From contig NZ_JAATVV010000006.1 of NCBI RefSeq assembly GCF_013184775.1, positions 1-64,000 of the forward strand: 64,000 nt of DNA, in the 5' to 3' direction. This document shows positions 1-64,000 of this stretch, piece by piece (within the stretch, counting starts at the first letter, position 1; the number at the start of each line of letters is the position of its first letter). Source of the stretch: Martelella sp. HB161492 (lineage in GTDB: Bacteria; Pseudomonadota; Alphaproteobacteria; Rhizobiales; Rhizobiaceae). The position numbers and the translations under genes were made by a program. The notes beneath the pieces were generated by a model. The model was not told the DNA's origin. It did no database searches and saw nothing but the letters and a program-made list of their open reading frames with translations.

Positions 1-60
1 AAACACGCCCGCAACGGCATGCTGTCGCCCGTCGACTTCGAACGACAGCAGAAAATCTAA
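1..60 (+). pseudogene. IS3-family transposase, C-terminal remnant
   Basis: The first 19 codons read to a TAA at 58-60 and contain GMLSPVDFERQQ, the C-terminal signature of IS3-family orfB transposases (DDE recombinases that move IS3 elements). The gene enters from outside the window. After the TAA the same frame continues as TEGVYKTRGYS, a tail that looks like normal coding sequence of this family, so the TAA may be a nonsense mutation. The frame runs up to about 93, where the neighbouring IS6-type element seems to start. The fragment is probably inactive, but its 5' part is not visible. Confidence 0.7.
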
Positions 61-86
61 ACCGAGGGTGTCTACAAAACCCGGGG

Positions 87-728
87 CTATTCAGAGCGCT
101 TCTGGTGCGACGGGACGAAATGATTTCTGACTGCAGAAAACACCGAGATAAATCGTTGCAGGCCGCCGGCCGATCGAAAGCGCTGCATCACTCGTTCTCG
201 TTTTCGCAGCGGCAGATGGGAATTTTCCGCACGGCTGTTCAGGCCCTTGTGTGATCTATGTTCGATGGCCGGCATCACATCTCGCTTTGCTGCCGCGTAT
301 GAACGCAGTTTATCGGTTACAATTCTCTTTGGCGCGAGGCCTTGCTTCTTCAGCAGGCTGATCAACAATCGCTTGGCAGCCTTGGTGTCGCAACGCACCT
401 GCACGATCTCGTCGAGAACATATCCGTCCTGGTCGACGGCTCGCCAAAGCCAGTGCTTACGACCGCCGATTGTCACTACCACCTCGTCCAGATGCCAGAT
501 ATCCGTTCGCAACGGCGTCTTTTTGCGCAGTTGCTTTGCGTAGGCCGCGCCGAATTTGCGGCCCCAGCGTCGGATCGTTTCGTGGGACACGACAATGCCG
601 CGCTCCAGCAGCATTTCTTCCACCAGCCGTAGACTCAATGGAAACCGGAAATACAGCCACACGGTACGGGCGATGATCTGCGGTGGGAAACGGTGATTCT
701 TATAGCTGATGGTCGGTGCGCTCATCAC
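87..728 (-). CDS. IS6-family transposase
   Basis: A 213-residue transposase of the IS6/IS26 family, which moves its element by cointegrate formation. An N-terminal helix-turn-helix (about residues 20-55, SHETIRRWGRKFG) is followed by the DDE catalytic core: D in WHLDEVVV, D in IVTDKLRSY and E in NSRAENSH. The length is slightly short of the usual 220-240 but all three acidic residues are present. The last codons overlap the putative left inverted repeat (94-104), as is common in very compact IS6 elements. It lies alone on the minus strand beside an IS3 remnant. The product is probably functional. Confidence 0.92.
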   Translation of the reverse strand: MMSAPTISYKNHRFPPQIIARTVWLYFRFPLSLRLVEEMLLERGIVVSHETIRRWGRKFGAAYAKQLRKKTPLRTDIWHLDEVVVTIGGRKHWLWRAVDQDGYVLDEIVQVRCDTKAAKRLLISLLKKQGLAPKRIVTDKLRSYAAAKRDVMPAIEHRSHKGLNSRAENSHLPLRKRERVMQRFRSAGGLQRFISVFSAVRNHFVPSHQKRSE

Positions 729-788
729 GTCTGCTTATCCAGCAACAGCTAAGCCACGGACAACGTGACAGCTCCCTCAGAAGTGCTC
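94..788. mobile_element. IS6-type insertion sequence (putative limits)
   Basis: An imperfect terminal inverted repeat brackets the transposase: GAGCGCTTCTG reading inward at 94-104 and GAGCACTTCTG on the opposite strand at 788-778 (10 of 11 match). The resulting 695-bp element has the size expected of IS6 members. No 8-bp target duplication is seen (86-93 GCTATTCA against 789-796 CGCCCCCT). This fits recombination between IS copies, or the ends are placed slightly wrong. The left limit coincides with the point where the IS3 transposase frame ends. Confidence 0.5.
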
Positions 789-1117
789 CGCCCCCTGAAA
801 ACTGGATCGTTTGCCGGTGAGGTTAACGGACAAGAGCGGTTAATTCCATAAAAATCGGTCTTAAACGCACACCACATCTATCCTCATTTACATCCGATAA
901 TGTTGCATTATCGGACATAATCACCAAGCGAGAGATATCAGGCCCGATCTTGCCAGTCATGCGCGCAAAGCCCATCCAGTCACAGCAATCACCTACGTCA
1001 TGAACCAACAGATGCGCGCTGCCGGATCCGGAACACGCCCTCAGGCATTGTCAGGTCACTTGATCTCTGCCGCAGTTCGGCGTCAGCCTGCAGACTGAAC
1101 GCTTCATGCGGCCGCGG
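789..1117. other. intergenic, no gene recognised
   Basis: No convincing coding sequence was found. The first 60 bases (CCCCCTGAAAACTGG and following) resemble the non-coding end of an IS element, so this may be further IS debris. The remainder shows no ribosome site or conserved protein. Confidence 0.4.
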
Positions 1118-1219
1118 CTAGAGCGCCGCGCGTCCTTTTGGACGCACCAGGACACTCTAGCTTATCGAATCGACGCATCGTTCTTTTCGAAAATCGATTC
1201 CGATTTTCGAGCCGATGCG
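1118..1219. repeat. rhizobial-type intergenic palindromic repeat
   Basis: Two adjacent stem-loop units. The first runs from CTAGAGCG (1118) to its partner ending CTCTAG (1160), with an inner GCGTCC/GGACGC stem. The second pairs CGCATCG (1174-1180) with CGATGCG (1213-1219), with AAAATCG/CGATTTT inside. The wording closely resembles a repeat often seen after genes in Rhizobium and relatives. It directly follows the macB-like gene and could act as its transcription end or as an mRNA-stabilising hairpin. Confidence 0.6.
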
Positions 1220-3172
1220 CTAAGCCCCGGAAAGCGCCGCGACGGGATCGAGCTTCGAGGCGTTTCTGGCCGGCAGGAAGCCGAACACGATGCCGATCAG
1301 GCTGGAGCAGGCGATCGCGGCAACAATCGAGGCCGGCGAATAGATCAGCGAGACACCCTGCACGAAAACGCCAAAGATCAGCCCGAGCAGCAGAGCCCCG
1401 CCAATACCGAGCAGTCCGCCGACAAGGCAGACAATCGCGGCTTCGATCAGGAATTGCCTGAGGATGTCGTTGTTGCGCGCACCGACGGCCATGCGCACGC
1501 CGATTTCCGAAACCCGTTCGGACACCGAGACCAGCATGATGTTCATCACGCCAATGCCCCCCACCACAAGCGAAATGACGGCGATCACGGCGACGAGCAG
1601 CGTCATGATGTTGGTGGTCGAGGTAATAGCCTGGCGGATATCGTCGGTGTTGAAGATGTTGAAATCCTCGCTGCCGTGGCGCTGGATCAGGAAGCGCTTC
1701 AATGCCGCCTCGGCCTCGGCCATCGGATAGGCATCATCCACCTGAACCATTATGCTGCGCAGGGATTGCGAGCCGGTGAAACGGGTCTGAACCGAGGTGA
1801 AGGGAATGTAGAGTTCGAGCATGCCGCTCGGCGCCATGATGGACGAGCCTTTTTTCAAGACGCCGATCACCCGGAGCGGAACATCGCCGACAAAGATCAC
1901 CTTGCCCAGCGGGCTTTCTCGGCGGTCGGGAAACAGTGCTTCACGGGCGATGCTGTCGATGACAACATCCTGGCTGCGGCGGCTGACACTGTCGCGGTCG
2001 AAGAACCGGCCTTCCTCGAGCTGCCGCGCGGTGGCGGCGAAATAGCTTGCACCGACGCCATTGATAAAGGCACTCGATTCCGTGGCACCGTAGCGCACCG
2101 TCTGCTGAAGCGTATCCGTCGGGGTGACGGCGGCAGCGTAGGGCTGACGGGCCAGCGCTTCGGCATCGCCGACCGTCAGCGTTGTGATCGCGTCGGCGTT
2201 GACATCACCGAAGCCGTGTCCGGCAAAGACCTCAAGCGTATTTGTCCCCAGTTGCGAAATATCGGACAGGATGGATTGCTGGGAGCCGCGGCCAATGGCC
2301 ACGACGCTGACGACCGACATGATGCCGATGATGATTCCGAGCATGGTCAGGGCGCTGCGCATCTTGTGCGACCACATGGCAACGAGTGCCATGTGCAGGG
2401 CTTCATTGGCGGCGCTGATGAGGCTATAGCCGTGCTGAGTCCGGGCCTTTGGCGCGGCGGATGCTCCGGTCCGGGCGGATCCGGCGCGGGTGCTCCTGTC
2501 GGCGACGACCCTGCCGTCGGCGATCTCGATCACGCGGCTGGCGCGACTGGCGACACCGGCATCATGCGTGACGATGATGACGGTGTGACCATCGGCGTTA
2601 AGCTCGTCGAGAATGGCGAGCACGTCCTCACCGCTGCGCGTATCGAGCGCGCCAGTGGGTTCATCGGCCAGGATCACCTCGGCGCCGTTCATCAGCGCAC
2701 GCGCGATCGACACCCGCTGCTGCTGGCCGCCGGAAAGCTGCCCCGGCCGGTGGCTGGCGCGTTCGCGCATGCCAAGCCGTCCGAGCAGGGCCTCGGCGCG
2801 CGCGCGACGCGATGACTTTGACATTCCGGCATAGATGGCGGGCATTTCCACGTTTGCGATGGCCGAGAGCTCGGGCAGGAGATGGTATCGCTGGAAGATG
2901 AAGCCGAAATGCTCGCGCCGCAGTTCGGCGAGTTCACCGCCATCAAGGCTTGAGACCTCGCGACCTGCGACCCGGTAGCTGCCGGTGCTCGGTTTGTCGA
3001 GGCAGCCGAGAATGTTCATCAGCGTCGACTTTCCCGATCCGGAGGTGCCGATGATGGCAACCATCTCTCCCGCATGAATGTCGAGGCTGACGGCCTGCAG
3101 CGCTGCAACCGTCTCATCACCGGCTGCATAGATGCGGCTGATGCCGGAAAGGCTGATCAGAGGCGTATTCAT
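1220..3172 (-). CDS. macB: MacB-type efflux ABC transporter, fused ATPase-permease
   Basis: A 650-residue inner-membrane protein of the MacB family, the ATP-driven mechanotransmission partner of a periplasmic adaptor and an outer-membrane channel. It exports macrolides, peptides or other amphiphiles. The N-terminal ATPase has Walker [10 protein letters not shown] (about 42-50), signature LSGGQQQR (about 146) and Walker B VILADEP (about 166). A first membrane helix lies near residues 285-305, then a large periplasmic core and three C-terminal FtsX-type helices ending in [13 protein letters not shown]. The start at 3172 (MNTPLISL) is chosen because a longer frame would overlap the adaptor gene by about 90 bp. 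The adaptor ends only 4 bp upstream, so the two form an operon. No outer-membrane channel gene is nearby, so it probably uses a TolC encoded elsewhere. Confidence 0.92.
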
Positions 3173-3176
3173 AGGT

Positions 3177-4400
3177 TCAGGCTCCCGGCGGGAGTGGGCC
3201 GGCAGAAACCCAGCCATCCGGCTGTCCGTCGCCGTCATCCGGTACGGGCAGCTCGGTGACAACGCGTTCGCCTTCCTTCAGGCCCGACAGGACCTCGGCC
3301 GTGACCTTGTCATTCAGGCCGATCGTGACCCTGACCGGCCGGATCGTGCCGTCATCGTCGATGACCCGTACGGTATAGGAGCCGTCGTCATCTGCCGCAC
3401 CGAGTGCGACAGCCGGTATGGTCAGCACGTCCTCCGCCGCGCCGAGCACGATATGAACCTCGGCCGTCATGTAGGTCCGCAGCCTGCCGTCGGGATTGGG
3501 AACGGTGAAGATTCCGTTGTAATATACCGCATTGGACGTATTCGACGACGAACTGCTGTCGGATCCGTCCGATCCGCTGAAGCTGGAATCGCGGCGGATC
3601 GATTCCGGAGCGGGCTCGATTGTATCAAGCGTGGTCCTGTAGATCCGGTCGGGATCGCCGATGACATTGAAATAGACCGGAAGGCCTGCCGACACACGGG
3701 TGATGTCGGCTTCCGAGATTTCGGTGCGCACCACCATCTGGCCAAGCTGACCGAGCACCACGATGGTTGGTGCCGACTGGGCCGCGTTCACCGTCTGTCC
3801 CTCCTGGCTGACGATGGCGAGAACAGTACCGTCCGATGGGGCGGTGATCTCGGTGTAGCCGAGATTTGCCCGGGCGGTGTCAACGCCGACTTCGGCCCGG
3901 ATAATCGCTGCTTCTGCAGCCTCGATCTGGGCCGTGGTCACGTTGAGGTCGGCCTCGGCCTGTTCGACATCGGAACGCCTGCCGGTATTGTTCATCAGAA
4001 GTTCGCGGTAGCGGTCAAGCGATTGCCGGTTGACCACCAGCTTCGCCTGCTTTTCGGCAAGCTGAGCTTTGGCGTCGGCCAGCGTCGCTTCTGCAGTCCT
4101 CAGCTCGTTCTGCTGTGTGACGGAATCAATCTCGGCGATGAGGTCGCCCTTGGAAACGGTGTCGCCAGGCTTGACATGAACCGCCGTGATACGGCCGGAA
4201 ACCTGGGCGCCGACGGCAACAAGATGCGCCGGCTTGAGCTGGCCGGTGGCAAGAACCGTCTGTTCGATATCGCCGCGGCTGGCTATCGCCGTGGCCAGCG
4301 GCTGCGGGTCCGGCTGAAGCGCCAGCGTCCAGAGCCCGTAGCCACCACCACCGATGATCACGATGGCCGAAGCCAGAAAGGCGAGACGTTTGGGTGTCAT
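3177..4400 (-). CDS. macA: MacA/HlyD-type periplasmic adaptor of an efflux pump
   Basis: A 407-residue membrane-fusion protein. One N-terminal membrane anchor (about residues 6-27), then a lipoyl half (VSGRITAVHVKPGDTVSKG, about 68-86), a coiled-coil hairpin rich in Ala, Glu and Gln (about 95-170), the second lipoyl half (YTEITAPSDGTVL) and beta-barrel domains. It links the MacB-like protein encoded just downstream to an outer-membrane channel. An unusual Ser/Asp-rich linker (SGSDGSDSSSSSNTS, about 270-285) sits in the beta-barrel region and is probably a flexible loop. It is first in the operon; the 500-bp gap upstream is where its promoter should be. Confidence 0.9.
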   Translation of the reverse strand: MTPKRLAFLASAIVIIGGGGYGLWTLALQPDPQPLATAIASRGDIEQTVLATGQLKPAHLVAVGAQVSGRITAVHVKPGDTVSKGDLIAEIDSVTQQNELRTAEATLADAKAQLAEKQAKLVVNRQSLDRYRELLMNNTGRRSDVEQAEADLNVTTAQIEAAEAAIIRAEVGVDTARANLGYTEITAPSDGTVLAIVSQEGQTVNAAQSAPTIVVLGQLGQMVVRTEISEADITRVSAGLPVYFNVIGDPDRIYRTTLDTIEPAPESIRRDSSFSGSDGSDSSSSSNTSNAVYYNGIFTVPNPDGRLRTYMTAEVHIVLGAAEDVLTIPAVALGAADDDGSYTVRVIDDDGTIRPVRVTIGLNDKVTAEVLSGLKEGERVVTELPVPDDGDGQPDGWVSAGPLPPGA

Positions 4401-4913
4401 ATTCTGATCGTCTTCCAGGTTATGCGACGCGGCTGAAAGGGTCGCTCTTGGGAAGGCTTCACACGCCGGTCGATGCGCGCCCTACTGCCGATCCCTTTGC
4501 TAACGGTGAAGAACGATAGTGGCCATGATAATTGCAATATATAGTTGCATTCCCATGCATAGAGATACCAGGATCCAGATCTGGCATGGCTCTGGATAAC
4601 AAAAGGCAGGCCAGCGTCGCATCGCCCCGCTCGAGTGACAACGCCGAGCAGCCCCCCTTTTTCCTGGCTCAGTTGCAAGGACTTGCGTCTGCAGAGACGT
4701 GCCAGTCCTTTCGGTCTTCAGCATGCATGACGACGAAATCTTGATTGTCGCGTGGACTGCTTTCAGGGTCTTGAACCCGCGCTGGCATGATCGGCCTCGA
4801 CGCCATTTTGCTGGCGCACAGTCTCTCATGACCATGTGCCGTCGGCTTTCGGTCCCGATATCGCGCTGCCGAACATGTCGGCGGCCCGCCGGCGCTGCCG
4901 CTTGGTGTTGATC
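4401..4913. other. intergenic between efflux operon and repC
   Basis: No gene is supported here. An AT-rich patch around 4520-4560 (TATATA within 4538-4548) is the likeliest place for the minus-strand promoter of the macAB-like pair. Short palindromes such as CCAGATCTGG (near 4575) are present. No clear repC terminator was seen. Confidence 0.4.
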
Positions 4914-6212
4914 TCAACCATTGCGCCATGCGTCTTGCACACGACGCGCCAGCGCTGAAGAGACGCTGAGCGCGGCCATCTGTGCCTTCGGGTCCGGCCG
5001 TGCCGCCCCCCCTGCCCCGTCGCTGTTGATAAGCGCCATGATCATCGGGAAGGTCGAGAATTTGCCGTCTTCGGCGCGCTGGGTGAGATTGCGCAGATAG
5101 CCCCCGGGACTGCTGATCTGATCGGAACGCTGCAGGATCGCCGCCAGCGTTGCCGCTGCTGATATATCGCCCATCACCACACAGGCCTTCTGCCAGGCGC
5201 TCGGCGAGATGTCGAGCATCGGGCGGACGATCTCGGCGGCGTGAAGAAAGTCACGCCAGGTGGTGATATCTCCCCCGGCAGCATGATCGAGCAGATCCGG
5301 GCAGGCTCTCAGCAACAGCCCAAGCGTCAGCTGCCGTTTCGCGCCGTCCGGTGTTGGCGGTCGTTGTTCTGCGCTGGCATCTGCTTCCTGATTTTCTCCA
5401 AAGCTATTTTCAGATTCAGAAAGAGAGTCTGTTTCTGAATTCTGTATGTGACCACCATTATGGTGATCATTGGCAACCATATTCTCGTCTTTCATGAATA
5501 AATTCAGATGGTCATGGATATCGACCCAGAGATCCTCCAGCGTGTCGCTGAGTGCCTTGATGATGTCGAGTGTTGTCGAACGTGGCAGCCGGGACATGAT
5601 CGCCTGATAGGTCTCCATGATCTGCTGCCAGTTACCGGGAACGTCTTCGGCAAGCCCCGTCTCGATCATCTTGACGATGTCGCGGCGGATAAGTGTCAGC
5701 CGTTCCCGGGCGAGCTTCAGTGCCTTCTTCTCCGCTCGCACGGTCTCGACCAGGGCTTCAAACTCCCCGGCCCGTGCGACCAGCGGCGTCAGATCAAAGC
5801 CGAAAGCCTGCTCCACCGCCCCTGCCCTGCCCTTGCGGGCATAGCGCTTGCCGTTCGGGCTGTCGCGACGGATGATCAGGCCGCAATCGACCAGCACGGC
5901 AAGATGCCGGCGCAGGGTCGTTGCCGGCATGCCATTGGCACGGGCTGAAAGCTGCTCATTCGAGGGCCAGACAATCAGTCCCTCCCCGGCTGCAAGCCTG
6001 GTTTCCGGGTGAAAGGACAAGAGCGCGTTCAGGATCGAAAGCGCACGGTCGGTCGCGCCAAGCGGTCGCCGCGCCTCCCGGATCAGATGAAAGACCTTCC
6101 ATTTATCGACCGATGCGCCCTTCGGCACGGTTCGCAGCCGCGCCTGCCCTGCCATCTGGCCAAGCGTCATCGCTCGCCGCCCAAAGGGCGTCGTTCCTAT
6201 CGCATGTTCCAT
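4914..6212 (-). CDS. repC: RepC replication initiator of a repABC replicon
   Basis: A 432-residue RepC, the initiator that binds the plasmid origin inside its own gene. The start MEHAIGTTPFGRRAMTLGQMA has the family hallmark TTPFGRR, and GATDRALSILNALLSFHP and a winged-helix region (about 95-125) follow. A polar linker (about residues 235-275, Asn/Ser/Glu-rich) separates the N-terminal DNA-binding part from the C-terminal domain. At DNA level this linker is the AT-rich origin candidate. AGGTGA lies about 7 bases before the ATG at 6212. It is the third gene of the repABC operon; expression is expected to be limited by the antisense RNA encoded between repB and repC. Confidence 0.95.
   Translation of the reverse strand: MEHAIGTTPFGRRAMTLGQMAGQARLRTVPKGASVDKWKVFHLIREARRPLGATDRALSILNALLSFHPETRLAAGEGLIVWPSNEQLSARANGMPATTLRRHLAVLVDCGLIIRRDSPNGKRYARKGRAGAVEQAFGFDLTPLVARAGEFEALVETVRAEKKALKLARERLTLIRRDIVKMIETGLAEDVPGNWQQIMETYQAIMSRLPRSTTLDIIKALSDTLEDLWVDIHDHLNLFMKDENMVANDHHNGGHIQNSETDSLSESENSFGENQEADASAEQRPPTPDGAKRQLTLGLLLRACPDLLDHAAGGDITTWRDFLHAAEIVRPMLDISPSAWQKACVVMGDISAAATLAAILQRSDQISSPGGYLRNLTQRAEDGKFSTFPMIMALINSDGAGGAARPDPKAQMAALSVSSALARRVQDAWRNG
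5395..5515. other. oriV: candidate replication origin (oriV) inside repC
   Basis: This 120-bp stretch is clearly more AT-rich than the surrounding GC-rich coding sequence. It holds a perfect 9-bp inverted repeat, ATTCAGAAA at 5414-5422 with TTTCTGAAT at 5432-5440, and a second dyad CACCAT-T-ATGGTG at 5453-5465. In characterised repABC plasmids the origin lies in an AT-rich segment in the middle of repC, which matches this position. The assignment is by position and composition. Confidence 0.6.
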
Positions 6213-6245
6213 GGTTCACCTATCGCTAGGCAAAAGAAATCCGTC

Positions 6246-6269
6246 CTGAAACGAAAAGCTTCGTTTCAG
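6246..6269 (-). promoter_or_regulatory. inverted repeat in the repC mRNA leader
   Basis: CTGAAACGA (6246-6254) pairs perfectly with TCGTTTCAG (6261-6269) across a 6-base loop, between the antisense RNA promoter and the repC ribosome site. In repABC systems the repC leader folds into a structure that the antisense RNA favours and that blocks repC expression. This hairpin is a candidate part of that switch. Confidence 0.45.
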
Positions 6270-6302
6270 CCTCTTGACTGTTTTGTCCGGAAATGCGAAT
6301 CA

Positions 6303-6362
6303 GTAGGTGCTAGTTACAAATCGGCTTCCGGGCGCTCGTCGTTTCGGGGGCCTTTTTCTTTT
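6303..6362 (+). ncRNA. ctRNA-like antisense RNA regulating repC
   Basis: It lies in the repB-repC gap on the strand opposite to the operon, where repABC plasmids encode a short counter-transcribed RNA (incompatibility factor). A -35 box TTGACT is at 6274-6279 with a weak -10 near 6297-6302. The 3' end is an intrinsic terminator: GGCTTCCG (6322-6329) pairs with CGGGGGCC (6344-6351) using G-U pairs, followed by TTTTTCTTTT. The predicted RNA is about 55-60 nt, the usual size. It should anneal to the repC leader and lower repC expression. The exact 5' end is an estimate. Confidence 0.7.
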
Positions 6363-6367
6363 GCGCT

Positions 6368-7387
6368 TTATTCCTTTTCCTGCTGGCGTTGAAAATCCGC
6401 ATAAAGCGTGGCGAGTTGTTCTGAAAGATAGGAGCCGAATGCTTCCGCATCGGCGGCTTTCAGAGACAATGAGAACCCATTCCCAGCCTGACGTGTCGTC
6501 ACGTTCATCTTGCTGTTGTCCAGGATCCAGCTTTTCTCGGCCTTGGCTCTGGCCGTCGATTTACGACCCTTGCGCTTCAGATCTTCAAGAAGGGCAAGAC
6601 AGCGATCTGGTGAGGCCAGCGCCCGAAAGGTGCTTTGAGCGATGAAGCTCCGCGCCTGTTCGAGCTTGGCCGGCGGCAGCAGCAGGCGCTTCAGCTCGTC
6701 CCAGCGGTCTCGGCCAATGCCCTTGGCCGCACCAATCTGTTCGACGATATCGATCGGGATGCCTTCGGCAATGGAAAGCATCCGCGACAGCATGGCATTA
6801 TCAATGCTCAGCGCCTGTCGGATCGCCTGTCTGTCGATCCCGGATTGCAGCAGGCGCTCGGCAAACAGCGCCTTCTCGATAAAGGACAGATCCGCGCGTG
6901 CCGTGTTTTCCTGCCCCTGGGCCACCACATGGGCGAGATCTTCGAGATCACGGATGATCGCCCGAACCTTGATACCAAGTGCCTTGGCAGCCCGGGTGCG
7001 GCGGTGACCATAGACCAGGATGAAACGGCCCTTATGGTTCGGATCGGGGCGCACGAGGACCGGCGAAATTTGCCCGGCCTCGCGGATCGCCTCGACAAGC
7101 ACGGAAAAGGCCTCGTCATCTTCATCGATGCGGTCGATAAAGGGCGAAGGATCAATGTCCTTCGGATCAAGCATGACGATGACTTCGCCATCCTGAACGC
7201 GCAGCGAATTCTCCGCCATGTCTTCAAGCGACTGCAGCATCGAGCGCGAGGCGCCGCGCAGTGCATAGGCCGTCCGGCTGTCGCGCCCGGCATCAGAACC
7301 GGATTTGACCTCGGGGGCGGGGCTTGCGGAAGGCGCGGCCGGCTGTGCTGGCTTGCCAATCTGGCTCAAGAGATGTTTGCGTGCCAT
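6368..7387 (-). CDS. repB: RepB, ParB-like plasmid partition protein
   Basis: A 339-residue centromere-binding protein. The N-terminus MARKHLLSQIG is typical of RepB. The ParB nuclease-like domain (about 70-170) contains the characteristic GHRRTRAAKALG, followed by a helix-turn-helix near residue 185 (DRQAIRQALSIDNAMLSRML) for parS recognition and a C-terminal dimerisation region. It works with RepA to segregate the plasmid and to corepress the operon. It follows repA after a 72-bp gap that holds a parS-like 16-mer. The ATG at 7387 is the only sensible start. Confidence 0.95.
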   Translation of the reverse strand: MARKHLLSQIGKPAQPAAPSASPAPEVKSGSDAGRDSRTAYALRGASRSMLQSLEDMAENSLRVQDGEVIVMLDPKDIDPSPFIDRIDEDDEAFSVLVEAIREAGQISPVLVRPDPNHKGRFILVYGHRRTRAAKALGIKVRAIIRDLEDLAHVVAQGQENTARADLSFIEKALFAERLLQSGIDRQAIRQALSIDNAMLSRMLSIAEGIPIDIVEQIGAAKGIGRDRWDELKRLLLPPAKLEQARSFIAQSTFRALASPDRCLALLEDLKRKGRKSTARAKAEKSWILDNSKMNVTTRQAGNGFSLSLKAADAEAFGSYLSEQLATLYADFQRQQEKE

Positions 7388-7442
7388 GTCAGCCCTTCCC
7401 TTTCGCGCTTAAACGTTTGAACAGGCTTGAAAAAATACGCAT

Positions 7443-7458
7443 CTGTACGGCTGACAAC
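7443..7458. other. parS-like site 1 (repA-repB gap)
   Basis: CTGTACGGCTGACAAC matches the repABC parS consensus GTTNNCNGCNGNNAAC at all fixed bases except positions 1 and 3. It lies directly after the repA stop codon, a known location for repABC centromere sites. A close copy occurs exactly 1500 bp upstream at 8943. Confidence 0.45.
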
Positions 7459-7459
7459 G

Positions 7460-8665
7460 TCATTTGCGCCCCCACGCCTTGTGAATGAGATCGGCGATCT
7501 CGCCATTGACGTCATTCAGGCAGCTCATCGCCCGGTCATACGTGGTCCGGGTAAACTGCGTCCGTTCGACTTCATATAGCGTCTGCTTGGTGATGCCGGC
7601 ATCGGAAACAGCGGTCGATTTCACCATATGATTTTGCAGGATCCGGCTGCCGAACATCGCCTGCATGAAACCGACCATCTGCGCCTGCGGACCATCGGTT
7701 GGCTCGTAGCGGGTCACCAGATAGCGGAACCAGTTCAGCTTGACGCTGGCGCCGACACTGCGGATCGAATCGAGAATGCCGCCCAGCATCAACAGGAACT
7801 GGCTCATCGACAGAATGTCGAGCATCTGCGGGTGTACGGTGATCAGCACAGACGTCGAAGCCGTGAGTGCGGTCAGCGTCAGATAGCCAAGTTGCGGCGG
7901 GCAATCGATCACGACCACATCGTAATCGGCCTCCACCTCTTTCAGAGCCCGCGTCAGCCGGGTGAAGAAAAGCCGCCCCTCCTGCGACGAGCGGTCGGTC
8001 GCGGCCAACGGCGTCTCATACTCATATTCCTGCAGTTCGAGATTGGCCGGAACGATATCGAGGCCCGGAAAATTGGTCGGCCGGATAACGGCGCTGATCG
8101 GCTTGATCTCGTCGTCATAGCGCAGGGCTTCAAACAGTGATGGCGAATTGTCCAGCTCAGGCTGGATGCCGTGCAGCGCTGTGAGCGACGCCTGCGGGTC
8201 GAGATCGATGGCAAGAACACGGTGGCCGGTCAGGGCCAGATACTGCGCCAGATGCGCGGTCGTCGTGGTCTTGCCGCTGCCGCCCTTGAAGTTGACAACG
8301 GAGACAATCTGCAAGGCATCGCCCGGTCGGCGGTGCGGCACATAAAACTTCTCGGAACGGCCGTTCTTGTCGAGAAACTGACGCAGCTCCAATATCTGTT
8401 CCGCCGTATAGGAGCGGCGTCCCGAGTTCGAAACGCTTGGCGAAGGCCCCTTGCCTTCAAGATGCAGCTTCTTGATATGATTCTGGGTGACGCCAAGGAA
8501 ATCAGCCACCTCGGCAATGCCGAACAGGCGCAGGCCCTTTTGCGCATTCGGCGGAAACTGCTCAATGCGCAGCAGGTTGAGCTTATCGGAAATAAGCTTA
8601 CCCTGATCAAGAATTTCATCAGCGAAGTCAGTCTCGCTGCCGGATAGGATGGACTGTGTCGTCAC
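7460..8665 (-). CDS. repA: RepA, ParA-like partition ATPase
   Basis: A 401-residue Walker-type ATPase that powers plasmid partition and represses the repABC promoter. An N-terminal MerR-like helix-turn-helix (about 50-75, FGIAEVADFLGVTQNHIKKL) precedes the deviant Walker A KGGSGKTTTT (about 128-137). Walker A' DLDPQAS and Walker B VVIDCPPQLG follow. Length and domain order are those of RepA. It is first in the operon; a promoter-like pair (TTGTCT and TACTAA on the minus strand) and a perfect 11-bp inverted repeat lie 36-100 bp upstream. Start MTTQSIL at 8665. Confidence 0.95.
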   Translation of the reverse strand: MTTQSILSGSETDFADEILDQGKLISDKLNLLRIEQFPPNAQKGLRLFGIAEVADFLGVTQNHIKKLHLEGKGPSPSVSNSGRRSYTAEQILELRQFLDKNGRSEKFYVPHRRPGDALQIVSVVNFKGGSGKTTTTAHLAQYLALTGHRVLAIDLDPQASLTALHGIQPELDNSPSLFEALRYDDEIKPISAVIRPTNFPGLDIVPANLELQEYEYETPLAATDRSSQEGRLFFTRLTRALKEVEADYDVVVIDCPPQLGYLTLTALTASTSVLITVHPQMLDILSMSQFLLMLGGILDSIRSVGASVKLNWFRYLVTRYEPTDGPQAQMVGFMQAMFGSRILQNHMVKSTAVSDAGITKQTLYEVERTQFTRTTYDRAMSCLNDVNGEIADLIHKAWGRK

Positions 8666-8700
8666 GTTAACGCCGCCGTCGCTTCGATTAATTTTCCAAG

Positions 8701-8735
8701 AACGCTTTTTCCGAATACTTCCCCGAAAAAGCGTT
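8701..8735 (-). promoter_or_regulatory. operator-like inverted repeat upstream of repA
   Basis: AACGCTTTTTC (8701-8711) and GAAAAAGCGTT (8725-8735) are a perfect 11-bp inverted repeat with a 13-base centre. They lie just downstream of a candidate minus-strand promoter. RepA with RepB represses its own operon at such long dyads near the start site, so this is the best operator candidate. Confidence 0.65.
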
Positions 8736-8736
8736 A

Positions 8737-8766
8737 TTAGTATGGACCGATTCGCGACGTAGACAA
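8737..8766 (-). promoter_or_regulatory. candidate repA promoter
   Basis: On the minus strand, TTGTCT (complement of 8761-8766) and TACTAA (complement of 8737-8742) are separated by 18 bases. Transcription would start inside the inverted repeat at 8701-8735, a layout suited to autorepression. Confidence 0.5.
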
Positions 8767-9262
8767 GATATTTTTAGTTAACGAAACCTTAACGCCGTTT
8801 CGCGCCTGTCTCCAGATATTTCGCGCGTCCCAAGGCGGTCGTGTGTGCGGATCCGCTGGCGATTGCCCCGCGCCCGAAATGCCCCGTTCCATTGTCGCGG
8901 CGTTTTCCTTAAATGCTTGATAATACGACGGATAAACCCGTTTTGTACGGCTGGCAATCATCGGGGTGGCGTGATGCGGGCGAAATCGGGCGGCGCGTTT
9001 CATCTATCGGCCCGGTCCGGCGCCGGACGCGATCGTATCGCCACGGTGAAGACGGCGGGCCGACAGCCGGACCGGACATGGCGATGACACGGCTGCTTTG
9101 GCGAGCTCGGCATCGATCGCTCGATGGCGCGGGGGCACCGATCAGGCGGGGCGTTCGAGCGTCCCCCGGTGCCTGAGCGAAATCATTTGCCGCGCATTTT
9201 TCTGTCGGCTCTGCTATCAAGGCCGCCCGTGGAATGGGTGGCGACAGATCGGAGAGGGCTTA
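8767..9262. other. intergenic upstream of repA and the DSD1-type gene
   Basis: This 500-bp region contains a second parS-like 16-mer at 8943-8958 (TTGTACGGCTGGCAAT) and AT-rich sequence next to the repA promoter. A GGAGAGG ribosome site (9251-9257) lies at the right end. Small open frames here have no ribosome sites or family resemblance. Confidence 0.5.
8943..8958. other. parS-like site 2 (upstream of repA)
   Basis: TTGTACGGCTGGCAAT shares 13 of 16 bases with the candidate at 7443-7458 and keeps the TACGGCTG core. It differs from the repABC parS consensus at three fixed positions. It may be a degenerate or secondary RepB site. Confidence 0.35.
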
Positions 9263-10384
9263 ATGATCGAGGCAACGGAAACACCGGCACTGGTTCTGGA
9301 TATACAGCGCCTGAATAAAAACGCCGCCCGGATGGCGGCGCGCATTGCGTCATGCGATGTCGGCCTGCGCCCGCATATGAAAACCGCCAAGTCGATCGAT
9401 GTCGCCCGCGCCGTGCTTGGCGCCGATAAGGGGCCGATCACGGTGTCCACGTTGAAAGAAGCCGAATATTTTGCCCGGGCCGGGTTTGACGACATTCTCT
9501 ATGCCGTCGCGATCGTGCCGGCCAAGCTTGATCATGTGAAGCGGATCCAGCGCGAGACCGGCGCCCGGCTGCTGCTGACCACCGACAGCGTGGCGGCGGC
9601 CGAAGCGCTTGTCGCGGCAGCGGGGGAGGGGAGGGAGGCGCTGCAATGCCTGATCGAGATCGATTGCGGCGAACACAGGAGCGGCGTTGCGCCAGCCAGT
9701 CCCGCCCTTGCCGAAATCGCGGCAACTCTTGCTGCGCGTGAGGGGCTGCTTGGCGGTGTGATGACCCATGCCGGCCATTCCTATGGCACCGACAGTATCG
9801 AGGCCATTGCCGATATTGCCGAGATCGAGCGCCGTGCCGCAGTCGACAGTGCCGCGATGATCCGCGCAGCCGGACTTGCCTGCCCGGTTGTCAGTATCGG
9901 CTCAACGCCGACCATCCTGCATGCGCGCAGCCTTGAGGGGATCACCGAAGCGCGCTGCGGCATCTATATGTTCTGGGATCTGGCGCAATATTCGCGCGGC
10001 ATGTGCGGGCTGGACGATATTGCCGTTTCCGTGCTGGCGACGGTGATCGGCCATAACCCGCAAGCCGGGTCGATGGTCATCGATGCCGGAGCACTGGCGC
10101 TTTCCAAGGATATTGGCGCCAATCGTTTCATGCCAGATGTCGGTTACGGCATCGTCTGCGATTGTGCAACGCTTCAGCCGATCGGTGATCTCCGCGTTGC
10201 CAACGTTCATCAGGAACACGGAACGGTTCCGGTTTCTGACCCGGCACTGTTCTCGCAGCTGCCGATCGGCAAGAGGGTCCGCATCCTGCCCAATCACGCC
10301 TGCATGACCTGCGCCGCCTATGACCGCTACCATCTCACTGGTGCGAAGGCGGGAATGACCTGGAGCAGGATCAATGGCTGGTGA
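9263..10384 (+). CDS. PLP-dependent D-threonine aldolase / D-serine dehydratase family enzyme
   Basis: A 373-residue fold-type III PLP enzyme with an alanine-racemase-like N-terminal barrel. The cofactor lysine is in RPHMKTAKS (about residue 39). The C-terminal metal-binding motif PNHACMTCAAYD (about 343) holds the His and Cys that bind zinc or manganese in this family. Known members cleave D-3-hydroxy-amino acids to glycine and an aldehyde, or deaminate D-serine; which applies here cannot be read from sequence. The start at 9263 follows GGAGAGG by five bases. It stands alone between the plasmid core and the catabolic block, and its relation to either is unclear. Confidence 0.87.
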   Translation: MIEATETPALVLDIQRLNKNAARMAARIASCDVGLRPHMKTAKSIDVARAVLGADKGPITVSTLKEAEYFARAGFDDILYAVAIVPAKLDHVKRIQRETGARLLLTTDSVAAAEALVAAAGEGREALQCLIEIDCGEHRSGVAPASPALAEIAATLAAREGLLGGVMTHAGHSYGTDSIEAIADIAEIERRAAVDSAAMIRAAGLACPVVSIGSTPTILHARSLEGITEARCGIYMFWDLAQYSRGMCGLDDIAVSVLATVIGHNPQAGSMVIDAGALALSKDIGANRFMPDVGYGIVCDCATLQPIGDLRVANVHQEHGTVPVSDPALFSQLPIGKRVRILPNHACMTCAAYDRYHLTGAKAGMTWSRINGW

Positions 10385-10536
10385 GCGGGGCAACGTGCGT
10401 TTCAAGGCCTGGCCTGCACCCAAGAAACAGATTTCAGATGGCTGCTTGATCGGTTTTTGATCGTGAAATCATCATCTTGACCTGCATGTGTGGTGTGTCA
10501 GGCGGTCGCATCACAGCCATAAGGTGAAATTGGCTA

Positions 10537-10581
10537 TTGACAATAAATGGAACGTTCCATTATGTGGTTGGAACGTTCCAA
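10537..10581 (+). promoter_or_regulatory. promoter with twin LacI-type operators for the catabolic block
   Basis: A perfect -35 TTGACA (10537-10542) and -10 TTATGT (10560-10565) are 17 bases apart. Two perfect 14-bp palindromes overlap this promoter: ATGGAACGTTCCAT (10547-10560), in the spacer up to the first -10 base, and TTGGAACGTTCCAA (10568-10581), over the start region. Their centres are exactly 21 bp apart, two helical turns, placing both on one DNA face. The ACGT centre is typical of LacI-family sites. The LacI regulator encoded at 22094 is the likely ligand; AACGTTCC recurs at 22084-22091 just before its start. Confidence 0.75.
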
Positions 10582-10659
10582 CAGCAGAGAGGAAGATGCT
10601 GTTCGGGCTTGAAAAAAACTGATGCTGCAAACCATGCCAGCATGACCGGGAGGAGCCAG

Positions 10660-12231
10660 ATGGACAAGATTGTCACGGCCGCCAAGGCGGCCGCGCGAAT
10701 TCATGACGGTGCCATTGTGACGGTGTCGTCGTCTTCGGCGCTTGGCTGCCCCGATGCCGTGCTTGCTGCGATCGGCGCCCGTTTCGATGCCGAGAGCCAT
10801 CCCCGCGATCTGACCACGATCCATCCGATCGCCGCAGGCGACATGTATGGTGTCAGGGGTGTCGATCATATCGCCAAAGATGGTCTGCTCCGCCGTATTC
10901 TCGGCGGTTCCTATCCGTCCGGCCCATCATCCAAGCCGATGCCGGAGATCTGGAAGATGATCGTCGAGAACCGTGTTGCCGCCTATAACGTCCCTTCCGG
11001 CATTCTCTTTGACATGAACCGCGAGGCAGCGGCCAGCCGGCCTGGTGTGCTGACGAAGGTCGGGCTCGGCACCTTTGTCGATCCGCTTCGCCAGGGCTGT
11101 GCCATGAATGCGCTGGCGGCTGAGAGCCCGGTGGTCAAAAGGGTGACCTTCGAAGGTGATACCTGGCTGCATTTTCCCAATGTGACCCCGGATGTCGCGA
11201 TCCTGCGGGCAACAACCGCTGATGAGCACGGCAATCTCACCTATGAGCATGAGGGCGCCTATCTTGGCGGGCTGGAACAGGCCATCTGTGTCCGCAATCA
11301 CGGCGGACTGGTAATCGCCCAGGTGGAACGGGTGACGAAGCGCGGTTCGCTGCGCCCGCATGATGTGCGGGTGCCCGGTCATCTCGTCGATCTCATCATT
11401 GTTGATCCCGATCAGAAACAGACCTGTGAAACGCCCTATGATCCGGCGATCTCCGGACAGGTGATGCAGCCATGGTCGCATTTCGATCTGGCCGAACACG
11501 GCGTCGAAAAGATCATAGCGCGCCGGGCGGCAATGGAGCTGAAACCCGGCATGACCGCCAATCTCGGTTTTGGCATTTCCGCTCTGGTGCCGCGCATCCT
11601 GCTTGAGGAGGGCCATGCCGAGGCGGTCACCTGGGCGATCGAGCAGGGCGCCGTCGGCGGCATGCCGCTCACCGGCTTTGCCTTCGGCTGTGCGGCCAAT
11701 GCCGATGCCTTTGTCCCGTCGCCGCAGCAGTTCATCTTCTTCCAGGGCGGTGGCTTCGATGTTTCGTTCCTGTCCTTCCTCGAAGTGGATGTCGAAGGCA
11801 ATGTCAATGTCTCGAAACTCGGCAAGAAGCCCTATCTGACGGCGGGTTGCGGCGGATTTGTCGATATTGTCAGCGGCGCGCGGAAGCTGGTCTTTTCCGG
11901 CTGGTTCGAGGCGGGTGCGACGATCGCGCTTGATGATGACGGTATTCATGTGGCGGCGCCCGGAAAATTCACCAAGATGGTCGAAGCCGTCGAGCATGTG
12001 ACCTTTTCCGGCGCCAGGGCGCGCGAACTTGGCCAGGAGGTCATCTATGTCACCGAGCGCTGCGTCATGCGGCTTGGCGATGACGGCCTCGTGGCAACCG
12101 AAATCATGCCGGGGATCGACCCCGAACGTGATATCGCCGCCGCCTCCCACGGCCGGGTGAGGATCGCAGCCGATGCCGTGACCATGCCGCTTTCGCTCCT
12201 GGCCAGAGACAAGATGGGATGGGGCGCATGA
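10660..12231 (+). CDS. acyl-CoA:acetate/3-ketoacid CoA-transferase, fused subunits
   Basis: A 523-residue family I CoA-transferase in which alpha and beta subunits are joined, as in propionate CoA-transferase and YdiF. It moves CoA from acetyl-CoA or a similar donor to a carboxylic acid. The catalytic glutamate that forms the glutamyl-CoA thioester is E328 in IEQGAVGGMP. N-terminal Gly-rich loops (about 60-90) belong to the alpha half. The start at 10660 follows GGGAGGAG by four bases; a longer frame would run back into the promoter. It is first in the operon and overlaps the enoyl-CoA hydratase gene by 4 bp, so its product probably goes straight to that enzyme. Confidence 0.9.
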   Translation: MDKIVTAAKAAARIHDGAIVTVSSSSALGCPDAVLAAIGARFDAESHPRDLTTIHPIAAGDMYGVRGVDHIAKDGLLRRILGGSYPSGPSSKPMPEIWKMIVENRVAAYNVPSGILFDMNREAAASRPGVLTKVGLGTFVDPLRQGCAMNALAAESPVVKRVTFEGDTWLHFPNVTPDVAILRATTADEHGNLTYEHEGAYLGGLEQAICVRNHGGLVIAQVERVTKRGSLRPHDVRVPGHLVDLIIVDPDQKQTCETPYDPAISGQVMQPWSHFDLAEHGVEKIIARRAAMELKPGMTANLGFGISALVPRILLEEGHAEAVTWAIEQGAVGGMPLTGFAFGCAANADAFVPSPQQFIFFQGGGFDVSFLSFLEVDVEGNVNVSKLGKKPYLTAGCGGFVDIVSGARKLVFSGWFEAGATIALDDDGIHVAAPGKFTKMVEAVEHVTFSGARARELGQEVIYVTERCVMRLGDDGLVATEIMPGIDPERDIAAASHGRVRIAADAVTMPLSLLARDKMGWGA

Positions 12232-12995
12232 GCCAGGTCCATTTGATCCGCGACGGTCAGGTCGCCGAGCTCCGGCTCGACAATCAGGCCAAGATGAATG
12301 CCTTCACCGTAGAGATGCTCGGCGCGCTTGCCGCGCATCTGGAGGTGATCGAGCGTGACGCGACGATCCGCGCAGTGATGCTGACCGGGGCAGGGGAGCG
12401 TGCCTTTTGCACCGGCGCCGATATCGAGGGCTGGGGCGGGCTGCAACCGGCGGAATTTGCCCGTTTCTGGGTGCGTGACGGCCACCGGATTTTCGACCGG
12501 CTGGCGCGGCTTTCCAAGCCGAGTGTGGCGGTCATCAACGGCTATGCCTTTGGCGGCGGGCTGGAACTGGCCTCGGCCTGCGATATCCGCGTCATGGCGA
12601 CGGGCGCCGCGCTGGCATTGCCGGAAGCCGGTGTCGGCATCGTGCCCGGCTGGGGCGGTACCCAGCGTCTGTTGCGGCTGATGCCGGAACCGATGGTCAA
12701 GGAAATGGCGCTGTTCGGCAACCGCATCAAGGCCGATCGCGCACTTGCATCCGGCTATGTCGCCGCCGTTGCCGATGATCCTCGCGCGGCGGCACAAAAG
12801 CTCCTCGAGCGCGCCGTCGCCCTTTCGCCGCGCGCCCAGGAGATCGCCAAATCGATGATCCATGCGGCGGCGAACGAGGATCGCGGCGCCATGGTCGAGG
12901 CGCTTGGCAGTGCGGCAATCGCCGCCTCCAGTGACCGGGCCGAAGGCGTTGCCGCCTTCCGCGAAAAACGCAAACCGCAATTTTCAGGTGAGTGA
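12228..12995 (+). CDS. enoyl-CoA hydratase/isomerase family protein
   Basis: A 255-residue crotonase-fold protein. The oxyanion loop CTGADIEGW (about 61-69) and helix NGYAFGGGLELA (about 104-115) are typical. Two acidic residues, E113 and E133, are spaced as the catalytic pair of true enoyl-CoA hydratases, so hydration of a 2-enoyl-CoA is likely. The ATG at 12228 overlaps the CoA-transferase stop (ATGA), indicating translational coupling. With the CoA-transferase before and an aldehyde dehydrogenase after it, it probably acts on a CoA ester made from an oxidised alcohol. Substrate unknown. Confidence 0.9.
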   Translation: MSQVHLIRDGQVAELRLDNQAKMNAFTVEMLGALAAHLEVIERDATIRAVMLTGAGERAFCTGADIEGWGGLQPAEFARFWVRDGHRIFDRLARLSKPSVAVINGYAFGGGLELASACDIRVMATGAALALPEAGVGIVPGWGGTQRLLRLMPEPMVKEMALFGNRIKADRALASGYVAAVADDPRAAAQKLLERAVALSPRAQEIAKSMIHAAANEDRGAMVEALGSAAIAASSDRAEGVAAFREKRKPQFSGE

Positions 12996-13000
12996 GTGCG

Positions 13001-14527
13001 ATGAAAGATTTCAACATCATTTCCGACCAAACCGTCGCCATGCCGCAGCTTCCCTATGCCGCGCGGCACTTTATCAATGGCAGCCATGAAGACAGCGTCG
13101 ACGGCGCGACCTCCGATCGCCTGTCCCCCTCCCATGGCGTTCTGGTAAGCCGCGCGGCAAAGGGTTCCAGAGCGGATGCCGAGCGCGCCATTGCAGCGGC
13201 ACGCAGCGCTTTTGATGACGGTCGCTGGAGCCGGCTTTCCGGCAAGGAGCGGGCGGCCGTGCTGCTCAGGGTTGCGGATCTGATCGAGCAGAATGCCGAG
13301 ACGCTGGCCGTGTTCGAAACGCTTGAAAGCGGCAAGCCGATCACCCAGTCGCGCAATGAATGCGGCGGTGCAGCCGATCTGTGGCGCTATGCGGCGGCAC
13401 TCGCCCGCACCACCCATGGCGACAGTCACAACGGGCTCGGCGCTGATATTCTGAATGTGGTGCTGAAGGAACCGATCGGCGTCGTTTCCATCATCACGCC
13501 ATGGAATTTCCCCTTCTGGATCCTGAGCCAGAAACTGCCTTTCGCGCTGGCGGCGGGCTGTACCTGCGTGGTCAAGCCTTCGGAAATCACCCCGACGACA
13601 ACGGCGATGCTGGCTGAGATGCTGGCCGAGGCCGGACTGCCGGAAGGGGTTTGCAATATCGTGCTCGGTTTCGGTGATCCCGTGGGGGCCGTGCTTTCGA
13701 GCCACAATCATGTCGATATGGTGAGCTTCACCGGTTCAACGGCGGTCGGCAAGCGGATCACCAAGACGGCGGGCGATACGCTGAAAAAGGTGGCGCTGGA
13801 ACTCGGCGGCAAGAACCCGCAGGCCGTGTTCGCCGATGCGGATCTCGAAAGTGCCGCCGATGCGGTGACCTTCGGCATCTATTTCAACGTCGGCCAGTGC
13901 TGCAATTCATCAAGCCGTCTGATCGTTCATGAAGATATCGCCGATGCCTTTGTCGCCCGCGTGGTCGAACTGTCGCGCAAGGTCGCCTTCGGCAATCCGA
14001 TGCATGACGATACCCAGGTCGGCGCAATCGTCTCGCGCGCGCATCAGCAGAAGATTGCCGCCTATGTCGCCGGTGCGATTGAAGAGGGCGCCGAGATCTG
14101 CATTGGCGGTGAAGGTCTGGCCGTTCCAGGCCTTGGCGACCAGTTCTACCTGCCTACGGTTGTGCGCGGTGTCACGCCTGATATGGCGATCGCCCGCGAG
14201 GAAGTGTTCGGTCCGGTGCTTTCGGTGCTGACCTTCCGTACCCTTGACGAAGCCATCACCCTTGCCAATGATGCCAGTTTCGGCCTTTCGGCAGGGGTCT
14301 GGAGCGAGAATGTCCACACCTGCCTCGAATTTGGCCGCCGCGTTCAGGCGGGAACCGTCTGGACCAATAGCTGGATGGACGGCTTCCCCGAAGTAACCTT
14401 CGGTGGCATGAAGGAATCCGGGCAGGGGAGGGAGATCGGAAGCTACGGCTTCGAGGAATTCCTGGAGGTGAAATCACTTGTCATGCGGATCGGGCGGACA
14501 CGTACGCCCTGGGTGCGTGACGACTGA
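13001..14527 (+). CDS. NAD(P)-dependent aldehyde dehydrogenase
   Basis: A 508-residue enzyme of the ALDH superfamily, closest in style to betaine or gamma-aminobutyraldehyde dehydrogenases. It oxidises an aldehyde to the acid. The general base E267 lies in [10 protein letters not shown] and the nucleophile C301 in [12 protein letters not shown]. The nucleotide site ITPWNFPFW and [11 protein letters not shown] are intact. The ATG at 13001 is preceded by AGGTGA at nine bases; a GTG at 12992 would overlap the upstream stop and is less likely. It follows the hydratase by 5 bp. The GMC choline-dehydrogenase-like protein at 20453 is a plausible source of its aldehyde. Confidence 0.92.
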
Positions 14528-14676
14528 GAGACCTTGCGGCGCATCGGGCGGAATGGGTGGAGGCCCTTAATCCGGCATATGATGCGTTCAGGAGGAGGTC
14601 CGGACCATCCGGCGATGACATGTCGTTGCCGGAGGGGCCGGGAGAGAGACCACGCACATTCAAGGAGGAGGAATTT

Positions 14677-15933
14677 ATGCGTAGGTTCAATTTTGTGAAG
14701 ACATCGGCTTTGACGGTTGCGCTTCTGGCAGGAGCGTCGATGGCGCATGCCGAAGATGTGGAGGTCCTGCACTGGTGGACCTCCGGCGGCGAGGCTGCGG
14801 CACTCAACGTGCTGAAGGATGATCTGGCCGCTCAGGGTATCGGCTGGGTCGATATGCCGGTTGCCGGCGGCGGCGGCGAGGCGGCCATGACGACGCTTCG
14901 CGCCCGCGTGACGGCTGGCGACCCGCCGACGGCCGTGCAGATGCTCGGTTTCGACATTCAGGACTGGGCCGAGCTTGGCGCCCTTGCCAATCTCGACGAG
15001 GTTGCCAATGCCGAAGGCTGGGATGGGGTCGTGCCGGAGGCGCTGCAGCGCTTCTCGAAATATGACGGCCACTGGATTGCCGCCCCGGTCAATGTCCATT
15101 CGACCAACTGGGTCTGGGCCAACAAGAAGGTGCTGGATGAACTCGGCATTGCCCAGCCGCAGAGCTGGGACGAGTTTGTTGCCGCCATGCAGAAGGTCAA
15201 GGACAGCGGCAAGACCGCGCTGGCGCATGGCGGACAGGCCTGGCAGGACGCGACCCTGTTTGACGGCGTCGTGCTTTCCGTCGGCGGCGTCGATTTCTAC
15301 AAGAAGGCGCTGATCGATCTCGACCCGGAAGCGCTTGGTTCCGACCAGATGAAGGAAGTCTTCGACCGCATGACCGTGCTGCGCGGTTTTGTCGATGACA
15401 ATTTCTCCGGCCGTGACTGGAACCTGGCCTCGGCCATGGTGATCAATGGCGATGCCGCCTTCCAGATCATGGGCGACTGGGCCAAGGGCGAATTCCTGAA
15501 AGCCGGTGACGTACCGGATCAGGACTTCCTGTGCTTTCGCGTTCCCGGAACCGCCGGCATGGTCAGCTTCAATTCCGACCAGTTTGCCATGTTCAAGGTG
15601 AAGGATCCGGCGGCCCAGGACGCGCAGAAGGCCATGGCCAGCGCGATCATGTCGCCGAAATTCCAGTCGGCCTTCAACGTGGTCAAGGGGTCGGTCCCGG
15701 CCCGCACCGATGTGCCCAATGATGCCTTCGATGCCTGCGGCAAGAAAGGGATGGCGGATCTGGCGGAAGCCTCTGCCAATGGCACGCTGGTCGGTTCCAT
15801 GGCCCATGGCCACGCCAACCGCGCAGCGGTGAAGAACGCCATGTATGACGTCATCACCGCCCAGTTCAACGGCGAGTATGATTCCGCCACGGCCGTTCAG
15901 GAACTGGTAACCGCCGTTCAGGACGCCCAGTGA
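14677..15933 (+). CDS. sugar ABC transporter substrate-binding protein (CUT1)
   Basis: A 418-residue periplasmic binding protein of solute-binding family 1. A clear signal peptide ends at SMAHA-ED (about residue 25). The mature start [15 protein letters not shown] and motif [13 protein letters not shown] resemble glucose/mannose-type binding proteins of the carbohydrate uptake class 1. It should deliver a sugar or sugar-like ligand to the two permeases that follow. The start at 14677 is six to seven bases after AAGGAGGAGG, a very strong ribosome site. A GC-rich hairpin lies just after its stop, consistent with the binding protein being made in excess over the membrane subunits. Confidence 0.9.
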
Positions 15934-15941
15934 TGTGAACC

Positions 15942-15976
15942 GGGGCCGGCGGACTGGCTGAACCGCCGCCGGCTCC
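15942..15976 (+). terminator. intercistronic hairpin after the binding-protein gene
   Basis: GGGGCCGGCGG (15942-15952) pairs with CCGCCGGCTCC (15966-15976) over 11 bp with one G-U pair and a 13-base loop. There is no U-run, so it is more likely a partial terminator or 3' stabiliser of the upstream mRNA than a full stop. Confidence 0.55.
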
Positions 15977-16044
15977 AATCCCCAAAATGACGTCGCACGA
16001 TATCAACATGACATGACCGCAGCCTCTGCGGCCGAGGAGGAACC

Positions 16045-16941
16045 ATGGCGAGCCAAGCGTCCACGGTGGATCTGCGCACCCGCCTGCAGGAATGGATACC
16101 GAAGATCGTGCTGTCGCCCTCGATCGCGGCAATGCTGGTATTCGTTTACGGCTTCATCGCGCTCACGGTCTATTTGAGCTTTTCCAACTCGAAAATGCTG
16201 CCGAGCTATGACCTGATCGGTCTCACCAATTATGCCAAGCTGTTCCGGCTCAGCGCCTGGTGGACGGCGGTGACCAATCTCGCCATTTTCGCCAGCCTCT
16301 ACATCATCATCTGTACGGTGATCGGACTTGTGCTCGCCATTCTTCTGGATCAGCGCATCCGCGGCGAGGGTGTGTTGCGGCCGATCTATCTCTATCCGAT
16401 GGCGCTCAGCTTCATCGTCACCGGCACGGCGTGGAAATGGATCCTCGATCCTGGCATCGGCATCGAGCACACCATGCATCTCTGGGGTTTCGTGAATTTC
16501 CGCTTTGACTGGATCAAGAACCGCGACATGGCGATCTATACGGTGGTGATTGCCGCCGTGTGGCAGACATCGGGTTTCGTCATGGCAATGTTCCTGGCGG
16601 GCCTGCGCGGCATCGACAATGAGATCCTCAAGGCCGCCCAGATCGATGGCGCATCCAATTTCGCCCTCTACCGTCGCATCGTCATTCCGCTGCTGCGCCC
16701 CGCATTCCTGTCGTCCTTCGTCATTCTCGCGCATCTGGCGGTCAAATCCTATGACCTGATCATCGCGCTGACCGGCGGCGGGCCGGGACGGGCAACCGAA
16801 CTGCCGGCGACCTTCATGTACTCCTACACCTTTACCCGCAATTCCATGGGCATTGGTGCGGCCTCGGCGGTGATCATGCTGATGACGATTGCCGCGATCA
16901 TGGTGCCCTATCTCTATGCCGAACTGAAGGAGAAGAAATAA
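16045..16941 (+). CDS. sugar ABC transporter permease, MalF type
   Basis: A 298-residue inner-membrane permease with six predicted helices (about 25-45, 80-105, 115-135, 160-180, 215-235, 268-290). It carries the ATPase-docking EAA-type loop around 195-215 (LKAAQIDGASNFALYRRIVIPLL). It forms the channel with the next gene product. GAGGAGG precedes the ATG. The last base of its stop is the first base of the next start, so the two subunits are translationally coupled. Confidence 0.9.
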   Translation: MASQASTVDLRTRLQEWIPKIVLSPSIAAMLVFVYGFIALTVYLSFSNSKMLPSYDLIGLTNYAKLFRLSAWWTAVTNLAIFASLYIIICTVIGLVLAILLDQRIRGEGVLRPIYLYPMALSFIVTGTAWKWILDPGIGIEHTMHLWGFVNFRFDWIKNRDMAIYTVVIAAVWQTSGFVMAMFLAGLRGIDNEILKAAQIDGASNFALYRRIVIPLLRPAFLSSFVILAHLAVKSYDLIIALTGGGPGRATELPATFMYSYTFTRNSMGIGAASAVIMLMTIAAIMVPYLYAELKEKK

Positions 16942-17819
16942 TGGCCGCTGCCGAACAGAACACGGCCGTCAGAACCGGCCGTTTCACCCGGATCTTCATC
17001 TACGGCATCCTGCTGGCCTTTGCCGGTTTCTATCTGATGCCACTCTATGTGATGGTGTCGAATTCGCTGAAGCCGCTCGCCGAGATCACCGGCGGCAATA
17101 TGATGGCGCTGCCGCAGCATTATACGCTCGAACCCTGGTTGCAGGCCTGGTCGAAAGCTCAGATCGGTGTCGAACCGACGGGTCTCAGACCCTATTTCAT
17201 CAACTCGATCCTGATCGTGGTCCCGGCGGTCGCAATCTCGACCATTTTCGGGGCGCTGAATGGCTATGTGCTGACCAAATGGACCTTTCGCGGCCATCGG
17301 ATCGTGTTCGGCATGCTGTTGTTCTCCTGCTTCATCCCGTTCCAGATCGTGCTGATCCCGATGGCGACCGTGCTGGGCAAGCTCGGCCTTGCCGGATCGA
17401 TCCCCGGGCTGATCCTCGTCCATGTCGTCTATGGCATCGGCTTTACCACGCTCTATTACCGCAACTATTACGCCGCCTTTCCGACCGAACTGGTGCGTGC
17501 GGCGATGATCGATGGCGCCGGTTTCTTCCGCATCTTCTTCCGCATCATGCTGCCGGTCTCAGCCCCGATCACCGTGGTTTCGGTGATCTGGCAATTCACC
17601 AATATCTGGAACGACTTCCTGTTCGGTACCTCGTTTGGCGGCACCAGCCAGCCAATGACGGTGGCGCTCAACAATCTCGTTCAGTCATCAACGGGGGTGA
17701 AGGAATACAATGTTCACTTCGCCGGCGCGATCCTCGCCGCCCTTCCCACGCTTCTTGTCTATATCGTCGCCGGCCGCTTCTTCGTGCGTGGTCTGATGGC
17801 GGGTTCGGTCAAAGGATAA
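16941..17819 (+). CDS. sugar ABC transporter permease, MalG type
   Basis: A 292-residue permease with six membrane helices and the loop VRAAMIDGAGFFRIFFRIML (about 185-204) that contacts the ATPase. It is the second half of the CUT1 channel. It starts at TAATG shared with the preceding stop and ends 4 bp before the ATPase gene, so all three membrane-associated subunits are made from one message. Confidence 0.9.
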   Translation: MAAAEQNTAVRTGRFTRIFIYGILLAFAGFYLMPLYVMVSNSLKPLAEITGGNMMALPQHYTLEPWLQAWSKAQIGVEPTGLRPYFINSILIVVPAVAISTIFGALNGYVLTKWTFRGHRIVFGMLLFSCFIPFQIVLIPMATVLGKLGLAGSIPGLILVHVVYGIGFTTLYYRNYYAAFPTELVRAAMIDGAGFFRIFFRIMLPVSAPITVVSVIWQFTNIWNDFLFGTSFGGTSQPMTVALNNLVQSSTGVKEYNVHFAGAILAALPTLLVYIVAGRFFVRGLMAGSVKG

Positions 17820-17823
17820 TCCG

Positions 17824-18936
17824 ATGGGTTTTCTGAATATTCAAAACGTCACCAAGGCCTATGGCGCCATCGAGGTCCTGCACCGCGTCGACATCTCGGT
17901 CGAGGAGGGCGAATTTCTGGTGCTGGTCGGCCCGTCGGGCTGCGGCAAGTCCACGCTTCTCAACATGATTGCCGGGCTGGAAAGCATCACCTCTGGCGAT
18001 ATCTCGATCAGGGATCGGGTGATGAATGGCGTGCACCCCTCCAACCGCAATATCGCCATGGTATTCCAGAGCTACGCGCTCTATCCCAATATGACCGTGG
18101 CGCAGAACATGACCTTCGGGCTGGAAATGCACGGTGTGCCGAAGCCCGAGCGTGAAAAGGCACTCGCCCATGTGGCAAAGCTTCTGCAGATCGAGAACCT
18201 TCTCAGCCGCAAGCCGGGCCAGCTTTCCGGCGGTCAGCGTCAGCGCGTCGCCATGGGGCGCGCGCTGGTGCGCAACCCGGATGTGTTCCTGTTCGATGAG
18301 CCGCTGTCGAACCTCGATGCCAAGCTGCGCGTCGACATGCGCACCGAGATCAAGAAACTGCATGAGAAGCTGAAGACCACCATCGTCTATGTAACCCATG
18401 ACCAGATCGAGGCGATGACGCTGTCGACCCGGATCGCGGTGATGTACAAGGGCTATGTCCAGCAGCTCGGCACGCCGAAGGAAATCTACGACACGCCCGC
18501 CAATGTCTATGTGGCAACCTTCATGGGCAGCCCGGCGATGAATGTCATGCCGGCCCGCGTTGTCATGGAAGACGGCGCGCCGCATGCGATCGTCACCACG
18601 GCGGATGGTCGCGAGCAGCATTTGCGTTTCTCGCAGGACAACATGGCCGGCTGGGCGGACCGCGAGATCCTGCTCGGAATCCGCCCGGAAGTGATCACCG
18701 ATCCCGAGGGTGCCGACCGCAATTCGAAAAACATCGTCACGCTCGATAACCGCATCGGCGTGACCGAGCCGGCCGGCGCCGATACCTTTGTCACCATGGA
18801 AATCGGCGGCGTGGACGTGATTGCCCGCATGCGCGGCGATGCCAATGTCGCCTCCGGCAAGGACTTCACCTTTGCCATCAACATGGAAAAGGCCGTCGCC
18901 TTCGACCCCGAAACCGAAGAGCGGATCGTGCCATGA
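17824..18936 (+). CDS. sugar ABC transporter ATP-binding protein, MalK/UgpC type
   Basis: A 370-residue ATPase that powers the CUT1 importer from the cytoplasm. Walker A GPSGCGKST (36-44), Q-loop VFQSYALYPNM, signature LSGGQRQR (about 134), Walker [13 protein letters not shown] (about 155) and the H-loop VTHDQIEAMT are all intact. A C-terminal TOBE/MalK regulatory domain (about 240-370) is present, so control by a PTS-type protein is possible. It overlaps the next gene by 4 bp. Confidence 0.93.
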   Translation: MGFLNIQNVTKAYGAIEVLHRVDISVEEGEFLVLVGPSGCGKSTLLNMIAGLESITSGDISIRDRVMNGVHPSNRNIAMVFQSYALYPNMTVAQNMTFGLEMHGVPKPEREKALAHVAKLLQIENLLSRKPGQLSGGQRQRVAMGRALVRNPDVFLFDEPLSNLDAKLRVDMRTEIKKLHEKLKTTIVYVTHDQIEAMTLSTRIAVMYKGYVQQLGTPKEIYDTPANVYVATFMGSPAMNVMPARVVMEDGAPHAIVTTADGREQHLRFSQDNMAGWADREILLGIRPEVITDPEGADRNSKNIVTLDNRIGVTEPAGADTFVTMEIGGVDVIARMRGDANVASGKDFTFAINMEKAVAFDPETEERIVP

Positions 18937-20435
18937 GCGATGCCGCCATGAACGATGCCGATGTCATCATCATCGGTTCGGGGATGGGCGGCGCCACGCT
19001 TGCAGCGGGCCTTGCTGCGACCGGACGGCGCATCCTGATTCTGGAGCGCGGCGAACATCTTCTCCCCTCGGCCGAAGATCGCGACGAAAAGGCGATCTTC
19101 GCCGATGGCCATTACCGTCCGGATGAGACATGGCTGGATGGGACGGGCGAGGCTTTCAACCCGGGCAATTACTATTATGTCGGCGGCAATTCGAAATTCT
19201 ATGGCGCGGTGCTGATCCGCTATCGTCGCGCGGATTTCTCGCCGCTTGCCCATATGGGCGGGACGACGCCCGGCTGGCCGATCGCCTACGAGGACCTCGA
19301 AGCCTATTACGGACGGGCCGAGCAGCTTTACGCGGTGCGCGGGGCGCTTGGCGACGATCCGAGCGAACCTGCCCATTCGACGCCATACCCGTTTGCGCCC
19401 GTGCCGGACGAGCCGGTGATTGCCGATTTTCGCCGCCGGATGAGGGCCGCGGGTCTTCATCCCGCCTCCCTGCCGCTCGGTGTCGATATCGAGGCTTGGC
19501 TGGAACGGGCAAAAACGCCCTGGGACGCCTTTCCCAATACCGGCGACGGCAAGAGGGATGCCGAAAGCGCTGGCCTCAAAAGCGCATTGTCTCATAACAA
19601 TGTGAAACTGATGACCGGCGCGCGCGTCACGGGCCTTGAAACGGACAGCGCCAACCGCATCAGCGGCGTCAGGCTGCAATCCGGCGCAATGCTGACGGCA
19701 AAAACCGTTGTTCTGGCCGCCGGTGCGGTGCAATCGGCAGCCCTGCTGCTCGGCTCTGCCAATGCCGCCAATCCGGCTGGCCTTGCCAACAGTTCCGATC
19801 AGGTCGGGCGCAATTTCATGAACCATAACTGCTCGGCCGTGCTGGCGCTGCATCCGTTCAGGCGCAATCCTTCAGTCTATCAGAAGACCCTGATGATCAA
19901 TGATTTCTATCTTTCCGGCGGGCCGAAGGGCGAGCCGCTCGGCAATATCCAGCTGCTCGGCAAGGTGTCCGGCACAATCCTCCAGGCTTCCTCCGGCCTG
20001 CCGGGCTTTGTCGCACGGATGATCGCGGCACGCGCCATCGATCTCTATGCCATGTCGGAAGACCTGCCCAACCCCGAAAGTCGGGTGACGCTGAAAAATG
20101 GCCGGATCGTGTTGGACTGGAAACGCTCCAACTTGTCTGCCCATGAGGCGCTTGTCAGGACGCTGAAACAGGTGCTGCGCAAGTCGGGCTATCCGATCGT
20201 GCTGTCGAAACCTTTCGATCGCCGCACCCCGTCGCATCAATGCGGCACGGCGCGCATGGGCGATGCCCCGCAGACAAGCGTGGTCAACAGTTTCGGCCAG
20301 AGCCACGACCACGACAATCTCTATCTCGCCGGCGCAGCGGTCCTGCCGACCTCTGCCGCCGTCAATCCGGCACTTACCATCGCGGCGCTGGCGATCCGCA
20401 GCGCCGATCATATTGCCATGCGCCTGTGCGCATGA
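18933..20435 (+). CDS. GMC-family FAD oxidoreductase (1)
   Basis: A 500-residue flavoprotein. The FAD Rossmann motif IIIGSGMGGATLAAGL is at about 12-27, an FAD-contact region YYVGGNSKFYGA near 85-96, and the active-site SHQCGTARMG holds H435. The C-terminus LPTSAAVNPALTIAALA is typical of the family. Relatives oxidise alcohol groups of sugars, polyols or aromatic alcohols, including C3 of glucosides; linkage to a sugar importer favours a carbohydrate hydroxyl. No Tat or Sec signal is visible, so it is probably cytoplasmic. ATGA overlap with the ATPase gene indicates coupling. Confidence 0.88.
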   Translation: MSDAAMNDADVIIIGSGMGGATLAAGLAATGRRILILERGEHLLPSAEDRDEKAIFADGHYRPDETWLDGTGEAFNPGNYYYVGGNSKFYGAVLIRYRRADFSPLAHMGGTTPGWPIAYEDLEAYYGRAEQLYAVRGALGDDPSEPAHSTPYPFAPVPDEPVIADFRRRMRAAGLHPASLPLGVDIEAWLERAKTPWDAFPNTGDGKRDAESAGLKSALSHNNVKLMTGARVTGLETDSANRISGVRLQSGAMLTAKTVVLAAGAVQSAALLLGSANAANPAGLANSSDQVGRNFMNHNCSAVLALHPFRRNPSVYQKTLMINDFYLSGGPKGEPLGNIQLLGKVSGTILQASSGLPGFVARMIAARAIDLYAMSEDLPNPESRVTLKNGRIVLDWKRSNLSAHEALVRTLKQVLRKSGYPIVLSKPFDRRTPSHQCGTARMGDAPQTSVVNSFGQSHDHDNLYLAGAAVLPTSAAVNPALTIAALAIRSADHIAMRLCA

Positions 20436-20452
20436 AACGTCAGGAGCTATCC

Positions 20453-22039
20453 ATGTCCAGGGGATATGATTTCATCATCATCGGCGGTGGTTCGGCCGGG
20501 TCGGTTCTGGCCGGCCGGCTTTCCGAGAACCCCGATGTCGAGGTGCTGTTGCTCGAAGCCGGCGGCAGCGATCGGCATCCCTATTACCACCTGCCAGCCG
20601 GCTTTGCCAAAATGACCAAGGGGATCGGCAGCTGGGGCTGGCAGACCGTGCCGCAGAGGCACCTGAAAAACAAGGTGTTCCGCTACACCCAGGCCAAGGT
20701 GATCGGTGGCGGTTCGGCCATCAATGCGCAGATCTATACCCGCGGCAATGCCGCCGATTACGACGAATGGCGGCAGATGGGTTGCGAGGGTTGGGCCTAT
20801 GATGATGTCCTGCCCTATTTCCGCAAGGCCGAAGACAACGAGACCTATGACAACAAATATCACGGCAAGGGCGGGCCGCTCGGCGTCAGCGAACCGCGCG
20901 CGCCGCTCGCTATCTGCGAGGCCTATTTCGAAGCGGCGGCGGCGCTTGGCATTCCGCGCAACCACGATATCAACGGAGAAACGCAGGATGGCGTCTGCTA
21001 TTATCAGCTGACCCAGCGTCATGTCCGCCGCTCCTCCGCTGCCATGGCCTATGTGACGCCGAACCGGCATCGCCGCAATCTCCACGTCATGCTTGGTGCC
21101 GAAGTCCGCCGCCTCGTCATTGCGGGCGGGAAAGCGCGCGGTGTCGAACTTGCCGACGGAACCCGGCTGGAGGCGGGACGCGAAGTGCTGCTCTCCTCCG
21201 GCGCGATCGGCTCGCCGCGCCTGCTCCAGCTTTCCGGCATCGGCCCGGCCGATCAGCTCAAGGCACTCGGCATCACCCCGGTCTATGATCAAAAGGCGAT
21301 CGGTGAAAATCTGCAGGATCATCTTGACCTTTACGCGATCTGCGAATTGTCCGGTCCACACAGCTATGACCGCTACGCCAAGCCGCTATGGGCCGCCCTT
21401 GCCGGTCTCAACTATCTTCTGACCCGGCGTGGGCCGGTTGCCTCTTCACTGTTTGAAACCGGCGGCTTCTGGTATGCAGATCCTGCGGCCCGCTCACCCG
21501 ATATCCAGCTGCATCTCGGCCTTGGCACCGGCATTGAACATGGCGTCGAAGCCATGCCCAATGGCGGCATCACACTCAATGCCTGCTATCTCAGACCGCG
21601 GTCGCGCGGCTCCGTCAGGCTTCAGAGCGCCGATCCGAAGGCTGCTCCGCTGATCGATCCCAACTATCTCGCCGATCCGGCTGACCGGGAAAACTCGATC
21701 CGCGGACTGCAGCTGGCGCAGGAGATCCTCGCCCAGTCACCGTTGCAGAAATACATCCTCGCCGAGCGGCTGCCGGGGCCGGCGGTGAAAACACAGGCGG
21801 ACTATCTTAACTTCATTTCGGTTCATTCCAAGACCTCGCATCATTGCGCCGGAACCTGCCGCATGGGTGCCGATGCCGATGCGGTTGTTGATACGCAATT
21901 GCGTTTCAACGGCATTGAGGGATTGCGGATCGTCGACAATTCGATCATGCCAAGGGTGATTTCCTCCAATACGAATGCGGCGGCGATCATGATTGGCGAG
22001 AAGGCGGCGGATATGATCCGCAGCGCTCACGGTGTCTGA
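20453..22039 (+). CDS. GMC-family FAD oxidoreductase (2), choline-dehydrogenase-like
   Basis: A 528-residue flavoprotein of the glucose-methanol-choline family, choline dehydrogenase branch. FAD motif DFIIIGGGSAGSVLAGRL (6-23), signature KVIGGGSAINAQIYTRG near residue 83 and active-site HHCAGTCRMG (H463/H464). It would oxidise a primary alcohol to an aldehyde and fits as the step before the aldehyde dehydrogenase at 13001. The start at 20453 follows AGGAG at six bases and lies 17 bp after the previous gene. It differs clearly from its neighbour, so the two are not a recent duplication. Confidence 0.9.
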   Translation: MSRGYDFIIIGGGSAGSVLAGRLSENPDVEVLLLEAGGSDRHPYYHLPAGFAKMTKGIGSWGWQTVPQRHLKNKVFRYTQAKVIGGGSAINAQIYTRGNAADYDEWRQMGCEGWAYDDVLPYFRKAEDNETYDNKYHGKGGPLGVSEPRAPLAICEAYFEAAAALGIPRNHDINGETQDGVCYYQLTQRHVRRSSAAMAYVTPNRHRRNLHVMLGAEVRRLVIAGGKARGVELADGTRLEAGREVLLSSGAIGSPRLLQLSGIGPADQLKALGITPVYDQKAIGENLQDHLDLYAICELSGPHSYDRYAKPLWAALAGLNYLLTRRGPVASSLFETGGFWYADPAARSPDIQLHLGLGTGIEHGVEAMPNGGITLNACYLRPRSRGSVRLQSADPKAAPLIDPNYLADPADRENSIRGLQLAQEILAQSPLQKYILAERLPGPAVKTQADYLNFISVHSKTSHHCAGTCRMGADADAVVDTQLRFNGIEGLRIVDNSIMPRVISSNTNAAAIMIGEKAADMIRSAHGV

Positions 22040-22093
22040 CATGAGCGCGTGCATTTTCCTCCGACACCGGCAATGGGAGTTTTAACGTTCCGC

Positions 22094-23107
22094 ATGACCT
22101 CAAGACCGACGATCATCGACGTGGCGCGCAAAGCCGGTGTTTCCAAATCCACGGTCAGCCTGGTGCTGCAAAACAGCCCGGTGGTGCGCGATGAGACCCG
22201 TGCCCTCGTGCGTGAAGCCATGGCTGAACTCGGCTATGTCTATAACCGCGCGGCGGCCAATCTCAGAAGCGCCAATGCCGGGCTGATCGGTCTTGTGATC
22301 AATGATCTGCGCAATCCCTTCTTCACCGAATTCGCGATTTCGCTGCAGATGGCATTGTCAGCACGCGGCTATGCCGCCGTGGTCGCCAATACCGATGAAG
22401 ATCCGGCGCTGCAGGCGCAGATGATTGCGGCGATGATCGAGCATGGCGTTTCCGCCTTCATCATTTCGCCGGCCTATGGTGAAGTTGAGACGGCCTTCGA
22501 GGCGATTGCCCGGGCGGGCATTCCCGCCATGCAGGTGCTGCGCAAGGTCGATCCCGACACCGCGCGTTTTCCCTTTGCCGCACCCGATTATCGAAAGGGC
22601 GGCGAAATGGCGACGGCGCATCTGCTTGCCGAAGGCGCCCGCCGGATTGCCTTTGTCGGCGGGATCAAGGGACGCACAGTCACGCGCGAACGCATGACCG
22701 GTTATCTTGCGGTGCTGCGGCAGGCGGGTATTGAACCGGTTTTCATTGATGGCCGCCCGACCCAGGCCTTTGGCCGTGAAGCGGTCAGAAGGCTTGAACG
22801 GGAGCATCCGGATATCGATGCCGCACTCTGTTTCAACGATCTGGTGGCGCTGGGCATGATTTCCGGCTGCGCAGAACGCGGCCGGCCGGTGGCGGAGGCG
22901 CTGAAGATTGTCGGCTTTGACGATATCGAGGAGGCAGCCCTTGCCTGGCCATCGCTCACCTCGGTGCGCTGTGACATTGCCGGTTTCGGCAAGGCGATCG
23001 CCGAGACCGTGCTGTCATGGCTGGAAGACAACCAGCCACCAGCGCCGGAAACCATCACGCCGGTGACGCTGGCGCTGCGCGACAGCAGCGCCCGGCGCGG
23101 CCGATGA
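22094..23107 (+). CDS. LacI-family transcriptional regulator (1)
   Basis: A 337-residue repressor. N-terminal helix-turn-helix IIDVARKAGVSKSTVSLVL (about 6-25), hinge region to about 60, then a periplasmic-binding-protein-like effector domain. It lies inside the catabolic block and likely controls it at the twin palindromes near 10550; AACGTTCC occurs again ten bases or fewer before its own start. The start MTSRPTIID is chosen by family alignment; GGGAG is 13 bases away, and an in-frame ATG at 22073 is possible. The ligand is unknown but probably the imported compound or a metabolite. Confidence 0.9.
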   Translation: MTSRPTIIDVARKAGVSKSTVSLVLQNSPVVRDETRALVREAMAELGYVYNRAAANLRSANAGLIGLVINDLRNPFFTEFAISLQMALSARGYAAVVANTDEDPALQAQMIAAMIEHGVSAFIISPAYGEVETAFEAIARAGIPAMQVLRKVDPDTARFPFAAPDYRKGGEMATAHLLAEGARRIAFVGGIKGRTVTRERMTGYLAVLRQAGIEPVFIDGRPTQAFGREAVRRLEREHPDIDAALCFNDLVALGMISGCAERGRPVAEALKIVGFDDIEEAALAWPSLTSVRCDIAGFGKAIAETVLSWLEDNQPPAPETITPVTLALRDSSARRGR

Positions 23108-23127
23108 CGAGACATTCAGCACATACC

Positions 23128-23159
23128 GGCCTTTAGGCCACGTTTCGGGGAGGAAACGT
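23128..23159 (+). promoter_or_regulatory. inverted repeats enclosing the ribosome site of the Gfo/Idh gene
   Basis: GGCCT-TT-AGGCC (23128-23139) is followed at once by ACGTTTC-GGGGAG-GAAACGT (23140-23159). Both have perfect arms. The loop of the second holds the Shine-Dalgarno GGGGAGG, and the ATG starts two bases after it. In RNA the ribosome site would sit in a loop; in DNA it could be a protein-binding dyad. Confidence 0.45.
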
Positions 23160-23160
23160 C

Positions 23161-24324
23161 ATGAGGAAGATCAACGTTGCCGTTCTCGGCGCATCGGGCT
23201 GGATGGGCAGGGTTCACACCATGGCCTATCAGAGCTTTCCGCATTTTTTCGGCACGGATGGCGGGACGGCACGGGTCGCCGCTCTGGTGGAGCGTAACCC
23301 GGATGCCGCCGCAGGCCTTCAGGCCCTGTCGCCGGAAGCCCGGATTTACCAGGACTGGCGCGAGGCTGTCGCCGATCCGGCCATCGACCTGATCGATATC
23401 TGCCTGCCTGACAATCTGCATTATGATGTTGCCAAGGCCGCCCTTCTGTCGGGCAAGCATGTCTTTTGCGAAAAGCCGCTGGCCGAGACGGCGGCAGAAG
23501 CACGCGAACTGGCCGATCTTGCCCGCGACAAGGGGCTCGTCACCCGCGTCGGCCACGCCTTTCCGCGCAATCCGGTTCATGATCTCGCCCGCGATATCAT
23601 CCGTTCGGGCGAGATTGGCGAGATCACCTTGTTCAAGGGCTGCCAGCATGTCGACATGTTCGGCGATCCGGCCGCCCCCTTCATGTGGCGGGCCGATGGC
23701 AAACTGGCCCCGACCGGCATTGTCGGCGACACCGGATCACATGTGTTCTCGTTCATGGCGTTTCTCGTTGGCCGGGTCAGCGCTGTAATGGCGGACAACA
23801 TCATCGTCACGCCGCGCCGGCCGGTTGTGGAGGGGGCAAGCCTCGGGCAGGGCGACGGCTCCGTGACGGCCTATGCGGATGTCACCAATCCCGATGCGAC
23901 CAACATGTTATGCCGGTTCGAGAACGGTGCTTCGGGGATCGTCGATTTCAGCCGCGTGGCGACGGGACGCAAATTCCGTCAGGCCTACGAGATCTACGGC
24001 ACAAAAGGCAGCATCGCCTATGATTATGACGAGACCAACCGGCTGCGCTTCTATTCCGGCGCCGACCCGGCCGGACGGTGCGGTTATCGTGAGATCGATG
24101 TCGGGCCGGAGCATTCCGCCTATCGCGCCTTTCTGCCGCTCGCCAATTTCGCGCTTGGCTACAACGAAATGAAGATCATCGAGGCGGCGGAGGTGATCCG
24201 TTCGGTTGCGACCGGTACGCCGATGTGGCCGACCTTCGACGACGGCTATCACATTTCCCAGATTGTCGATGCCTGCATGCGCTCCTCGGCGCTGAAGCGC
24301 TGGGTCGAGATCGATCTCGCCTGA
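23161..24324 (+). CDS. Gfo/Idh/MocA-family oxidoreductase
   Basis: A 387-residue NAD(P)-dependent dehydrogenase of the glucose-fructose oxidoreductase/inositol dehydrogenase family. Nucleotide-binding VAVLGASGWMGRVH (about 5-18), the conserved EKP in HVFCEKPLA (about 102), and the C-terminal-domain motif DTGSHVFSF holding the catalytic Asp and His. Relatives oxidise ring hydroxyls of sugars or inositols. A GGGGAGG site precedes the ATG inside a hairpin. Its place between the LacI regulator and a FAD oxidoreductase suggests a further step on the imported sugar moiety. Confidence 0.9.
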   Translation: MRKINVAVLGASGWMGRVHTMAYQSFPHFFGTDGGTARVAALVERNPDAAAGLQALSPEARIYQDWREAVADPAIDLIDICLPDNLHYDVAKAALLSGKHVFCEKPLAETAAEARELADLARDKGLVTRVGHAFPRNPVHDLARDIIRSGEIGEITLFKGCQHVDMFGDPAAPFMWRADGKLAPTGIVGDTGSHVFSFMAFLVGRVSAVMADNIIVTPRRPVVEGASLGQGDGSVTAYADVTNPDATNMLCRFENGASGIVDFSRVATGRKFRQAYEIYGTKGSIAYDYDETNRLRFYSGADPAGRCGYREIDVGPEHSAYRAFLPLANFALGYNEMKIIEAAEVIRSVATGTPMWPTFDDGYHISQIVDACMRSSALKRWVEIDLA

Positions 24325-24363
24325 TCGCACCCCGCAGCAGAGCCCAGAATGGAGACCGACCGG

Positions 24364-26442
24364 ATGACAAGCTCCGTCCCGCAAGAGATCCTCGACGCCC
24401 TGACGGATGTCGACATGCCGAAGACGGCGCCGGAACGTGCGCCCGATGCGCATATTGCAATCGAGAATGGTTGGCATATTCCGGTCTATCGCTCAGGCGC
24501 GCTGGTGGTCGGCAGCGGCGCAGCCGGGCTTCGCGCCGCCGTGGAAATGAAACGGCGCGACTGCGATGTGGTGATTGTCAGCCAGAGTGCCTGGGGCGGC
24601 ACATCTGCCTGTTCCGGCTCCGACAAGCAGACGCTGCACGCCGCCAATATCTCCGATCATGGTGACGATTATTTTGACATGGCAAGGGCCATTTCCGCTG
24701 GCGGCGCCATGGATGAGGATACCGCTTATGTCGAAGCCGTCGGCTCGACCCGGATGATGGCCTCGCTGCAATATCTCGGCCTGCCGCTGCCGCAGGACCG
24801 TTTCGGCGGCAATCTTCGCTATCAGACGGACCATGACGAGACCGGCCGGGCGACAAGCTGCGGCCCGCGCACCTCGCGGCTGATGGTCAAGGTGCTGGCT
24901 GAAGAGGCCCTCCGCCTTGGCATTCCCTTCTACAACCAGACTGCCATCGTCCGGCTGCTTGGGGAGGGCGCCGGCGATGAACGGCGGATCACCGCTGCAC
25001 TTGGCATGCGCAGCCGCGACCGCACTGACGGCAATCCACTCGGGCTCGCGCTGTTTCAGGCATCCGCCGTGGTGCTGGCGGCCGGTGGCCCGGGCGAACT
25101 ATACCGCGACAGTGTCTACCCCAATGGCTGCTTCGGCTCGCTTGGCCTGGCACTCGAGGCCGGGCTGACGCTCACCAATCTGACCGAAAGCCAGTTCGGC
25201 ATCGGCACGGCCCGCGATCGCTTTCCCTGGAACCTCTCCGGCACCTATATGCAGGCCATGCCGCATATCTATTCGCTGGATCAGGAGGGCCGTGAACACG
25301 CCTTTCTCTCGTCCTATTATCGCACGACGCAGGAACTTGCCTCCAATGTGTTCCGCAAGGGCTATCAATGGCCCTTTCACGCGACCCGCATGCTTGATCA
25401 CGGCTCCAGCCTTGTCGACCTGGCGATCTGGCGCGAGACCCGCGCCGGGCGGCGGGTGTTCATGGATTTCAATCGCAATCCCGAGACCATCGCCGGCGAC
25501 CTGCCCTTTTCGCTCTCCCGCCTTGATGCCGATGTGACCGCCTATCTTGCCGCTGCGGGCGCCGGCCAGGCGCTGCCGATCGACAGGCTTGCCCACATGA
25601 ACCCACTGGCGATCGAACTCTACCGGCGCTACAAGATTGATGTGGCGCGCGACCCGCTCGCCTTTGCCGTCAACAATCAGCACATGAATGGCGGGATCGC
25701 CGTCGATATCTGGGGGCGCACCAGCCTTGCCGGCTGCTATGCCGTGGGTGAGGCTGCCGGTACCCATGGCGTCACCCGGCCAGGCGGCGCGGCACTCAAT
25801 GCCGGTCAGGTCTTCGGCACCCGCGCGGGCGAACATATCGCGGCATCCGGCCGTGCCAGAGAACCCGCATCCGGCGACATCACCGCAGCACTCAACGCGG
25901 CTGTCATGGCGATCATGGCGACGCTGCGTCCCGAAAGCCCGTTTTCAATCAAGGCCGTGCGGGCGGAGGTTCAGGCGCGCATGAGCGATCATGCCGGCAT
26001 GATCGTGACCGGCGAGGACGTGACCGCAGCGCTTGAGCAGGCCAGAGCCCTGAATGAAGGGCTGGCGCGTCACGGCATCGCCCTTGACCGGCCGGGCGAG
26101 GCGGCGCGCGCGCTGCAATGGCAACAGATGGCGCTGGCCGCGGAAGCGGTGCTGGCTTCGCTTGATTTCTACATCACCCATGGCGGCGGCAGCCGTGGCG
26201 CCCGCGCGATCTGCGCGGTAGACGGTATTGAAACGCCCGAAGCCGCCCGCGAAAACCTTGAGGCCTTCCGCTTCGTTGCCGAGCGCTCCGAGGACCGGTC
26301 CGTTCAGATCACCGTCCGGCGCGACCGGGACCGCTTGATTGTCGCCACCCGGCCGAACCGCATGAACACCGACAAGACGCCATCCTTCTTCGAGCGTGAC
26401 TGGCAGGACTGGCTGACAGGCCGTGTTTTCCAGCAGGGCTGA
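24364..26442 (+). CDS. FAD-dependent oxidoreductase, fumarate reductase/succinate dehydrogenase flavoprotein-like
   Basis: A 692-residue flavoprotein. After a 40-residue leader comes the FAD motif ALVVGSGAAGLRAAVEM, then SAWGGTSACSG, and near the C-terminus PGGAALNAGQVFGTRAGEHIA, all as in the SdhA/FrdA/NadB superfamily. A second Gly-rich strand (AVVLAAGGPGELYRDSVYPNG) contacts the cofactor. No iron-sulfur or membrane partner gene is adjacent, so the electron acceptor is unclear. ATG 24364 has GGAGA eight bases away; an ATG at 24349 is an alternative. It closes the catabolic block, 22 bp from a convergent LacI gene. Confidence 0.8.
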   Translation: MTSSVPQEILDALTDVDMPKTAPERAPDAHIAIENGWHIPVYRSGALVVGSGAAGLRAAVEMKRRDCDVVIVSQSAWGGTSACSGSDKQTLHAANISDHGDDYFDMARAISAGGAMDEDTAYVEAVGSTRMMASLQYLGLPLPQDRFGGNLRYQTDHDETGRATSCGPRTSRLMVKVLAEEALRLGIPFYNQTAIVRLLGEGAGDERRITAALGMRSRDRTDGNPLGLALFQASAVVLAAGGPGELYRDSVYPNGCFGSLGLALEAGLTLTNLTESQFGIGTARDRFPWNLSGTYMQAMPHIYSLDQEGREHAFLSSYYRTTQELASNVFRKGYQWPFHATRMLDHGSSLVDLAIWRETRAGRRVFMDFNRNPETIAGDLPFSLSRLDADVTAYLAAAGAGQALPIDRLAHMNPLAIELYRRYKIDVARDPLAFAVNNQHMNGGIAVDIWGRTSLAGCYAVGEAAGTHGVTRPGGAALNAGQVFGTRAGEHIAASGRAREPASGDITAALNAAVMAIMATLRPESPFSIKAVRAEVQARMSDHAGMIVTGEDVTAALEQARALNEGLARHGIALDRPGEAARALQWQQMALAAEAVLASLDFYITHGGGSRGARAICAVDGIETPEAARENLEAFRFVAERSEDRSVQITVRRDRDRLIVATRPNRMNTDKTPSFFERDWQDWLTGRVFQQG

Positions 26443-26464
26443 AAGGCGCAGGATTTGCCGTGCC

Positions 26465-27472
26465 TCAAGGAGGCGGTGACGCCACCGAGCCACGCTCGAC
26501 GAGGCTGACTGGAATGAAGCGATGTGTCGCGGCCGCATTGGCAGGACCGGCAATGGCGTCCAACGTCGCTGTGGTTAGCGCCGCAAGCGACTGGCTGATG
26601 GTCGTCAGCCGGTGTGACGACCAGGCCGAAATCGGCGCGTCGTCGAAGCCGATCACCGACAGATCGCCGGGGACCGACAGGCCAAGTGCGTGGCGTGCTG
26701 TATTCATCACGCCGAGCGCAATCTCGTCGGTTACACCGAAAACGCCGTCAATGCCCGGCCTGGATAACAGGCCATGCGCGGCGGAAACGCCCGTTTCATA
26801 GGTGTTGCCACCCTTGCTCCAGGCCGTGACCGGAATATTTTCCGCTTCCATCGTCTCGACAAAGGCACGGGCGCGGGCAAGTTTGGCAGAGGTGCGCGAA
26901 GCCGACAGCACCACCGCCACCTGCCGGCATCCGGCCGCAATCAGCCGCTTTGCCGCAAGTGCCCCGCCTGAGGCCGAATCCGCCTCGATCTGGTCGACCA
27001 GACCGATATTGTCCGGCGCCGGGCGGTTGATCAGCACCAGCCTTGTGCCATTGGCGGCGGCAAGGCGCATCAGCCCGTCCGGCACGGCGCCGGAGAGCAG
27101 CACAACCGTGCGAACCCGATATTCCAGAAGGCCCGACAGCGCCGTTTCGACATCGTCGCCCGTTCCGGCCAGGTTGAGCAGCATGCATTGAAGCCCGTTG
27201 GCATTGAGCGCAGCCGTCAGCGCGTCAACCTGCGCTGAAATATAGGGGTTGGACAGGTTGGCACCGACAAGGCCAACCAGATCCGAGCGGTCCTTGTGAA
27301 GCGTGCGCGCCAGCTGATTGACGCGGTAGCCGAGTTCTTCGGCCGCCTGCATTACCCGCGCGCGGGTCTTGGCAGAAACACTGGCGCCATCGGTGAAGGC
27401 GCGCGAAACGGCCGAACGTGAGACGCCGGCCCTCTGGGCCACATCCAGGGCCGAGACAAACTTACCGGCCAT
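26465..27472 (-). CDS. LacI-family transcriptional regulator (2)
   Basis: A 335-residue repressor with helix-turn-helix SALDVAQRAGVSRSAVSRAF (about 5-24) and a sugar-binding-type effector domain (about 60-335). It is the last gene of the minus-strand operon that begins at 32931, and its start lies inside the end of the phosphatase gene (11-bp overlap). The likely target is the perfect 16-bp palindrome at 32987-33002. The start MAGKFVSAL is chosen by family alignment; an in-frame ATG at 27502 would add ten residues. The ribosome site is weak, suggesting coupling. It is not a duplicate of the regulator at 22094. Confidence 0.9.
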   Translation of the reverse strand: MAGKFVSALDVAQRAGVSRSAVSRAFTDGASVSAKTRARVMQAAEELGYRVNQLARTLHKDRSDLVGLVGANLSNPYISAQVDALTAALNANGLQCMLLNLAGTGDDVETALSGLLEYRVRTVVLLSGAVPDGLMRLAAANGTRLVLINRPAPDNIGLVDQIEADSASGGALAAKRLIAAGCRQVAVVLSASRTSAKLARARAFVETMEAENIPVTAWSKGGNTYETGVSAAHGLLSRPGIDGVFGVTDEIALGVMNTARHALGLSVPGDLSVIGFDDAPISAWSSHRLTTISQSLAALTTATLDAIAGPANAAATHRFIPVSLVERGSVASPPP

Positions 27473-28079
27473 GGTCGGGTGTCTCGTGCGGATCATTGCC
27501 AATCAGGCGGAGGCGCTGCACCTCATCGGCGAGCGCCAGCATCGGCGCAAGCGGATAGCTGTCATCAAGCCCGCGCAGGCGGCGCAGATAGCCAAGGGCG
27601 ATCTCGAAATCGGCGAAATCCGCCGTCATGAACCGTGACAGCCAGAGCGCGATCAGCGCGACAGAGCGAGACCGCCCGCCACGGCAATGAACCAGAATAT
27701 GGCCCGGCCTGTGCTTCGGATAATGCGGCTTTGCCGGAACATAGCCGCGCATCAGCGCCTCGATCAGATAGACCGCCGCCGCCATCAGATAGGCATTGTT
27801 GCCCGCGCCATCGATCATGCCGATCTGGTGTCGGCGGATATGGACGCCGTCCTTCAGCATGAGCGGCAGCACAAACATGTTGATCGAGACATTCAGCGTC
27901 TCGGTGATTCCGGCATCAAACAGGCAATCGGCATTCTCGGCGGCGGCGAGATTGCCGAGATAGAGCGTTTTGCCATGCGGGCCGACCTGTTGGACAACCG
28001 GGAAAAGAAGCGGGCGGTCATCCTCGCGGGCTTCGCTTTCCGGCACCTGATCCGGCATTCCGAGCCGCTGTTGCATCAT
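27462..28079 (-). CDS. dual-specificity/tyrosine-phosphatase-like Cys-phosphatase
   Basis: A 205-residue member of the Cys-based phosphatase superfamily. The P-loop HCRGGRSRS gives C132-x5-R138, and D90 in GMIDGAGNN is spaced as the general acid, so the catalytic set is complete. Such enzymes cleave phosphomonoesters of proteins, nucleotides, inositols or sugars. It is encoded 3 bp after the MBL gene and overlaps a LacI gene, inside an ABC importer operon. A small-molecule substrate is therefore more likely than a signalling protein. No secretion signal was seen. Confidence 0.8.
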   Translation of the reverse strand: MMQQRLGMPDQVPESEAREDDRPLLFPVVQQVGPHGKTLYLGNLAAAENADCLFDAGITETLNVSINMFVLPLMLKDGVHIRRHQIGMIDGAGNNAYLMAAAVYLIEALMRGYVPAKPHYPKHRPGHILVHCRGGRSRSVALIALWLSRFMTADFADFEIALGYLRRLRGLDDSYPLAPMLALADEVQRLRLIGNDPHETPDHGR

Positions 28080-28082
28080 GAT

Positions 28083-29108
28083 TCAGATCTCCGTTTCGCG
28101 TTCGAGTCTGAGGCGGGAGCCGAGGGCAGCGCTCAACACCGGTGCCTCTTTCATGTCGACAAAGGCCGGCAGCACCGTTTTGGCGCCGCAATGATCGGCA
28201 AGCGCCAGGATGTCGCGTCGGCGCGGATGAACATTCCAGGCCATCCATTGCGCGTTTCCGCCGTCAATCAGCGCACAGGCCGGCGAGGCTTTGGGAACAT
28301 GGCTCGAGAATATGAAACGAAAGCCGCCGCGCGCAAGCAATTGCCGGGAAAGGCCGCTCTCGGCATTGGAGGCGGTGGCGATAATCACCTGATCAGGCCG
28401 CGCCCGCTTCGCATCCGTCGCGGGCAGGCTGCGGCCGGTTGCGGCGGCAAATTCGGCGGCAACGACGTCGTCCAGCACCACGTCAAGCCCGCATTTCTCC
28501 ATGGCCAGCGCCATATCGGCGCCGCGCCCGGCGGCGGGGCAGCACAGGACCGCACCAGATCGTGCCGCGGCGGCCATGTCATCCATCTGCGCGGCAAGCG
28601 AGGTATCGCGGTCGCCATAGGAGGCGTCGATCAGCAGGGTTGCCGCTGCCGGCATCATGTCGAACGGCATGCCGGGGGATTCCAGGCTGATATCGCCGCT
28701 ATAGATGAACCCGCCGCGTGCCGTTCGCAGGTGAAGCCAGACACCGCCGGGTGCATGGCCGCAACGCCCTGTGGTGAACTGGAGGTCGCCGAGGCGAAAG
28801 GCTCCGGCCTCGGGGATCTCGATCGTCCTGACCGGCCGCTCTGCCGCCGGCAGAAAGCCGAATGTCCTGGCGGTGGCAAGGACCGGTGGATTGCCGATCT
28901 CGCCGAGCCTTGAAAGCGCGCCGGCATGATCGACATGGGCATGGCTGAGAAGCACCGCATCGATCCGCCCGAGACCGGCAAGATCGGGATGTTCGCCAGG
29001 TTCCAGCCCATCGCCGCAATCAAGGAGAATGCGCCGGCCTGCGCTTTCCACCAGAAAGACGGCGGCACTCTTGCGGTTCAGACCGCTGATCACTGTCAGT
29101 CGTGCCAC
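28083..29108 (-). CDS. metallo-beta-lactamase-fold hydrolase, beta-CASP-like
   Basis: A 341-residue protein with a full set of MBL metal ligands: H56-x-H58-x-D60-H61 in LSHAHVDHAG, H118 in CGHAPGG and D139 in YSGD. Beyond residue 175 it shows features like the beta-CASP subfamily (nucleases such as RNase J and CPSF-73): PAAGRGADMALAM resembles motif A, and NVHPRRRDILALADHCGA resembles the C-terminal His region. It should hydrolyse a phosphodiester or phosphate-linked compound. The start is the GTG at 29108, overlapping the permease gene by 13 bp. A frame continues further upstream but only as an antiphase reading of the permease. Substrate unknown. Confidence 0.8.
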   Translation of the reverse strand: MARLTVISGLNRKSAAVFLVESAGRRILLDCGDGLEPGEHPDLAGLGRIDAVLLSHAHVDHAGALSRLGEIGNPPVLATARTFGFLPAAERPVRTIEIPEAGAFRLGDLQFTTGRCGHAPGGVWLHLRTARGGFIYSGDISLESPGMPFDMMPAAATLLIDASYGDRDTSLAAQMDDMAAAARSGAVLCCPAAGRGADMALAMEKCGLDVVLDDVVAAEFAAATGRSLPATDAKRARPDQVIIATASNAESGLSRQLLARGGFRFIFSSHVPKASPACALIDGGNAQWMAWNVHPRRRDILALADHCGAKTVLPAFVDMKEAPVLSAALGSRLRLERETEI

Positions 29109-30838
29109 GGCAGAACACCCTGCGGCAAACGCCGCGCAAAGGTGAGGCTGACGAGCATCAGCGTCAGGATAACAAGCACCATCAGGCAGCCGACGGCGGC
29201 GGCAAGCGTCGAGGACCCGGCCTCTTCCAGAAAGATGATCATCGGTCCGATTGTCTGCGCCCGTGAGGAGACCAGCAGTACCGAGGTCTGGATTTCGTTG
29301 ATCGCCGTCATGAAGACCAGGATGGCCGAGGCGGCAGCGGCCGGGGCCAGAACGGGCAGGATGATATCCTTCAGCCGGGCAAGAAGACTGGCCCCGACCA
29401 CCTGGGCGGCTTCGTCCAATGCGCGTTCGACCTGGGCAAAGCCGCCGAGAATGGGCTGCAGCGACAGCGCCAGATAGTTTGACAGATAGGCAGCAAGGAT
29501 GACCCAGACCGTGCCGTAGAAGCTGATTCCGATCAGTGGCAGCGGCTTCAGGAAAAACAGGATCATCGCCACGCCGATGATGATGCCCGGCAGCGCATAG
29601 GCAAGCTGTGCGGCAAGATGGAGCAACCGCGGCGCCACCCCCTTGCGCCAGGAGAGGAAATAGCCGAGCGCCACGGATACCGGGATCAGGATCGCAACGG
29701 AGATGGTGGTCAGCCACAGGCTGGTGAAGAAGGCCTTGCGGATAGCTGGGTGGTGAAACAGCGCGTTGGCGAAATTCTCGAAGGTCAGCGTGTCGATATT
29801 GAGCGGCTGGCCATAGCCGCGCACCAGCGCGGAGCCTGCAAGCGCTGAAAGCGGCAGCGCCAGCGTGAAAAGCAGATAGGCCCATGCCAGCGCCGTGACA
29901 GGCAGGCGCCAGCGCCCGAGCGGAAAGCGGACGCTGCGTGCCGCACCATCGACGCGCTGATCGCCGGCGCGGCCGAGAAAGGCAGCTGCCGCCATGCCTG
30001 CAATGGTAAGCCCGGCCAGAAGCAGGGCAAGCAGCGCCATATCGTTGAGCGCTGATGGGCCGTAGGAATTCAGTCGCTGGTAGATCAGCGTGATCAGCGT
30101 TGAAACGCGGGCAGGAATGCCAAGCATGGCCTGAATGCCGAAATTGCCGATCGACGAGACGAAGGCGAGGGCGGCGCCGGCAAAGATGCCGCCGCGGATC
30201 AACGGCAGAACCACCGTCATCGTAGCGACCGACGGCCGGGCGCCAACGGCACGGGCAGCTTCGATCAGATCGCCGGGCACGCGTCTGAGATTGGCGCGGA
30301 CCGACAGGAACACCAGCGGAGCATTGTAAAGGCCAAGCAGCAGGATGATGCCGCCTTCGGAATAGAGCGGATGGCGCATGCCGGACGACAGTGACAGACC
30401 CAGCGCTCCCAAAACCGGGCTTGACGGCGAGAAGGCCTGGATCCAGGCCAGTGCGATCACCTGCGGCGGGATCATCAGCGGCAGGACAAAGCCGAATACC
30501 CAGGCCACCCGTCCCCGCATGTCACTGAGCCCGACGACCAGTGCGGCAAGTGTACCGGCAAAAGTCGAAAGCGCCGTTGCGGCAATGGCGATGGTGATCG
30601 TATTGAGGATTGCCGTCATCACGCGGCGACCGCCGAGCACATCCGCTATGCGGGCAGGATCAAGGCCGGTATCGGTGAAAAGCGCAGCGTAGACCAGGCG
30701 GCCAAGCGGCAGGATCGACAGCACGCCGACAAAGGTGACCAGTGCCAGTATCAGCGTGCGTTCATGCCTCAACAGGCCCGTGACGCTGGCAAGCGTCCCG
30801 AAAGGACGCTCGCCGTTGATGGATGTGGACAGGTCCAT
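29096..30838 (-). CDS. ABC transporter permease, fused two-domain AfuB/FbpB type
   Basis: A 580-residue inner-membrane protein with about 12 helices and two permease domains, each with an ATPase-docking loop: EAARAVGARPSVATMTVVLP and EAAQVVGASLLARLKDIILP. This fused design is typical of importers of iron(III), hexose phosphates (AfuB) and 2-aminoethylphosphonate. It lies 5 bp after the binding-protein gene and overlaps the MBL gene. The neighbouring phosphoesterases make a phosphorylated ligand more likely than iron. Confidence 0.9.
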   Translation of the reverse strand: MDLSTSINGERPFGTLASVTGLLRHERTLILALVTFVGVLSILPLGRLVYAALFTDTGLDPARIADVLGGRRVMTAILNTITIAIAATALSTFAGTLAALVVGLSDMRGRVAWVFGFVLPLMIPPQVIALAWIQAFSPSSPVLGALGLSLSSGMRHPLYSEGGIILLLGLYNAPLVFLSVRANLRRVPGDLIEAARAVGARPSVATMTVVLPLIRGGIFAGAALAFVSSIGNFGIQAMLGIPARVSTLITLIYQRLNSYGPSALNDMALLALLLAGLTIAGMAAAAFLGRAGDQRVDGAARSVRFPLGRWRLPVTALAWAYLLFTLALPLSALAGSALVRGYGQPLNIDTLTFENFANALFHHPAIRKAFFTSLWLTTISVAILIPVSVALGYFLSWRKGVAPRLLHLAAQLAYALPGIIIGVAMILFFLKPLPLIGISFYGTVWVILAAYLSNYLALSLQPILGGFAQVERALDEAAQVVGASLLARLKDIILPVLAPAAAASAILVFMTAINEIQTSVLLVSSRAQTIGPMIIFLEEAGSSTLAAAVGCLMVLVILTLMLVSLTFARRLPQGVLPWHD

Positions 30839-30843
30839 CTCAA

Positions 30844-31818
30844 TCAGAGCCCGAAGATCTCGGAGAATTTGGCCGTGACCGCATCATTGTTCTTCACCGC
30901 CGCATCGACATCATAGCCAAGCAGCTTCATCGATGAGAGATCGGGATAGCCGTCCGGACCGGCAACGCCGGGCATCAGCGGAATGTAGCCCTGTTCGGCA
31001 ACCAGTTCCTGGCCCTTTTCCGACAGCAGGAAATCGACAAATTTCTTGGCAGCCTCGGCATGTTCGGTGGTCTTCATGATCGCGACCGGCTCACCGATGA
31101 AGGAGACACCGTCCTTCGGCGCGATATAGTCGACCGGTGATCCGTCGGCCTTGGCCTTCAGCGCATTGGCATCGACGATGATGGCATATTTCGCCATGCC
31201 CGAGGCAACAGCCTTGGTGCCCGGACCATTGCCGCCCTCAGGCACGATATCGAGCTTGTTCAGGCCTTCATAAAAGGCCCAGCCGATGGCCGGGTCATTG
31301 ATCAGCGCATGAAGGTGATTGAGCGCCGCACCCGAGTAGAGCGGACTTGGAACGGCAATCTGACCGCGGTTCTCTTCCTTCAGCAGATCATTCCAGCTTT
31401 CCACCGGTTCGGCATTTTCGGTGTTATAGGCAATGCCGGTGGTGATGGCCTTGGTGCCGAAATAGGTCATGTCCTTGTCATAGGTGGCCGGATCATAATC
31501 CGCGACCGGTGCATCCGGATAGGCCATCAGCATGCCTTCGGCCTTCAACGTGCCAAGGTTGATCGGATCGGCGACGAGCAGCACATCAGCCTGAACCTTG
31601 CCGGCTTCCTGTTCCGCACGCATGACATTCATCAGCGCCGATGTGCCATTGCGGGTCCAGTTGACCTTGATATCGGGGTTCAGCGCTTCAAAGGCATCAA
31701 CGGTCTGCTGCGCCACTTCCGGCGGCTGGCTGGTGTAGAGTGTGATTGTCTCTTCGGCATGGGCCGCCGAAAAGGCGAGCGTGGAGACGGCGGCAAGGGC
31801 AAGCATGCGGATCTGCAT
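30844..31818 (-). CDS. ABC transporter substrate-binding protein, AfuA/PhnS/FbpA-like
   Basis: A 324-residue periplasmic binding protein. The signal peptide ends at FSAAHA-EE (about 21). ITLYTSQPPEVAQQTVDAF is the standard start of the iron/phosphonate-type family; GTSALMNVM and TGIAYNT follow. The twin Tyr residues that bind Fe3+ in FbpA are not evident, so an anionic organic ligand is plausible. An ATG four codons downstream is an alternative start. GAGGA precedes the chosen one. It follows the ATPase gene by 24 bp. Confidence 0.88.
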   Translation of the reverse strand: MQIRMLALAAVSTLAFSAAHAEETITLYTSQPPEVAQQTVDAFEALNPDIKVNWTRNGTSALMNVMRAEQEAGKVQADVLLVADPINLGTLKAEGMLMAYPDAPVADYDPATYDKDMTYFGTKAITTGIAYNTENAEPVESWNDLLKEENRGQIAVPSPLYSGAALNHLHALINDPAIGWAFYEGLNKLDIVPEGGNGPGTKAVASGMAKYAIIVDANALKAKADGSPVDYIAPKDGVSFIGEPVAIMKTTEHAEAAKKFVDFLLSEKGQELVAEQGYIPLMPGVAGPDGYPDLSSMKLLGYDVDAAVKNNDAVTAKFSEIFGL

Positions 31819-31842
31819 GGGAAAATCCTCGAGTGAAATGAA

Positions 31843-32931
31843 CTAGAGCAGGACTTTGGCGGATTGGGGGTCCTCAAGGACCCAGCCGTCGGTCAGCGTG
31901 ACGGCTACGCGCTGCCCGGGCGAAAGCGAGGCCGGGGCAGGGACGTTCATGAAAAGTGTGGTATCAAGATCGGGACCGGCGCCAAGCTCGACGCGCAGCA
32001 TCTCGCCGCGATAGGTCAGGCGACGGATCACGGCGTCGATGCCCCCGGTCTCCAGGCAAAGCCTGAGATCGGCCGGATGAAAGGCAACGCGCGCCTTCGC
32101 TGCGTGGGCCCGGCTGGCGCGGCAGCGCAATAGAACATCTTGCCCGAAAAACCGCGCGCGGGCATGGCCATTGCCATCGGGCCAGACCTCTTCGATCGTG
32201 GCAATCTGACCGTCACCGATAAACCCGGCGACCATCTCATTGGCCGGCTCGCGATAGAGCTGTGACGGTGTGGCGAACTGGGCGATCTGCCCTCTGTCCA
32301 TCACGGCAACGCGATCGGCGAGCGCCAGGGCTTCAGCCTGATCATGGGTGATATAGAACATGGTGGCGCCGCTCTCGCGGTGAAAGCGCGAAAACTCCGC
32401 TTCCATTTCACCGCGCAGATGCACATCGAGATTGGCGAGCGGCTCATCCAGAAGCACGATGCCTGCCTCCATGGCGAGGCAGCGCGCCAGCGCCACCCTT
32501 TGCCGCTGGCCGCCGGAAAGCGCCGCCGGCCGGCGGTCGGCGAGATCGGAAAGCCCGACGGTCTCCAGCACCCGCGCGGTGCGCCGATCACGGTCCGCCC
32601 GGGAAAAGCCCTTGATCCTGAGGCCGTAGGAAACATTGCCGGCAACGCTCATATGCGGCCAGAGCGCGTAATTCTGAAAGACGACACCAATGCCGCGATC
32701 TTCCGGAGCGACATGCTGTCCCTTGCCAGAAACCAGCCGGTCACCAAGCCGGATCGCGCCATGATCAATCGGCTCGAAACCGGCAAGGGCGCGCAGAAGC
32801 GTGGTCTTGCCGCAGCCTGACGGACCGAGCACGGCAACGAAAGAGCCCGCGGGGATCGAAAGCGAGATACCGCGCAGGACGGTCGTCACACCAAATGACT
32901 TTTCGACATTTTCGATTTCGATCGTGCTCAT
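31843..32931 (-). CDS. ABC transporter ATP-binding protein (AfuC/FbpC/PotA-like)
   Basis: A 362-residue ATPase, first gene of the minus-strand importer operon. Walker [10 protein letters not shown] (about 37-45), Q-loop VFQNYALWPHM, signature LSGGQRQR, Walker B IVLLDEPLANLD and H-loop [10 protein letters not shown] are intact. A C-terminal TOBE domain (about 270-350) follows. Its promoter region carries a 16-bp palindrome 56 bp before the start, probably for the LacI regulator at the far end of the operon. Confidence 0.92.
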   Translation of the reverse strand: MSTIEIENVEKSFGVTTVLRGISLSIPAGSFVAVLGPSGCGKTTLLRALAGFEPIDHGAIRLGDRLVSGKGQHVAPEDRGIGVVFQNYALWPHMSVAGNVSYGLRIKGFSRADRDRRTARVLETVGLSDLADRRPAALSGGQRQRVALARCLAMEAGIVLLDEPLANLDVHLRGEMEAEFSRFHRESGATMFYITHDQAEALALADRVAVMDRGQIAQFATPSQLYREPANEMVAGFIGDGQIATIEEVWPDGNGHARARFFGQDVLLRCRASRAHAAKARVAFHPADLRLCLETGGIDAVIRRLTYRGEMLRVELGAGPDLDTTLFMNVPAPASLSPGQRVAVTLTDGWVLEDPQSAKVLL

Positions 32932-32986
32932 TTCTCAACCTGAACTGTGGGCCTGCACCGTCGCCATGACAGATGCCGGAGCCGTT

Positions 32987-33002
32987 TTGCACAGCTGTGC
33001 AA
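32987..33002 (-). promoter_or_regulatory. 16-bp palindromic operator before the importer operon
   Basis: TTGCACAGCTGTGCAA is a perfect palindrome, 56-71 bp upstream of the ATPase start. Length, symmetry and position fit a LacI-family operator, and the operon's last gene encodes such a regulator. Confidence 0.7.
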
Positions 33003-33112
33003 TGCGTCGGCGCCATCAATGCGCCAGCGATGTGACAGTTCGATTTCAGAGATTTTGCGGTTCTGTGAAAATTGCCATCAGCCGGGCTGCACCGGCCGGA
33101 GCCTTCACCGGA

Positions 33113-34258
33113 TCATCGAAACAGCCGGGTGCGGATCGGCAGCAAAGCGGCGCCCAGAACGTTTGGATCGGTTCCGATCGCGCTGATCAGCAATTCCGGT
33201 TCCGGCAGTGGGATGCCATAATCATCCAGTCCGCGCGGACTTGCAGCCGCCGCCAGCCGCTGGCGCAGATCCAGCGGCGCCTCGCCGCCAAAGACGACGG
33301 CGGCCGGATCGACAATACCAGACAGCGCCCTGAGGATCTGATCGAGCGCCGGTGTGACACGGGTGACCCAGCGCTCGATCACCGGCCAGGACGGGTCATA
33401 TCGCGCCTTGAGCGCCCCGACGGTTGCAATGTCGTAGCCCTCATCCTGCAGCATCGCGATCAGCGTCTTGAGCGCCGGACGTCGCTGGCTTTCCTCATCG
33501 GTATAGATTGAAGACACTTCCGCCGCATTCATATGGTGGCCGGTAAAGGGAGCGCCATTCAGGACGAGGCCGCCGCCAAAACCGAGATTGATTGACAGAT
33601 AGGCAAAATTATCGAAGCGGCGCCCGGCGCCGACCCAGTTTTCAGCCTCTGCGCCCAGCGTCGCATTGTTTTCCGCCATCAGCGGAAAGGGAAATATGTC
33701 ACCGAAAAAGGTCGAAACATCACGCCCGTGCCAGGCATCCAGCCGGCGCGGCGTGACGAAGGCAAGCCCTGGCTTGCGCCGATAGCCCTGCATCGAGACG
33801 CCGATACCCGCAATCCGCTCCGGCGGCAGGCCGAGCGCGCGGATCATCGCCGGGACCGTGGCGCGGGCGGCATCGCGCACAGCCTCGGGCGCACCGGGAT
33901 CCGCTTCCAGCACGCTCAGATGCAGGATATCGCCGAGCAGATTGGTGACGGCGATGCGCACGTCTTCGGTATCAATGGCAAGGCCGATGCCAAAGGCGCC
34001 ATTCGGTTCGAGCGCCAGCATCGGGCTCGGCTTGCCGCGACCGGTGATCTGTGGCGCCTCGAGCCGCAGCAGCCCGCGCGTGATCAGATCCTCGGCCAGA
34101 CGGTGGACGCTTTGCTGCGACAAGGGCGTGGTTTCGGTCAGCTCCGACCGGGCCACGCAGCCCTGGCGCCGCACAGCATCGAGCACAAGGGCACCGCTGC
34201 GCCCGATCGCAAAGATCGAGGCTGCATTCTGCTCACTGTTGCCGTCGCCGAAGACCAT
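33113..34258 (-). CDS. ROK-family transcriptional regulator lacking the zinc cysteines
   Basis: A 381-residue ROK protein with an N-terminal winged helix (LTETTPLSQQSVHRLAEDLITRGLL, about 40-65) and a sugar-kinase-like domain (from about 90; ENNATLGAEAENWVGAG, SINLGFGGGLVLNG). The Cys-rich zinc motif found after the GHxxxAGE region in most ROK proteins is replaced by GHHMNAAEVSSIYTDEES without cysteines. The start MVFGDGN at 34258 is chosen because longer frames would fill the divergent promoter region; ATGs at 34324 and 34378 exist. It is divergent from a second importer operon, which it probably controls. Confidence 0.87.
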   Translation of the reverse strand: MVFGDGNSEQNAASIFAIGRSGALVLDAVRRQGCVARSELTETTPLSQQSVHRLAEDLITRGLLRLEAPQITGRGKPSPMLALEPNGAFGIGLAIDTEDVRIAVTNLLGDILHLSVLEADPGAPEAVRDAARATVPAMIRALGLPPERIAGIGVSMQGYRRKPGLAFVTPRRLDAWHGRDVSTFFGDIFPFPLMAENNATLGAEAENWVGAGRRFDNFAYLSINLGFGGGLVLNGAPFTGHHMNAAEVSSIYTDEESQRRPALKTLIAMLQDEGYDIATVGALKARYDPSWPVIERWVTRVTPALDQILRALSGIVDPAAVVFGGEAPLDLRQRLAAAASPRGLDDYGIPLPEPELLISAIGTDPNVLGAALLPIRTRLFR

Positions 34259-34331
34259 GCCCGAATCTGCCCGTCCTGCATTCGTCACGCTTATTTTTGA
34301 GCATGAAGCGAAATCAAAATCCATTGTCACA

Positions 34332-34345
34332 TTAATTATACTTAA
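34332..34345. promoter_or_regulatory. AT-rich palindrome between ROK gene and importer operon
   Basis: TTAATTATACTTAA is symmetric at 12 of 14 positions. It sits in the only AT-rich stretch between the divergent genes and overlaps a minus-strand TATAAT (34340-34335). ROK regulators often bind AT-rich dyads, so this is a candidate operator controlling both directions. Confidence 0.5.
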
Positions 34346-34383
34346 ACTGAGTAATAAAGCCTCGTTCAACAGAGGCAAGGCTT

Positions 34384-35436
34384 ATGACTGGCATTTCCGC
34401 CGAAAATCTCGCTATGCGCTTCGACCGGTTCACCGCTGTCGATGACGTCAGCTTTTCCGTGAAATCCGGTGAATTCGTCACCCTGCTCGGTCCTTCGGGC
34501 TGCGGCAAGACCACGCTTTTGAAGATCATATCGGGATTTTTGACGCCGAGCGCCGGCCGGATCTTCCTTGGTGGCGAAGATGTCACCCGGATACCGCCAG
34601 AACAGCGCGATACTGCGCTCTGCTTCCAGTCTTACGCCCTGTTTCCGCATCTCAGCGTTGCCGAAAATCTGGCGTTTGGGCTGAAGCAGAAGAAGGTTCC
34701 GCTGCGCGAGCGTAAGGCCAGGATTGGTGACATGGCCGAGAAACTGGGGCTGACGGCACAGCTTGCCAAGTTGCCCAACCAGCTTTCCGGCGGCCAGCAG
34801 CAGCGCGTGTCGCTGGGTCGGGCTCTGGTCATGCGCCCCGGCGTGATCCTGTTTGACGAGCCGCTTTCCAATCTTGATGCCAAGCTGCGCGATCAGGTGC
34901 GCATCGAAATCCGGCGGATCCAGCAGGAATCGCAGCTGACGGCGATCTATGTCACCCATGATCAGGCCGAGGCGCTGGCCATGTCCGACCGGATTTTCGT
35001 GATGAATGCGGGCCGGGTGGAACAGGCCGACACGCCGGAAGGTCTCTACCATGCGCCCCGCACCCGTTTTGTCGCCGATTTCATCGGCGGGGCGAATATT
35101 CTTGACGGTCAGATCGAATGGAAGAGTGCCGGGCGCGCTGTCATCCACACGCCGATCGGGTCACTGCCAATGCCGCTCAGCCCGGCCGAAGGCGACAAGG
35201 CCTATGCGATCTGCTGGCGCCCGGAAGCTGCCCGCATCCTGCCGCATGCCTGCGAGGGCGCGCTGTCCGGCCGCGTCGTCAACCGTGCCTTCCAGGGACA
35301 GTTTACCGATCTCATGGTCGAGACCGCCGGCATTTTCTATCGCATCCAGACCCGCGAGAGCAGGATCGGCGAAGGCGATATGATCCACTTCGACCTGGCG
35401 CCGGAAGCTGTGATCCCGCTGGGAACAGAACAATGA
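34384..35436 (+). CDS. ABC transporter ATP-binding protein, PotA-like
   Basis: A 350-residue ATPase. Walker [10 protein letters not shown] (about 38-46), Q-loop [11 protein letters not shown], signature LSGGQQQR, Walker [14 protein letters not shown]-loop [10 protein letters not shown], then a TOBE domain. It is the first gene of the plus-strand importer operon and overlaps the permease gene by 4 bp (ATGA). AGGCAAGG provides a modest ribosome site. It is the separate ATPase of this operon and not interchangeable by position with the one at 31843. Confidence 0.92.
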
Positions 35437-36287
35437 CGGCGCGACGCTGGCTCGTCATCATCGCCCTGCTGATGCCCGGTCTCGGGCTGATCCTGGCGCT
35501 GATCGGTACGGTGGTCTATATCGCGATCGCCCAGTCTTTCGGCTATTTCAGCTTCTCCGGCGGCAGCCGGTTCTCCACCGCCTTCTGGAGCGAAGTCTAT
35601 GGCCGCAATCTGTTTGCCCGTTCGGTGCGCTACTCGCTCTATATCGGCACGGTCAGCGCCATATTGTCCGTCGCGCTCGCCTATCCGCTGGCCATCTGGT
35701 TGAGAAAGCCCTTTCCCGGATCGATGACCATCGGTGCCATGCTGAAAGCACCGATGCTGGTGCATGGGCTGGTCGCCGCCTTTCTGCTGCTCAACATCAT
35801 TTCCTATCACGGTCTTCTCAACCAGTTCATGCAGGGGCTGGGGCTCTGGAGCGGTCCGCACCGGCTGCAAAATGACCGCCACGGCATTGCGGTTCTGGTG
35901 CTGGAAGTGTGGAAGAACCTGCCCTTCGCGCTGCTGCTCTTGACCGGCGCCGTTCAGGGGATCTCCGATGATGTGCTCGATGCCGCCCGCGACATGGGGG
36001 CCGGCGCGTGGGATCGCTTCCGCAAGGTGATCGCGCCGCTTTCCGTGTCGGCGATGCAGGCGGCCCTGGTGATCATCTTCATCGGCGCACTGGCCGATTT
36101 CTCGTTCCAGACCGTGGTCGGCCCGACCAATGTTCAGTCGCTGGCGCAGCTGATGGTGTTCTTCAAGGGGCGCGGTGACTGGCATTCGGCCGCCGTGGTC
36201 GGGGTTTCGATGATGCTCCTGGCCCTGATCGGCTCGACGCTTCTGGCTGCCCTCACGCGTCTCATCCTCAAGGGACGGCTCAAATGA
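35433..36287 (+). CDS. ABC transporter permease (first subunit), PotB/YnjC-like
   Basis: A 284-residue inner-membrane permease with six predicted helices and the loop LDAARDMGAGAWDRFRKVIAP (about 182-202) for ATPase contact. The ATG at 35433 overlaps the ATPase stop, and its own end overlaps the next permease by 4 bp. A longer upstream frame is only antiphase reading of the ATPase gene. Confidence 0.88.
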   Translation: MTARRWLVIIALLMPGLGLILALIGTVVYIAIAQSFGYFSFSGGSRFSTAFWSEVYGRNLFARSVRYSLYIGTVSAILSVALAYPLAIWLRKPFPGSMTIGAMLKAPMLVHGLVAAFLLLNIISYHGLLNQFMQGLGLWSGPHRLQNDRHGIAVLVLEVWKNLPFALLLLTGAVQGISDDVLDAARDMGAGAWDRFRKVIAPLSVSAMQAALVIIFIGALADFSFQTVVGPTNVQSLAQLMVFFKGRGDWHSAAVVGVSMMLLALIGSTLLAALTRLILKGRLK

Positions 36288-37111
36288 CCGGCAGAACGCT
36301 CAATACCGTGCTGATCATTCTGCTGTCGATCGGCTTTACCGTCTGGCTGGTTCTTCCCTTCGGCATGGCCGTCCTGTGGTCGCTGGTTGATCCGTCGAAG
36401 CCCTGGACTGCCGATACGCTCTTGCCTCCCGCCATGTCACTCGTCCGCTGGAGCGACATGTGGGCGCATTCCGGCCTCAAACAGGCGCTCCTGACATCCT
36501 ATATGCTGGCGCCGTCAGCGGCGGCGACCTGCCTGCTTTTCGCCTTGCCGACGGCGCTTGCGCTGGGCCGCTTTCGCTTCCCCGGCCGGGAGGTCGCCAA
36601 GATCTTGTGCCTGCTGCCGCTGGTGGTTCCGGGCTTCGTCACCTCGATCTTCTTTACCGCGCTGCTGTTTGCGCTGGGCTTACAGAACTTCCGTTTCGCG
36701 GCAATCGTCTTTGCCCATGCGGTGCTGTTCATGCCCTATGCGATCCGGATCATGACGGTGAGCTTCGAACAGGTGCGCCAGGATCATATCGATGCCGCGC
36801 GCGATCTTGGCGCCAGCCCCTGGGCACGGCTATCCGTCGCCTATCTGCCGGCGCTGAAGCCCGGCATTTACGCCACGCTCCTGATCGTCTTCATCCAGTC
36901 CATCGAAGAATTCGCCATCGCCTATATCGTCGGCTCGCCCGAAATCGTGACGATCCCGACCCTGCTTTATGCAGCCCTTGGCCAGGACTTTGTCCGTCCC
37001 AATGCCGCCGTGCTGTCCCTCATCCTCGTCGTCCCCAATGTCTTGTTGATGCTGATCCTGGAAAAACTGCTGAAATCAGCCAATCCGACGCTTGCCTCGG
37101 GCAAGGGATGA
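36284..37111 (+). CDS. ABC transporter permease (second subunit), PotC/YnjC-like
   Basis: A 275-residue permease, six helices, docking loop IDAARDLGASPWARLSVAYLP (about 167-187). It pairs with the preceding subunit. The charged patch SIEEFAIAYIVGSPEIVTIP near residue 205 is typical of spermidine/putrescine and thiamine-type permeases. It ends 42 bp before the binding-protein gene. Confidence 0.88.
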   Translation: MTGRTLNTVLIILLSIGFTVWLVLPFGMAVLWSLVDPSKPWTADTLLPPAMSLVRWSDMWAHSGLKQALLTSYMLAPSAAATCLLFALPTALALGRFRFPGREVAKILCLLPLVVPGFVTSIFFTALLFALGLQNFRFAAIVFAHAVLFMPYAIRIMTVSFEQVRQDHIDAARDLGASPWARLSVAYLPALKPGIYATLLIVFIQSIEEFAIAYIVGSPEIVTIPTLLYAALGQDFVRPNAAVLSLILVVPNVLLMLILEKLLKSANPTLASGKG

Positions 37112-37153
37112 TGCGGGGTACCCGCCGCACCACCGAAACGGAGATCATCCGAA

Positions 37154-38260
37154 ATGCTCAAATCCCTTCTTCTCGCCACCGCCGCTCTTGCGATCGGCAC
37201 CACCGCCGCTCTTGCCGACGATCTTTCCGCCAAAAACTGGGATGACATCGTCGCCCAGGCCAAGCAGGAAGGCGAACTGAACTGGTATGTCTGGTATTTC
37301 CAGGACGATTTCCGCAAGGCCGTCGCGCCCTTCGAGGAAAAATACGGCATCAAGGTCAATATTCCGGCCGGTGGCACCGCCTCTGGCAATGCCGACAAGC
37401 TGCTTGCTGCCAGCAATGCCGACAAGGGCGACATCGACGTTTTCGCCTGGGGATTCGATGACATGGCGACGCTGGATTATGCGAAAATGTTCCAGAAGCT
37501 TTCCATGCTCCCCGAAGACGCCGGCCGTGTCGGCAAGGTCAATGCCGTGGATGGCGATGGCTATGTTCTGGCCTATTGGGGCAACCAGACCGGGATCGCC
37601 TATGATCCGGCCAAGGTCGATGCCGCAGACCTGCCGCAGACGCCGGATGATTTCGCCGCCTTCTGGAAGGATCATCCCGGCCAGTTCGGCTTCAATTACG
37701 AAAATGGCGGCTCCGGTCCGTCCTTCTTCAAGAATGTGCTGCGCGTCGTCTCCGGCGATGACTTCTCCGATGGCACCGTCACCGATGCCAGGCTTTCGGC
37801 GCTCGAACCGGGCTATGATCTGTTCAACACCTACGCCAAGGACTATGTGATCACCACCTCGAATGCCGACAGCATCATCCGCATTTCCGATGGTGAGCTG
37901 GCGATGGCGCCGGCCTGGGAAGACCATCTTTCCAGCCTGCAGAATTCCGGCGAAGTGCGCAAGGATCTGAAGCTCTACATCCCGTCCATGGGCATGAATG
38001 GCGGTGGCAATGGCGTGGCAGTTCCGCTCAATGCGCCGCATCCGGCCGCGGCCGCCCTGTTTATCGCCTGGCTGACCTCACCGGAAACCCAGACCATGTT
38101 CAACACCACATTCGGCACGGCGCCGATGAACGCCAATGCCGATGACAGCCACGCGCTGATTCCCAACAGCCAGCGCCAGTACCGGGTTGCCGATGGCGCC
38201 CAGCCCTTCCGCAAGGCGGTTGAAGACGGCTTCGTCGACAACGTCATTCTCAAGCGCTAG
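37154..38260 (+). CDS. ABC transporter substrate-binding protein, PotD/YnjB-like
   Basis: A 368-residue periplasmic protein with signal peptide ending ALA-DD (about 22). QEGELNWYVWYFQDDFRKAV and VLAYWGNQTGIAYDPAK are as in the YnjB/PotD/thiamine-binding-like family. GGNGVAVPLNAPHPAAAALFI marks the C-terminal lobe. It is last of the four transporter genes and ends just before a strong hairpin. The ligand cannot be told from sequence; small polar or phosphorylated ligands are common for this class. Confidence 0.88.
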   Translation: MLKSLLLATAALAIGTTAALADDLSAKNWDDIVAQAKQEGELNWYVWYFQDDFRKAVAPFEEKYGIKVNIPAGGTASGNADKLLAASNADKGDIDVFAWGFDDMATLDYAKMFQKLSMLPEDAGRVGKVNAVDGDGYVLAYWGNQTGIAYDPAKVDAADLPQTPDDFAAFWKDHPGQFGFNYENGGSGPSFFKNVLRVVSGDDFSDGTVTDARLSALEPGYDLFNTYAKDYVITTSNADSIIRISDGELAMAPAWEDHLSSLQNSGEVRKDLKLYIPSMGMNGGGNGVAVPLNAPHPAAAALFIAWLTSPETQTMFNTTFGTAPMNANADDSHALIPNSQRQYRVADGAQPFRKAVEDGFVDNVILKR

Positions 38261-38281
38261 CGCATCGGCGCGATTGTCGAC

Positions 38282-38338
38282 AAGGCATGATGCCTTCACC
38301 GTGTAGCACTTCCGGCGGCAACGCACCTGCCGCCGGAA
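38282..38338 (+). terminator. double hairpin after the binding-protein gene
   Basis: AAGGCAT-G-ATGCCTT (38282-38296) is followed by a perfect 11-bp stem, TTCCGGCGGCA (38310-38320) with TGCCGCCGGAA (38328-38338), loop of seven. No U-run follows, so it may only reduce transcription into the DUF1868 gene or protect the transporter mRNA. Confidence 0.6.
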
Positions 38339-38388
38339 ATTGCGGTCTCATCCCGGCCACCTCGAAAATAACAACAAAAGATTTCGCC

Positions 38389-39159
38389 ATGACCTCCAGA
38401 CAGTTTCATCCAAAAAGAACCGAACCGCCCGCCGATCTCTGGCTGAACAGCCTCGTCGCCGGGGGCACGTCCCAATCCCTTCCCCCCAGTATCACCGCTG
38501 CCGGAAAGGGCGGCAAATTCGCCACCGATGGCACGGTTCTGCCCTATCCCGGCAATACCTTCATCTGCCATATCGACAAGGCGTCGCCGGAATTCGATAT
38601 TCTTCGCCAGTTACAGGGCGAGATCCGCAAGCTTCCCGCCGCTTCCTGTTTCAGCTTCCTGCCGCCGGAAAGCCTGCATATGACGGTGTTTTGTGGTGTT
38701 TCGGGCAATCCGCTGACCACCGATGGCTGGCCTGAAAATGTCGCGGACGATGTCTCGCTTGCCGATATCACCGACTATTTCTACAAGGCCGCCATGACGC
38801 TGAACGGTTTTGCCGGCGTTACCGTGCGCGCTGATCATCTCAAGGCCGGCTATTCGATCCATGCCGAACCGGCAGATCAGGAAAGCTTCGATGCGCTGTG
38901 GCGGATGCGCGATGCGCTGCGAGCGGTCACCGGCCTTTCCCGCGATGACCATGACGGCTACCAGTTCCACATTTCCTTTGGCTACCGCATCCGGCATATG
39001 CCGAAGTCCATGGCCGAAGAGCATATCACCGCCGTGACCGCGCTGTTTGCGGCAGCGGCGCCGAGACTTCAGGCGATCCGTCTCGGTCCGGTCGAATTCT
39101 GCACCTTCGAAAACATGCATCATTTCGAACCGGTGGCCCATCTGCTGCCCAGGCGCTGA
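38389..39159 (+). CDS. DUF1868 protein, 2H phosphoesterase superfamily
   Basis: A 256-residue protein with the two signature motifs of 2H phosphoesterases: H97-M-T99 in LHMTVFCGV and H194-I-S196 in FHISFGY. DUF1868 belongs to this superfamily, whose studied members cleave cyclic nucleotide phosphates or 2'-5' linkages. It follows the plus-strand importer genes, separated by hairpins, so it is either the last operon gene or weakly expressed on its own. The start MTSRQFHP at 38389 lacks a clear Shine-Dalgarno. No signal peptide was seen. It may open a cyclic phosphate in the imported compound. Confidence 0.82.
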   Translation: MTSRQFHPKRTEPPADLWLNSLVAGGTSQSLPPSITAAGKGGKFATDGTVLPYPGNTFICHIDKASPEFDILRQLQGEIRKLPAASCFSFLPPESLHMTVFCGVSGNPLTTDGWPENVADDVSLADITDYFYKAAMTLNGFAGVTVRADHLKAGYSIHAEPADQESFDALWRMRDALRAVTGLSRDDHDGYQFHISFGYRIRHMPKSMAEEHITAVTALFAAAAPRLQAIRLGPVEFCTFENMHHFEPVAHLLPRR

Positions 39160-39796
39160 CGATCGGCCAGAACAGCCCCGGGCCGGGCTTCGTTGGCTGG
39201 TGGCTGAGGCGGGCGCAAGCGATCTCCCGCGCGGTGGGGGAGATCGCCTAAAGCCATGATTGCAACTGTTGGATCCGGCCGGATCCGCAGGCCGCCGCGC
39301 CAACGGCGGAAAACGGTATCGCAGTCACCACAATGCATTCTTGTTCATGCATTTCACCCACTCAGATAATGGCGTCACATCTCTCCGGAATCATCACGTC
39401 CCGGCAGAATAGATGGCGGTTCGCGCCCAATCAGATTCGGCTGATGGCGTCGAAATTCAACGACCGAGCGGCACCCAAACTGCGACCAAGCGCCCTGGTG
39501 CCACCGTCCATTCGCCGTCACCTGAGCCCGTCTCTCACGGGCGTGGCTGATCCCTTCCGCGTCGGTCAAGGCCTGTCTATCTATCAGAATATAAATATTA
39601 ATTATGCCATTTCGGCGATGGTTGGGAGCGGCGGAGGGTGACGGAAACGCTGACGGGACCGCCGCGCCGGCATCGATATTCCAGCCAACAGGCTCTGCCG
39701 GGATTTCTAAAAAAAAGCGCTTGACGTCCGCTCAAATCAGGATCAGGTTCCAGTTAACTTAGTGATCGCTAAGTAAATGATACGGGAGGCATACCA
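39160..39796. other. intergenic upstream of the GH3 gene
   Basis: No gene is supported. It contains a perfect 16-bp palindrome GGATCCGGCCGGATCC (39271-39286), an AT-rich run near 39585-39610, and at the right end the TetR-like operator and ribosome site of the beta-glucosidase gene. Confidence 0.5.
39753..39778 (+). promoter_or_regulatory. TetR-type operator before the beta-glucosidase gene
   Basis: ACTTAGTGATCGCTAAGT (39757-39774) is symmetric apart from one T/G mismatch and partly symmetric beyond. A -35-like TTGACG lies at 39721. Length and form suit a TetR-family dimer, and the TetR gene at 44187 closes the same gene group. Binding here, between promoter and start codon, would block transcription. 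Confidence 0.65.
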
Positions 39797-42010
39797 ATGC
39801 GTAGAGACGAACAGGCAGTGCGGGCAACCGCAACTGCCGAGAGCGAAGCCATGTCTTTTTTTGAGGCGGTCGATGCTCTCCGCAATGGCGGAGAGGCAGA
39901 CGCATTGGCATCCCGGATCTATGCCCAGCTTGACGCTGATGAAAGACTGGCGTTGCTGCATGGCGATACGCCCTTCTGGGAGGGGCGTGGCGAGATCATG
40001 GATCACGGTTACAACCATCGCCCCTATGTCATGGGTTCCAACGCCCGTCTCGGCATTCCCGGCATCCGCTTCATTGACGGGCCGCGTGGCGTTGTCGTCG
40101 GCAAGGCAACGGCGTTCCCGGTTTCGATGGCGCGTGGCGCATCGTGGAATGTCGCGCTTGAACAGGAAATCGGCCGTGCCATCGGCCTTGAGGTCCGCGC
40201 ATCGGGCGGGAATTTTTTCGGCGGCGTCTGTATCAACCTGCCGCGCCATCCGGCCTGGGGCCGGATTCAGGAAACCTATTCGGACCAGTCGGTTCTGATT
40301 GGCGCGATGGGGGCAGCGCTGGTCCGCGGGACAAAGCCGAATGCCATGCCCTGCATCAAGCATTATGCCCTGAATTCCATGGAAAATGCACGGTTCGATG
40401 TCGACGTGAAATGCGATCAGGACACCATGCAGGAGGACTATCTGCCGCATTTCAAGCGGGCGATGGAAGCGGGTGCTGCCTCTGTCATGTGCGCCTATAA
40501 CCGCGTCAATGGTGACTGGGCGAGTGACAGTGAAAACCTGCTGACCGAGATCCTGCGGGATCAATGGGGTTTCGACGGTTTCGTCATCAGCGATTTTGTC
40601 TGGGCGATCCGCGACGCGGCAAAATCGCTGAAGGCCGGGCTTGATCTCGAAGCCCCCTTTGCCCAGCTCAGGGCCGACCGGCTGCCGGCGGCACTTGAAA
40701 ACGGCGCTGCGGACTGGGACATGGTCGAAACCGCAGCCCGGCGTCTGATTGCAACGCAATTGCGCCATTTCGCCGGACGGGATACAGACGAGCCCGGCAC
40801 GGACATCATCGCCAGTCCCGCCCACCGCGCCTTATCGCGCCGGGCGGCGGTGAAATCCATGGTGCTGCTGCGCAACGAGACTGTCGAGGGCCGGCCGGTC
40901 CTGCCATTCGACGCCGCAAGCCTTGCCAGCATCGCCGTGGTCGGCCGGCTTTCGGATCTGCAGAACACCGGCGACAAGGGCTCGTCCAACGTCCACGCCG
41001 CCCATGTCGTCACGCCGCTGGAAGGCATCCGGGCGGCCTTGCCCGGGGCCAAGATCTATCACGCGGACGGTTCCGATGCCGCTCAGGCCGCCGCGCTCGC
41101 GGCAAAGGCATCCGTTGCCGTCGTCGTCGTCGGCTATACGGCGGCAGAAGAAGGCGAATGGGTCAATGGCCGCATCTATGGCCGCGATGATCTGATGAAG
41201 CTCTATCCCGCTCCGGAAAGCGATGCCGATCACGCGGTGCTCGACACGATGATGGACCGGCTGAAGGCGGCCGAAGGCAAGCCGGAGATCGGCGGAGACC
41301 GCAAGAAACTCGGTCTTCTGCCCGAGGCCGTTGCGCTGATCCGCAAGGTCAGGGCTGCCAATCCCCGCACCGTCGTCGTCGTCCAGACGGCAGGTGCGGT
41401 GATGATGGCGGACTGGCACGAGGATGCACCGGCGCTGGTGCTTGGCTGGTATGCTGGCATGGAAGGCGGCCACGCGATCGCGGACCTTCTGCTCGGCCGC
41501 GAGAATTTCGCCGGCCGTCTGCCCTATGCCATCGCCAGAAGCGAGGCGGATCTGCCCTATTTCGACGCTGCGGCCACCGAAATCACCTATGACCGCTGGT
41601 ATGGCCAGCGCCGCATTGCCCATGAGGGCAAGACCGCGCTCTATCCGCTGGGTTTCGGCCTTTCCTACACATCCTTCGCCATTGAGAGCGTCAGCGTGAC
41701 GGCGGGAGATGAGACGGCCGCGACCGTTTCCGTGACGGTCGCAAACACCGGTGATCGCGCCGGACAGGCCAATATCCAGATCTACGGCACCCGGCTTGAC
41801 GGCGAACGGGCAGGGGAGCGCGAGCTGATCGGCTTTGCCGTCCTTGATCTCGCCGCCGGTCAGACAGCACGGACCACAGTCATCACAACCCTTCAACCGC
41901 TCATGCGCTTTGATGCAGCGAAAAGCTGCTTCCATTTGCCGGCGGGTGAAATCCGCATTGAAGCAGCTCGTTTCTGGGGTGACCCGGAGGCTGCGGAAAC
42001 ATCAATCTGA
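39797..42010 (+). CDS. glycoside hydrolase family 3 beta-glucosidase
   Basis: A 737-residue GH3 enzyme that removes non-reducing beta-linked sugars. The barrel domain holds FIDGPRGV, KHYALNSMENAR and the nucleophile D266 in FVISDFVWAIRD. The second alpha/beta domain (about 345-560) and a C-terminal fibronectin-III-like domain (about 625-737) complete the usual layout. No signal peptide, so it acts on imported oligosaccharides or glycosides. GGGAGG precedes the ATG. It is first in a group with an MFS carrier that probably brings in its substrate. Confidence 0.93.
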   Translation: MRRDEQAVRATATAESEAMSFFEAVDALRNGGEADALASRIYAQLDADERLALLHGDTPFWEGRGEIMDHGYNHRPYVMGSNARLGIPGIRFIDGPRGVVVGKATAFPVSMARGASWNVALEQEIGRAIGLEVRASGGNFFGGVCINLPRHPAWGRIQETYSDQSVLIGAMGAALVRGTKPNAMPCIKHYALNSMENARFDVDVKCDQDTMQEDYLPHFKRAMEAGAASVMCAYNRVNGDWASDSENLLTEILRDQWGFDGFVISDFVWAIRDAAKSLKAGLDLEAPFAQLRADRLPAALENGAADWDMVETAARRLIATQLRHFAGRDTDEPGTDIIASPAHRALSRRAAVKSMVLLRNETVEGRPVLPFDAASLASIAVVGRLSDLQNTGDKGSSNVHAAHVVTPLEGIRAALPGAKIYHADGSDAAQAAALAAKASVAVVVVGYTAAEEGEWVNGRIYGRDDLMKLYPAPESDADHAVLDTMMDRLKAAEGKPEIGGDRKKLGLLPEAVALIRKVRAANPRTVVVVQTAGAVMMADWHEDAPALVLGWYAGMEGGHAIADLLLGRENFAGRLPYAIARSEADLPYFDAAATEITYDRWYGQRRIAHEGKTALYPLGFGLSYTSFAIESVSVTAGDETAATVSVTVANTGDRAGQANIQIYGTRLDGERAGERELIGFAVLDLAAGQTARTTVITTLQPLMRFDAAKSCFHLPAGEIRIEAARFWGDPEAAETSI

Positions 42011-42033
42011 TACTGACGAATGGGAGGAAAACC

Positions 42034-43311
42034 ATGTCAGAACCGATCGGGGAGGCCGGAACATCATCGGGATGGACCGGAAAAACCACCAATCTTCAGC
42101 AACCACATTTCCCGAAGCGCATCGCCATCGGCCTTGCCATCGGTGCCTTTTGCTGGATCGTTGCCTATCTCGGCGCCGTTGCCGTGCTGCTGCCAGCCCG
42201 CGTTGCCGAGATCGATCCCGGCAACAAGGCCACCATCATCGCACTCAACTCGACCATCGCCATGGTGGTTGCAACGCTTGCCAACCTGCTGATCGGCGCC
42301 TTTTCCGATCTTACCCGCAGCAAGCTCGGACGCCGCACGCCGTGGATCTGGATCGGCGCCATCGGCTCGCTCGTCAGCCTGCTCTATCTCGGCCATGTGA
42401 AGACGGCGACCGGGCTGATCGTCACCTGGGCGATCTACCAGATCTTTCTGAATGCCATCATCGCACCGTTGATCGCCACGATTGCCGACCGCATCGCACC
42501 ACGGTTCCGCGGCAGTGCCGCGTCTTCCTATGCACTTGGCATCGGCCTTGGCAGCGGTCTCGGCCAGGTGATTGGCGCCCAGTTCCTCGGCGATATTTCG
42601 CAGGGCTTCCTGATCCTCGGCGTGCTGACAGCCATTGCCGCACCGGCAGCCTCCTTCTTCTTCCGCGAGCTATCAAGCCTGCCGATGCCGAAGAAGACCT
42701 TCAGCCGCGAGATGGTTCTCGATCACTTCGTCTTCGCCCGGCATGATGCCCGTGACTACTATCTGGCGCTGTTCGGCAAGTTCTTCATCATGGTCGCAAA
42801 GTTCTCGGTGCAGGGTTACATTCTCTACATCCTGACCGATTACATGCTGCTCGACCGTGCGGATGCCGGCCGTTATATCTCGCTGACCGCAACGATCATC
42901 ATGATTGCCGGTATCGCCATGGCGTTTGTCGCCGGGCCCGTCGCCGACAAGCTCGGCCGGATCAAGCTTCCGGTGGTTCTGGCCTCGCTTTTGATCGCCA
43001 TCGGTGTTTTCCTGCCCTATCTGTCGCCAACCCCGCATATGATCATTCTCTATTCGGTCTTTGGCGGGCTCGGTCTTGGCATTTTCAATGCGGTCGATCA
43101 GGCGCTGAACATTGCGGTTCTGCCTGATCCGGAGACCTCGGCAAAGGATCTCGGCATTCTCAACTTCGCCAGCACCGGTGGCCAGATCGCCGGGCCGCTG
43201 GTCGCCGCCGCTGCCATCACCAATGTCGGCTATCACGCACTGTTCATCGTCTCGGCCGTCACCGCCGTGATCGGGGCGCTGCTTTTCCTGGCGATCCGCC
43301 GGGTTCACTGA
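42034..43311 (+). CDS. MFS transporter, probable glycoside or oligosaccharide carrier
   Basis: A 425-residue membrane protein with 12 predicted helices. The loop between helices 2 and 3, GAFSDLTRSKLGRRTPWIW, is the MFS signature in the form seen in GPH and sucrose-type carriers. The loop DKLGRIKLP repeats it in the second half. It starts 23 bp after the beta-glucosidase gene with GGGAGG ahead, so the two are co-transcribed; import of a beta-glucoside is the simplest role. Confidence 0.88.
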   Translation: MSEPIGEAGTSSGWTGKTTNLQQPHFPKRIAIGLAIGAFCWIVAYLGAVAVLLPARVAEIDPGNKATIIALNSTIAMVVATLANLLIGAFSDLTRSKLGRRTPWIWIGAIGSLVSLLYLGHVKTATGLIVTWAIYQIFLNAIIAPLIATIADRIAPRFRGSAASSYALGIGLGSGLGQVIGAQFLGDISQGFLILGVLTAIAAPAASFFFRELSSLPMPKKTFSREMVLDHFVFARHDARDYYLALFGKFFIMVAKFSVQGYILYILTDYMLLDRADAGRYISLTATIIMIAGIAMAFVAGPVADKLGRIKLPVVLASLLIAIGVFLPYLSPTPHMIILYSVFGGLGLGIFNAVDQALNIAVLPDPETSAKDLGILNFASTGGQIAGPLVAAAAITNVGYHALFIVSAVTAVIGALLFLAIRRVH

Positions 43312-43324
43312 AGGATACAATGAA

Positions 43325-44056
43325 ATGCCGCTTCTCCTGACATCCGTTTTCATCGGCGCGGTCCTGCAGCGTGTGTCGGGTATCGGCTTTGCAATGGTCG
43401 TGGCGCCGTTCACGATCATTGCAATCGGCCCGGCCCAGGGGGTCGTTCTCGTGCAGATGTGCGGCGTTGCCTCCGCCATCATCGTACTGACGCAGGTGTT
43501 TCGCGATGTGAACTGGAAAACCTATCTCGTTCTCCTGCCCGCCAGTGCCGCCGGTATCGTCATCGGCACGGTTTTCGTCTCCCGTTTCCCCGGCGCAGAG
43601 GCGGAAATCATCAGCGCCATCGTCATGCTTCTGATGCTGGCGGCCTCGGTAACCGCCGGCTATCTCAGGGAATATCCGCGCAATGCCGGAACATTGACGG
43701 CGGCTGGCGGCCTGGCCGGGGCGATGACGGTTCTGGCCGGTGTCGGCGGTGTCGCACTCACCTCGCTGAAAGAGGCGACCCGCTGGGACCAGCGCTCCTT
43801 CGTCGCCACGCTGCAACCCTATCTGATCACATTGTCGACCGGAACCGTGATTGCCCGTCTTGCCGCCGCGCCGGATGCGTGGCCGGCGCTGGCGGCCTGG
43901 GTCTGGGGCGGCATTGTTGCCGTCATGGTGGTCGGCATGCTGTTCGGTGCACAGCTGACACGCTGGATGAAGGCGCGCCATGCCGCACAGCTGACCCTCG
44001 CCCTGTCGCTGATCGGTGCCCTTGCAGCGCTTGCCGATGGTATCAGCAAACTTTAG
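43325..44056 (+). CDS. TauE/SafE-family membrane permease
   Basis: A 243-residue membrane protein with about eight helices, of the TauE/SafE (DUF81) family whose members move sulfite, sulfoacetate or other organic anions. The Gly/Ala-rich repeats GIGFAMVVAPF and TAGGLAGAMTVLAGVGGVALT match the family's two half-repeats. It follows the MFS gene by 13 bp. Its substrate and its link to glucoside use are unclear; it might export an acidic product. Confidence 0.82.
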   Translation: MPLLLTSVFIGAVLQRVSGIGFAMVVAPFTIIAIGPAQGVVLVQMCGVASAIIVLTQVFRDVNWKTYLVLLPASAAGIVIGTVFVSRFPGAEAEIISAIVMLLMLAASVTAGYLREYPRNAGTLTAAGGLAGAMTVLAGVGGVALTSLKEATRWDQRSFVATLQPYLITLSTGTVIARLAAAPDAWPALAAWVWGGIVAVMVVGMLFGAQLTRWMKARHAAQLTLALSLIGALAALADGISKL

Positions 44057-44186
44057 GAAACGATGCCGCTCCGGTTTTCCGGCCGATGTACAACAGCGCG
44101 GCTTCCGTTTCGCGCTGACCCGCTTTACTGTCAATCACGTGATTCACGGAAGAAAGGGCCCTGGCGGCCTGTCTGGAAAAACTGAC

Positions 44187-44795
44187 ATGGGTGCATTGGG
44201 CAAGGGCACGGGCCGGCGTCTCAAAGCGGAAGACCGGCGCAACCAGATCATCGACGAAGCATCTGTGCTGATTTCCGGACGCGGCTATTGGGGCATATCG
44301 ATCCGGGATATCGCGCTGCGTTGCGGGATCACCGACACCGCCATTCTCCATCATTTCGGCAATAAGGAAAACCTGCTGCTCGCCATCATCGAGAAGCGGG
44401 ATGAGGATGACCGGCAGGCCTTTGCCGCCTATCTCGGGGTCAGGCGCGACACGCTTTATGAGCAGATCCAGAGCTTTGCGGTGGAAACCATTTGTCAGGC
44501 GCTTGTGCATCGCAATGCGTCCCAGCCGGAGATCGTCCGGCTCTACACGCTGCTCAGCGCCGAGGCGCTGCAACCGAACCATCCGGTTCACAGCTACTTC
44601 GTCGCCCGAGAACAGCGCGTCATCAAGACCTTTGCTGCTGCGCGCTGTCATCTGAAGATGGATCCGATCGCCCGCGGCCGCCTGCTTCTATCACTTATGG
44701 ATGGGGTGCAGCTGCGCTGGCTGCGCGATCCTGAAAATATCGATCTGATTGCCGAGTGGAACACGGCCGCCGGCGTCCTTCTGGGCCGGGATTGA
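44187..44795 (+). CDS. TetR-family transcriptional regulator
   Basis: A 202-residue repressor. The helix-turn-helix region is at about 30-58 (ISIRDIALRCGITDTAILHHFGNKENLL), followed by a ligand-binding helical domain. It closes the beta-glucosidase group, 130 bp after the TauE-type gene, and is the likely reader of the palindrome at 39753-39778. The start MGALGKGTG at 44187 has GGAAA upstream; a longer frame exists but lacks support. Confidence 0.88.
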   Translation: MGALGKGTGRRLKAEDRRNQIIDEASVLISGRGYWGISIRDIALRCGITDTAILHHFGNKENLLLAIIEKRDEDDRQAFAAYLGVRRDTLYEQIQSFAVETICQALVHRNASQPEIVRLYTLLSAEALQPNHPVHSYFVAREQRVIKTFAAARCHLKMDPIARGRLLLSLMDGVQLRWLRDPENIDLIAEWNTAAGVLLGRD

Positions 44796-44799
44796 TCCG

Positions 44800-44847
44800 C
44801 TCAGGGCCGCACCGCCTTGTGCAAAGGCGCATTCGCGGCCGCCTGAG
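44800..44847 (+). terminator. hairpin terminator after the TetR gene
   Basis: CTCAGG (44800-44805) pairs with CCTGAG (44842-44847). The stem continues through GCCGC/GCGGC with a two-base bulge and contains an inner CGCCTT/AAGGCG hairpin. AAATATTT follows. It lies just after the TetR stop. Confidence 0.55.
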
Positions 44848-44927
44848 AAATATTTAAAGAAATGAATTTTTTATATGTTTTCAGTAAACTAGCGTGACCA
44901 CATTGTCGAAATGAGGGAGACTTCACA

Positions 44928-45311
44928 ATGGGATCAGATATATCAAGAATGCAGGGAACAGGGACGTCCGGCGATAATGTCAGGCGGAATGAAGATAGAC
45001 AGCAATTCCTGAACCAGTTGTCGGTTAACTATGCTCGGCACGAAACGCGCCGCGGCGTAGAAGACTTTCGCCGTAATCTTCAGCAAAAGTCCGACGCTGA
45101 TTATGTCCGGTTACACAGGCAGAACGGCGCGACCGACAGCGACGCGAAAATCCTTGAAGACCGGAACAAAAGCGGTCTCGGTGCAAGCACATCCGGATCA
45201 GCAACCGGCAACCCGTACAGCGAAGGCTCGTCGAACGCCGCATCTGCCCGCAGCGAACCGGACAGGAACCGGAACAACGCACAGCAGCCTCACGGATCGC
45301 AGGGACGCTGA
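44928..45311 (+). CDS. small hydrophilic protein, probably disordered, unknown function
   Basis: A 127-residue protein with no recognised domain. The AGGGAGA ribosome site eight bases before the ATG and the AT-rich sequence upstream support a real gene. The composition is very polar: many Arg, Asp, Asn and Gln in the first 75 residues, then a Ser/Gly/Asn-rich tail ending in QPHGSQGR. No signal peptide, membrane helix or cysteine. It may be a nucleic-acid-binding or stress-type protein, but that is a guess. Confidence 0.6.
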   Translation: MGSDISRMQGTGTSGDNVRRNEDRQQFLNQLSVNYARHETRRGVEDFRRNLQQKSDADYVRLHRQNGATDSDAKILEDRNKSGLGASTSGSATGNPYSEGSSNAASARSEPDRNRNNAQQPHGSQGR

Positions 45312-45368
45312 AAAGCGATGATTTAGGCCGCACTGGCTGCCGCCAGCGTCATGCACTATCGGCCTCTC

Positions 45369-45391
45369 GGGAGGGGCGGCTTGCCCCTCCC
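45369..45391. terminator. hairpin between convergent genes
   Basis: GGGAGGGGC (45369-45377) and GCCCCTCCC (45383-45391) form a perfect 9-bp stem with a five-base loop, between the ends of the small plus-strand gene and ialB. There is no T-run on either side, so it may be a bidirectional, weak terminator. Confidence 0.5.
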
Positions 45392-45413
45392 AAAACTTGG
45401 CAATCGTATCCGA

Positions 45414-46028
45414 CTATTCCACAGGTGGTTTTGCCGCGATGGCGGCGGCGAACCCCTTGAGAGACAAGGGCGCCTTGATGGCCTGCCCATTCATGGACTG
45501 GAAAGTGATCGAGGCAGCATCCGTCGACTTCAGCTCGGCAAATTCCTCAGCAGTGAGTTCCCGGTCAGCCGTGCAAACCTGTCCGCAGGTGACAAAGGTG
45601 AGTTCGATTTGGTCGGCCTCGGCGGTGACGGCGCCGCCCTTTTTCGGTGTTTTCGCGGCTTCGGGATCTGCTTCACCAAGCGTTAGGGTGACGCCCTTGC
45701 GAAGATCAACGCCACTCGGCGTCTGCACGACCACACGCGGCAATTCCGCCATGGGTAGCTTGCCGACAGCGATGGTCAGAAGGCGCTGGGTCTGGCCGTC
45801 TTTCTGCTGCATGTTGAGGGTCTGAGTCACCTCGCAGACGCGTTGCGGCGCAGCTGGATCCGCTTCACCCTGTTTCTGGATCTGCACGAGCATGCAATGC
45901 TGCTGCCAGTCGCCGTAGGCAACGGTGATATCGGAGGGCGATACGACGTCGTCGTCGGCGAATGCCGTTGTCGACGCAATGATCGAACCAAAGGCCATGA
46001 CGGCCAGAAACTGAAAACTTTTTCGCAT
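45414..46028 (-). CDS. ialB: invasion-associated locus B (IalB) family periplasmic protein
   Basis: A 204-residue exported protein; the signal peptide ends near TTAFA-DD (about 24). AYGDWQQHCMLVQ and the C-terminal FVTCGQVCTADREL carry the family's conserved Trp and Cys pattern, the latter likely disulfide-bonded. IalB proteins occur throughout the Rhizobiales and were named for invasion in Bartonella; in non-pathogens the role is undefined. A perfect 14-bp palindrome lies 46-59 bp upstream of the start. Confidence 0.88.
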   Translation of the reverse strand: MRKSFQFLAVMAFGSIIASTTAFADDDVVSPSDITVAYGDWQQHCMLVQIQKQGEADPAAPQRVCEVTQTLNMQQKDGQTQRLLTIAVGKLPMAELPRVVVQTPSGVDLRKGVTLTLGEADPEAAKTPKKGGAVTAEADQIELTFVTCGQVCTADRELTAEEFAELKSTDAASITFQSMNGQAIKAPLSLKGFAAAIAAKPPVE

Positions 46029-46073
46029 GTTGGGCTTCCCCCTTTTTGGAATAGTGAACGGGCCGCATTCTCA

Positions 46074-46087
46074 TGACTGGCCAGTCA
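46074..46087 (-). promoter_or_regulatory. palindrome upstream of ialB
   Basis: TGACTGGCCAGTCA is a perfect 14-bp palindrome in the ialB promoter region. TGACTGG recurs at 46097-46103, a possible second half-site. The binding protein is unknown. Confidence 0.45.
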
Positions 46088-46157
46088 GCGCTGTCGTGAC
46101 TGGTCCATGTCCCGTTCGGCTGACATGATGAAGACCGGCAAGATGGCCATTTGGCTG

Positions 46158-46916
46158 TCAGGCCGCAGCGGAGCCATTTTCGAGGATGTCGAGCTCGACA
46201 AGGCGCTGCCAGTTCTGCGCGGAGGCGAGATGAAGCACGACGGCGTCCGTAAAGCCTTTCTTGTGCCAGGCGGCGACGACATCTTCCGGCAAGGCCCGGA
46301 AACGGTCTGCGTCAACAACCAGAAATCCGTCCAGACGAAAGCGCTGCTTGTCCACCAACGTCATTTCAGCGCTTTTTTCGACCAGGAGATCATGTGCCGT
46401 CAGTTCCTTGACCAGTTCATTCCCCAACAGCGAGCTGCGGTGGAAATTGTGGCAGAAATCGATCGCCTGCTTTGCGCCCGGACTGGCCGCGCCGTCCTTC
46501 TCGAACAGGGGTATGGGATCGTCAGCCTGGGCAGTCGCCTTGATCCGGTTGCATGACGAGTCAAAACCGAGAACCGAATGCGACTGATCCTGCGACTGGA
46601 TGATGATGAAGGGATAGCGGCGTACATAGGCCGGGATATAGGTACCGGATTTCCAGTGGCCCTGTTCCGTGACAAACAGATTCTGCCTTGCCCGGAACCC
46701 GGTGACGGCCACTGGCGAGGGCATGTCGCTGCCGCGGGCAAACACGATCGGGTAGTCTCTCGATGCAGGCAGAAACTCGGACGGCGGCAGCGGTATCGCG
46801 TTTGTGTGTCGGGCAAAGCTAAAGTCATCACGGCGTTCGAGGCAGAGGTCGCGATGATCTTCAAAACGCAGTGCCTCAGGGGTGCGGTAGAACAAGGGTA
46901 GCGCATTGTCTGTCAT
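46158..46916 (-). CDS. SapC-family protein
   Basis: A 252-residue protein resembling the SapC family: SEFLPASRDYPIVFARG, LFVTEQGHWKSGTYIPAYVRRYPF and HLASAQNWQRLVEL. The family is often found near peptidase or TonB genes and its biochemical role is poorly defined. No signal peptide. It is a single gene with an AT-rich upstream region containing TTGTAT-N10-ATACAA (46953-46974), a possible operator. Confidence 0.82.
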   Translation of the reverse strand: MTDNALPLFYRTPEALRFEDHRDLCLERRDDFSFARHTNAIPLPPSEFLPASRDYPIVFARGSDMPSPVAVTGFRARQNLFVTEQGHWKSGTYIPAYVRRYPFIIIQSQDQSHSVLGFDSSCNRIKATAQADDPIPLFEKDGAASPGAKQAIDFCHNFHRSSLLGNELVKELTAHDLLVEKSAEMTLVDKQRFRLDGFLVVDADRFRALPEDVVAAWHKKGFTDAVVLHLASAQNWQRLVELDILENGSAAA

Positions 46917-47508
46917 TGGCTTGTTTCGCAGTTCTCTCGTGAATGGGCTGGATTGTATGCAATTTCATATACAACTGTAAGTACCCTATACCGAGTTGAT
47001 GAAACTTCCAATATTACTTGTTTTAAATTTCCGTCAGAAACTTTTTGGCGGTTTGGTGCCTGTCAAGCCTGGTGATTCCGCTTGATCCTGAGACGGGCCG
47101 CGACGCTGCCGTCCCATGTATTGATAGCGGCGAAGCCGTCCCCTGCCGTTCGATGCGCCGCGCGCTTGAGGGCCGGCGTTCTTTCCCGGTGCTTTATATG
47201 CACTTTATAATCGCATGAATGTCTGGCGAGGCTTACGGCGCTGTGTCGTTTCGGGCGCTGCATCCCGCCCCGGAAACGCGGTCGCTGCACGCATTTCAGC
47301 TGTTATCGCTGGGGAAAATCAGCCCACGCCTCGGTTACCGGTTTGTGCCGTTATGCTACGTTGACGGTAGGTGACATGTCCGGATTTCCGGCGCCGGGCT
47401 GGCGCCATCCTGCCGCAACAATTTTCCCTCAAATGCGCCCAATTCTCTTCTCAACCTTCAGCTGCAAAGGTCTGTCCGATAGCGGATGACGCAACCGAAG
47501 GAGATGAA
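46917..47508. other. intergenic between sapC-like and M16 genes
   Basis: A divergent promoter region. An AT-rich part (46950-47040) with the inverted repeat TTGTAT/ATACAA lies next to the SapC gene. The right half holds only short frames without ribosome sites until AAGGAGATG at 47499. Confidence 0.45.
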
Positions 47509-50328
47509 ATGGGGCGCGCCAATTCACGCATTGCCTTGCCTGCGATCACACTGCTCACATGTCTGCTGGTACCGCCTTTGGCCGCCAATGCAGAAAAGAG
47601 AGCACCGGTCTTTGAAGGCACCCAGAAGCAGGCAGACACAAAGGCCCTAGAGCTGGCCGTTTCAGCCAGGGTCATTGACGCGCTTGCGCTCGACATTCCG
47701 GCAGAAATGACTGTTCTCGACAACGGCCTGACACTGGTCGTGAATGAGGATCATTCCCAGCCGCTGATCGCTGTCAATATCTGGTATCACGTCGGCTCCA
47801 AGGACGAGCCTGCCGGCAGAACAGGATTTGCCCATCTGTTCGAGCATCTGATGTTCAACGGTTCAGCCAACTTCAATGACGATTTCTTCAAGGCAACCAG
47901 AACACTCGGGGCGACCGACCTGAACGGCTCGACATCGACGGACCGGACGAATTATTATGAAACCGTTCCCAGGAATGCGCTGGATTCAATCCTGTGGCTG
48001 GAAAGCGACCGGATGGGACACCTGCTTGAGGCCGTTGATCAGGCGAAGCTGGATGAACAGCTGGCCGTTGTGAAGAACGAGATGCGGCAGCATGAGAACC
48101 AGCCTTATGGCAAGGCCTTCGAGAGGGCCATGACGGCTGGCGTTCCCTACGGACATCCCTATCATCACCCCGTCATCGGCTCCATCGAAGATCTTGATGC
48201 CGCCACGCTGGACGATGTCAAAAACTGGTTCCGCGATTATTACGGCCCGTCCAATGCGGTCATTACCCTTTCGGGCGACATCACCATGGATGAGGCCCGC
48301 GCCAGCGTTGAGAAATATTTCGGCAATATCCCCGGCGGCAGACCGATTGTCGCTCCCACCAGCTGGCCGGTCAAGATGAACGAACCGGTGCGGGAGGTCA
48401 TCGAAGACAAGGTCTCGCATCCCCGCCTTTTCAAGGTCCTCAATGGCCCGATGCTCGTTAACCAGGACACAGCCTTTCTGAAGGTTCTGGCGTTTATCCT
48501 CGCTGGCGACGATAACAGCCGGCTCTACAAGCGGCTTGTCGTGGATGACGGACTGGCCACGGATGTCGATGCCTTCGTCTACGAGCGCGAACTTGGCGGT
48601 CAGTTCATCATCAGCGTCACGGCAAAGAAGGATGCCGACCTCGATCGGATCGAACAGATCCTGCAGGCGGAAATCGCCAAGCTGGCCACGGCTGGCCCGA
48701 GCGATGCCGAGCTGGCCTATGCTCGCGCTTCGATGCTCTCGGAATTCGCCCGCAATCTCGAAAGCCTTTCCTTCAAGGCTGACCTGCTCAGCGCCAGCAC
48801 GACGTTTTTCGGCGATCCTGCCGGTTGGACAAGCGAGATCGACACCATCAAGTCTGCTGACGCCGACGACCTCATGCGGGTCGCAAAGGACTGGCTCACC
48901 GAGCCTGGCTATACCTCGTGGGCGATCCCTTTCCCCGACTTTTCCGTATCGGGCCAGGAGGCTGATCGTTCTGGCTTGCCGAGGCCCGAGGGCATGGCAA
49001 AGGCTGTGTTTCCGGAGGTTGAAACCGCGCGTCTTGCCAATGGCATGCAGCTGATGGTCGTCCACCGTGACGGCGCTCCGATTGTCGACTTCTCGATGCT
49101 GCTGAAAACCGGCCCGGATGTGGCCTGGAAAGAAAGCGCTGAGGGAACCGGTGCATTGGCCGTGACACTGCTTGCGCATGGCACCGACACGTTGAGCCGC
49201 GACGAGATCAAAACCGAGCTCGGGCTGCTCGGCGCGGATTTCTCCGCAGCAATCGACAGCAACGGCAGCCGGATCTGGCTTTCGGCGATGAAAAGCGGGC
49301 TGAGGGAAAGCCTTGCCATCTATTCAGACATCATCATGCATCCTTCCTTCCCGCAGCAGGAGGTTGACCGGGTCAAGGCGCTGGCACTGGATGATCTCGA
49401 ACTGAGCAAGGACAGTCCCGTTGATGTGGCCGACCGTGTCATGTCTGAGGTCATGTTCGGCGCGGACAGCCCCTATGGTCGTCTGGCAACCGGGCAATCG
49501 CTTGCCGCCATCGACCGGGCGGCCCTCGAGCGCTTCTACAGCACCTGGTTCCACCCCAATAATGCGACGCTGATCGTCTCCGGCGATACGCGCCTTTCAG
49601 AGGTCCAGCCGCTGGTGGAAGCGGCTTTCAGCGGCTGGGACAGCCAGACTTTGCCAGCGGTGATCGTCCCGCAAGAACCTGTCATCGACGCGGCAAATAT
49701 CTATCTCGTTGACAAGCCCGGTGCGATCCAGAGTGTCATCAAAGCGGCGGTCACGGGGCCGGCCCGATCGCAGGCCGATCAGGAAAATCGCCGGATTTTC
49801 AACCAGGTCATGGGCGGTGACTTCGTTTCACGCATCAATATGACGTTGCGTGAGGAAAAGGGCTGGTCCTATGGCGCGCGCAGCAATTTCGGTGGCCCTG
49901 ATGGCGGCCGGCTGTTTTCGGTCACCGCGCCGGTACAGTCCGACAAGACGGCGCCAGCCATGGCGGAAATCGCGACGATCCTCAGGGGCGTGGTGTCGGA
50001 TCAGGCAGTTGCCGCCGAAGAGGTCGAGGCCGCGAAGGATCAGGCCATTCTGGGCCTGCCGGATGCCTGGTCAACCAATCAGGGGATTATCGGCTATCTC
50101 GTCTCCGAGGTTCAGAACGGTCTGCCGCAGGGCTATTATGACGATTATGCCGACAAACTCGAAAGCATCGACGTTGATGCCGTGAACCAGGCAGCGCAGG
50201 TAATTCTTGGCGGAAAGCCACTGACCTGGGTGATCGTTGGCGATCGGGCAAAGATCGAGGATGACATCAGGGCGCTTGGCCTCGGTACGCTTCATGTGGT
50301 CGATGCCGACGGCAATCCCGTCGAGTAA
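47509..50328 (+). CDS. M16-family zinc metallopeptidase, two-unit, exported
   Basis: A 939-residue protein made of two M16 units in one chain, like PqqL or pitrilysin. A signal peptide ends near LAANA-EK (about 27). The inverted zinc motif HLFEH gives H109, E112 and H113, and the distal ligand E191 is in VKNEMRQHENQ. The second unit (from about 490) lacks the zinc motif, as expected for the structural half of the clam. It degrades peptides in the periplasm. The start at 47509 follows AAGGAGATG closely and gives a clean signal peptide; a longer frame would hide it. Confidence 0.92.
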   Translation: MGRANSRIALPAITLLTCLLVPPLAANAEKRAPVFEGTQKQADTKALELAVSARVIDALALDIPAEMTVLDNGLTLVVNEDHSQPLIAVNIWYHVGSKDEPAGRTGFAHLFEHLMFNGSANFNDDFFKATRTLGATDLNGSTSTDRTNYYETVPRNALDSILWLESDRMGHLLEAVDQAKLDEQLAVVKNEMRQHENQPYGKAFERAMTAGVPYGHPYHHPVIGSIEDLDAATLDDVKNWFRDYYGPSNAVITLSGDITMDEARASVEKYFGNIPGGRPIVAPTSWPVKMNEPVREVIEDKVSHPRLFKVLNGPMLVNQDTAFLKVLAFILAGDDNSRLYKRLVVDDGLATDVDAFVYERELGGQFIISVTAKKDADLDRIEQILQAEIAKLATAGPSDAELAYARASMLSEFARNLESLSFKADLLSASTTFFGDPAGWTSEIDTIKSADADDLMRVAKDWLTEPGYTSWAIPFPDFSVSGQEADRSGLPRPEGMAKAVFPEVETARLANGMQLMVVHRDGAPIVDFSMLLKTGPDVAWKESAEGTGALAVTLLAHGTDTLSRDEIKTELGLLGADFSAAIDSNGSRIWLSAMKSGLRESLAIYSDIIMHPSFPQQEVDRVKALALDDLELSKDSPVDVADRVMSEVMFGADSPYGRLATGQSLAAIDRAALERFYSTWFHPNNATLIVSGDTRLSEVQPLVEAAFSGWDSQTLPAVIVPQEPVIDAANIYLVDKPGAIQSVIKAAVTGPARSQADQENRRIFNQVMGGDFVSRINMTLREEKGWSYGARSNFGGPDGGRLFSVTAPVQSDKTAPAMAEIATILRGVVSDQAVAAEEVEAAKDQAILGLPDAWSTNQGIIGYLVSEVQNGLPQGYYDDYADKLESIDVDAVNQAAQVILGGKPLTWVIVGDRAKIEDDIRALGLGTLHVVDADGNPVE

Positions 50329-50338
50329 AGCCCAAGCG

Positions 50339-50448
50339 TGCCGGCCAGCCTGTCCTTGTGGACGGGGCTGGCCGGCATTGCCGGTGACGCGCCCGTCCGG
50401 GCCGTCATCCAGAACGGCTGCAGGCGGTGACAGCACCCTGCAGCCGTT
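50339..50448. terminator. two strong hairpins between convergent genes
   Basis: TGCCGGCCAGCC (50339-50350) with GGCTGGCCGGCA (50366-50377), then AACGGCTGCAGG (50413-50424) with CCTGCAGCCGTT (50437-50448). Both stems are perfect over 12 bp. Each gene end has a hairpin close to its stop, so together they form a two-way terminator. Confidence 0.7.
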
Positions 50449-50470
50449 TCGGCATATGCAAACAGCGCGC

Positions 50471-51334
50471 TTACAGCTTCGCGCCATAGACCGGGAACAT
50501 GTTGGCATCGCCATAGTCCTTGATCCGGTCCATGGACTTCAGCACGTCCATATCGGCCGCGGAAATCTCGAAATCGACGGCGGCGTTGGTGCGCATGTGA
50601 TCAGGATTTGCGGTTTTCGGCAGCGGCAGCAGGCCCAGTTCAAGGCAATAGCGAATGCTCAGCTGCGGGACGCTGACGCCGTATTTCGCTGCCATTTCGG
50701 CAATTTCCCTGTGATCAAGGATCTTGCCATGGGCAACCGGTGAATAGGCCTCGACCAGAATGCCCTTGCTTTCGCAATATTCGATCAGGTCAAACGGCGT
50801 GTTGCTGATATGGGCCAGAACCTGGTTCAGCATCGGCTTGATGCTGGCATTGTTCAGCAGATTGGCCAGATCGGCCTCCTCGAAATTCGAAACGCCGATG
50901 GCGCGGATCTTGCCGGCATTATAGGCTTCCTCAAGCGCGCGCCAGGCTTGCAGATTGCCGTCGAAGAAGCGTTCCTCACCGGCGAATTCGCCCCAGGGCT
51001 GGGGGCTGTGTATGATCATCAGATCGATATGGTCCAGCCCGAGGCTGTCGAGGGAGCCGTCGATCGCCGCCCTGGATTCGGCATGGGTCTTGAAGGCGGC
51101 ATCGAGCTTGGTGGTGACGAAAAGATCGTCGCGGGCAAGGCCGCTCGAACGGATCGCTTCGCCGACGCCGCGCTCATTGGCATAGGCCTGGGCCGTGTCG
51201 ATATGACGGTAGCCGATAGCGATGGCAGCCTTTACGGCAGCGGCAACCGTGTTGTCGTCAATCATCCATGTGCCAAGACCGAGCTTGGGGATCTTTACGC
51301 CATTCGGCAGTGTGTATGTCTCGTTCAGGATCAT
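50471..51334 (-). CDS. aldo/keto reductase, 2,5-diketo-gluconate reductase type
   Basis: A 287-residue NADPH-dependent carbonyl reductase. The catalytic tetrad is complete: D46 in YRHIDTAQAY, Y51, K76 in VTTKLD and H109 in LMIIHSPQPW. IGVSNF and LPKTANPDHMRTN serve cofactor binding. The start MILNETYTL at 51334 follows AAGGTGAAGG. It is divergent from a LysR regulator that probably controls it. Confidence 0.92.
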   Translation of the reverse strand: MILNETYTLPNGVKIPKLGLGTWMIDDNTVAAAVKAAIAIGYRHIDTAQAYANERGVGEAIRSSGLARDDLFVTTKLDAAFKTHAESRAAIDGSLDSLGLDHIDLMIIHSPQPWGEFAGEERFFDGNLQAWRALEEAYNAGKIRAIGVSNFEEADLANLLNNASIKPMLNQVLAHISNTPFDLIEYCESKGILVEAYSPVAHGKILDHREIAEMAAKYGVSVPQLSIRYCLELGLLPLPKTANPDHMRTNAAVDFEISAADMDVLKSMDRIKDYGDANMFPVYGAKL

Positions 51335-51715
51335 GCCCTTCACCTTTTTTGTCAGTCGATTTACCGGGTGACGTCCAGTGTCCGGCAACGTGCCCGGCGC
51401 CAGACCCTGCATCCGCTCGGGCAGGCGACGGGATCGTCAGCGACGACGGACGTCAAGTTTCTGAACGGGAAAATAGGGTCTATGCCGGTCAGGCTGTACC
51501 GGCGAGTCGTGCATAGTATCCATGAGTGATGTTCATGAAATGCAGCGGAATTGTCTCAGGCTTTCCGGACTGGGATCCGTCAGCCTGCCGGGCCGGTCCG
51601 GCGGGTGCCAGCATTGAGCCTCATTCATGCAGGACATGAGCGGGCTTCATGCTGTCGGGCGTCTCTGTTACGCTATCATGGTGGTTCACAGGTTTTCTCG
51701 AAGGGACAAATGCCG
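51335..51715. other. divergent promoter region, aldo/keto reductase and LysR genes
   Basis: No gene is supported. CATGA (51521-51525) and TCATG (51533-51537) form an inverted repeat of the size and spacing recognised by LysR-type proteins. An AGGGA ribosome site for the regulator is at 51702-51706. Confidence 0.4.
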
Positions 51716-52627
51716 ATGAAGCGGGATGAGCTGGCTGATCTTACAGTGTTTCTGGCGGTCGTTGACGAGGGCAATTTCACCCGCGCCGCCGTGCGGCTCG
51801 GCGTGTCGCAATCAGCTGTCAGCCATACCATCAGGCGGCTCGAAGCCATGCTGGGGTTCCGATTGCTGAACCGCTCATCGCGCAATGTCTCGACCACGGA
51901 AATGGGCGAGAAGCTGATCCTGTCGCTGCGCCCGGGACTGCAGCAGATCGAGAGCCGTATCGAGGAGCTTCGCGCCATCGGCGATACGCCAAGCGGGCTG
52001 ATCAGGATCACCGCTTCGGTCACGGCGGTGCGGACGATCCTCTGGCCTGTCGTCAAGCAGCTGGTGCGCGACTATCCGGAAATCAGGATCGAGCTCAATA
52101 CCAACAGCCGGCTGGCCGATCTTGCCGAAGGGCGTTTTGATCTGGCGGTGCGGCTTGCCGAGATGGTCGGGCCGGATCTGATCGCCGTCCCGGTTGGACC
52201 GCCGGTGGAGATGGCCGCCGTTGCGACCCCAGACTACTTCGCCCGTCGCGGGGTGCCGCTACATCCTGCCGATCTCGATGCCCATGACTGTCTGGTGCTG
52301 CGCTTTGGCGCGATCAGCGCTCCCTATGACTGGGAGTTCGAGCGTGACGGCGAGGCAATCACCCGCCGGGTGACCGGGCCCTTTCTGTTCAACGAATCCG
52401 GGCTCTGCGTCGATGCGGCACGCGAGGGGTTCGGTATCGCCTATGTGACGCTGCCCGAGGTCTGTGACGACATTGACCGTGGCAGGCTGCAGCGCGTGCT
52501 TGCCGACTGGTGCGCACCTTTTGACGGGTTCCAGCTCTGCTACCCGTCCCGCCGCCAGATGAGTACCGCGCAAAGACTGCTGATCGACAGGCTGCGCTAC
52601 CGGCCGTCTGAACACCGTCCGGCCTGA
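51716..52627 (+). CDS. LysR-family transcriptional regulator
   Basis: A 303-residue regulator. Winged helix-turn-helix FTRAAVRLGVSQSAVSHTIRRLE (about 20-42) and a C-terminal inducer-binding domain (about 90-300). Such proteins usually activate a divergent gene in response to a small molecule, here probably the aldo/keto reductase at 50471. ATG 51716 is preferred because AGGGA is nine bases away; ATG 51710 would be only three bases away. Confidence 0.9.
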   Translation: MKRDELADLTVFLAVVDEGNFTRAAVRLGVSQSAVSHTIRRLEAMLGFRLLNRSSRNVSTTEMGEKLILSLRPGLQQIESRIEELRAIGDTPSGLIRITASVTAVRTILWPVVKQLVRDYPEIRIELNTNSRLADLAEGRFDLAVRLAEMVGPDLIAVPVGPPVEMAAVATPDYFARRGVPLHPADLDAHDCLVLRFGAISAPYDWEFERDGEAITRRVTGPFLFNESGLCVDAAREGFGIAYVTLPEVCDDIDRGRLQRVLADWCAPFDGFQLCYPSRRQMSTAQRLLIDRLRYRPSEHRPA

Positions 52628-52829
52628 CGCGACCTTTGGCATTCGGCAGCTGCTCGCAGATCGCCCTGTTGTGCCGTCCGCATTTCCGTTGCCGGGTTGC
52701 CAGCGACGATCCCCACGAGCAGCCGAGGGAGGCCCCGCAGCTTGCATGAATGACATTCATTGTAGCTAGCAGGAAACCGTACTTTTCTCACATACCGATC
52801 GTTCTAATTTCACATCAAAGGAGATCCGC

Positions 52830-52934
52830 ATGCGGAATGCTGTTTCAGGCACAGGCCGCACCGACGGCCCCGAATTGCCCCATCAATTTTCAAAAATTGG
52901 CGCTGAAGGCGCCAGGACAAGGAGACTAAAATGA
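52830..52934 (+). CDS. 34-codon leader ORF coupled to the cupin gene
   Basis: A short ORF preceded by a strong site AAAGGAGAT (52817-52825). It ends in TGA at 52932-52934, overlapping the cupin ATG at 52931 (ATGA). The peptide [20 protein letters not shown] is polar, with no known family. Its last third coincides with two hairpins: CAATTTT/AAAATTG (52884-52899) and TGGCGC/GCGCCA (52898-52914). The layout suggests translational coupling or attenuation of the cupin gene. It is too short for usual gene finding, so it rests on the ribosome site and overlap only. Confidence 0.45.
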
Positions 52935-53326
52935 AGATCATCCGTTCCGGTTCGGCCCCGTCGATGAAAGGTCCCGCAGACTGGTTTACCGGCACTGTGC
53001 GTGTCGATCCGATGTTTGCTGCCGAAGAACCCGGTCGCGTCAGCGGCGCTCACGTCACCTTCGAGCCGGGTGCCCGCACGGCCTGGCACACACATCCCGC
53101 CGGCCAGACGATCATCATCACGTTTGGCAAAGGCCGGGTCCAGCGCGAAGGCGGACCCGTCGAGGTGGTTTCGCAGGGCGATGTTGTCTGGTTCCCGGCG
53201 GAGGAAAAACACTGGCATGGCGCTTCAGCGGAAACGGCGATGAGCCATATTGCCATTCAGGAAAGCATCAATGGCAGTCCCGTGACCTGGATGGAGAAGG
53301 TTTCCGACGCAGATTACGAGGGTTGA
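52931..53326 (+). CDS. cupin-domain protein
   Basis: A 131-residue single-domain cupin. Motif 1 is [23 protein letters not shown] (His-x-His, with Gln and later Gly/Arg positions) and motif 2 [15 protein letters not shown]. The histidines suit a mononuclear metal site. Similar small cupins include manganese hydroxynitrile lyases and detoxifying or unknown enzymes, so the activity is open. It has its own AAGGAGA (52919-52925), yet also overlaps the leader ORF stop. The gene is likely transcribed alone. Confidence 0.85.
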
Positions 53327-53440
53327 AATGGCGGTGCGGGCGGCCGGTTTTCCGGTCGCACGCCGCTGCACCGCGTTGTTGCCGGCAAACATGTCCGCGA
53401 CCGATGCCGTCATCGATCGCATCATGGTCTGATGGAATGG

Positions 53441-54148
53441 CTAAAGCGTTGCGATACCGCAGCGCAGGCCGACGCGGCGGATATGATCTGCCAGTGCCTC
53501 GACGGCGCTCTCAAGATCCCCCGCTTCGAGCGCGATCACGACCTTCATATGCTCTTCGCCAGCTTCATGCAGCGTATCCAGATTGATCAGCGGCGCCCAT
53601 TGGCTGCTCTGGATCATCGCCGCCATACCTTCCAGCGTTTCCCGGATCAGACGGTTTTCGCAACGCTGATAGATCAGGTCGTGAAACATGCGGTCCTGTT
53701 CCGCCGCGGCAATCGGGTCCTGGCAGGCGGCCGCCGCGGCATAGGCTTGCGAGAGGGTTCTCAGATTTCTGACATCGGCGGCGGTGAGATGCCTTGCGGC
53801 ATGGCGAAGGGCGATCGGTTCCACGGCAAGGCGGAACTGATAGATCTCCTTCAGCGAATAGGTCTGCGAGTAACGCCACTGATCGACGGGCGCAAAGCGG
53901 CGCGGCGTGGCGACGAATATGCCGCGGCCAACCTCGACCCGCACCAGCCCGAGCGCCTCGAGCATCGAGATCGCCTCACGTACGGAGGTTCTGGAAACCG
54001 CAAGCATGGCCGACAGCGTCCGTTCCGAGGGGATCTTGTCGCCATTTTCGAGCCCGCTCTTGCGTATGATGTCCTGGATGGCCTCTCCAACACGCGCGGG
54101 AACAGATTTGGCCGAACCTGGCGGATTGTCGCTCAACTCCACATCCAT
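53441..54148 (-). CDS. FadR/GntR-family transcriptional regulator
   Basis: A 235-residue regulator with a winged helix-turn-helix (PSERTLSAMLAVSRTSVREAISMLEALGLV, about 40-70) and a C-terminal FCD effector domain (about 90-225; AARHLTAADVRNL, DRMFHDLIYQ, GEEHMKVVIALEAGD). It is divergent from the dipeptide-type importer operon and is the likely ligand of the perfect 18-bp palindrome at 54385. FCD regulators usually sense organic acids, which may point to the product of the amidase in the operon. Confidence 0.9.
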   Translation of the reverse strand: MDVELSDNPPGSAKSVPARVGEAIQDIIRKSGLENGDKIPSERTLSAMLAVSRTSVREAISMLEALGLVRVEVGRGIFVATPRRFAPVDQWRYSQTYSLKEIYQFRLAVEPIALRHAARHLTAADVRNLRTLSQAYAAAAACQDPIAAAEQDRMFHDLIYQRCENRLIRETLEGMAAMIQSSQWAPLINLDTLHEAGEEHMKVVIALEAGDLESAVEALADHIRRVGLRCGIATL

Positions 54149-54353
54149 CGAAATTACTCCATCGCCCTGTTCTTATCTGGCGACTGCACAATCGCGGTAT
54201 CAGGCGCGGCGGAACCGATCGCCGTTTTGATCAACTGCCTGTGCCCCGCGTCTCCTGCTCCCTGCGTTCTGACCTGCATCGAAAGCCGCAGATCGTCAAG
54301 ACCACTTGCCGGAAAACGCGTTCTCATGCACATTTGTTAATCACATTAAATTA
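54149..54353. other. left part of the GntR-importer intergenic region
   Basis: No gene or clear dyad is seen. The sequence becomes AT-rich at about 54325 near the importer promoter. Confidence 0.4.
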
Positions 54354-54402
54354 TTGCCGATATTTTGAACAGATGTTATCGTTCGGTCTGACCGGTCAGA
54401 CC
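54354..54402 (+). promoter_or_regulatory. promoter and perfect 18-bp GntR-type operator
   Basis: TTGCCG (54354-54359) and TATCGT (54377-54382) are 17 bases apart. Immediately after lies GGTCTGACCGGTCAGACC (54385-54402), a perfect palindrome covering the expected start site. Its GGTC...GACC form fits FadR-subfamily operators. The regulator gene is divergent from it. Confidence 0.72.
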
Positions 54403-54560
54403 AGTTGATGGAATGGAAAGACCGGCACGTCAATGATGATTTGAAATCTCCGTACCGAGCCAGCGTGACTTGGCCCTTTTCCGTCTCAAGCGGTGAAGAC
54501 ACGAAATGCGGCTTTCTCTTTGTTCTTGGCGACAAAAAATTGAAAAAAGGGGAATGTTTA

Positions 54561-56174
54561 ATGTTTAGAAAACTGATCCGGGCGGCATTTGTGTCGACCG
54601 TCATCCCGCTTGCGCTTGCGGCCGCTTCCGGCTCCGGCGCCTATGCCGGTGGTACATTGCGCATCGGCATGACGGCAGCAGATATTCCGCTGACAACCGG
54701 TCAGACCGACCAGGGTGGCGAGGGCATGCGTTTCATGGGCTACACGGTCTATGACTCGCTGATCGAGTGGGACCTGACGAGCGCCGACAAGGCGTCGACC
54801 CTGATCCCTGGGCTTGCGACCTCGTGGCAGGTCGACCCCAACGACCACACAAAATGGACGCTGAAGCTGCGTGAAGGCGTGACCTTCCATGATGGCAGCC
54901 CTTTCACCGCCAGTGATGTCGTCTGGAATTTCGACAAGCTTCTCGTTCCCGACAGCGAGCAGTACGACCCGCGCCAGTCCGCCCAGGGCAAGTCACGTAT
55001 TCCCGCCGTTGCCAGCTACAAGGCGATTGACGACTACACGCTCGAAATCACCACCAAGGAGCCCGATGCAACGCTGCCCTATCAGCTGTCCTGGATCCTG
55101 ATGTCCTCCAAGGCCAATTGGGAAGCGCATGGCAAGAGCTGGGACGAAGTTGCAAAGGAACCCTCGGGCACGGGCCCGTGGAAGCTGGCAAGCTTCGTTC
55201 CGCGCGAAAGCGCCGAACTCGTGCCGAATACGGATTACTGGGACAAGAGCCGCATTCCCCAGCTCGACGAAATGGTGCTGATCCCGCTGCCGGAGCCGAA
55301 CGCGCGTTCCGCGGCCCTGATGTCCGGTCAGGTCGACTGGATCGAGGCGCCGGCCCCGGACACCATCCCGGCGATCAAGGGCGCCGGCTATCAGATCGTT
55401 TCCAATGCCTATCCGCATAACTGGACATGGCATCTGTCGCGCCTTCCGGGCTCGCCCTGGAATGATATCCGGGTTCGCAAGGCTGCAAACCTTGCCATTG
55501 ACCGTCACGGCATGACCGAGCTTCTGGGCGGGCTGATGATCCCGGCAGAAGGGTTCCTGCCGCCTTCGAGCCCATGGTTCGGCAAGCCCGATTTCCAGGT
55601 GACCTATGACCTCGATCAGGCCCAGGCACTGATGAAGGAAGCCGGCTACGGTCCGGACAATCATCTCAAGGTCAAGGCACTGATCTCGCCGTCGGGTTCG
55701 GGCCAGATGCTGCCCCTGCCGATGAATGAATATATCCAGCAGAGCCTTGCCGAAGCCTATATCGACGTGGACTTCATGGTCGTCGAGTGGAACCAGATGA
55801 TCAATCTCTGGCGTGCCGGCGCTGCCGATGCCAGCGTCCAGGGATCGGAATCGATCAATTTCTCCTACTTCATCCAGGATCCCTTCACCGGCCTGATCCG
55901 TCACCTTTCCTGCGATCTCATTGCCCCGAACGGCACCAATTGGGGGCATTATTGCGATCCGGAAATGGATGAGCTGTTCAGCGAGATCCGCAACACCTTC
56001 GATCCCGATGAACAGGTCAAGGTGCTGCAGAAGACCCATGAAAAGTTCGTCAATGACGCACTCTTCCTGATGGTTGCCCATGATGTTGCCCCGCGCGCCA
56101 TGAGCGAGCATGTCAAGGGCTTCGTCCAGGCGCAGAACTGGTTCCAGAACTTCTCCGGGATCACCATGGAATAA
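54561..56174 (+). CDS. peptide/nickel-type ABC transporter substrate-binding protein
   Basis: A 537-residue periplasmic binding protein of family 5 (DppA/OppA). Signal peptide ends near SGAYA-GG (about 30). WTLKLREGVTFHDGSPFTASDVVWNFDK is the family signature, and the C-terminal HVKGFVQAQNWFQNFSGI is usual. It delivers a peptide, amide or similar compound to the membrane complex. The start at 54561 follows AAAAGGGGAA; a longer frame overlaps the operator. A hairpin lies just after the stop, before the permease genes. Confidence 0.92.
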   Translation: MFRKLIRAAFVSTVIPLALAAASGSGAYAGGTLRIGMTAADIPLTTGQTDQGGEGMRFMGYTVYDSLIEWDLTSADKASTLIPGLATSWQVDPNDHTKWTLKLREGVTFHDGSPFTASDVVWNFDKLLVPDSEQYDPRQSAQGKSRIPAVASYKAIDDYTLEITTKEPDATLPYQLSWILMSSKANWEAHGKSWDEVAKEPSGTGPWKLASFVPRESAELVPNTDYWDKSRIPQLDEMVLIPLPEPNARSAALMSGQVDWIEAPAPDTIPAIKGAGYQIVSNAYPHNWTWHLSRLPGSPWNDIRVRKAANLAIDRHGMTELLGGLMIPAEGFLPPSSPWFGKPDFQVTYDLDQAQALMKEAGYGPDNHLKVKALISPSGSGQMLPLPMNEYIQQSLAEAYIDVDFMVVEWNQMINLWRAGAADASVQGSESINFSYFIQDPFTGLIRHLSCDLIAPNGTNWGHYCDPEMDELFSEIRNTFDPDEQVKVLQKTHEKFVNDALFLMVAHDVAPRAMSEHVKGFVQAQNWFQNFSGITME

Positions 56175-56182
56175 TGCCTGAA

Positions 56183-56203
56183 GGGCGGGTTCCAGTCCCG
56201 CCT
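56183..56203 (+). terminator. intercistronic hairpin after the binding-protein gene
   Basis: GGGCGGG (56183-56189) pairs with CCCGCCT (56197-56203, one G-U) around a seven-base loop, 9 bases after the stop. No U-run. It probably reduces read-through into the permease genes. Confidence 0.5.
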
Positions 56204-56311
56204 CTCAGTGCGCCGTACAGGATGATGCCTGTCACGGCCTGACATATGGTTGTCCCGGCAAGGGGCAACCGGCTTTCAGGACTGTTTCTTTCATGACAAC
56301 CAGGCGTGCCG

Positions 56312-57256
56312 ATGCTGGTCTATTTCTTTCGACGTTTGCTCTATGTAATTCCTGTCGCCATTGGCGTCAGCATTATCTGTTTCGCGCTGGTCCACATCGC
56401 GCCCGGCGACCCGCTGACCGCGATCATGTCCATCGATGCGACGGCCGAGGAGCAGGCGGAAATGCGCGCTGCCTACGGCCTCGATAAACCGCTGCCCGAG
56501 CAATATGTCATCTGGCTGTCAAAGGCGCTGCATGGCGATCTCGGCAAGTCGATTGCCACCGGGCGGCCGGTGGCGGGCGAGGTCATGAGGGCGGTCAAGA
56601 ATTCCCTGCTTCTGGCGTTCTCCGCCAGCATCATCGCCTTTCCGCTCGGTGCCTTTCTTGGCTTTCTGGCCGGATATTTTCGTGACAGCTGGATCGACAA
56701 GGCGGTGACGACGGTCGCCATTGCCGGGGTGTCCGTGCCCAATTACTGGCTTGGCATCGTCTTTGTCATCATCTTCTCCGTCAAGCTCGGCTGGCTGCCG
56801 GCGATGGGGGCGGGGAGCCCTGGGTGGTCATGGAATTATGAACATATCCAGCATCTTATCCTGCCTGCGATTACGCTTGCTGTTGTGCCGATCGGCATTA
56901 TTGCCCGCACGATGCGCGCGCTTGTCGGCGAGATCTACACCATGGATTTCGTTCAGGCGCTCTTTGCCAAGGGGCTGACCGGCGGCGATGTCCTGCGCCA
57001 TGTCATGCGTAATGCCGCACCGACAGGACTGTCTGCCATGGGCATCCAGCTCGGCTACCTGCTTGGCGGATCCATTCTGATCGAGACCGTATTCAACTGG
57101 CCGGGCACGGGTTTCCTGCTGTCGGATGCGATCTTCAAACGCGACCTGCCGATCCTGCAGGGCACCATTCTCGTTCTGGCCCTGTTTTTCGTCCTCGTGA
57201 ACCTCTGTGTCGATGTGGCCCAGGCCTTCATTGACCCTCGCATCAAGAGGAGCTGA
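56312..57256 (+). CDS. dipeptide-type ABC transporter permease, DppB type
   Basis: A 314-residue permease with six helices. The N-terminus MLVYFFRRLLYVIPVAIGVS and APGDPLTAI are family marks, and the last loop GTGFLLSDAIFKRDLPILQG matches DppB. ATG 56312 is chosen; a GTG at 56306 is also in frame. The ribosome site is weak (AGGCG). It ends 3 bp before the partner gene. Confidence 0.92.
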   Translation: MLVYFFRRLLYVIPVAIGVSIICFALVHIAPGDPLTAIMSIDATAEEQAEMRAAYGLDKPLPEQYVIWLSKALHGDLGKSIATGRPVAGEVMRAVKNSLLLAFSASIIAFPLGAFLGFLAGYFRDSWIDKAVTTVAIAGVSVPNYWLGIVFVIIFSVKLGWLPAMGAGSPGWSWNYEHIQHLILPAITLAVVPIGIIARTMRALVGEIYTMDFVQALFAKGLTGGDVLRHVMRNAAPTGLSAMGIQLGYLLGGSILIETVFNWPGTGFLLSDAIFKRDLPILQGTILVLALFFVLVNLCVDVAQAFIDPRIKRS

Positions 57257-57259
57257 CCG

Positions 57260-58144
57260 ATGGCTTCGACAAGCGATACCGTCTTTGCCGGCGATGAAGC
57301 CCGCAGATCGGGCTACTGGTCCGGCGTCTTCAAGCGTTTCCGGCGCGACCCGATCGCACTCGTCTGCGCGGTGATCCTGCTGCTCCTGATCCTGGCTGCG
57401 ATCTTTGCGCCCTATCTCGATCTCGCCGACCCCTATAAGGGCAGCATGATCAAGCGGCTGAAACCCATAGGCACACCCGGTTTCCCGCTGGGAACCGATG
57501 AACAGGGCCGCGACATGCTCGCACGGCTGATCTATGGCGGACGGCTGACGCTTCTGACCGGGCTGATGCCGGTTGTGTTTGCCTTCTTCATCGGCACGAC
57601 GCTGGGTGTGACGGCGGGCTATGTCGGTGGCCTCGTCAATACCGTGATCATGCGCACGGTCGATATCTTCTTTGCCTTCCCCTCGGTGCTGCTGGCCGTG
57701 GCGATTTCAGGTGCACTTGGCGCCGGTATCGTCAACAGCCTCGTATCCCTGACGATCGTCTTCATCCCGTCGATCACCCGGATTGCCGAAAGCGTGACCT
57801 CGGGCGTGCGCTCGCTGGATTATGTCGATGCGGCCAAGGCCTCCGGCGCGAGCGCGGCGACGATCATCCGGGTCCATGTTCTCGGCAATGTGCTGGGCCC
57901 GGTGTTTGTCTATGCGACCAGCCTGACAAGCGTCTGCATGATCCTCGCCGCGGGCCTGTCCTTTCTCGGGATTGGCGTGCGGCCGCCGGAACCGGAATGG
58001 GGCCTGATGCTCAATACGCTGAGGACGGCGATCTACGTCAACCCGATGGTGGCGGCCCTGCCAGGCATCATGATTTTCATTACGTCACTCTGTCTCAACC
58101 TTCTGAGCGACGGTCTGAGGAGCGCCATGAATGTCAAAGACTGA
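57260..58144 (+). CDS. dipeptide-type ABC transporter permease, DppC type
   Basis: A 294-residue permease. The cytoplasmic N-terminus before the first helix (RRDPIALVCAVILLLLIL), GTDEQGRDMLARLIYGGR and the docking loop YVDAAKASGASAATIIRVHVL (about 190) are as in DppC. GAGGAG precedes the ATG. Its end overlaps the first ATPase gene by 14 bp. Confidence 0.92.
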   Translation: MASTSDTVFAGDEARRSGYWSGVFKRFRRDPIALVCAVILLLLILAAIFAPYLDLADPYKGSMIKRLKPIGTPGFPLGTDEQGRDMLARLIYGGRLTLLTGLMPVVFAFFIGTTLGVTAGYVGGLVNTVIMRTVDIFFAFPSVLLAVAISGALGAGIVNSLVSLTIVFIPSITRIAESVTSGVRSLDYVDAAKASGASAATIIRVHVLGNVLGPVFVYATSLTSVCMILAAGLSFLGIGVRPPEPEWGLMLNTLRTAIYVNPMVAALPGIMIFITSLCLNLLSDGLRSAMNVKD

Positions 58145-59177
58145 ACCGAAGCAGCAGCCAGATCGCGGCGGACCGGCGCAGCCGCTGGTCATCGTCAAGG
58201 ATCTGAAGAAGCATTTTCCGATCCGCTCCGGACTGCTCGGGCGGCAGACGGCGACCGTGCGCGCCGTAGACGGGGTTTCCTTTTCTGTCCGCAAAGGCGA
58301 AACACTCGGTATCGTCGGCGAGAGCGGCTGCGGCAAGTCAACCACGGCGCGGCTGCTGATCGGGCTGATCGAGCACGATGAAGGCAGGATTGTCTTTGAC
58401 GGCGAAGCGCTGGGGGATGACATCTCGCTCAAGGACATGCGCAAATCGATGCAGATGGTGTTTCAGGACAGCTATGCCTCGCTCAATCCGCGCCTGACCA
58501 TCGAGGATTCCGTTGCCTTTGGCGCCAAGGTGCAGGGGCTCTCCGATCCCGCCGGCCGGGCACGTGATCTTCTGGCGCGCGTCGGACTTGATCCGGCGCG
58601 CTTTGCCCGGCGTTTTCCGCATGAGCTTTCCGGCGGGCAGCGTCAGCGCGTCAATATTGCGCGTGCGCTCGCCATGGCACCCCGCATCGTCATTCTCGAT
58701 GAAGCCGTTTCAGCGCTGGACAAATCGGTGGAGGCGCAGGTTCTCAACCTGCTTGCCGACCTCAAGCAGGAATTCGGCCTGACCTATGTGTTCATTTCCC
58801 ATGATCTGAACGTCGTCCGCTTCATTTCGGACCGGGTTCTGGTGATGTATCTCGGCGAAGTGATCGAGATCGGTCCGGCCGAGGCGATTTATGCCAGCCA
58901 GGCGCATCCCTATACGGCGTCGCTGTTCTCGGCGATGCCGTCAATGGACCCGGATCACCGTACGGTCGAGCCGCCGCTTTCGGGGGACCCGCCCAATCCG
59001 GTTGATCCACCATCGGGTTGCCGGTTTCACACGCGCTGCCGTTTCGCCGAACCCGTCTGTTCGCAGCAAAAGCCGGTGCTCGCGCCCTTTGGCGCGGATG
59101 CGGATCATCTCGCCGCCTGCCATATCCATGATCAGGCGTCCGGGCATTCTCTGGCAAAAGAGGACGCGATATCGTGA
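58131..59177 (+). CDS. dipeptide-type ABC transporter ATPase, DppF type
   Basis: A 348-residue ATPase. Walker A GESGCGKST (about 64-72), Q-loop VFQDSYASLNPR, signature LSGGQRQR, Walker B IVILDEAVSALD and H-loop FISHDLNVVRF. The C-terminal oligopeptide-transporter domain with a Cys-containing cluster (SGCRFHTRCRFAEPVC) is typical and may bind an iron-sulfur cluster. It works as a heterodimer with the next gene product. A GTGA overlap couples the two. Confidence 0.93.
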   Translation: MSKTEPKQQPDRGGPAQPLVIVKDLKKHFPIRSGLLGRQTATVRAVDGVSFSVRKGETLGIVGESGCGKSTTARLLIGLIEHDEGRIVFDGEALGDDISLKDMRKSMQMVFQDSYASLNPRLTIEDSVAFGAKVQGLSDPAGRARDLLARVGLDPARFARRFPHELSGGQRQRVNIARALAMAPRIVILDEAVSALDKSVEAQVLNLLADLKQEFGLTYVFISHDLNVVRFISDRVLVMYLGEVIEIGPAEAIYASQAHPYTASLFSAMPSMDPDHRTVEPPLSGDPPNPVDPPSGCRFHTRCRFAEPVCSQQKPVLAPFGADADHLAACHIHDQASGHSLAKEDAIS

Positions 59178-60154
59178 CGGAAACACCTTTGCTCGACATT
59201 CGCGATCTCAATGTCCGGTTTCGCGGCGACCGCACGGTCCATGCCATCAACGGCCTCAATCTTCAGCTGCGGCAGGGCGAGATGCTCGGTCTGCTGGGCG
59301 AATCCGGCTCCGGCAAGAGCGTCACGCTCAAGACGCTTCTGCGCCTGCTGCCGCCAAAACGCAGCGAGATCGACGGGTCGATCCACGTCAACGGTACGGA
59401 TATCATGACGCTTTCGGGGCGCAGGCTGTCACGCTATCGCGGCGGCGACGTGTCGATGGTGTTTCAGGAGCCGGCCCTGGCGCTTGATCCGGTCTATACG
59501 ATCGGCGACCAGATCGCCGAAACCGTCATGCGCCACAAGGGCATCAGCCGCGCGGCGGCCATGGATGTCGCGCTGGACATGCTGACCCGAGTGCGAATTC
59601 CCTCGCCGGAGAGGCGGCTGAAGAACTATCCGCATGAAATGTCGGGCGGCATGCGCCAGCGGGCGATGATCGCTCTGGCACTTGCCTGCCGGCCGAAACT
59701 GCTGCTGGCCGACGAGCCGACAACCGCACTTGATGCAACCGTTCAGATCCAGATCCTGCTTCTCTTGCGCGAGCTTCAGCAGGAATTCGGCATGAGCATC
59801 ATCTTCGTGACCCATGATATCGGCGTTGCGGTGGAAATATCGGACCGCGTGGCGATCATGTATGCGGGCAATATTGTCGAGGAGGGCTCGATCCACGACA
59901 TTATCCGTGATCCCCGCCACCCCTATACCCGCGGCCTGCTGTCGGCCAATCTGCACGATGTCGCCAAGGGCACCCGGCTTGAGGCCATACCGGGTGCACC
60001 GCCTTCGCTTGAGAGCAAGCCCGATGCCTGCCAGTTCGCGCCGCGCTGCAGCCGGGTCATGCCGGCCTGCACGCAGGCGCTGCCGCCCTTCTTCACCCCA
60101 GGTCCTGGCCGCCGGGTCGCCTGTCTGCTGGAAGACCAAAGCCAGCCGGTCTGA
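59174..60154 (+). CDS. dipeptide-type ABC transporter ATPase, DppD type
   Basis: A 326-residue ATPase starting at GTG 59174 inside the previous stop (GTGA). Walker A GESGSGKS (about 40-47), Q-loop [16 protein letters not shown], the methionine-containing signature MSGGMRQR usual for DppD, Walker [13 protein letters not shown], and C-terminal [16 protein letters not shown]. It completes the importer and is followed after 29 bp by the amidase gene. Confidence 0.92.
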
Positions 60155-60183
60155 GGTACCATGTTCAACTGCGAGGAAATGAG

Positions 60184-61359
60184 ATGTTGCTGAAACAGGA
60201 CCCCGTGCACGCCTTCATGCCCTATCCGGCGGTGGAGGTGGACCGGGCTGGCGACGGGCCGCTGGCCGGACTGACATTCGGGGTCAAGGACATATTCGAC
60301 GTTGCGGGTTACCGCACAGGCTGCGGCTGCCCGATGAAACTGGCGATGAGCCCGGTAAAATCCGAAAGCGCGCCTTCGGTCCAGCGCCTGCTCGACGCCG
60401 GAGCGCGGTTCGTCGGGAAAACCCACACCGACGAGCTTGCCTGGTCGCTTTATGGCATGAACGTTCATTTCGGCACGCCGGTCAATCCGGCTGCACCTGA
60501 CCGGATCCCTGGCGGCTCCTCTTCCGGCTCTGCGGCAGCCGTTGCGGCGGGGCTTGCCGATTTCGCCCTTGGCACGGATACCGGTGGTTCGGTGCGGGCG
60601 CCTTCGAGTTTCTGCGGGATCTGGGGGCTGAGGCCGACCCACGGCCGGGTTTCACTTCTCAACTGCATGACCCTTGCCGCCAGTTTCGATACCTGCGGCT
60701 TCTTCGCCCGGGACGGGCAGATCCTGGCGCGGGTCGCGGCCGTGCTGATGGCGGAAGATGCAATCGACCTGCCGGAGACCCCGCGCCTGCTGATGCCGGC
60801 GGATATGGTCGAACAGCTCGGAACCGCCCAGCACGCCGTTTACGACCGCATGTTTGCCGCGCTGGATGGCGAACCCGTCACTATCTACCCGCAGGGCGGG
60901 GCGTCCGCGCTTTATGATGCCTATCGCGCGCTGCAAGGGGTTGATGCGCGGCAGTCGGTCGTGCCCTTCATCGAGACGTCGGCAATGCCGCTCGCCGCCG
61001 GCATTGACAGCCGCTACGACCATGCGAAATCCGTGACGCTGCAAGAAGAGGAGGCCGCCAACGCCATCCGGCAGACCTTCCGCCAATCCCTTGACCGCCT
61101 GCTGGGCACGGATGGGGTTCTGCTTGCGCCTGTCGTGCATGACATTCCGTTCGAACGGGAGCCGGCGCCTGAAATTTTCGTCGATTTCCGCCATCTGGCG
61201 ATGCGGCTGCTCTGCGTTGCCGGCATGTCGGGATTGCCGCAGGTCGTCTTTCCGGCAGGCCGGATCGGCGGTGTGCCGCTCGGCATGTCGCTGATCGGTC
61301 CGCGCGGTTCGGACCGCTCGCTGATCGCACTGGCGGCGAAACTCACGGCGCGGCAATAG
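60184..61359 (+). CDS. amidase signature family hydrolase
   Basis: A 391-residue hydrolase with the Ser-cisSer-Lys triad of the family: K35 in FGVKDIFD, S112 in GGSSSGSAAA and nucleophile S136 in TDTGGSVRAP. It cleaves an amide to acid and ammonia. It is shorter than indoleacetamide hydrolase or GatA (about 460-490), as in small-amide or allophanate-type branches. Its place after a dipeptide-type importer suggests the imported compound is an amide. The ribosome site GAGGAAATG is close to the start. Confidence 0.9.
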   Translation: MLLKQDPVHAFMPYPAVEVDRAGDGPLAGLTFGVKDIFDVAGYRTGCGCPMKLAMSPVKSESAPSVQRLLDAGARFVGKTHTDELAWSLYGMNVHFGTPVNPAAPDRIPGGSSSGSAAAVAAGLADFALGTDTGGSVRAPSSFCGIWGLRPTHGRVSLLNCMTLAASFDTCGFFARDGQILARVAAVLMAEDAIDLPETPRLLMPADMVEQLGTAQHAVYDRMFAALDGEPVTIYPQGGASALYDAYRALQGVDARQSVVPFIETSAMPLAAGIDSRYDHAKSVTLQEEEAANAIRQTFRQSLDRLLGTDGVLLAPVVHDIPFEREPAPEIFVDFRHLAMRLLCVAGMSGLPQVVFPAGRIGGVPLGMSLIGPRGSDRSLIALAAKLTARQ

Positions 61360-61408
61360 GCGGCAGGTTCGATGACAGAGACAGACCATAACGGTTGCGG
61401 AGCAGGAT

Positions 61409-61882
61409 ATGAACGGCACATCAATTGAAGCAAGGCTTTCTGAGATGGGACTGGCCCTGCCGGACAGTTCGCCATCGAGAGCCAATTTTCTTCCGTATAA
61501 ACGCTCCGGCAACCTGCTGTTCCTTGCGGGCCAGATCTGCGAATGGAATGGCGTGCCGCAATATTTCGGCCCGGTCGAGGACGGCTACGACCTTGCGATG
61601 GCGAAGAAGGCGGCGGAGATGTGCGCGCTCAACCTGCTGTTCAACATCAGGTCAGCGGCCGGCTCTCTCGACAAGGTTGCAAGCGTGCTGCGGCTGGGGG
61701 CCTTTGTCTCGGCACCTGCCGGGTTCCCGGATGGTCCGAAAATCGCCGACGGCGCTTCGGAACTGTTCATCGCGCTGTTCGGGGATGCGGGACGCCATGC
61801 CAGAACGGCCGTCTGCGTATCGAGCCTGCCGGCAAACGGCCTTGTCGAGGTCGATGCCATTGTTGAACTTGCACCAGGCTGA
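61409..61882 (+). CDS. RidA-family protein
   Basis: A 157-residue YjgF/RidA-like protein (LLFLAGQICEWNGVPQYFGPV; ELFIALFGDAGRHARTAVCVSSLP). The arginine of archetypal RidA active sites (RxxxG near the C-terminus) occurs as GRHARTAV. The longer form of about 150 residues belongs to YjgF_N-like subfamilies, some of which are enamine/imine deaminases in catabolic clusters. It follows the amidase gene by 49 bp with GGAGCAGG before the ATG, and may clear a reactive intermediate of amide breakdown. Confidence 0.88.
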   Translation: MNGTSIEARLSEMGLALPDSSPSRANFLPYKRSGNLLFLAGQICEWNGVPQYFGPVEDGYDLAMAKKAAEMCALNLLFNIRSAAGSLDKVASVLRLGAFVSAPAGFPDGPKIADGASELFIALFGDAGRHARTAVCVSSLPANGLVEVDAIVELAPG

Positions 61883-62093
61883 GGTTTCTGCGCGCACATG
61901 ATGCCTGATTTCCGGAGCCCATGATGCGCGGTTCCGGTCGGGCATGACGCAGCGCCTGGCGCTGGCGCAATATTCGCCATGCCGGGGCTTCCGTAAGTTG
62001 ACAATATGCATTTATGATCGCCCCTTACAGGCGTTGCACCGCTCCGACGGGAAACTTGCACCGCATTGACACAGAGAAGGGAGCGGCGAGTTC

Positions 62094-63659
62094 TTGCGAT
62101 ACCAGGATCTGGTCTTTCAACCTGATATGCTGACGGCACAACGCGATAACGGAGAGCGCTTGCGGCTGAGCCGGCAGGAACGTTCGGTGATCCTGCGGCT
62201 TTCACGCGAACCGCACAAGCTCGTCAATCGTGCGCAATTGCTCGAAAGCCTCGGCGATACCGTCGGCGAACTGAGTGAACGAAACGTCGACTACATCATT
62301 AACCGCTTACGAAAGCGTCTTGGTGACGATCCGCGCGCGCCGCGATTTATCGCAACGCAGTATGGCGAAGGCTATGTCTGGATCGCTGACCGGCAAAGCG
62401 CGGCGCCGGTTGTCGGCTTCCTTGTCGTCGGGCCGGTCACCGGTCTTGCCCAGGCCGGCGATGCAGCCGCCGAGACGCTGGCCGGGCTGAGCCGCGCGTT
62501 CCGACGCTGTCTCGGGCATCAGCGCGGGGTTGTTTACCGGCCGGATTTCGACCCGGCGGCAGAACACCACCAGGTCGATTTCGGCCTTGCCGTCAGTGTT
62601 CACGAAGAGAAGGGAACGCTGCATCTGGCGCTTGTGCTGAGTGAACTGGCCAGCCAGAAGACCGTTGAAGCCTTTCGCCTGACGCTGCCGGCCCGGCGCG
62701 GTTTCCTGCGCGAACTCGATGATTTTGCCGTGCGGCTGACCGACCGGATATGGGAATATATTGCCTTGCCGCGCGAGGCGCTTTCAGAACCGAGCGCGCC
62801 ACCGGCCTATCTCAGACTTCATGATGCCGGTGCGCTGATCTCGGGCAATATCGAGAGCTGGTCCGAGAACGCACAGCGACTTGAGAAGGCACGGCTGCGC
62901 AAGCCGGACGATCCGACAATCGCTGTTCTGCTCGCATTCAACGTCTATGCACGGATGCTTCAGGACAATGATATCTCCGCGCCCCTATGGGGTGAGCTTG
63001 AAGACGAGATTGAGACCCTTATCTTTGAAGCCTTGCCGCGGATCGAGAATGATCCTTCCATTCTGCTGGGCCTGGCAAAACTTCTGCATTTCATCGATCG
63101 CGGCCATCGCGATCTCGCCACAAAACTGGCAGAACAGGCCTTCATGCAGACCACCGCCTTTGCGGCCGCCTTTGCCATCCGCGGCCAATTTCTGGCAACC
63201 GAAGGCAATCTCCAGGACGGCATTATGCTTTACGATCAGGCGATCGAGCTGGCCGACCGCGGTTCCCAGTTCCACATCTACCTGCTGATCAACAAGGCCG
63301 TTGCGCTGATGGCAGGCAATCAGCGGCGCGCCGTGGAAGAGCTGACCGCCGAGCTCTATTTGCTTGATCCGCGGGCAAGGCTCAAACTTGGCCTGATGTT
63401 TCTCTCACCCGGCGCGAAAACCGTCACGCCGGATCTGCTGCCTGTGCTGGATGTCATCACGGTTCATCAGTCCAACATGCTGCTGCGGCTGCTCTATAAT
63501 GTCAGTGTCCGGCAATTCAGCGCACGCAGTCATCAGCTCCATATCCTTCGCGGACCTGTAACACATCTTACGCGTCGGCTGGGCGGTGAGGCCGTTCCGG
63601 ACATGCTGCAAAGACTGTTCCCCGAACTGGACCGAAGACCGTCTGCCAAAAGCGCGTAA
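62094..63659 (+). CDS. OmpR-type winged-helix regulator with long helical C-terminus
   Basis: A 521-residue protein. The first 100 residues form a Trans_reg_C winged helix (RLSRQERSVILRLSREPHKLVNRAQLLE, then NVDYIINRLRKRLGDDPRAPRFIATQYGEGYVW), so it binds DNA, but there is no receiver domain. The rest (about 110-521) looks alpha-helical and TPR-like around 290-420. A CadC/ToxR-style membrane helix is not evident. The start is TTG 62094, preceded by AGGGAG; a later ATG at 62127 would cut the domain. No regulated gene is obvious. Confidence 0.82.
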   Translation: MRYQDLVFQPDMLTAQRDNGERLRLSRQERSVILRLSREPHKLVNRAQLLESLGDTVGELSERNVDYIINRLRKRLGDDPRAPRFIATQYGEGYVWIADRQSAAPVVGFLVVGPVTGLAQAGDAAAETLAGLSRAFRRCLGHQRGVVYRPDFDPAAEHHQVDFGLAVSVHEEKGTLHLALVLSELASQKTVEAFRLTLPARRGFLRELDDFAVRLTDRIWEYIALPREALSEPSAPPAYLRLHDAGALISGNIESWSENAQRLEKARLRKPDDPTIAVLLAFNVYARMLQDNDISAPLWGELEDEIETLIFEALPRIENDPSILLGLAKLLHFIDRGHRDLATKLAEQAFMQTTAFAAAFAIRGQFLATEGNLQDGIMLYDQAIELADRGSQFHIYLLINKAVALMAGNQRRAVEELTAELYLLDPRARLKLGLMFLSPGAKTVTPDLLPVLDVITVHQSNMLLRLLYNVSVRQFSARSHQLHILRGPVTHLTRRLGGEAVPDMLQRLFPELDRRPSAKSA

Positions 63660-63693
63660 TGCCAGCTGGCGCCATCAAGCCGCGGCGGGAGAA

Positions 63694-63727
63694 GCAACCG
63701 GCCCGATCACGGCATCAGGCCGGTTGC
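63694..63727. terminator. hairpin after the winged-helix gene
   Basis: GCAACCGGCC (63694-63703) and GGCCGGTTGC (63718-63727) form a perfect 10-bp stem with a 14-base loop. It lies between the ends of the plus-strand regulator and the minus-strand frame at 63737, so it may terminate both. Confidence 0.6.
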
Positions 63728-63736
63728 GCGCGCCAT

Positions 63737-63994
63737 TCACGACTTGCGGGTCATGACAAAGTTGATGTCATCCTCGACAAAGCCGAAGGCGCGGGTGGGG
63801 AAGGCGTTCACGGGCATTTCGATCGAGCCGATATTTTTGCCCATGATGTCGAGCAGGATGATCGTGGTGCCTCTCCGCTTCCAGTTGAAAACGCGGCTCA
63901 AACCTCTGATTCCGCCCAGTCCTTCGATCCGATGGCAATAGAACAGGCTGACACGCCCCTTATGCGGATCAAATGCGCTTGCAATGAAGGTCAT
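63737..63994 (-). CDS. unidentified small protein, possibly truncated by the window
   Basis: The frame gives 85 residues (MTFIASAFDPHKGRVSLFYC at the start) rich in beta-type hydrophobic patterns, without a recognised family. Only six bases upstream of its first ATG are visible, so the gene may begin outside the window and be longer. The convergent hairpin next to its stop supports a real gene end. Confidence 0.5.
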   Translation of the reverse strand: MTFIASAFDPHKGRVSLFYCHRIEGLGGIRGLSRVFNWKRRGTTIILLDIMGKNIGSIEMPVNAFPTRAFGFVEDDINFVMTRKS

Positions 63995-64000
63995 GCTGCA

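Follow-up and report, generated by a model that had tools for sequence, protein, structure and literature searches.

A conserved importer cassette with a beta-CASP-type hydrolase and exchangeable phosphatases, probably for phosphodiester use during phosphate starvation

Introduction

Many of the organic phosphorus compounds found in nature are diesters. To our knowledge, uptake of an intact diester followed by its cleavage inside the cell is known for few compounds. Among the closest described systems is agrocinopine catabolism (acc), encoded on Agrobacterium Ti plasmids, in which an ABC importer with a substrate-binding protein (SBP) is reported to be joined by the phosphodiesterase AccF and the phosphatase AccG, both putative, and the repressor AccR to respond to the sugar phosphate that AccF produces (PMC4526662). 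The AfuABC hexose-phosphate and P5PAB pyridoxal-phosphate importers have SBPs related to the one discussed here and appear to share most of its phosphate-side positions, and the available portions of their descriptions mention no linked hydrolases (PMC4546632, PMC8427247).

The window analyzed here is a stretch of 64,000 nucleotides from Martelella sp. HB161492 (contig NZ_JAATVV010000006.1, positions 1 to 64,000). Its minus-strand cassette has linked hydrolases, and it may resemble acc in that gene types for an importer, a putative diesterase, and a phosphatase are linked in one operon. Compared by gene types, the cassette differs from acc in having an AfuA/PhnS2-like importer, a beta-CASP MBL-fold hydrolase (MBL) as the presumed diesterase, a variable phosphatase, and a LacI regulator (DeoR or sugar-binding type in relatives) where acc has AccR. 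Among the titles and abstract openings listed by searches of open-licence PMC papers, none describes this gene set.

Results

The minus-strand operon (26465-32931) is transcribed in the order ATPase, SBP, permease, MBL, Cys-phosphatase, LacI. Successive genes are separated by 24 bp, 5 bp, an overlap, 3 bp, and an overlap, and a 181-bp region of its own (32932-33112) precedes the operon. Its features are as follows.

31843..32931, minus: ABC importer ATPase, UgpC/PhnT2-like (PF00005, 120 bits; NCBIfam; kept in L008-L018)
30844..31818, minus: periplasmic binding protein (SBP), with a signal-peptide-like start
29096..30838, minus: fused permease with two transport halves, PhnU2-like (PF00528 in two stretches; NCBIfam PhnU2 108 bits, under cut-off)
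28083..29108, minus: small beta-CASP-type MBL, predicted cytoplasmic phosphodiesterase (Pfam, predicted fold, alignment); its GTG start at 29108 overlaps the permease end
27462..28079, minus: Cys-phosphatase of dual-specificity type, HCRGGRSRS and D90 (Pfam, motif)
26465..27472, minus: LacI-family regulator of the cassette; start uncertain (ATG 27472, ATG 27496, or TTG 27502)
32987..33002, no strand: perfect palindrome TTGCACAGCTGTGCAA, with no second exact copy in the genome; predicted LacI operator of the cassette
33032..33049, minus: PHO-box-like repeat CTGAAAT-N4-CTGTCAC, which begins 118 bp upstream of the ATPase start codon
33054..33071, minus: second, weaker repeat pair TTTTCAC-N4-CCGCAAA, in the same 11-bp register

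Neither an Rfam scan nor a tRNA scan of the window gave a hit. By a crude hydropathy test, signal-like starts are present in the SBPs of both importers in this region and absent from the MBL, the Cys-phosphatase, and the 2H phosphoesterase of the neighboring plus-strand operon.

The minus-strand operon is a true conserved cassette, found well beyond this Martelella-like genome. The original prediction had proposed looking for the MBL, phosphatase, and importer order elsewhere, and the linkage recurs: importer genes (at least SBP and permease) stand beside the MBL in 50 of the 53 MBL loci read, while two loci lack this importer and one is cut by a contig end. A phosphomonoesterase adjoins the MBL in 45 of the 53 and belongs to one of four unrelated families in five arrangements, namely Cys-phosphatase (19 loci), histidine phosphatase (9), histidine phosphatase plus a PNKP-type HAD (10), HAD alone (3), and SurE (4); five further loci have importer genes and no recognised phosphatase. 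These are plain counts over the 53 loci. On the MBL tree, six labels (including 'none') need nine changes in 50 rows, with L013, L057 (which ends at a contig end), and L090 (a near-copy of L023) left out. The phosphatase is swapped for unrelated ones while the importer and MBL stay constant. The optional HAD scores over the cut-off for the polynucleotide kinase phosphatase family, SurE is annotated as a 5'/3'-nucleotidase, and in L099 a Na/Pi cotransporter gene directly follows SurE. Phosphatase exchange had not been mentioned in the earlier account of this DNA.

Cassette organisms are alpha- and gammaproteobacteria (Martelella, Phaeobacter, Paracoccus, Azospirillum, Halomonas, and an Enterobacter plasmid); a DNA-level search of E. 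coli genomes with the Enterobacter MBL gave no match. Plasmid records with an MBL match numbered 105 (71 by another query), and the subset used for L016-L018, L022-L029, and L090-L099 was chosen by eye for variety. Some genes in L010, L015, and L025 matched in two reading frames and were left unchanged.

The residues originally named for both operons are present, as are the genes. For the MBL, these are H56-x-H58-x-D60-H61, H118, and D139 (numbered from the GTG), and the protein scores 54.7 bits, over the cut-off, for Lactamase_B_2 in Pfam. The HxHxDH motif and the later His and Asp are invariant in 35 aligned sequences. Its structure model (pLDDT 84) had 50 PDB matches listed by Foldseek, by titles all beta-CASP nucleases, with TM-scores of 0.71-0.81 over the query and TTHA0252, CPSF73, IntS11, and RNase J among the top matches. 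In the beta-CASP family, motif A is an Asp or Glu, motif B a His, and motif C a His or Val. The MBL has motif A (D161-A-S-Y) and motif B (NVH294-P), and D161 and H294 are invariant in the 35 sequences. At the expected place of motif C, positioned by eye against TTHA0252, it has neither His nor Val; F316 occupies this place and is invariant in 18 aligned sequences and nearly so in 35. Because Phe replaces the His or Val of motif C, the metal site of the MBL may be unusual.

Thus, the MBL is predicted by its model to fold like a small beta-CASP nuclease, with which it also shares HxHxDH, the later His and Asp, and motifs A and B, and phosphodiesterase activity is probable. It differs from these nucleases in size (about 341 residues versus 431 in TTHA0252), in the Phe at motif C, and in the location of its gene in a nutrient importer operon.

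The phosphatase carries C132 and R138 (CRGGRSR) and D90, and so has both the HCX5R motif (HCRGGRSRS) and the general acid Asp of dual-specificity phosphatases, although its DSPc match (26.9 bits, E 4.7e-6) lies under the Pfam cut-off of 33.5.

The RxGT, SG, and GNG motifs of the SBP are invariant in 35 aligned sequences. Of the AfuA phosphate-side positions, Ser37, Ser148, and Gly149 correspond to T59, S162, and G163 of the SBP, Thr150 corresponds to A164, and GNG 196-198 lies close to AfuA Gly185. By this alignment, the SBP appears to keep most phosphate-side positions of AfuA. The sugar ligands H205, D206, and E229, which serve as the AfuA authors' own criterion (PMC4546632), align with A217, N218, and I241 when 2 is added to the paper's residue numbers to give the chain numbering, so none of the three is kept. 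A strict AfuA hexose-phosphate importer was rejected on this alignment. A structure model of the SBP built with eight close rows reached pLDDT 40 and was set aside.

Neither phosphate-starvation control nor a LacI operator had been mentioned in the original prediction. The palindrome TTGCACAGCTGTGCAA is conserved and is probably the operator of the window's own LacI. To evaluate PHO boxes, we set weights and a mark of 11.5 ourselves from the E. coli consensus, after repeats had been seen in 11 of 39 cassette rows. Scores reach 11.5 in 21 of the 39 and fall below it in 18. The mark is reached in 1 of 39 when the opposite strand is scored, in 4 of 345 upstream regions used as controls, and in 0-2 of 39 with any spacing but 4 bp. 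Among the rows seen beforehand (the window, L008-L016, and L073), 10 of 11 reach the mark, as do 11 of the other 28. The window's own box has a shuffle p of 0.01, the window being one of the rows seen before scoring. Outside the 39 rows were L025, L055-L057, and L090-L099; L057 and L090 are unscored, and L025, L055, L056, and L091-L099 were scored later, with five of eight later-scored cassettes under 11.5 and another spacing scoring higher in four of eight. In the window's own genome, the one-mismatch box pattern is no commoner than a reversed control (16 versus 17), the pstS-like gene has no strong PHO box, and one of the two perfect boxes precedes a ThrE exporter gene. Taken as a group, the upstream boxes suggest that the cassette may belong to the Pho regulon, with PhoB as the presumed binder.

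The neighboring region, which holds the plus-strand operon, has the following features.

33113..34378, minus: ROK-family regulator (PF00480) that probably controls the plus operon; a relative lies beside the second 2H cassette, L077
34384..35436, plus: second importer ATPase (ORF list, Pfam)
35427..36287, plus: second importer permease (ORF list, conservation)
36284..37111, plus: second importer permease (ORF list, conservation)
37154..38260, plus: second importer SBP (NCBIfam PRK11622, 51 bits, below the cut-off of 203)
38389..39159, plus: 2H phosphoesterase (DUF1868, PF08975), a relative of Atu0111 (PDB 2fsq); a longer start at 38287 is possible

The 2H protein has both motifs, H97-M-T and H194-I-S (numbered from the Met at 38389), and scores 89.1 bits against a PF08975 cut-off of 21. 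The two operons do lie on opposite strands, as described originally, but the ROK gene stands between them and there is no single shared divergent promoter region. The 2H operon is a separate module from the minus-strand cassette, because it adjoins the cassette in only one of eight other loci, it is duplicated 65 kb away on the same contig with its own ROK gene (L077), and no PHO box stands out upstream of it (score 10.1, shuffle p 0.10). On these same observations, the proposal of a single three-step pathway across the two operons is not supported and was rejected. The idea of an importer and phosphoester enzymes acting as a unit survives for the minus operon, where linkage of importer and phosphatase genes is conserved. 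DUF1868 2H genes also occur in importer operons of R. etli and Alloyangia, in the order ROK, SBP, permeases, UgpC, 2H, inositol monophosphatase; these operons use another importer family, and the window's plus operon has no following monoesterase gene.

Discussion

We consider it probable that the minus operon serves during phosphate starvation, when its products would take up a small phosphodiester, cut it to a monoester, and set phosphate free inside the cell. In the scheme that we infer, from PhoB binding and LacI-operator pairing through diesterase activity to step order and substrate, phosphate starvation would switch the cassette on via PhoB together with ligand-driven release of LacI from the palindrome. 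The periplasmic protein would then capture the diester, which most likely contains a sugar, polyol, or nucleoside moiety, and the ABC importer would bring it in intact. The cytoplasmic beta-CASP-type MBL would hydrolyse the diester, or open a cyclic phosphate, to a phosphomonoester, from which the neighboring phosphatase would free Pi. Four unrelated families may fill the phosphatase slot because many phosphomonoesterases can perform this last step.

Perhaps what is imported is a nucleotide-like diester (2',3'- or 3',5'-cyclic nucleotides, dinucleotides, or short RNA), which the MBL would cut and nucleotidases would then dephosphorylate; this would be a special case of the scheme above. The predicted beta-CASP fold, the family of the optional HAD, and the annotation of SurE all point this way. 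However, the regulators come from sugar-type families (LacI, DeoR/GlpR, sugar-binding regulators), the phosphatase families also act as generalists, and by product names no nucleoside-catabolic gene is consistently beside annotated cassettes, so we regard this substrate class as rather unlikely. Also unlikely, in our estimation, is that a beta-CASP nuclease fold, elsewhere known from the processing of RNA and DNA, has become the constant catabolic enzyme of a widespread PhoB-controlled cassette whose importer takes up cyclic nucleotides or short pieces of nucleic acid intact, while four unrelated phosphatase families replace one another at the nucleotidase step. It seems quite improbable that the cassette instead imports a phosphomonoester (a sugar or inositol phosphate, e.g., from phytate) that the phosphatase alone can use, leaving the MBL to lactone hydrolysis or regulation. 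The SBP superfamily does include hexose-phosphate and PLP importers, and relatives of the phosphatase are encoded alongside inositol monophosphatase in importer operons without an annotated MBL, one of them accompanied by an AppA-type phytase on a Klebsiella plasmid. Yet the MBL is constant while the phosphatases change, and its listed fold neighbours are titled as nucleases; the inositol-phosphate reading fits these MBL-less cousins better than the window's cassette.

PhnS2 tops the NCBIfam matches of the SBP, and PhnT2 and PhnU2 are second-best for the ATPase and permease, which might suggest a phosphonate importer branching from the 2-aminoethylphosphonate system PhnS2T2U2. We take the 2-aminoethylphosphonate importer AepXVW to be of the PhnS2 type. 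AepXVW is reported to be PhoBR-controlled and substrate-induced (PMC9311074). But the matches score far below the family cut-offs (145.2 of 392.75 bits for TIGR03261, 302 of 458, and 108 of 593), on which ground a phosphonate importer was rejected. The cassette also lacks a C-P bond-cleaving gene, and neither the MBL nor the phosphatases are of phosphonatase families, making a branch of this system very improbable. An iron or polyamine importer with chance passengers is the least credible reading, even though the permease goes by 'iron ABC transporter permease' in plasmid records and the SBP has iron-binding proteins among its PDB matches. The iron ligands of FbpA are a Tyr-Tyr pair, and the SBP has no Tyr at the aligned place. 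An iron importer was rejected on this absence, high-affinity binding of iron or polyamines having been named as fatal to the original prediction; furthermore, the phosphatases are linked across classes and PHO boxes are present.

For the preferred phosphodiester reading, the cassette predicts a further diester route in alpha- and gammaproteobacteria, one concealed where genes are labelled 'iron ABC transporter', 'MBL fold metallo-hydrolase', or 'dual specificity protein phosphatase', for example. Moreover, the filling of one pathway step by unrelated enzymes would be a clue to what chemistry the missing substrate has, and this could be tested with one enzyme and one SBP.

Organization and spread of the minus-strand cassette

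The window is the beginning of one contig of the 5.28 Mb genome of Martelella sp. HB161492, and the genes considered here are arranged as follows.

26465-32931, minus strand: ATPase, periplasmic binding protein (SBP), permease, metallo-beta-lactamase protein (MBL), Cys-phosphatase and LacI regulator, in this order
33113-34378, minus strand: ROK regulator, between the two operons
34384-39159, plus strand: ATPase, two permeases, SBP and 2H phosphoesterase (DUF1868, PF08975), in this order

The minus-strand operon is a real cassette. Its successive junctions are a 24 bp gap, a 5 bp gap, an overlap, a 3 bp gap and an overlap. The original prediction had named residues in the window proteins, all of which proved correct on re-reading, and had proposed a search for the same gene order elsewhere. 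All six genes stand in the window's order in each of the eight loci that were confirmed when species genomes were scanned for the phosphatase; one gene is split across two frames in two of them (L010 and L015). Among named organisms, Martelella alba has the closest cassette genes, its proteins being 87-97% identical throughout the cassette. The five structural genes are also present in plasmid relatives from Alloyangia, Paracoccus and Pannonibacter, whose LacI gene is last, upstream or absent.

A search with an MBL alignment (E <= 1e-40) found matches in 8 of the 385 genomes sampled from the class and in 17 of the 398 from the phylum; the two samples overlap, and both counts include the Martelella genome itself. 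At least the SBP and permease genes adjoin the MBL gene in 50 of the 53 MBL loci read, including three without a fitting ATPase (L025, L055 and L056), and a phosphatase adjoins it in 45. An MBL without the usual importer adjoins a LacI gene in Falsirhodobacter (L095) and two distant ABC ATPase-like matches in Rhizobium leguminosarum (L096). On the MBL tree, the cassettes of records named Rhodobacterales bacterium BW5 (L011) and Marinicella sp. W31 (L015) fall among those of Martelella; these are misnamed records or cases of recent transfer.

A nuclease-like MBL with exchangeable phosphatases

The MBL matches the ribonuclease TTHA0252 in sequence (E about 1e-13), and its start has no signal-like stretch. 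Its AlphaFold model (pLDDT 84, from 9 sequences) has TTHA0252, CPSF73, IntS11, Cas14 and RNase J among the 50 PDB matches listed, for which the TM-score over the query is 0.71-0.81. The metal motifs are conserved, as are motifs A and B; Phe occupies the motif C position, and the protein is 90 residues shorter than TTHA0252. The likeliest activity of the MBL is that of a phosphodiesterase.

Four unrelated phosphomonoesterase families occur in five arrangements next to the MBL. In the 53 loci, the partner is a Cys-phosphatase (19), a histidine phosphatase (9), a histidine phosphatase plus a HAD protein (10), HAD alone (3) or SurE (4); the rest have importer genes without a recognized phosphatase (5), no such importer (2) or a cut at the contig end (1). 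The Cys-phosphatase is of the DSP type, the histidine phosphatase belongs to branch 1 (104-121 bits, three tested), the HAD protein to the polynucleotide-kinase phosphatase family (88-109 bits against a cut-off of 27.6, three tested), and SurE scored 152 bits (one tested). While the phosphatase family differs, 35 aligned SBPs share 41-97% identity with the window SBP. On an MBL tree of 50 rows, the phosphatase labels, including "none", need nine changes. Counted per label, there are two for Cys-phosphatase, four for each of the two histidine-phosphatase labels and five for "none", and SurE and HAD-only each form a single clade. The labels therefore reflect a small number of old exchanges, to which some gains or losses were added later. 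We infer that this pattern is hard to explain unless the MBL product is a phosphomonoester.

The binding protein

The window SBP is related to the hexose-phosphate, pyridoxal-phosphate and 2-aminoethylphosphonate binding proteins AfuA, P5PA and PhnS2. The authors of the AfuA study found homologs by its sugar ligands (PMC4546632), which our alignment indicates are not kept in the window SBP. Most of the phosphate-side positions of AfuA and P5PA, as listed in PMC8427247, are matched and invariant across 35 sequences; Thr150 has no match. The tyrosine pair of the iron-binding protein FbpA is absent. Judged from these alignments, with sugar ligands lost, the phosphate side mostly kept and the tyrosine pair absent, the best-fitting ligand would be a phosphate ester distinct from glucose 6-phosphate.

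Possible links to the Pho regulon

The region upstream of the cassette ATPase contains a perfect 16-bp palindrome as well as PHO-box-like direct repeats of 11 bp. The palindrome has no second exact copy in the genome. Among ten aligned relatives, six keep all 16 bases and one the inner 14, while two have one base changed and one has three. Its obvious reader is presumably the operon's own LacI. A PHO box consists of two direct repeats of 11 nucleotides each (PMC4415409), and the 2-aminoethylphosphonate importer AepXVW is a documented case of joint control by PhoBR and substrate (PMC9311074).

The PHO-box score was based on a pair of CTGTCAY-like half-sites separated by four bases, within 300 bp upstream of each cassette. 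The mean was 11.28 in 39 cassettes versus 9.32 in 345 upstream regions from the same loci that served as controls, and scores of at least 11.5 occurred in 21 of 39 versus 4 of 345, the score having been set after 11 of the 39 rows had been inspected; among the other 28 rows, 11 reach 11.5. Half-site spacings other than four gave 0 to 2 of the 39 cassettes. When each group was represented by its mean, 12 of 24 scored at least 11.5 (Mann-Whitney p 3e-10 versus 152 intergenic controls). Three of eight further importer cassettes reach 11.5, with another spacing scoring higher in four of the eight, and four loci with an odd importer or none scored 7.8 to 9.8.

The PHO-box pattern as such shows no enrichment in the Martelella genome. 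It has two perfect boxes there, before an alkaline phosphatase gene and before a gene for a ThrE-type amino acid exporter (L086, G000:C3:184500-190500). An acid phosphatase gene is preceded by a box with one mismatch, and a pstS-like gene has none.

The plus-strand 2H operon

The original prediction also joined both operons into one pathway. This part is not supported: the 2H operon adjoins the cassette in one of eight other loci (M. alba), and its upstream region contains no clear PHO box (10.1, p 0.10). The best reading is that of a second module for diester import, independent of the cassette. Its 2H protein is a PF08975 member related to Atu0111, from a family present in 17 of 199 genomes of the order, this one included. 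A second ROK-importer-2H set lies 65 kb away on the same contig (L077, G000:C49:97000-114000), with a Na/Pi cotransporter gene (PF02690) between the SBP and 2H genes. Seventeen stretches were read in other genomes, and two of them (L133 and L134) hold the importer set. In Alloyangia and R. etli (L100 and L101), the 2H gene lies in a different, Ugp-like importer operon and is followed by an inositol monophosphatase gene; PhoX comes next in Alloyangia.

Elsewhere in the window, the stretch 16045-22039 encodes two GMC oxidoreductase-domain proteins (18933-20435 and 20444-22039) behind an ABC permease and ATPase, and the stretch 39797-43311, downstream of the 2H gene, encodes a family 3 glycosidase and an MFS transporter.

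Cousins and a proposed pathway

A locus on Klebsiella pneumoniae plasmid pKP121-2 (L079, positions 801-9555 of the locus) encodes in one row a KdgM-type porin, an AppA-like phytase, an importer annotated as an iron ABC transporter, a fused inositol-monophosphatase/Cys-phosphatase and a protein annotated as "substrate-binding domain-containing protein". Such a row suggests an island that scavenges inositol phosphates, a cousin of the window's cassette with no MBL annotated. Loci on Sinorhizobium plasmids (L019 and L080) and in Thioclava (L021) combine an importer, an inositol monophosphatase and a Cys-phosphatase relative, again with no MBL annotated; the upstream PHO box is strong in Thioclava (13.1) and not in Sinorhizobium (9.0 and 9.3).

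The cassette probably works by import, cleavage and phosphate release: an intact phosphodiester would be taken up, the diester cleaved to a monoester, and Pi then released. The closest described logic, a likeness in the way of working, is that of the agrocinopine operon, which comprises importer AccA-E, the putative phosphodiesterase AccF and phosphatase AccG, with a repressor, AccR, that senses the cleavage product (PMC4526662). No description of the cassette gene set was found in searches of a library of open-licence papers, which is weak evidence of absence. The cassette would represent an unsuspected Pho-linked catabolic set, built around an enzyme of predicted nuclease fold, with exchange of the phosphatase beside it.
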